Positions 1 through 18,034 of a DNA stretch of 18,034 bases are shown piece by piece (position 1 is the first letter of the stretch; the number at the start of each line of letters is the position of its first letter). This DNA comes from Chloroflexota bacterium (GTDB lineage Bacteria; Chloroflexota; Anaerolineae; J102): NCBI GenBank assembly GCA_003353825.1, contig PIVW01000058.1:1-18034 (forward strand). Direction: 5' to 3'. The translations under genes were made by a program, and so were the position numbers. The notes under the pieces are model-generated. The model saw only the letters and a program-made list of their open reading frames with translations. It had not been told where the DNA came from and made no database searches.

Positions 1-59
1 GATTTTGCGTGACGAACACGAATCTCGGCCGATGGCGCCACTACATCTCGTGGTTAGCG

Positions 60-410
60 ATGTCAGACGCCCAGATAAAGGGCGGTAAAAATCCGCACCA
101 CGCGAAATCCCAGAGAACCACCGAACTGCATGGGGCGGAGAGTGTATGCGTATTTGGCTCGACGATTCATGGTGATGCAACCGCCGATAGCGATCTCGAT
201 CTGCTTGTCAGCTTTGCCCCAAACCGCAGCCTTTTAGATCGCATCGCCCTAATTCAAGATCTGGAGGCGTTGTTGGGTGTTGAGGTAGACGTGGTTACAG
301 AAAAGGCTTTACATCCATTGATACGTGATGAGGTACTGCAAGAGGCGATTCCTTTGCGAACACAAACTCGCCGATCTGAAGCGCGTGTTGGTTATGGGGC
401 TGGTCGATAA
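60..410 (+). CDS. MNT-type nucleotidyltransferase domain protein (MntA-like antitoxin family)
   Basis: Small minimal nucleotidyltransferase. The family signature is visible as FGSTIHGDATADSDLDLLV (a GS motif, then SDxD), and a third acidic residue lies in VEVDVV further on; together these form the usual metal/nucleotide site. In the family such proteins usually pair with a HEPN toxin and AMPylate it. The conserved block ends at LQEAIPL, where most relatives stop; about 17 extra residues follow. The ATG at 60 gives 116 residues; a GTG at 9 in the same frame gives 133, but the added N-terminus does not look family-like. The segment before HGAESV is also weakly conserved, so the N-terminus may be eroded. 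No HEPN partner lies downstream: the next gene begins 3 bases after the stop. A partner could lie left of the window. The family is clear; antitoxin function is inferred. Confidence 0.75.
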   Translation: MSDAQIKGGKNPHHAKSQRTTELHGAESVCVFGSTIHGDATADSDLDLLVSFAPNRSLLDRIALIQDLEALLGVEVDVVTEKALHPLIRDEVLQEAIPLRTQTRRSEARVGYGAGR

Positions 411-413
411 GGA

Positions 414-2189
414 ATGACCTGGAACATCCGCTCCCAACAACAAGCACTGTTAGCCAAAGAAACCGGCGCCATTCACAAAGAGTGGGGCGGGCGGCTGCCT
501 ATTGTCCTGGCCTTCCCCAATAGCTATTACGTGGGTATGAGTTCGTTGGCTTTGCAGATCCTCTACCGGCGTTTCAACCAGCACGCCGATGTGGTCTGCG
601 AGCGCGTGTTTTGGGATAAAGGGGGAGCACAGGCGGGGCGTCCTCTGCTCACTCTGGAATCGGGCAAGTATGTGGCCGATGCAGGCGTGTGGGCTTTTAC
701 CATATCCTACGAGATGGACTATTTCAATGTGGTGGATATGCTGAAACAGGCCGGGGTACCACCACTGGCCGAGGATAGGGACGAAACCTGGCCGCTGCTC
801 ATCGCCGGTGGCCCGGGCATCACCATGAATCCCGAACCTATGGCGCCCTTTTTCGATGCCATTGTCATTGGTGAAGGCGAGGAAGTGATCGACGATCTGG
901 TCGAACTATTCCGCCAGGCCATCGATGCTCCCAGACCCGACCTGCTGGCTGCACTCGACCACATGCCTGGCCTCTACGTGCCTGCTCTGGTCCCATCCAT
1001 GTCCGAGCAAGGCCAAGCCAACGGCGCCGAACCCGCCGCGCTTCATCGCATCGAGCGTTTATGGGTGCGAGAACTTGAGAAATACGCGCCGGTTAGCAGT
1101 CTCTACACGCCTGACACAGAATTCAAGGGCATGCATCTCATGGAGATCGCCCGCGGTTGCGGGCGGGGCTGCCGTTTCTGTCTGGCCGGCTACGTCTATC
1201 GCCCGCCCAGAGAACAACCCTTGGCGCAGTTGCTGCATTGGGCCGAGAAAGGCTTGCAACAAAACAAGCGTGTGGGCCTGATCTCCGCCGCCGTCTCTGA
1301 CCACACCCAAGTCGATGATCTGGCGACGGCATTGTTCGAGATGGGCGCTGAGATCAGCGTCTCATCCATGCGCGTCGATCCCATCTCCGTACCCCTTGTC
1401 AAAGCCATGCGCGCCGGCGGCGCCCAGACCCTGACCATCGCCCCCGAGGCCGGTTCTCGACGCCTGCGCGATGTTATCAGCAAAACTCAGACCGAAGCGC
1501 AGTTGCTACAAGCGGTGGAACTGGCGGCGTCGCTCGATTTCCCCCAGATCAAATTTTACTTTATGGTCGGCCATCCCACCGAGACACAAGAAGATATAGA
1601 GGAGTTGGTTGCGTTCGTGCGCAAAGCCCGGCGCTTATTCAAACGGCGCATTGCCATGAATGCCACGCCCTTCGTACCCAAAGCGCACACACCCTTCCAG
1701 TGGATGGCGATGGCCGACGCCAAGACGCTCAAGAAACGCCAGACCTTTATTCAGCGGCAACTTGGGCGAGAGAAGATCGCTGTGCGTTCCGACTCGCCGG
1801 CTTGGGCAGAGGTTCAGGGAGTATTGGCACGAGGTGATCGTCGCCTTGCCCAAGTGCTTTTGCAAATACCCCGGCTCACAGTCCGTGATTTTTGGGCCAC
1901 GATGTCTGAACTGGGTTTGGAGCGAGAAACCTTTTTGGGTGAATACGATCGGTCGAGTACACCACCCTGGTACATTGTCGAGAGCGGCGTCAGTGATACC
2001 TTTTTTAATTACGAATGGCGTCTGGCCGAGCGTTCGCAGATCGGCCCAAGCTGTCCGCCCGATAGCGCTGGCTGTCTCACTTGCCAGGTTTGTGACGAAG
2101 ACTGGGCTTTTCGTTTCACAGATGGCATTCCCCAATCAAGACCTGCGTCTATCACGCAGCCAACAAAACACCCCATTTCCTTGCTGTAA
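414..2189 (+). CDS. B12-binding domain/radical SAM protein (TIGR03960-like)
   Basis: A 591-residue radical SAM enzyme. The N-terminal third (about 30-200) looks like a cobalamin-binding-type Rossmann domain (LAFPNSYYVGMSSLALQ, then LLIAGGPG and AIVIGEGEE). The radical SAM core follows, with the cluster motif ARGCGRGCRFCLAG: Cys249, Cys253 and Cys256 in a CxxxCxxC pattern that should hold a 4Fe-4S cluster and SAM. TIAPEAGSRRLRDVI and FYFMVGHPTETQEDI are typical later strands of the barrel. A Cys-rich tail (CPPDSAGCLTCQVC, around 543-556) could bind a further cluster or metal. The substrate is unknown; relatives are often linked to a DUF2344 (TIGR03936) protein, which is absent here. The start at 414 has a GGA-rich stretch just upstream. 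The stop is followed almost at once by a tandem repeat at 2191. Confidence 0.88.
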   Translation: MTWNIRSQQQALLAKETGAIHKEWGGRLPIVLAFPNSYYVGMSSLALQILYRRFNQHADVVCERVFWDKGGAQAGRPLLTLESGKYVADAGVWAFTISYEMDYFNVVDMLKQAGVPPLAEDRDETWPLLIAGGPGITMNPEPMAPFFDAIVIGEGEEVIDDLVELFRQAIDAPRPDLLAALDHMPGLYVPALVPSMSEQGQANGAEPAALHRIERLWVRELEKYAPVSSLYTPDTEFKGMHLMEIARGCGRGCRFCLAGYVYRPPREQPLAQLLHWAEKGLQQNKRVGLISAAVSDHTQVDDLATALFEMGAEISVSSMRVDPISVPLVKAMRAGGAQTLTIAPEAGSRRLRDVISKTQTEAQLLQAVELAASLDFPQIKFYFMVGHPTETQEDIEELVAFVRKARRLFKRRIAMNATPFVPKAHTPFQWMAMADAKTLKKRQTFIQRQLGREKIAVRSDSPAWAEVQGVLARGDRRLAQVLLQIPRLTVRDFWATMSELGLERETFLGEYDRSSTPPWYIVESGVSDTFFNYEWRLAERSQIGPSCPPDSAGCLTCQVCDEDWAFRFTDGIPQSRPASITQPTKHPISLL

Positions 2190-2190
2190 C

Positions 2191-2296
2191 TTAAATCGAA
2201 CCGCAGAGATCGCAAAGGGCGCAGAGAAACCTCGATCTACCTGTTAAATCGAACCGCAGAGATCGCCAAGAGCGCGGAGAAAACTCGTTCTACCCG
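2191..2296 (+). repeat. Two tandem copies of a 53-bp intergenic repeat
   Basis: Copy 1 is 2191-2243 and copy 2 is 2244-2296. Aligned base by base, 47 of 53 positions match. Each contains the core AACCGCAGAG followed by a GC-rich CGCAGAG-like end. The array starts 2 bases after the radical SAM stop codon and ends 18 bases before the GxxExxY start. An inverted, partly diverged copy of the 28-bp core lies on the far side of that gene (2779-2806). Confidence 0.9.
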
Positions 2297-2314
2297 ATTT
2301 TTTGAAGAAGCATC

Positions 2315-2653
2315 ATGAATGAGAACCAGCTGTCTAGCGAGATTATCGGTGCCGCTATCGATGTGCATCGTGAATTAGGTCCCGGGCTATTGGAGTCGGC
2401 ATATGAGGAGTGCTTGGCATTCGAGTTGAATTCGCGTGGTATTCCTTTCGAAAGACAGAAGGCAGTGCCTGTCATCTACAAGGATGTCTATGTAGATTGT
2501 GGTTTTCGTGCTGATCTCGTGGTTGCTGAACGCGTAGTCGTTGAATTGAAAGCAGTGCAGTCTTTGGAAAAAATCCACCAGGCGCAACTTCTTAGCTACC
2601 TTAAGGGCTTAGGACAGAATAACTTGCCGAATTGCTCCCTGAAATGGCGGTAG
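2315..2653 (+). CDS. GxxExxY family protein (PD-(D/E)XK nuclease-like), C-terminus disrupted
   Basis: The namesake motif is GLLESAY (Gly24, Glu27, Tyr30). The PD-(D/E)XK-type core follows: Asp67 in FRADLVV and Glu77-x-Lys79 in VVVELKAV. The family (PF13366-like) is about 125 residues; the cellular role is not established. As read here the protein has 112 residues: 1-97 (ending LLSYLK) are native, and the last 15 (GLGQNNLPNCSLKWR) come from an inserted element that supplies a stop at 2651-2653. The normal C-terminal strand is still present downstream in the same frame (2687-2773). The predicted catalytic residues are all before the break, but the truncated protein may not fold. Flanking repeats on both sides suggest the gene travels as a cassette. 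Confidence 0.85.
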   Translation: MNENQLSSEIIGAAIDVHRELGPGLLESAYEECLAFELNSRGIPFERQKAVPVIYKDVYVDCGFRADLVVAERVVVELKAVQSLEKIHQAQLLSYLKGLGQNNLPNCSLKWR

Positions 2654-2685
2654 AGTTCCGCAAGTTATTGAATTCTCTGCCCTAA
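2605..2685. mobile_element. Small MITE-like insertion in the GxxExxY gene
   Basis: A 78-bp element (2605-2682) plus a short duplicated flank (TAA, or TAAG depending on how the edge is drawn; 2602-2604 and 2683-2685). Its ends form imperfect terminal inverted repeats: the first 27 bases (starting GGGCTTAGG) match the reverse complement of the last 27 (starting GGGCAGAG) at 20 of 27 positions, including an unbroken AATAACTTGC. It encodes nothing. Deleting 81 bp joins ...LLSYLK to LTDCKLGLLMNFNV... in frame and restores a 125-residue GxxExxY protein, which is good evidence for a real insertion. It is probably a non-autonomous derivative moved by a transposase elsewhere; the family is not identified. 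Confidence 0.8.
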
Positions 2686-2686
2686 G

Positions 2687-2773
2687 CTGACCGATTGCAA
2701 GTTAGGACTGCTTATGAATTTCAACGTTTTGAAACTTAAGTATGGCATCAAGCGCACGGTACTTGATTTATGA
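2687..2773 (+). pseudogene. Detached 3' end of the GxxExxY gene
   Basis: Twenty-eight codons in the same frame as the gene at 2315, reading LTDCKLGLLMNFNV and then a tail ending KRTVLDL before TGA. This is the standard C-terminal strand and helix of GxxExxY proteins (LGLLxNFNV...GIKR). It is separated from the main body by the 78-bp element, whose in-frame TAG blocks read-through. No start codon or ribosome site precedes it, so it should not be translated on its own. Confidence 0.82.
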
Positions 2774-2778
2774 TAAAA

Positions 2779-2806
2779 CTCTGCGTCCTTTACGCCCTCT
2801 GCGGTT
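2779..2806 (-). repeat. Inverted copy of the CGCAGAG repeat core
   Basis: The reverse complement of this 28-bp stretch matches the core of the two left-hand repeats (2199-2226 and 2252-2279) at 24 of 28 positions against copy 1. It begins five bases after the restored stop codon of the GxxExxY gene, so the gene is tightly bracketed by inverted repeats. Confidence 0.8.
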
Positions 2807-2833
2807 AATAACGTCTCTAAATGAGGTGGAAGA

Positions 2834-3826
2834 TTGTCCAAAAAAGTCTTAGTTACCGGCGGTTGCGGCTACATCGGTAGCCACACCGTTCGTGAACTGC
2901 AACGCCAAAACTATGAAGTCATCATCTTTGATAACCTGCTCAAAGGCCATCGCCAATCTGTACAGAATGCTCCCGTCATTGTCGGCGATCTGCTCGATCC
3001 CGCCGCAATTGCTGATGTTTTCCGGGCACATCCTGATATCTCAGGTGTAATCCATTTCGCCGCCTATATCGAAGTCGCTGAATCGATGGAACAGCCGGGG
3101 AAGTATTTTCAGAACAATATCCAGGGCTGTGTCAATCTACTCGACGCAATGACAGTGGCTGGGGTCAAACACCTGGTCTTCTCATCGACCTGTGCGGTCT
3201 ACGGCACGCCCGAAATCGTACCGGTCACTGAGGAGGAGACACTCAAGCCCGAAAGTGTCTACGGTGCCTCCAAACACATGGCAGAAGAAGTGATGGCGTG
3301 GTATGATCAACTCAAGGGGTTGAAATTCACCTCCCTGCGCTATTTTAATGCTTCCGGATCCAGCTTTGACGGCCGAATCGGAGATGACTACAAACCCTCA
3401 GCTCGCATCATCCCCAGTCTAATTGAGTATGTGCTGGGCCAACGTCCACACTTTTACATCCACGGCGATGATTATCCTACAGCTGACGGCACGAACATCC
3501 GCGACTACGTTCATGTCAACGATCTGGCCAGCGCTCACATCGCTGCACTCGACTATCTGTGGAACGGCGGCAATAGCATGGCCTTCAACCTGGGAACCGG
3601 CAAAGGATCCAGCAATATGGAGATCGTGAACCTGGTGCGCGAGTTCTCGGGCCAGGATTTTGAAATCGAGATTGGCCCCCGGCGGCCGGGTGATGCTATT
3701 GCTATCTGGGCTGATAACACCCGCGCTCGTGAAGTACTTGGCTGGGAACCACGTTACGGCCTGCGCGAGATCGTCGAGACCGACTGGCAATGGCATACCA
3801 CACATCCCAATGGCTTCGAATCTTAA
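2834..3826 (+). CDS. galE: UDP-glucose 4-epimerase GalE
   Basis: Interconverts UDP-glucose and UDP-galactose (possibly also the N-acetyl forms) with bound NAD, in the cytoplasm. At 330 residues it has normal length for an extended SDR epimerase. The N-terminal GGCGYIGSH is the glycine-rich NAD motif, DNLLKGH follows the second strand, and the catalytic set is Ser118 (in SSTCAVYG), Tyr143 and Lys147 (YGASK), with the same Ser-to-Tyr spacing as the E. coli enzyme. GDDYPTADGTNIRDYVHV is the substrate-binding stretch. The start is a TTG at 2834 preceded by a good Shine-Dalgarno (AGGTGG, 2824-2829); the ATG at 2821 is in another frame. It heads a co-directional run (pgeF, yggS, proC, yggT) and probably supplies sugars for envelope polysaccharide. 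Confidence 0.96.
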   Translation: MSKKVLVTGGCGYIGSHTVRELQRQNYEVIIFDNLLKGHRQSVQNAPVIVGDLLDPAAIADVFRAHPDISGVIHFAAYIEVAESMEQPGKYFQNNIQGCVNLLDAMTVAGVKHLVFSSTCAVYGTPEIVPVTEEETLKPESVYGASKHMAEEVMAWYDQLKGLKFTSLRYFNASGSSFDGRIGDDYKPSARIIPSLIEYVLGQRPHFYIHGDDYPTADGTNIRDYVHVNDLASAHIAALDYLWNGGNSMAFNLGTGKGSSNMEIVNLVREFSGQDFEIEIGPRRPGDAIAIWADNTRAREVLGWEPRYGLREIVETDWQWHTTHPNGFES

Positions 3827-3867
3827 TTTATTCTGGCCAGGTTAGCCTCGTTCTGTACTCAGCATTT

Positions 3868-4659
3868 ATGATCTATCACAACCGCCGTTCTGTGCCCTAC
3901 TACAGCTTCGAGAACCTGGATTCGTATCCAGAACTACAGCATGCTGTGTTTACCCGGCATGGTGGTGTTAGCCCCCCTCCTTGGGATTCCCTCAATCTGG
4001 GTTGGGCGGTTGGCGACGACAATGCTAACGTCGAGGCCAATTACCGGCACTGGACCCTACAGTTCGGCATAGCGCGCGACGATCTTGCGACAACCCACCA
4101 GGTGCATGGCAACGAGGTGTTGGTGGCCGGCGCCGAGCCAATGGGGGATGTCCCAGGGCGGGCGGATGCCATGATTACGGCGACCCCGCTATTGCCCCTT
4201 ACGCAGCGCTATGCTGATTGCACGCCGATATTGATGTTCGATCCGGTCAAACACGCCTGTGGCATCGCCCATGCTGGATGGCGAGGTACGGTGGCCCGTT
4301 GCGCTGAATCCACGGTGCAGGCGATGCATTCCCAGTTCGGTTCTGATCCCGCCGATTTAGTGGCTGCTGTTGGTCCGGCCATTGGCCCCTGCTGTTACGA
4401 GGTGGGCGCCGAAGTAGTGTCAGCTATCGAGCGCAGCCAAAGGCAACCTGAGCAGTTGCTATCGCGCCCCTCTAACGAGGGTGGTGTTCATCTGGATCTC
4501 TGGACCGCCAACGCCACACAACTGGAAGATGCCGGTGTAGGCTCGGTCGAAGTGGCCGAACTTTGCACATCCTGCCATCGCCATATCTTTTTCTCACATC
4601 GTGGTGATGGCGGGAAATCAGGCCGCTTCGCCGCCTTTATCATGCTCAATACACCCTAA
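3868..4659 (+). CDS. pgeF: Peptidoglycan editing factor PgeF / YfiH (laccase-domain protein)
   Basis: A member of the DUF152/YfiH family. Members act on purine nucleosides or correct misplaced amino acids in peptidoglycan precursors. The metal-site residues are present: His80 (THQVHGNEV), Cys118 (RYADCTPI) and His135 (GIAHAGWRGT), with spacing like the E. coli protein. GPAIGPCCYEVG and the terminal CTSC...FFSHRGDGGKSGRFAA are also standard. The open frame extends upstream to 3790, overlapping galE, but that extension is not family-like. The ATG at 3868 gives 263 residues and a normal length; a GTG at 3892 is another option. No clear Shine-Dalgarno is seen. The next gene starts 6 bases after the stop, indicating an operon. 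Confidence 0.93.
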   Translation: MIYHNRRSVPYYSFENLDSYPELQHAVFTRHGGVSPPPWDSLNLGWAVGDDNANVEANYRHWTLQFGIARDDLATTHQVHGNEVLVAGAEPMGDVPGRADAMITATPLLPLTQRYADCTPILMFDPVKHACGIAHAGWRGTVARCAESTVQAMHSQFGSDPADLVAAVGPAIGPCCYEVGAEVVSAIERSQRQPEQLLSRPSNEGGVHLDLWTANATQLEDAGVGSVEVAELCTSCHRHIFFSHRGDGGKSGRFAAFIMLNTP

Positions 4660-4665
4660 GCCACC

Positions 4666-5370
4666 ATGCTCCCACCCATTTCTGAGAATTTAGCTCAAAT
4701 AAAAGCCCGGATCGTTCACGCAGCAGAAGGCGCCGGGCGCGACCCAAATGAGGTTAAACTCGTAGCGGTCACTAAGACACATCCTCGCAGCTACATCGAT
4801 GCGGCGTTGGCGGCCGGCCACAGCGATTTCGGCGAAAACCGGCCGGAAGAAGCGCACCGTAAATCTGTTGAAGAGGCTACGGCGACCCAACTTCCAGCGC
4901 GTTTGCACCTCATCGGCCCAATACAAAGCCGCAAAGCCAAGATCGCAGTTGACGTCAGACCCGTCCTCATCCACAGCATCGATCGGCTCAAAATCGCCCG
5001 TAAGATCAATGAATTGGCACGATTAGAGGGTCGTGTTATTGATATATTGTTCGAGATCAACATCTCCGGCGAAGCGAGCAAACATGGTTTCAGCCCAGAC
5101 AGCTTGCTTGATACCCTTCCAGAACTGCTGGCCCTAACGAATCTGAGTTCTCATGGCTTGATGACAATCCCGCCGTACGATCCTGATCCCGCAGTCGTCC
5201 GCCCTTATTTTATTGCATTGCGTAATTTGCGCGACGACCTCGCCGCAGTCTATCCTGACTATGACTGGTCTCAACTTAGCATCGGTATGAGCCATGACTT
5301 CGAAGTTGCCATCGAAGAGGGTGCGACCTGTGTCCGTGTGGGATCAGCCATCTTCGGTGCTCGTGCTTGA
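4666..5370 (+). CDS. yggS: YggS-family PLP-dependent protein (PLPBP)
   Basis: Single-domain, alanine-racemase-fold PLP-binding protein of 234 residues, thought to keep pyridoxal phosphate and amino-acid pools in balance, not to catalyse a main reaction. Lys37 in LVAVTKTHP forms the Schiff base. FGENR, HLIGPIQSRKA, GLMTIPP and LSIGMSHDFEVAIEEGAT are the conserved blocks that line the cofactor pocket. It follows pgeF by 6 bases and precedes proC, a very common arrangement. The start ATG sits right after the pgeF stop, with no strong ribosome site, which suggests translational coupling. Confidence 0.95.
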   Translation: MLPPISENLAQIKARIVHAAEGAGRDPNEVKLVAVTKTHPRSYIDAALAAGHSDFGENRPEEAHRKSVEEATATQLPARLHLIGPIQSRKAKIAVDVRPVLIHSIDRLKIARKINELARLEGRVIDILFEINISGEASKHGFSPDSLLDTLPELLALTNLSSHGLMTIPPYDPDPAVVRPYFIALRNLRDDLAAVYPDYDWSQLSIGMSHDFEVAIEEGATCVRVGSAIFGARA

Positions 5371-5423
5371 TTGTCCTAGTCTGGACAAACCAGAACAAAC
5401 CATGGCAAATTACCGACGTGCAG

Positions 5424-5466
5424 GATCAGCGAAAATCAGCGTTATCACTGCGTCATCTGCGTTCTA
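5424..5466. repeat. Imperfect short tandem repeat in the yggS-proC spacer
   Basis: A run of loosely repeated 9-11 bp units with the theme ATCAGCG / ATCTGCG (for example AAAATCAGCG and TCATCTGCG). The 155-bp spacer is otherwise without signals I can name. It resembles the low-complexity, GCG-punctuated repeats elsewhere in this window. Confidence 0.5.
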
Positions 5467-5525
5467 TTTGATGCTCGTTTTTAAGACATCATTTTTATCT
5501 ATTCATTGCAAGGATTTTAAGCAAC

Positions 5526-6371
5526 ATGTTTGAGCAAAACATAGTCACATTTATTGGTGCAGGAAACATGGCAGAAGCCATGATCAAAGGCATTCTCGTA
5601 CAGGAATTGGTCGAGCCACAGCACATTCTTGCTGCTGATCCACGGTTGGATCGAGGTGAATTCCTGGTAGAGCGTTACGGAATCCGCACGACGACGGACA
5701 ACCGCGCCGCCACCCATGAAGCGGATATCCTGATTTTGAGCATCAAACCACAGGTTTTGCCAAAAGTGATGAACGAGATCAATCTGGATTTGGATCCAAG
5801 CGCTCTGGTGCTATCGATCATCGCCGGCGCCCGTATTAGCATGATGACCAAAGGATTGCGACACGCCTCGATTGTGCGCTCGATGCCCAACACACCGGGG
5901 CAGTTTGGCGTTGGTATGACGGTTTGGACCAGTACGCCCCATGTAACAGAACAACAACGCGTACAGGCGCAAAGCATCTTGCAGGCCTTAGGCAAAGAGA
6001 TCTGGATGGAAGATGAGCACTATTTGGATATGGCCACGGCTTTGAGCGGCACCGGCCCGGCCTATATCTTTATGTTCGTCGAATCCCTGATCGATGCCGG
6101 GGTGCATATGGGATTCTCACGGCATATAGCCGAAGAACTGGTGCTGCAGACCATCGAGGGATCAATTGCTGTCGTACGTGAACTCAACCGCCACCCCGCT
6201 ACTTTGCGCAACATGGTAACATCACCAGGAGGCACATCCGCTTCCGCCATCTATGAGTTGGATAAAGGTGGATTCCGCACCATTATCTCTAAGGCTGTTT
6301 TTGCAGCTTACCGACGATCTGTAGAATTGGGTGACACCTCCGAGGCACAACTAACCGAGCAATTGAGCTAG
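5526..6371 (+). CDS. proC: Pyrroline-5-carboxylate reductase ProC
   Basis: The last step of proline synthesis: NAD(P)H-dependent reduction of 1-pyrroline-5-carboxylate. Its 281 residues match the usual length. The N-terminal Rossmann motif is FIGAGNMAEAMIKG, SIKPQVLP follows, and the C-terminal dimerisation/substrate domain shows ALSGTGPAYIFMFVESL and the family signature SPGGTSASAIYELDKGGFR. It lies 155 bases after yggS and is followed by yggT only 2 bases after its stop, so those two are co-transcribed. The start ATG follows an AAGGATTTT-like stretch about 8 bases upstream. Confidence 0.96.
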   Translation: MFEQNIVTFIGAGNMAEAMIKGILVQELVEPQHILAADPRLDRGEFLVERYGIRTTTDNRAATHEADILILSIKPQVLPKVMNEINLDLDPSALVLSIIAGARISMMTKGLRHASIVRSMPNTPGQFGVGMTVWTSTPHVTEQQRVQAQSILQALGKEIWMEDEHYLDMATALSGTGPAYIFMFVESLIDAGVHMGFSRHIAEELVLQTIEGSIAVVRELNRHPATLRNMVTSPGGTSASAIYELDKGGFRTIISKAVFAAYRRSVELGDTSEAQLTEQLS

Positions 6372-6373
6372 CC

Positions 6374-6628
6374 ATGACATTTTTAATTACCTTTATCGAT
6401 CTTTTGTTCAGAATCCTATCTATAGCCATACTGATTCGAGTGCTGATTAGTTGGGTGAAAATCGATCCTTATCACCCACTGGTGCAGTTGCTCTATCAGA
6501 TAACTGAGCCTATCCTTGCTCCGATCCGACGGTATTTACCCGCTACAGGTGGCCTTGATTTATCGCCGATTATTGCTATAGTTCTAATCGAAATCCTGCG
6601 TGGGTTTGTGGTAAATCTGTTTGTTTGA
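6374..6628 (+). CDS. yggT: YggT family membrane protein
   Basis: An 84-residue integral membrane protein with two hydrophobic segments (about 2-26 and 64-83). The conserved cytoplasmic loop HPLVQLLYQITEPILAPIRR lies between them, followed by a GGLDLSPI motif. YggT/CcmB-like proteins of this kind sit beside yggS and division or envelope genes in many bacteria and plastids; the biochemical role is unclear (osmotic stress and envelope biogenesis have been proposed). It begins 2 bases after the proC stop and is certainly part of the same transcript. Confidence 0.92.
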   Translation: MTFLITFIDLLFRILSIAILIRVLISWVKIDPYHPLVQLLYQITEPILAPIRRYLPATGGLDLSPIIAIVLIEILRGFVVNLFV

Positions 6629-6665
6629 ATCACCGCAGGATATCATTTGCGAGCTGACACTATAA

Positions 6666-6941
6666 ATGGAAGATACTGCTGAAGTACTAGCAAAGCTGTT
6701 TTTCGAGACAGGCCGTGCACATCACGAAGCGTATATCGAGACAGACGGTTACGATCCCGAGTGGCCTTTGTGGTATGCCGACTTTCTCATAACCCGGCTG
6801 TCCGTTTTGCTAGCTAGGGAATTCACGAAGAGTGAACTGGTGTACGACATGGTGTTCTTGAGCCGCGAACAGCCCAAGGTTGCATCTGAGGTCAACTGGA
6901 GTGCCTACTACGCCGACTACTTTATCAATTCGTATGCTTGA
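6666..6941 (+). CDS. Small uncharacterised protein rich in Trp/Tyr/acidic residues
   Basis: A 91-residue, soluble-looking and acidic protein with no signal peptide or membrane segment. Its distinctive core is YDPEWPLWYADFL, and a related tail NWSAYYADYFINSYA repeats the xxYADYF theme, suggesting an internal pseudo-repeat of an aromatic helix. I have a general impression that small proteins with the EWPLWYA motif occur in other bacteria but cannot name a family or function. It starts 37 bases after yggT and is the last plus-strand gene before a convergent spacer. The codon pattern looks like that of its neighbours. Confidence 0.7.
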   Translation: MEDTAEVLAKLFFETGRAHHEAYIETDGYDPEWPLWYADFLITRLSVLLAREFTKSELVYDMVFLSREQPKVASEVNWSAYYADYFINSYA

Positions 6942-6990
6942 GTTCAGCCTGCAGCGAAGAATTTGTGACAGAGCAAGAAACTACGATTAT

Positions 6991-7130
6991 TCCAGCGAAG
7001 TCTGGTAAAAACGACTTGGTTACGAAATAAACACCCTGCCACCCTGTCACCCTGCCACCCTGCCACCCCCGCAAGCACCTATAGATGTTCAGATAATAAT
7101 TTTGACTTTTTGCCAGACTTTCCGCTGGTA
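6991..7130. repeat. Inverted repeat enclosing an octamer repeat in the convergent spacer
   Basis: The left arm (6991-7010, TCCAGCGAAGTCTGGTAAAA) and the right arm (7107-7130) are near reverse complements: CCAGCG(GA)AAGTCTGG followed by T/C-AAAA, differing by a 2-base gap and one substitution in the core. About 96 bases separate them. The structure sits between two convergent genes. It could be the remnant of a small mobile element or a long hairpin in both transcripts; no T-run typical of an intrinsic terminator follows directly. Confidence 0.6.
7032..7069. repeat. Octamer tandem repeat CACCCTGC
   Basis: Four full units of 8 bp (CACCCTGC, the second ending in T) and a partial fifth. The tract is strongly strand-asymmetric: cytosine-rich on the + strand and guanine-rich on the other. 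It lies at the centre of the larger inverted repeat in this spacer. Confidence 0.9.
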
Positions 7131-7177
7131 AATACGCCTGCGGATTCAAAATCTTTTTCTGGAAGACTATAAAAGGG

Positions 7178-8080
7178 TCACCCCACTACCCCCTGCTCTC
7201 GATCGTTGGTAATTCGTTCACAGGCCAGGGCCACATAATCAGGGTCAATTTCATAGCCGATAAAGTGTCTGTTACACCTCTGGGCCGCCACTGCCGTCGA
7301 ACCGCTACCCATAAAAGGGTCGAGGACGACATCCCCCGCGAAGGCATACAGCTCGATCAGGCGTCTCGGCAGTTCTACCGGAAAGGGGGCAGGGTGGCCA
7401 ACACGTTTGGCAGATTCGGTGGGAAATGACCAAACGCTCTTCGTAGTTTCGAGAAACTCATCTCGACCAATGGTGGGTTTCCGACCATTGTGCTCACGCC
7501 GGAACAAGCCCTTCGAGAAAACGAGAATGTACTCATGCACATCGCGAATCGTGGGATTACTGGCCGAGCGCCAACTACCCCAGGCCGTCGATCTTCCGGC
7601 GCTGGAGCCTTTGTCCCAGATGAATTCACCCCGCATGAGGTACCCCTCCTCCAGCATTATCTGGTTGATGAAACTGCTCAGGGGAATATAAGGTTTCCGC
7701 CCCAGGTTCGCAACATTTACACAAGCTCGCCCACCAGGCACCAATACTCGGTAAGTCTCACGAAATACAGCACGCATCATGTCGAGGTATTCATCCAGGG
7801 TCAGGTCTTCGTCGTAGGTTTTGCGGGCATTGTAAGGTGGTAATGTGACCAGAGAGTGAACACTGCTGTCAGGTAGGGCCGACATCTCTCGGCTATCTCC
7901 CCTGATGATTGTATCCAGCACGACAGGTGCAATCGCGTTTTCTACGTGGTGGCTCTTGCCATCGGCATCCGGTTGGTATTGATACATGCGGCTGGCGTAG
8001 AAATGACTGGCATCGTGGCTGACGCGCCCCTTGGAACCGAAGCTGGATGTCTGGGTTCCGCCTGTTGGTTTTTTGCTCAT
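7178..8080 (-). CDS. Solitary DNA methyltransferase (N4/N6 type) with altered motif IV
   Basis: A 300-residue DNA methyltransferase of the PF01555 type with beta-class order: catalytic motif IV comes first (VTLPPYNARK, residues 78-87), SAM motif I near the C-terminus (LDPFMGSGSTAVAA). Other well-conserved stretches include GRVSHDASHFYASRMY at the N-terminus, GDSREMSALPDSSVH before motif IV, and RDVHEYILVFSKG. Close relatives as I remember them read TSPPYN; here residue 80 is Leu (TTA, complement at 7841-7843), one base from a Ser codon (TCA). That serine lies next to the target amino group, so activity may be reduced or lost. No restriction endonuclease is visible nearby. It lies 19 bases after the YcxB-like gene and may share its transcript. 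The rest of the frame is intact. Confidence 0.92.
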   Translation of the reverse strand: MSKKPTGGTQTSSFGSKGRVSHDASHFYASRMYQYQPDADGKSHHVENAIAPVVLDTIIRGDSREMSALPDSSVHSLVTLPPYNARKTYDEDLTLDEYLDMMRAVFRETYRVLVPGGRACVNVANLGRKPYIPLSSFINQIMLEEGYLMRGEFIWDKGSSAGRSTAWGSWRSASNPTIRDVHEYILVFSKGLFRREHNGRKPTIGRDEFLETTKSVWSFPTESAKRVGHPAPFPVELPRRLIELYAFAGDVVLDPFMGSGSTAVAAQRCNRHFIGYEIDPDYVALACERITNDREQGVVG

Positions 8081-8099
8081 AATGTATCCAGATTGGGTG

Positions 8100-8681
8100 T
8101 CAGATGAAAAAGGTGCTGTAAAGCGCGAACGAGATCATGGCAACTGCCAGAAGCGAGGCTACGATGATAGCCACACGTGCCTTGAGGTCATCACGGGGAG
8201 GGGTGTTAGTTATGACATAAGTCTGAAAAGCCTGCCAATCTGCGTCGTTGCCGAATAACATCCTTGGGAATGGCGTGAAAGCACCATCCCTTTGATAGAG
8301 AAGTATCATCGTCTCTGTGCGCTTGTGATTTTGCAAAGCCTGCCAGGTCAGCTCCATGTCAGAATCAGCTACCGACCAGATTAGCGCCTGTTCATCGATC
8401 GTGCCGCTAATGGGGTGCTGGATGATGGCGCTGTCTCCCATTCTTGCGGCCTGGAAATGGGGCAGGTAGAAAGGGTAAGAGATCAAGAGGCCGAGAACGA
8501 GCAAGGGGATAGAGGAAGAGAATCCGCTGGAAAGGTCATCACTCGATAACAGACCCAGCAGCATGACGCTAGCGATGGTGATGACACCGATGGCTGAGAG
8601 GCGTCGTAAGGTGCGCCAATTCAATGCGATCGCCTCTCGTAACTCGTGATTTGTAAATTGGCCGCTAATGGATAGCTGCAT
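8100..8681 (-). CDS. YcxB-like membrane protein
   Basis: A 193-residue membrane protein. Two hydrophobic helices lie near the N-terminus (about 31-46 and 58-74), followed by a soluble domain (about 85-160) and a C-terminal helix (about 168-190). The soluble part has the pattern of YcxB-like domains (PF14317): ISGTIDEQALIW, a Trp-anchored stretch (LTWQALQNHKRT), ILLYQRDGAFTPFPRMLF, and DWQAFQTYV. The function of this family is unknown. It lies just upstream of the methyltransferase on the same strand, but nothing in the sequence links their roles. No strong ribosome site is seen. Confidence 0.72.
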   Translation of the reverse strand: MQLSISGQFTNHELREAIALNWRTLRRLSAIGVITIASVMLLGLLSSDDLSSGFSSSIPLLVLGLLISYPFYLPHFQAARMGDSAIIQHPISGTIDEQALIWSVADSDMELTWQALQNHKRTETMILLYQRDGAFTPFPRMLFGNDADWQAFQTYVITNTPPRDDLKARVAIIVASLLAVAMISFALYSTFFI

Positions 8682-8709
8682 ACGTGGTTTACCGTGTGTT
8701 CAAAACCAG

Positions 8710-8755
8710 AAATCTGTAGACCACTAAATCTGTAGACCGGTTGAACGGTAGACCG
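8710..8755. repeat. Short direct repeat in the tag downstream spacer
   Basis: AAATCTGTAGACC occurs at 8710-8722 and again at 8726-8738, and a shortened GGTAGACC lies at 8747-8754. The 151-bp spacer between tag and the YcxB-like gene shows no other clear signal. Confidence 0.6.
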
Positions 8756-8832
8756 GGATCTGTTGTCTTTGGGACTGCCATAGCGTAATCTGCCAGGTCT
8801 CCAAGTTTTCGGTATTCAGATCTCTGGGGTTA

Positions 8833-9402
8833 CTATTCGCCCAGTTCGCGATGTCTGAAACAGGCTATGACATGATCGTTCACCATGCCCACGGCCTGCA
8901 TAAATGCATAACAGATGGTCGGCCCTACAAAACGGAATCCCCGTTTCTTGAGGTTTTTGCTCATGGCCTGAGATAAGGGCGTCTGGGCAGGGATATCAGA
9001 TAAATCGGTCCAGGTGTTTTGCTGTACTCGACCATCGACAAAGCCCCAGATGTAAGCGTCAAAGCTGCCGAATGCCTGTTGCACGTCCAGAAACCGTTGG
9101 GCGTTATTGATTGCTGCACCTATCTTAAGCTTGTTCCGTACGATCCCGGCGTTGCCGAGCAACTCTGTGATTTTGGCTTCGTCATAACTTGCTACTTTGA
9201 GTGGATCAAAATCATCGAACGCCAGGCGGTAGTTGTCCCGTTTATACAAGATCGTCGACCAGCTCAGTCCCGCCTGAGCCCCCTCCAATACCAGAAATTC
9301 GAACAAGATATGATCATCGTGCTGGGGAACACCCCATTCTTGGTCATGGTATGCAATATAGCGCCGGTCACTAGCTGCCCAGGCACATCGTTGTCGATTC
9401 AT
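8833..9402 (-). CDS. tag: DNA-3-methyladenine glycosylase I (Tag)
   Basis: Base-excision repair glycosylase that removes 3-methyladenine from alkylated DNA. Its 189 residues match the family. The zinc-snap ligands known from E. coli Tag are all present: Cys6 (RCAW), His19 (YHDQEW), and His177 and Cys181 (NDHVIACFRH). The catalytic-pocket Glu40 lies in LEGAQAGLSW. RFVGPTICYAFMQAVGMVNDH is interrupted by nothing and reads as the standard C-terminal block. The start ATG is preceded by AGGATCC on the coding strand, a fair Shine-Dalgarno. It stands alone, with spacers on both sides. Confidence 0.96.
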   Translation of the reverse strand: MNRQRCAWAASDRRYIAYHDQEWGVPQHDDHILFEFLVLEGAQAGLSWSTILYKRDNYRLAFDDFDPLKVASYDEAKITELLGNAGIVRNKLKIGAAINNAQRFLDVQQAFGSFDAYIWGFVDGRVQQNTWTDLSDIPAQTPLSQAMSKNLKKRGFRFVGPTICYAFMQAVGMVNDHVIACFRHRELGE

Positions 9403-9461
9403 GTTTGGATCCTGTGTTTAGGAGGCTTATATATATCGTGAGACCGTCATGGCTTAACTAT

Positions 9462-9484
9462 GCAACGTGTTGCGTGTTGCGTTG
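9462..9484 (-). repeat. Short heptamer repeat remnant (CGCAACA type, inverted)
   Basis: Two full units of CGTGTTG (9466-9472 and 9473-9479) and a partial third. Read on the minus strand this is the same heptamer (CAACACG, a rotation of CGCAACA) that forms a five-copy array at 14081. It lies in the spacer between tag and the small membrane protein. Confidence 0.6.
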
Positions 9485-9515
9485 GCCAACTTAAGAATAG
9501 AGGCAGCGGCTGATG

Positions 9516-9782
9516 CTACGCATCCGCTGCATTGGAGTTGTCTTGTGCGGTGTCAGTGGCGCGACTAGAATTTTGTTTTGTGATAAAGCCTATCGCAGCA
9601 CCAATACCGATACCTGCGATTAAACCCACTGCCAGCATGGCGGGGATTTTATTGAACAGCATACCTAATAGCATGCCCAGCGTCATGCCGATGAGAATAC
9701 CCAGACTGATATAACTTCCAGTCCATTTACTGCTGTCATTGTCATCCTCGGTCGTCAGGGGATTATCATGTTGGTCGAGCAT
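9516..9782 (-). CDS. Small glycine-zipper-like membrane protein
   Basis: About 88 residues from the ATG at 9782; a GTG at 9791 in frame would add three. A short acidic N-terminus is followed by two hydrophobic segments rich in spaced glycines (LGILIGMTLGMLLGMLF, then AVGLIAGIGIGAAIGF) joined by NKIPAM, and a polar Asn/Ala/Asp tail. The GxxxG spacing is typical of helix-packing glycine zippers. No family is recognised and no function is proposed. Its neighbours (tag and a GNAT enzyme) are on the same strand but well separated. Confidence 0.6.
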   Translation of the reverse strand: MLDQHDNPLTTEDDNDSSKWTGSYISLGILIGMTLGMLLGMLFNKIPAMLAVGLIAGIGIGAAIGFITKQNSSRATDTAQDNSNAADA

Positions 9783-9791
9783 GGGAATCAC

Positions 9792-10032
9792 AAGGAGTGA
9801 AGTGCCTGAGCAAAAGTTTTCCGGTATTTCATCAGAACATTCAAGCTAACCGCATACCGCAGAATACGTGCCGGGTACTTTGAGCGTTCGGCGGGCATCC
9901 GTTCGGCTGGCAACCATTCTAACACCTACGCCGGGCCCTACCCAAGCCCGTGCGACATAGCGGAAAGCGATACTGATAAACGACAGCCAGATCAAAAGCT
10001 GTATTGCGCTTTACATGTTGCATATCTAAAAT
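9792..10032. other. Intergenic region without recognised genes
   Basis: This forms, with the heptamer tract to its right, a 294-base gap between the small membrane protein and the GNAT gene. It holds a short direct repeat (CGTTCGGCGGGC / CGTTCGGCTGGC around 9885-9911). I see no tRNA, convincing terminator or reading frame that looks coding. Confidence 0.5.
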
Positions 10033-10086
10033 CGCACCACGCACCACGCACCACGCACCACGCACCACGCACCACGCACCACGCAC
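10033..10086. repeat. Heptamer tandem repeat CGCACCA (7.7 copies)
   Basis: Seven perfect copies of CGCACCA and a further five bases. The tract abuts the stop codon of the GNAT gene (TAG on the minus strand at 10086-10088), so the gene ends exactly where the repeat begins. It differs by one base per unit from the CGCAACA array at 14081. Open frames through it (repeated CVVRGAW peptides) are artefacts of the repeat. Confidence 0.95.
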
Positions 10087-10511
10087 TATTCCCCGATGAA
10101 GCGTGACAACATTTTGAGTTCGACACGTTCCTGCCAGCCAATACTCCGCCAAAACGCAAGGGCCGGAGCATTCTCGGCAATGACAAAAAGATGACATTTA
10201 TCGATGCCCACTTTCTCAAGCTCTAACAAGACCAGGGCCACTAAAGTCGTTCCGATGCCTTGATGGCGATGAGTTTCGGCCACCGCCAGATGGTGTATGT
10301 AACCCCTTCTTCCATCATGGCCGCAGAGGATCGCCCCCACAAGTTCGTTGTTGTCAAGCGCGATCAGACTGAGTCCGGGATTGCGATTTAAGTATGCAGA
10401 AATACGTTCATGGCTATCAGTAGAACTCAAGCCTATGCCCTCTGATGCTCGCCACAGAGCCAGGAGGGTGTCAAAGTGTTCGATGGTCATTTCGTCGATT
10501 TCAACGGGCAT
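10086..10511 (-). CDS. GNAT family N-acetyltransferase (YpeA-like)
   Basis: A 141-residue single-domain GNAT. The acetyl-CoA pyrophosphate-binding motif A is ETHRHQGIGTTLVALVLLEL (R/Q-x-x-G-x-G/A pattern) preceded by the beta-bulge strand GYIHHLAVAE. NNELVGAILCGHDGRRG is the typical strand pair before it, and ENAPALAFWRSIGW is motif B. Overall it resembles the YpeA-type subgroup; the acceptor substrate is unknown. An alternative start at the internal Met8 (MTIEHFD) is possible. The stop codon touches a heptamer repeat. It lies downstream of gltD on the same strand, but a strong terminator separates the two. Confidence 0.88.
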   Translation of the reverse strand: MPVEIDEMTIEHFDTLLALWRASEGIGLSSTDSHERISAYLNRNPGLSLIALDNNELVGAILCGHDGRRGYIHHLAVAETHRHQGIGTTLVALVLLELEKVGIDKCHLFVIAENAPALAFWRSIGWQERVELKMLSRFIGE

Positions 10512-10604
10512 ACGCTATCTGGGTATCGAGTGTCGATGAATTGGGGCGTTGATACAGGGGCAAATCATACTGCGCAATGCGGTCGCCTGCAAGACAAGCT
10601 TGTG

Positions 10605-10642
10605 CAAGAAAAAGCGACAGGATCCCATGAGGACCCTGCCGC
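10605..10642 (-). terminator. Intrinsic terminator of the gltD-type gene
   Basis: Read on the minus strand, GCGGCAGGGTCC pairs with GGATCCTGTCGC over 12 positions (two are G-U pairs), with a 5-base TCATG loop, then a TTTTTCTTG run. It lies 26 bases after the stop of the oxidoreductase gene, in the right orientation. This is the clearest intrinsic terminator in the window. Confidence 0.85.
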
Positions 10643-10667
10643 CGTCGTATTCAAGAACGTGTCGTGA

Positions 10668-12176
10668 TTACATGGGTTTTTGGCTGTTAGAACGGCGTTG
10701 AACTACGGGGCCGCCTATGCCCATTTGCCTATACTCTTCAGTCAGGACATCGAGGTACATATCCATAGACTCGGCTGCCCTTCTGGCACTAGACATGGCA
10801 GTCACTACCAGATCGGCGCCATTAACGGCATCTCCGGCTGCCCAAATTCCTGCTTGAGAGGTCATCCCCGTCATGGGATCAACTTTGATCTCCCCCCATT
10901 TCTGGGTGTCTAATCCTTCGACCTTTTTGGTAAATTTGTCATCAGGCCAGAAGCCCAGAGCCAACACCACCAGGTCGGCCTCCATGATGAACTCCGAGCC
11001 CTCGATAGGTACCGGGCGACGGCGTCCTGATGAGTCGGGCTCCCCCAGTTTCATACGGCGCATTTCTATTTTGGTTACACGACCATCTGCGCCGGCAATA
11101 AAACGGATGGGCTGGGTCAAAAACTCGTACAGGATACCCTCCTCGCGGGCAAATTTACGATCTTCGGCCCGACCTGGCATCTCTGCCTCGGTGCGTCGAT
11201 AGCTTAAAGTGACAGTGGCAGCATGCGCACGTTTGGCAGAACGCACACAATCTGTGCCGGTGTCGCCACCACCGATGACGACCACATTCTTGCCTTCTAC
11301 GAAAGGAATCGGCGCACTTTCCGGCAGATCAGACAAGGGAAGGTTGGTCGCTACCAGAAAGTCGATAGATTGCCAAATGCCGGGTAGATCCTCGCCTTCA
11401 GTGCCCATAGTCGAGGGGATACCCGAGCCAATAGCCAACATCACGGCATCGTAATTTTCATAGAGGTTGCTAACGCTGGGTTGTCCATCATCGTTGATGC
11501 GCGTGTTACAAATAAAGCGAACACCAACCGTTTCTAGCCGATCGATCAGTGCATCGACTTTGTCTTTCTCTAATTTGAATCCAGGAATGCCGTAAATCAG
11601 GAGTCCGCCGGGTTTGGGCCAGGCTTCATAGACATCTACCTCATGTCCGTGCAAGGCCAGGATTTCGGCCGCGTGTAGCCCGGCGGGGCCGGAACCAACA
11701 ATAGCAACCGTCCGGCCGCTAGGATGATCGGGGACGAGGTTCATGCCCCCGTTTTCTCGCACATAGTCGGCTACAAAAGCCTCGAGCTTGCCGATGTAAA
11801 CCGGGTCCTCGTCATGCGCGCCTACGACGCATACGCCCTGGCATAATTTCTCTTGTGGACACACCCGCCCACATATTTCAGACAAGGTTGTCGTTTGCCG
11901 AAACGCTCGATAAGCTTCGAAGAAATCACCTTGAGCGATATGCCAGAGCGCTCTTGGGATGTCGTTGTGCACCGGACAGCCCAGAGTACAAGGTTGCGGC
12001 TCCGGGCATTGCAGGCAACGGGTCGCTTCGATGATAGCTGTCTCCGCATCGTATCCTTCGTAAACCTCGAAGAAATTTCCGATACGTTCTTTGGGGTCTT
12101 GTTGCGGAACGGACTCCCGCGGGATCAAGAGTCGCTCTTTGCGATCAATTGATCGCATGCCAGTCAGGTTAGTCAT
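10668..12176 (-). CDS. gltD: NADPH-dependent glutamate synthase small-subunit (GltD)-type oxidoreductase
   Basis: A 502-residue FAD- and Fe-S-containing protein that moves electrons from NAD(P)H. An N-terminal Fer4_20 domain carries two Cys sets: Cys54, 57, 63, 67 and Cys102, 106, 112, 116 (CGRVCPQEKLCQGVC), expected to hold 4Fe-4S clusters. The FAD motif is AIVGSGPAGLHAAE (from about 158), followed by PGGLLIYGIPGFKLEK. The NADPH motif is VVVIGGGDTGTDC (298-310) with SYRRTEAEMPGR. AAGDAVNGADLVVTAMSSAR near the C-terminus closes the FAD site. No large subunit (gltB) or NfnA-like partner is in the window, so it could be the beta subunit of glutamate synthase encoded elsewhere, a stand-alone GltA-type enzyme, or an NfnB-like reductase. 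The ATG at 12176 is chosen; Met7 is an alternative. Confidence 0.9.
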   Translation of the reverse strand: MTNLTGMRSIDRKERLLIPRESVPQQDPKERIGNFFEVYEGYDAETAIIEATRCLQCPEPQPCTLGCPVHNDIPRALWHIAQGDFFEAYRAFRQTTTLSEICGRVCPQEKLCQGVCVVGAHDEDPVYIGKLEAFVADYVRENGGMNLVPDHPSGRTVAIVGSGPAGLHAAEILALHGHEVDVYEAWPKPGGLLIYGIPGFKLEKDKVDALIDRLETVGVRFICNTRINDDGQPSVSNLYENYDAVMLAIGSGIPSTMGTEGEDLPGIWQSIDFLVATNLPLSDLPESAPIPFVEGKNVVVIGGGDTGTDCVRSAKRAHAATVTLSYRRTEAEMPGRAEDRKFAREEGILYEFLTQPIRFIAGADGRVTKIEMRRMKLGEPDSSGRRRPVPIEGSEFIMEADLVVLALGFWPDDKFTKKVEGLDTQKWGEIKVDPMTGMTSQAGIWAAGDAVNGADLVVTAMSSARRAAESMDMYLDVLTEEYRQMGIGGPVVQRRSNSQKPM

Positions 12177-12276
12177 AATAGGTCCCGAAGTTGTTCAAAT
12201 GGTGCGATTGTGTGGTGGATGTGATGATGTTCACGATACTTCGTTACTCAGTGTACACAAAAAATCCGCAGGGTTG

Positions 12277-12292
12277 TATGATCACAATCATA
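12277..12292. promoter_or_regulatory. Palindrome resembling a CRP/FNR-type operator
   Basis: TATGATCACAATCATA has perfect 6-bp arms around a 4-base centre. The pattern TGAT-N4-ATCA matches the FNR/CRP-family half-site arrangement. It lies about 100 bases upstream of the gltD-type start on the minus strand. No convincing -35/-10 pair could be fixed between them, so the regulatory role is inferred. Confidence 0.4.
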
Positions 12293-12432
12293 ATCTGACG
12301 TGATTTTTGGCTAAGATTGCGATGAATTTACAGAAAAATCCGCTTAACATGAAAATGCGCAGTCATTGCCCGGTCATTGCAGGGTAGGGGGCGTGATTAG
12401 AGTTGTGGAATGGCGGCTGTTGTGTAGCCGAG

Positions 12433-12651
12433 TCAATCACCATCGTCAAGTGAAAAACCTATCTCGATTGTCACTTGCCATTGCTTTACGGTGCCTTCGC
12501 CGCCGATGGCTCCTCGGGTCTCGACCACTTCAAACCAGTGCATGTGGCGGACAGTTTTATCGGCGCGGGCAAGGGCATTTTGAACGGCCTCATCACTGCT
12601 GACACTGGAAGTGCCCGTGATCTTGATCTGTTTATAAATGGGATCGCTCAT
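12433..12651 (-). CDS. Dodecin family flavin-binding protein
   Basis: A 72-residue protein of the dodecin fold (one helix on a three-stranded sheet), which assembles as a hollow dodecamer and stores or buffers flavins or CoA. Trp39 (MHWFEV) corresponds to the tryptophan that stacks on the flavin, and Gln59 in KQWQVTIEIGF to the glutamine that contacts it. The N-terminal VYKxIxITGTSxxSxDEAVQNAL pattern is standard. The length is typical. It lies on the minus strand upstream of the FAD-containing gltD-type gene but 256 bases away, so a shared transcript is uncertain. Confidence 0.93.
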   Translation of the reverse strand: MSDPIYKQIKITGTSSVSSDEAVQNALARADKTVRHMHWFEVVETRGAIGGEGTVKQWQVTIEIGFSLDDGD

Positions 12652-12816
12652 GGTTTTCTCCTGATAGGCGTATGGGTTAGAGATGCGGATATGATAACCT
12701 GGAGCAGTGTCTAACTCAAGTTATGGGACAGACTATCTTGCTCAGGTTCTGCCACTTGGAATACACTGGGGTTGAAGCAGAATGCTTCTCTCTTTAGGAA
12801 CGATGCACCACCCACC

Positions 12817-13461
12817 ATGCCGCTCATCGCCGTTTTTTCAGACGTCCATAGCAACACAGGCGATCTCGAACGCGCCCTGACCTACTTGCAAACTCGTGAT
12901 GTTCAGGCTTACCTGCAACTGGGCGATCTGGGCGTCGAATCTCTACGTCTGCTGCATGGCCTTCCGATCCGGCACTGTTTTGGCAATTGGGAGGTCAGTA
13001 CCTTCCCTGGAATCCCCCAACATCACCAGGCAGAGATCGCGGCCTGGCCTGCCCAGATTACCAGCACAGACTGGATAGCCGCACATGCGACCCCCGCCTT
13101 TCCAGCTGAGTGCGTCGACCTACAATCCACACGGCGATACATGACGCAACACCGCCCTGGCTGGATGCAACTTTTCCCAAGTTTGCTGCTCGACGAGAAC
13201 GCCATTTGGTCCGCTTTCGCCGCCCTGGAGGAACAGGGTCGACTTATCGCCTTTCACGGCCACACGCATGTGCAAATCGTACAGCGATTCAGCAGCGATA
13301 ACCGCCTGCTGCGGCTGTCAGGCAATCATGTAGACTTGCCTTCCGGCTCGCGCACGCTGGTGGGTGTCGGCTCCGTGGGTTCGCCACGGGATGGCAACCA
13401 ACCCCGGTGCGTGCTCTTCGACACAGTGGCCAACCAAGTAGAACTCATTGTCATTCAGTGA
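12817..13461 (+). CDS. YfcE-like metallophosphoesterase
   Basis: A calcineurin-like phosphoesterase of 214 residues with a two-metal site. The motifs appear in order: Asp9-x-His11 (FSDVHSN), Gly36-Asp37 (LGDLG), Gly56-Asn57 (FGNWE, where relatives often have GNHE/GNCD), a His in AAHATP, and GHTH in FHGHTHV. GVGSVGSPRDG near the end is typical of the YfcE/MJ0936 group of phosphodiesterases. The open frame reaches back to a TTG at 12772, but the ATG at 12817 places the first strand (MPLIAVFSDVH) right at the N-terminus, as in relatives. The physiological substrate is unknown. It is followed by a long hairpin. Confidence 0.92.
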   Translation: MPLIAVFSDVHSNTGDLERALTYLQTRDVQAYLQLGDLGVESLRLLHGLPIRHCFGNWEVSTFPGIPQHHQAEIAAWPAQITSTDWIAAHATPAFPAECVDLQSTRRYMTQHRPGWMQLFPSLLLDENAIWSAFAALEEQGRLIAFHGHTHVQIVQRFSSDNRLLRLSGNHVDLPSGSRTLVGVGSVGSPRDGNQPRCVLFDTVANQVELIVIQ

Positions 13462-13468
13462 CCCAGGC

Positions 13469-13527
13469 TCGTAGTAAGCGCTTTAGCGCTGTAAAACCCG
13501 CCGGCAGCGCTAAAGCGCTTGCTACGA
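13469..13527. repeat. Long hairpin with nested AGCGCT palindromes (REP-like)
   Basis: Two 23-bp arms (13469-13491 and 13505-13527) are reverse complements with one mismatch (22 of 23), separated by a 13-base loop (TAAAACCCGCCGG). Within each arm the hexamer AGCGCT, itself a palindrome, and AAGCGCTT occur, so each arm can also fold on itself. It lies 8 bases after the phosphoesterase stop, between two + strand genes. It could end transcription or protect the upstream mRNA; no T-run follows. The form is that of a dispersed REP/MITE-type repeat. Confidence 0.85.
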
Positions 13528-13559
13528 ACCACTACCGCAAATATACAACGGAGTCAACA

Positions 13560-14024
13560 ATGCGAATCTCATTTGGCGCTGACGAGCGTAATCATGTGAC
13601 CGATTTCATCATCAAGGAACTCACTTCACGAGGTCATGATGTAACACGATATGGCCCGATTCGTAGCGATGGTCAGGACGAGGATGAACGAAATTTGTGG
13701 CCCCGCCTCGCCCACGACATAGCCAAAGATATCCGCGGTGGTCGCGCTGACGAAGGCATCGTCTGCTGTTGGACAGGCACCGGTGTGGTGATAGCTGCAA
13801 ACAAGACACCGGGCATTCGTGCTGCGCTCTGTGTCGATGCCGAAACGGCTCGAGGCGCCCGTTTATGGAATCGGGCGAATGTGTTGGCGCTGAGTTTGCG
13901 CCTGACTAGCGAACCCCTTGCCAAAGAGATCTTACATGCCTGGTTTGAGACGCCGTTGGGTGAGGATCCTTTGGATGTGGCTTGTGTCAACTATCTGTCC
14001 GAGATCGAGCGCGAGACAATGTAA
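13560..14024 (+). CDS. RpiB/LacA/LacB-family sugar-phosphate isomerase, divergent active site
   Basis: A 154-residue protein of the RpiB/LacAB fold; the family interconverts aldose and ketose phosphates such as ribose-5-P and ribulose-5-P. The core signature is TGTGVVIAANKTPGIRAALC, with Cys70 (CCWTGTG) in the place of the catalytic cysteine and ADEGIVCC before it. Asp8 in GADERN is kept, but the histidine usually next to it is Glu9. The later HND motif reads LWNRANVL, so that histidine is missing too. The substrate may therefore differ from ribose-5-P. The ATG at 13560 has a GGAG seven bases upstream and gives the normal length; the frame open back to 13407 runs through the hairpin and is not used. 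Confidence 0.88.
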   Translation: MRISFGADERNHVTDFIIKELTSRGHDVTRYGPIRSDGQDEDERNLWPRLAHDIAKDIRGGRADEGIVCCWTGTGVVIAANKTPGIRAALCVDAETARGARLWNRANVLALSLRLTSEPLAKEILHAWFETPLGEDPLDVACVNYLSEIERETM

Positions 14025-14080
14025 GAGATCTTGAGGTCTCCAGCATATCAGGTTAGGCAACCACATTAACTTGACAAACG

Positions 14081-14116
14081 CGCAACACGCAACACGCAAC
14101 ACGCAACACGCAACAC
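14081..14116. repeat. Heptamer tandem repeat CGCAACA (5 copies)
   Basis: Five perfect copies of CGCAACA and one extra base, in the 114-bp spacer between the RpiB-like gene and the murF-alr start (14139). It is one base per unit different from the CGCACCA tract at 10033 and the same heptamer as the inverted remnant at 9462. It ends 22 bases before the start codon, so changes in copy number would alter the upstream region of murF-alr. Confidence 0.95.
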
Positions 14117-14138
14117 AAAAGAGCCTCAATCGTTATCC

Positions 14139-16778
14139 ATGGCCATTCAGCTTTCAGATCTTGTAACGGCGACTGGTGGGCAGATACACGGTCCGCAGAA
14201 TGTGCGATCCTGGAGTGATTTCTGCCACGATTCGCGTCTGGCCGCAGCTGGGCAACTCTTCGTGGCCCTGCGCACACCTTCGGGCGATGGCCACGATTTC
14301 ATTGCAGACGCCGTTGCCAAAGGTTGCACAGGTGTGATCTGCCAGCATCTCATCCCCGACCATCCTGCGGTGCTCACATTGTTGGCGCCGGATTCGGGCG
14401 ACGCCTTGCGCGCCTGGGCCGGATATATCTTACGCCGCTACCAGCCGTTGGTCATCGCCATCACCGGATCCAGCGGCAAGACCACTGCCAAGGAACTGAC
14501 TTCCGATCTGCTCGAACGCAGTTACCCTGGTCGGGTCTTCCGTAGCCGTGAGAGCTATAACGATCGCTTGGGCGTCCCTTTAGCGTTAGGAACACTCGAA
14601 CCCCACCATCACCTGGCTGTCATCGAGCTTGGCACAGATGCGCATGGCGAGATCGCAGATCTTACGGCGATTGTAAGGCCCACCATCGCTGCCATCACCG
14701 TGATTCACGACGCCCACATCGGTACGTTCGAAAGTTTAGAAGCTATCGTCGAAGAGAAATCGGCGATTGTAAAGGCGCTTCCGTTACATGGGTTCGCCAT
14801 TGTCAACGCCGATGATCCCTTGCAAGAGCCTTTGACTCATGTTGAGACCCGCACCGTACTCACTCATAGCAGCCAGCTAAACACGCCCATCCAGCTTCAC
14901 TCAACCGCCACAGGGTCGAGCGCCCGCATGAAGCACAGCATGTTGCTAAACGTTAACCAAGAGGCGATAACGCGATTGCGTGGGACAGCAATGGCGGTAA
15001 TGGCAGGTCTGACCCCAGCCAACCAAACCAGCCGGTCTCACATGCCCATCCACCTGCACTCAAACCTGCTCGGTGAGCACAACCTTGTGCCGATACGAAC
15101 GGCCGTGAGTATCGTCCTCCTGCTCGGCGTGCCGGTCGAGGAGATAGTGAATGGCGTGCAAACGTTTCAGCCCTTACCCGGGCGCTTGTGTCCCATTCCA
15201 GGCATCGACGGTAGCATTCTGCTCGACGATACCTACAGTGCCAGCCCCACCGCCACGGGTGCTGCTCTGCGTACTCTGGCAGATTATCCCGCCCGCCAAC
15301 GCCTTGCCATCTTAGGAGAACACAGCGATCTGGGACCAGCGGCAGACACACATCTGCAAACATTGGGACCAGCCGTCGCCGAGGCGGTAGATTATCTTAT
15401 CGTGGTAGGCCAGCAAGCTAGAGCCCTGGCCGGCAGCGCCCGCACATCTGGTTTGAGCCTTGATCGAATAGCCTATGCCGATACGGCCAATGCCGCTGCC
15501 GACCTGGCCTTACCTTTATTGAAACCGGGAACGGTGGTCTTGCTCAAAGGGAGTCGGGAAGCCCGTCTGGAGCGCATAACGGCCCTCCTTATGTCCGAAC
15601 CGGATCGCGCTTCCCAACTGCTTGTCAGGCAGAACCCCGCCTGGTTGAGCTTACGACTGCGCAACAGTCAGCGACCTACCTGGGTGGAGATCGATACACT
15701 GGCCCTGGCCGATAATGTGCGGGCCACCCGCGCCCGTCTGCAATCCTCCACAAAACTGATCGCCGTTCTCAAGGCCGATGCATATGGCCATGGTGCGCCG
15801 ACCGTAGCCCGGATCGTTATGCAGGCCGGCGCAGATATGCTCGCAGTTGCCTGCCAACCGGAGGCACAGATACTACGCCGCCTTGGCATTTTGGCCCCGA
15901 TTCTGGTCTTGGGCTACACACCTCCCTGGCAGGTTCGATCTTCGATTGAATTGGATGTACAACTCACGGTCTACGAGCGGGATGTGGCCGACGCCTTGAA
16001 TCAGGCGGCAATGGCCTTGGGACGAAGGGCCAAAGTGCATGTCAAAGTCGATACGGGCATGGGGCGCCTGGGCCTGTTTCCGGCAGAGGTCCCTGATTTT
16101 TTGGGGTATCTGCAAACACTTTCCCACGTCGATGTAGTGGGCCTGTTTTCACATATGGCCATGGCCGACGAACCTGATGATCCCCACACCGACTATCAGC
16201 TCGTGCGGTTTCGGACCTTATTGTCCCAAATCGAGCATCTGCATCTGCGCCCGCCCCTGGTACATGTTGCCAACACCGCCACCGTGCTCACCCGTCCTGA
16301 TGCCCATTATGATGCTGTCCGTCTTGGTATCGGTCTCTACGGTTTAGCGCCCGGACCTGGCGTACGACTACCATCAGGGTACCGGCCGGCATTGACCTGG
16401 AAGACAACCATCGCCCAGGTAAAGACATTACAACCTGACAGCCCCATCGGTTACGGACTTAGCTACCGCACTGAGGGCCGGCAAACCATTGCTGTGATCC
16501 CGGTGGGCTACGCTGATGGATTTCGTCGTGCACCGCAGCACTGGGGGCATGTCCTGGTTCGGGGGCGGCGTGCGCCCCTGGTCGGGCGTGTCAGCATGGA
16601 TCAGGCGGCCATCGATGTCAGCCTTATACCGGGCGTGCGCTCCGGCGATGAAGTCGTTTTGATTGGACGTCAGGGTGATGAATCGATTAGCGCTGACGAC
16701 GTCGCCGCTCGTCTGGGCACCATCAACTACGAGGTGATTAGTGCCATTCTGGCGCGTGTTCCTCGCCTGCCAGAATAG
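14139..16778 (+). CDS. murF/alr: Fused MurF ligase - alanine racemase
   Basis: An 879-residue two-enzyme fusion for peptidoglycan synthesis in the cytoplasm. The N-terminal half (1 to about 500) is UDP-N-acetylmuramoyl-tripeptide-D-alanyl-D-alanine ligase: the ATP P-loop is AITGSSGKTTAKE (Lys114), followed by FRSRESYNDRLGVPLAL, ELGTDAHGEI and LLGEHNLVPI, and LDDTYSASPTA in the C-terminal domain. The C-terminal half (from about 515, WVEIDTLALADNVRA) is alanine racemase: Lys545 (LKADAYGHG) binds PLP, GMGRLGL follows, and Tyr791 (PVGYADGFRR) is the second catalytic base; RVSMDQ completes the site. Both halves look intact, so the protein should make D-Ala and add D-Ala-D-Ala. Similar MurF-Alr fusions are known in Bacteroidetes and some other phyla. 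No clear ribosome site precedes the ATG. Confidence 0.95.
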   Translation: MAIQLSDLVTATGGQIHGPQNVRSWSDFCHDSRLAAAGQLFVALRTPSGDGHDFIADAVAKGCTGVICQHLIPDHPAVLTLLAPDSGDALRAWAGYILRRYQPLVIAITGSSGKTTAKELTSDLLERSYPGRVFRSRESYNDRLGVPLALGTLEPHHHLAVIELGTDAHGEIADLTAIVRPTIAAITVIHDAHIGTFESLEAIVEEKSAIVKALPLHGFAIVNADDPLQEPLTHVETRTVLTHSSQLNTPIQLHSTATGSSARMKHSMLLNVNQEAITRLRGTAMAVMAGLTPANQTSRSHMPIHLHSNLLGEHNLVPIRTAVSIVLLLGVPVEEIVNGVQTFQPLPGRLCPIPGIDGSILLDDTYSASPTATGAALRTLADYPARQRLAILGEHSDLGPAADTHLQTLGPAVAEAVDYLIVVGQQARALAGSARTSGLSLDRIAYADTANAAADLALPLLKPGTVVLLKGSREARLERITALLMSEPDRASQLLVRQNPAWLSLRLRNSQRPTWVEIDTLALADNVRATRARLQSSTKLIAVLKADAYGHGAPTVARIVMQAGADMLAVACQPEAQILRRLGILAPILVLGYTPPWQVRSSIELDVQLTVYERDVADALNQAAMALGRRAKVHVKVDTGMGRLGLFPAEVPDFLGYLQTLSHVDVVGLFSHMAMADEPDDPHTDYQLVRFRTLLSQIEHLHLRPPLVHVANTATVLTRPDAHYDAVRLGIGLYGLAPGPGVRLPSGYRPALTWKTTIAQVKTLQPDSPIGYGLSYRTEGRQTIAVIPVGYADGFRRAPQHWGHVLVRGRRAPLVGRVSMDQAAIDVSLIPGVRSGDEVVLIGRQGDESISADDVAARLGTINYEVISAILARVPRLPE

Positions 16779-16796
16779 ATCTACGGATGGTTGGGC

Positions 16797-16826
16797 TTGT
16801 CTGAATATTTCAGATCGTGTTAATAT
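16797..16826 (+). promoter_or_regulatory. Candidate promoter of the LysM/M23 gene with internal palindrome
   Basis: TTGTCT (16797-16802) and TAATAT (16821-16826) are separated by 18 bases and resemble sigma-70-type -35 and -10 boxes. The ATG at 16833 is only 6 bases beyond the -10 box, so transcription would begin at or next to the start codon and the mRNA would be leaderless; no Shine-Dalgarno is present. Between the boxes lies a palindrome, TCTGAA-TAT-TTCAGA (16800-16814), a possible operator. Confidence 0.4.
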
Positions 16827-16832
16827 CGGCCC

Positions 16833-17729
16833 ATGTTTTCCCCAAAGTCTTCGAGAATCCATATCTTTTTTGTCGCATTTACCGGCGCGATTTTTATTGG
16901 GATGCTGGTTCCCTTGCTTGTGTTGGCCGATCCATGCGCGGGGTCGGGCGGCGCCGAACTATCTTGGTGCCGGGCATTAGGTCAGGAACGCCAGTATCAG
17001 CGCCGCAACATCATCACCTATGTCGTGAAGTCAGGTGATTCTTTATGGACGATTGCTGCACGATTCGATCTGGACATCGATACCCTGCGCTACAGCAACC
17101 CCGAACTGAGACGTAATCCCGACGTGCTCAGGATCGACCAGCAAGTGCGTATCCTCCCATTTATCGGAGCCATTTACACCATCGTGCAAGGCGATACGCT
17201 TGAATCTATCGCCAAAAAATGGAATGTGGAGGTCAACGTGATCGTCGGCTACGGGCCCAATGGCTTCGATGATGGCAGCGCAAAAGTGGGCGAGGAACTG
17301 ATCATTCCAGGTGGTTATCTAGAACTCAACATCGCCCCTCCTGCCAAGTCAGCCGCATCGACTTTTGCCTGGCCTTTACGCGGTTGGCTTAGCCAAGGTT
17401 ATGGTTCGGGCCACAGGGCGCTCGATATCGCCACACCCTATGGCTCGCCCGTCTATGCTGCTGCAGATGGCAGTGTTTCTCGCGCCGGCTGGCTCTTCAC
17501 CGGTTACGGCTATTCTGTGATTCTCAACCACGGAAACGGTTTACAAACGCTGTATAGCCATCTCAAAGGACCTTTGGTGCAGGTGGGGCAACGCGTGGGG
17601 CGAGGGCAGGCAATCGGTGTAGTAGGATCTACGGGACGTTCAACCGGACCACATGTTCATTTTGAAGTGCGCAAAAATGGCGAGCGCGTCAACCCTTTAT
17701 CTTATCTGCCGGCGTTACCCCCTCATTGA
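16833..17729 (+). CDS. Secreted LysM-domain M23 family metallopeptidase
   Basis: A 298-residue exported cell-wall hydrolase. Residues 1 to about 35 form a signal peptide or N-terminal anchor (a short basic start, then IFFVAFTGAIFIGMLVPLLV). Two LysM domains follow, about 60-110 (YVVKSGDSLWTIAARF) and about 112-160 (YTIVQGDTLESIAKKW), which bind glycan. The C-terminal M23 (LytM-type) domain has the zinc ligands His194 and Asp198 (HRALD) and His276 in HVHF (274-276), with His243 (YSHLKG) and His274 as catalytic histidines. It should cut peptide cross-links in peptidoglycan. It follows murF-alr by 54 bases on the same strand and may also have its own promoter. Confidence 0.94.
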   Translation: MFSPKSSRIHIFFVAFTGAIFIGMLVPLLVLADPCAGSGGAELSWCRALGQERQYQRRNIITYVVKSGDSLWTIAARFDLDIDTLRYSNPELRRNPDVLRIDQQVRILPFIGAIYTIVQGDTLESIAKKWNVEVNVIVGYGPNGFDDGSAKVGEELIIPGGYLELNIAPPAKSAASTFAWPLRGWLSQGYGSGHRALDIATPYGSPVYAAADGSVSRAGWLFTGYGYSVILNHGNGLQTLYSHLKGPLVQVGQRVGRGQAIGVVGSTGRSTGPHVHFEVRKNGERVNPLSYLPALPPH

Positions 17730-17770
17730 GTAAGTCGGCACGGTTTAATTTGCCAGAATTCCGACTTTAC
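17730..17770. other. Hairpin directly after the M23 gene
   Basis: GTAAGTCGG (17730-17738) pairs with CCGACTTTAC (17761-17770) with a one-base bulge, and GGCA/TGCC can pair inside the loop. It begins at the base after the stop codon. There is no T-run after it, so it may stabilise the 3' end or act as a weak or factor-assisted terminator. Confidence 0.45.
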
Positions 17771-17944
17771 ATAAACAAGATAAGCTAAAGAGATGATTGA
17801 AGATTAAAGAGTCAATGTCATTAAGTTAGAGGAGGAAGAGTGTTACATAGGTTGAGAGTCGTCCGCCAGAGACATCAGATTGGAGGCACTTCGGTTCGTC
17901 ATGAAACACTCTGGTAAGGAGTGGTCAGAACGTGAGTTCTCATT
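17771..17944. other. Terminal spacer with possible RNA structure, no clear gene
   Basis: An AT-richer stretch is followed by a strong AGGAGG (17830-17835). AGAGTGTT (17837-17844) is the exact reverse complement of AACACTCT (17905-17912), giving a possible 8-bp closing stem around 60 bases, and CACTC/GAGTG can form a smaller hairpin after it. Short frames after the AGGAGG (25 codons from a GTG at 17840) and from an ATG at 17901 (32 codons) do not look like protein. It may be the leader of a gene to the right of the window. I recognise no known RNA family here. Confidence 0.3.
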
Positions 17945-18034
17945 GTGTTATTCAAGTTCACTCTCATTGATTACGTCATGCAGCATAGTGAGAAAGTGAG
18001 ACCTTTTCGTGGAGCATGGAGCCGAATTATTGTA
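17945..18034 (+). CDS. Possible start of a gene truncated by the window end
   Basis: A frame that stays open from 17936 to the end of the window; with a GTG start at 17945 it reads MLFKFTLIDYVMQH and then a basic, aromatic stretch ending RGAWSRIIV. An ATG at 17978 is an alternative start. The composition looks protein-like, but 30 codons is too short to be sure, and no good ribosome site sits at the right distance. No family is recognised. Confidence 0.25.
   Translation, partial: MLFKFTLIDYVMQHSEKVRPFRGAWSRIIV

Follow-up and report, generated by a model that had tools for sequence, protein, structure and literature searches.

An interrupted GxxExxY gene

In the window, the whole DNA stretch of 18,034 nucleotides that was analysed (positions 1-18,034), an open reading frame of 112 amino acids at positions 2315-2653 of the forward strand matches the GxxExxY family (PF13366, 8.2e-37; TIGR04256, 7.5e-38), and the family match extends to about the point where a 78-bp element begins. 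The reading frame is composed of 97 native residues followed by 15 residues encoded by the element and a stop codon, and the detached 3' part of the gene, the last 28 residues with their stop codon, is placed by alignment of the restored protein at 2686-2773 of the same strand. The element between the two parts occupies positions 2605-2682 of the forward strand, precisely the interval inside the gene that the first-pass annotation had assigned to it. An adjoining protein of 591 amino acids (414-2186), which we take to be of the radical SAM type, has a counterpart with 97% identity on contig L001 of the Chloroflexi MAG isolate Bse_26 (hereafter the sister genome G001), and the next loci for this protein, at 73-80% identity, come from MAGs titled Caldilineae, Caldilineales, Anaerolineae, Chloroflexota or Chloroflexi. 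Elsewhere in the window, arrays of 7-bp units (CGCACCA repeated 7.7 times at 10033-10086 and AACACGC repeated 5.7 times at 14077-14116) and an 8-bp array (7032-7068) are found, as well as an open reading frame of 879 amino acids (14139-16778) that presumably encodes a MurF-type ligase fused to an alanine racemase.

The element is bounded by a left terminal inverted repeat of 23 bp at 2605-2627 of the forward strand (GGG...AATAACTTGC), delineated by repeat search and alignment of copies, and by a right terminal inverted repeat of 23 bp at 2660-2682 of the same strand, the complement of which agrees at 17 of 21 positions with the end of an ISAzo13-type insertion sequence discussed below. Comparison of triplets among copies identifies the TAA at 2602-2604 and the TAA at 2683-2685, both on the forward strand, as the left and right copies of a target duplication, the right one being followed by a G at 2686. 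Inverted ends had been correctly recognised in the first-pass annotation, at 27 bp with 20 of 27 positions matching; a repeat finder gives inverted arms of 28 nt with 75% complementarity, and a direct comparison of the strict 23-bp ends 17 agreeing positions out of 23. From the flanks given as TAA and TAAG the TAA is retained as a 3-bp duplication, but not the G, which is common (49 of 64 copies) but dispensable. The lack of coding capacity that had been stated is evident in the window copy, which is short (78 bp), contains stop codons in every frame and encodes no transposase.

The insertion point lies between codons K97 and L98 of the GxxExxY gene. Removal in silico of window positions 2605-2685, the element together with one TAA, leads to a GxxExxY protein of 125 amino acids, and the earlier claim that the full protein is regained by taking out 81 bp is thereby borne out; as element and duplication add up to 81 bp, the codons downstream keep their register but go untranslated. 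The best homologue of the restored protein (L133) is 69.6% identical over 125 residues, and in 31 alignments with homologues from 30 loci (L145 and L158 overlap) the restored protein is gap-free at the site and no homologue has inserted residues there. Because no homologue alignment shows an inserted residue at the site, the element is, to judge from protein homologues that stand in for the empty site, an insertion and not ancestral sequence. Homologous in-frame sequence at this site in intact GxxExxY genes, along with a lack of other copies, had been named in advance as the finding that would speak against an insertion; the comparison revealed homologues without extra residues, and copies elsewhere are many. 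The insertion accounts for the broken GxxExxY gene, which would otherwise be a pseudogene without known cause.

The gene is itself part of a block of about 2190-2815 that is absent at positions 4266-4302 of L001, where 35 bp stand in place of window positions 2163-2820 and the sides are 96.7% and 95.0% identical. CGCAGAG-type repeats detected by repeat search mark its edges, on the left at 2199-2226 (forward strand) and on the right as an inverted copy at 2779-2806 (reverse strand; 86% over 28 nt), with a second direct copy at 2252-2279 (forward strand). Among the 30 GxxExxY loci of relatives, exact copies of CGCAGAG/CTCTGCG within 150 bp on both sides occur in three (L133, L139, L131), one of which (L139) displays the same layout around the gene as the window, and 25 have none. 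The GxxExxY gene with its CGCAGAG edges may be a mobile cassette. The block either is new in the window lineage, in which case the element arrived with it or later, or was lost in the sister. As the block is missing from the sister genome, the insertion is probably recent and nested in a young block, and this nesting in a block absent from the sister points to recent activity.

Copies in related genomes

Further copies with the same ends, for which a search of related genomes had been proposed in the first-pass annotation, are present. A plain query of 100 bp finds at least 40 places in G001 at E <= 0.01 (best 40 of 74 candidates scored), one place in G005 (7.6e-5) and none in 18 of the 20 family genomes. 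A covariance model built from the window copy and 39 copies of G001 matches the window at 2602-2686 with 115 bits, this being the one copy in positions 1-18,034 besides an opposite-strand reading of the same place. The model detects at least 71 distinct places in G001 (87 matches minus 16 opposite-strand readings, among the best 150 of 1142 candidates), 4 places in G005 and none in the other 18 of the 20 family genomes at E <= 0.01, with the order-level search set consisting of the same 20 genomes. Class-wide, where at most the best 15 candidates per genome were scored and filters were stricter, at least 9 of 298 genomes match at E <= 1e-4 (G001, G005, G083, G102, G132, G163, G193, G238 and G272). 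Because of the many copies in the sister genome, the window element is more than a chance arrangement of letters: positions 2605-2682 are a real MITE, a non-autonomous inverted-repeat element. Three exact end patterns have no match in viral contigs, and queries of plasmids and phages were likewise without a match.

The majority copy of G001 starts with GGACTTAGGACAGAATAACTTGC preceded by TAA and ends with GCAAGTTATTGAATTCTCAGTCC followed by TAAG. From 106 model matches 70 were kept; the 36 dropped comprise six disrupted copies (L094, L098, L099, L101, L109 and L198) and otherwise readings of the opposite strand. For G083, 14 of 15 listed copies were examined, and for G132, 4 of 9. Two copies of G001, L094 and L099, are about 233-237 bp long and enclose other DNA; the roughly 155 bp of foreign DNA in L099 are bounded by a 15-nt direct repeat, which suggests a further mobile element that generates long duplications. 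A palindromic repeat starting with CACTACAACGAGACTT is located inside the right end of several copies of G001 (L104, L053, L054), in L104 with CTAA on either side. Three internally deleted copies of 60 bp in G001 (L194, L199, L200) have alike flanks on both sides and have therefore multiplied within a larger repeat, and a diverged copy (L193, on contig C514 of G001) lies between two direct repeats of 96 bp that are 99% identical. At L259, two copies are arranged head to tail with one TTAG in common. In G272, a related end, GTAATGAGAATTAAATAACTG, recurs with at least 113 pattern matches in the genome, so that a large sister family with elements of about 130 bp appears to be present there (L274, L279).

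Among the 34 of 65 aligned G001 copies that had sufficient flank, an open reading frame of at least 150 amino acids spans 8 sites, whereas for random points drawn from the same loci the number is 504 of 680; 26 sites and 176 random points lie outside such frames. Further gene disruptions in G001 were considered and rejected, all eight sites within reading frames being situated at most 45 codons from the end of a frame. The avoidance of reading frames, like the strong fold of the window element (-15.3 kcal/mol, z -3.4, equalled by 0 of 200 shuffles of its strand), would suit an immobile repeated RNA or terminator-like hairpin with a cellular role. However, avoidance is also expected from selection against hits in genes, window positions 2000-3000 have no Rfam match at E <= 1, and the exact ends, the target duplication, the empty site and the gene broken here all stand against an immobile sequence, which is considered extremely improbable.

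Target duplication and unlike ends

A boundary scan over 729 settings places the top excess of left-right identity at 3-bp TAA (z 5.4, 40 copies). In the 64 copies of G001 and the window, a set that leaves out L081, L106 and four copies of G005, the left and right triplets covary at the middle base (p 0.0006) and weakly at the first (p 0.022), with p 0.42 at the third and one value of about 0.02 (0.023) at a neighbouring offset, all of these p-values being derived from copies that are akin, so that the cases are not independent. Identical triplets on both sides are carried by 35 of 68 copies in the set of G001, G005 and the window, and by 50 of 52 elements in seven other genomes (TTA, TAA and once CAA). 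In G163 and G083, 27 of 29 copies have TTA on both sides, the remaining ones showing TAA/TAA (L245, among TTA/TTA copies in G163) and ATA/TTA (L252). Two triplets can be found within one subfamily, as in L236 (TAA/TAA) and L237 (CAA/CAA) and, in a subfamily of 140 bp, in L269 (TTA/TTA) and L272 (TAA/TAA); 12 of 18 end pairs entered this comparison of triplets and ends, the six left out being chance or overlapping pairs. Because the triplets vary in step at both ends, even within one subfamily, the family makes a 3-bp target duplication. The weaker triplet signal in G001 is as expected of worn, older copies but would not by itself prove a duplication, for which the other genomes are decisive.

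An 8-bp pairing is also possible between the outer part of the left end and the right end together with its triplet and G (CTTAGGAC/GTCCTAAG in G001 and CTAAGGAC/GTCCTTAG in G163 and G083), with changes on both sides between these lineages. One of the 8 pairs (9-83, p 0.002), unneeded by the terminal inverted repeat model, covaries in G001, as do two plain inverted-repeat pairs (23-62 and 19-66), the copies here too being akin and their p-values not those of independent cases. Furthermore, copies are mostly found on TWAG in one reading direction, TAAG being preferred in G001 and TTAG in G163 and G083, and the preferred triplet of each lineage tracks the inner box (CTTA or CTAA) of the left end, a box complementary to the triplet. 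Such pairing, covariation and one-way reading of the target are features in favour of a single-strand (HUH) element akin to IS200/IS605 or REP. In that case the right TAAG would belong to the element as its end, the left TAAG would be an invariant target, and the inner CTTA/CTAA box would take part in the pairing. On the other hand, the right triplet varies in step with the left while the inner box is unchanged in L245, a joint change of triplets also occurs in subfamilies devoid of the box (L236/L237, L269/L272), and copies with differing triplets that are identical at both ends exist; equally, the ends form an inverted repeat of 23 bp free of gaps, and between such ends a DDE transposase is found. 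A single-strand element is thus held to be very unlikely. The pairing and covariation suggest that the hairpin or the unlike ends have some function, with the duplication standing as it varies in L245 without a change of the inner box.

If the association between box and triplet were causal, the unlike ends might make insertion orientation-specific, with subterminal bases helping to choose target and orientation, although this is regarded as doubtful. Copies of G193 are without the box, yet occupy TAAG at 4 of 4 sites, L245 breaks the rule connecting box and triplet, and box and triplet may have changed just once between lineages. If true, a choice of target and orientation guided by the element would be an uncommon trait among DDE transposons.

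A probable ISAzo13-type partner and known systems

In G238, a degenerate end pattern has 32 matches versus 3 for a reversed control. At L261 of this genome (positions 99-1442), 1,344 bp are enclosed between such ends with TTA at either flank as read on the plus strand, corresponding to TAA on the coding strand. The transposase gene inside is broken and split over three frames; two of its pieces match PF07592 (1.5e-71 and 5.2e-26, both above cut-off), the ISAzo13 model NF033519 is matched at 1.8e-79 above cut-off and by the shorter piece at 8.8e-28 below it, and matches to IS630 and IS481 models are weak and below cut-off. A full-length insertion sequence with the same ends, as looked for, has accordingly been located, albeit with a broken ISAzo13-family transposase, and ends that initially could not be ascribed to a nameable family are now matched to ISAzo13 through the ends, the duplication and the transposase of L261. 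The end of this insertion sequence agrees with the right ends of the MITEs at 19 of 22 positions in the G001 consensus and at 20 of 22 in both G163 and G193 (the 17 of 21 of the window copy are given above); agreement with the left ends is poorer, 14-16 of 22 positions. In the same genome, an 89-bp element (L266) has one end equal to the end of the insertion sequence over 22 bases, and the starts of two other contigs (L264, L265) match 22-23 residues of the C-terminus of the L261 transposase beside a similar end, matches that may lend minor support to the ISAzo13 partner. No end pair of insertion sequence size is seen in G001 (best 100 of 116 matches listed) and no ISAzo13 gene in the DNA stretches examined; L261, from the more distant genome G238, is the only pair of this size among the matches listed. 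According to the introduction of PMC10045372, ISAzo13 and the eukaryotic Zator make 3-bp duplications.

With high probability, window positions 2605-2682 are a MITE moved in trans by a DDE transposase of the ISAzo13 family. We infer that such a transposase moved the window copy by a mode of binding and cutting in which it would bind the AATAACTT box inside both ends, recognise the GG/CC tips and cut there; the element would then be joined to a TWA target and repair would give the 3-bp duplication. Insertion between K97 and L98 brought about the stop after 15 foreign codons and the loss of the last 28 residues.

Other DDE families also make short A+T-rich duplications, the IS1031 group of IS5 targeting TNA and IS630 targeting TA. 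That one of these moved the MITE would be compatible with the TWA triplet in the case of TNA, and the L261 transposase does weakly match IS630 models (NF033545, about 2e-5, below cut-off). However, the eight PF01609 loci of G001 are without such ends except for L212, where the match is a MITE copy (L191), and the one element of insertion sequence size with such ends among the matches listed, L261, belongs to ISAzo13, which leaves a different DDE family an unlikely source of the movement. The search for an IS5-type partner ended in its rejection, the best end match of 18 of 23 positions at L212 being that same MITE copy and the other PF01609 loci reaching at most 16 of 23; DUF4096 has no match in G001.

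A description of an ISAzo13-type MITE family was not found in the literature searched, and in the sections of PMC9208149 covered by that search, where ISAzo13 is named, the term MITE occurs just in a reference. Within this literature, the suggestion of an undescribed non-autonomous element holds good. What is new is the ISAzo13-type MITE family, MITEs as a kind of mobile DNA being already known. The little-studied ISAzo13 family gains MITEs that are spread over a bacterial class and whose ends, duplication and full-length relative are defined; MITEs so defined can be masked during annotation and their mobility is made testable.

In comparison with known systems, the MITE shares with the ISAzo13 insertion sequences (PF07592, NF033519), as represented by L261, the sequence of the right end (19-20 of 22 positions) and the 3-bp TWA duplication, but it is without transposase, measures 78 bp versus 1,344 bp and has a diverged left end (14-16 of 22). 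Other bacterial insertion sequence families have MITEs that are likewise short and non-coding, with inverted ends, a target duplication and tens of copies mostly outside genes, whereas the present family is tied to ISAzo13, for which no MITE was found in the literature searched. REP/BIME palindromes and relatives of IS200/IS605 have in common with it an imperfect bulged palindrome, many copies and an asymmetric flank, from which the MITE is set apart by its larger size, a true target duplication and a DDE relative.
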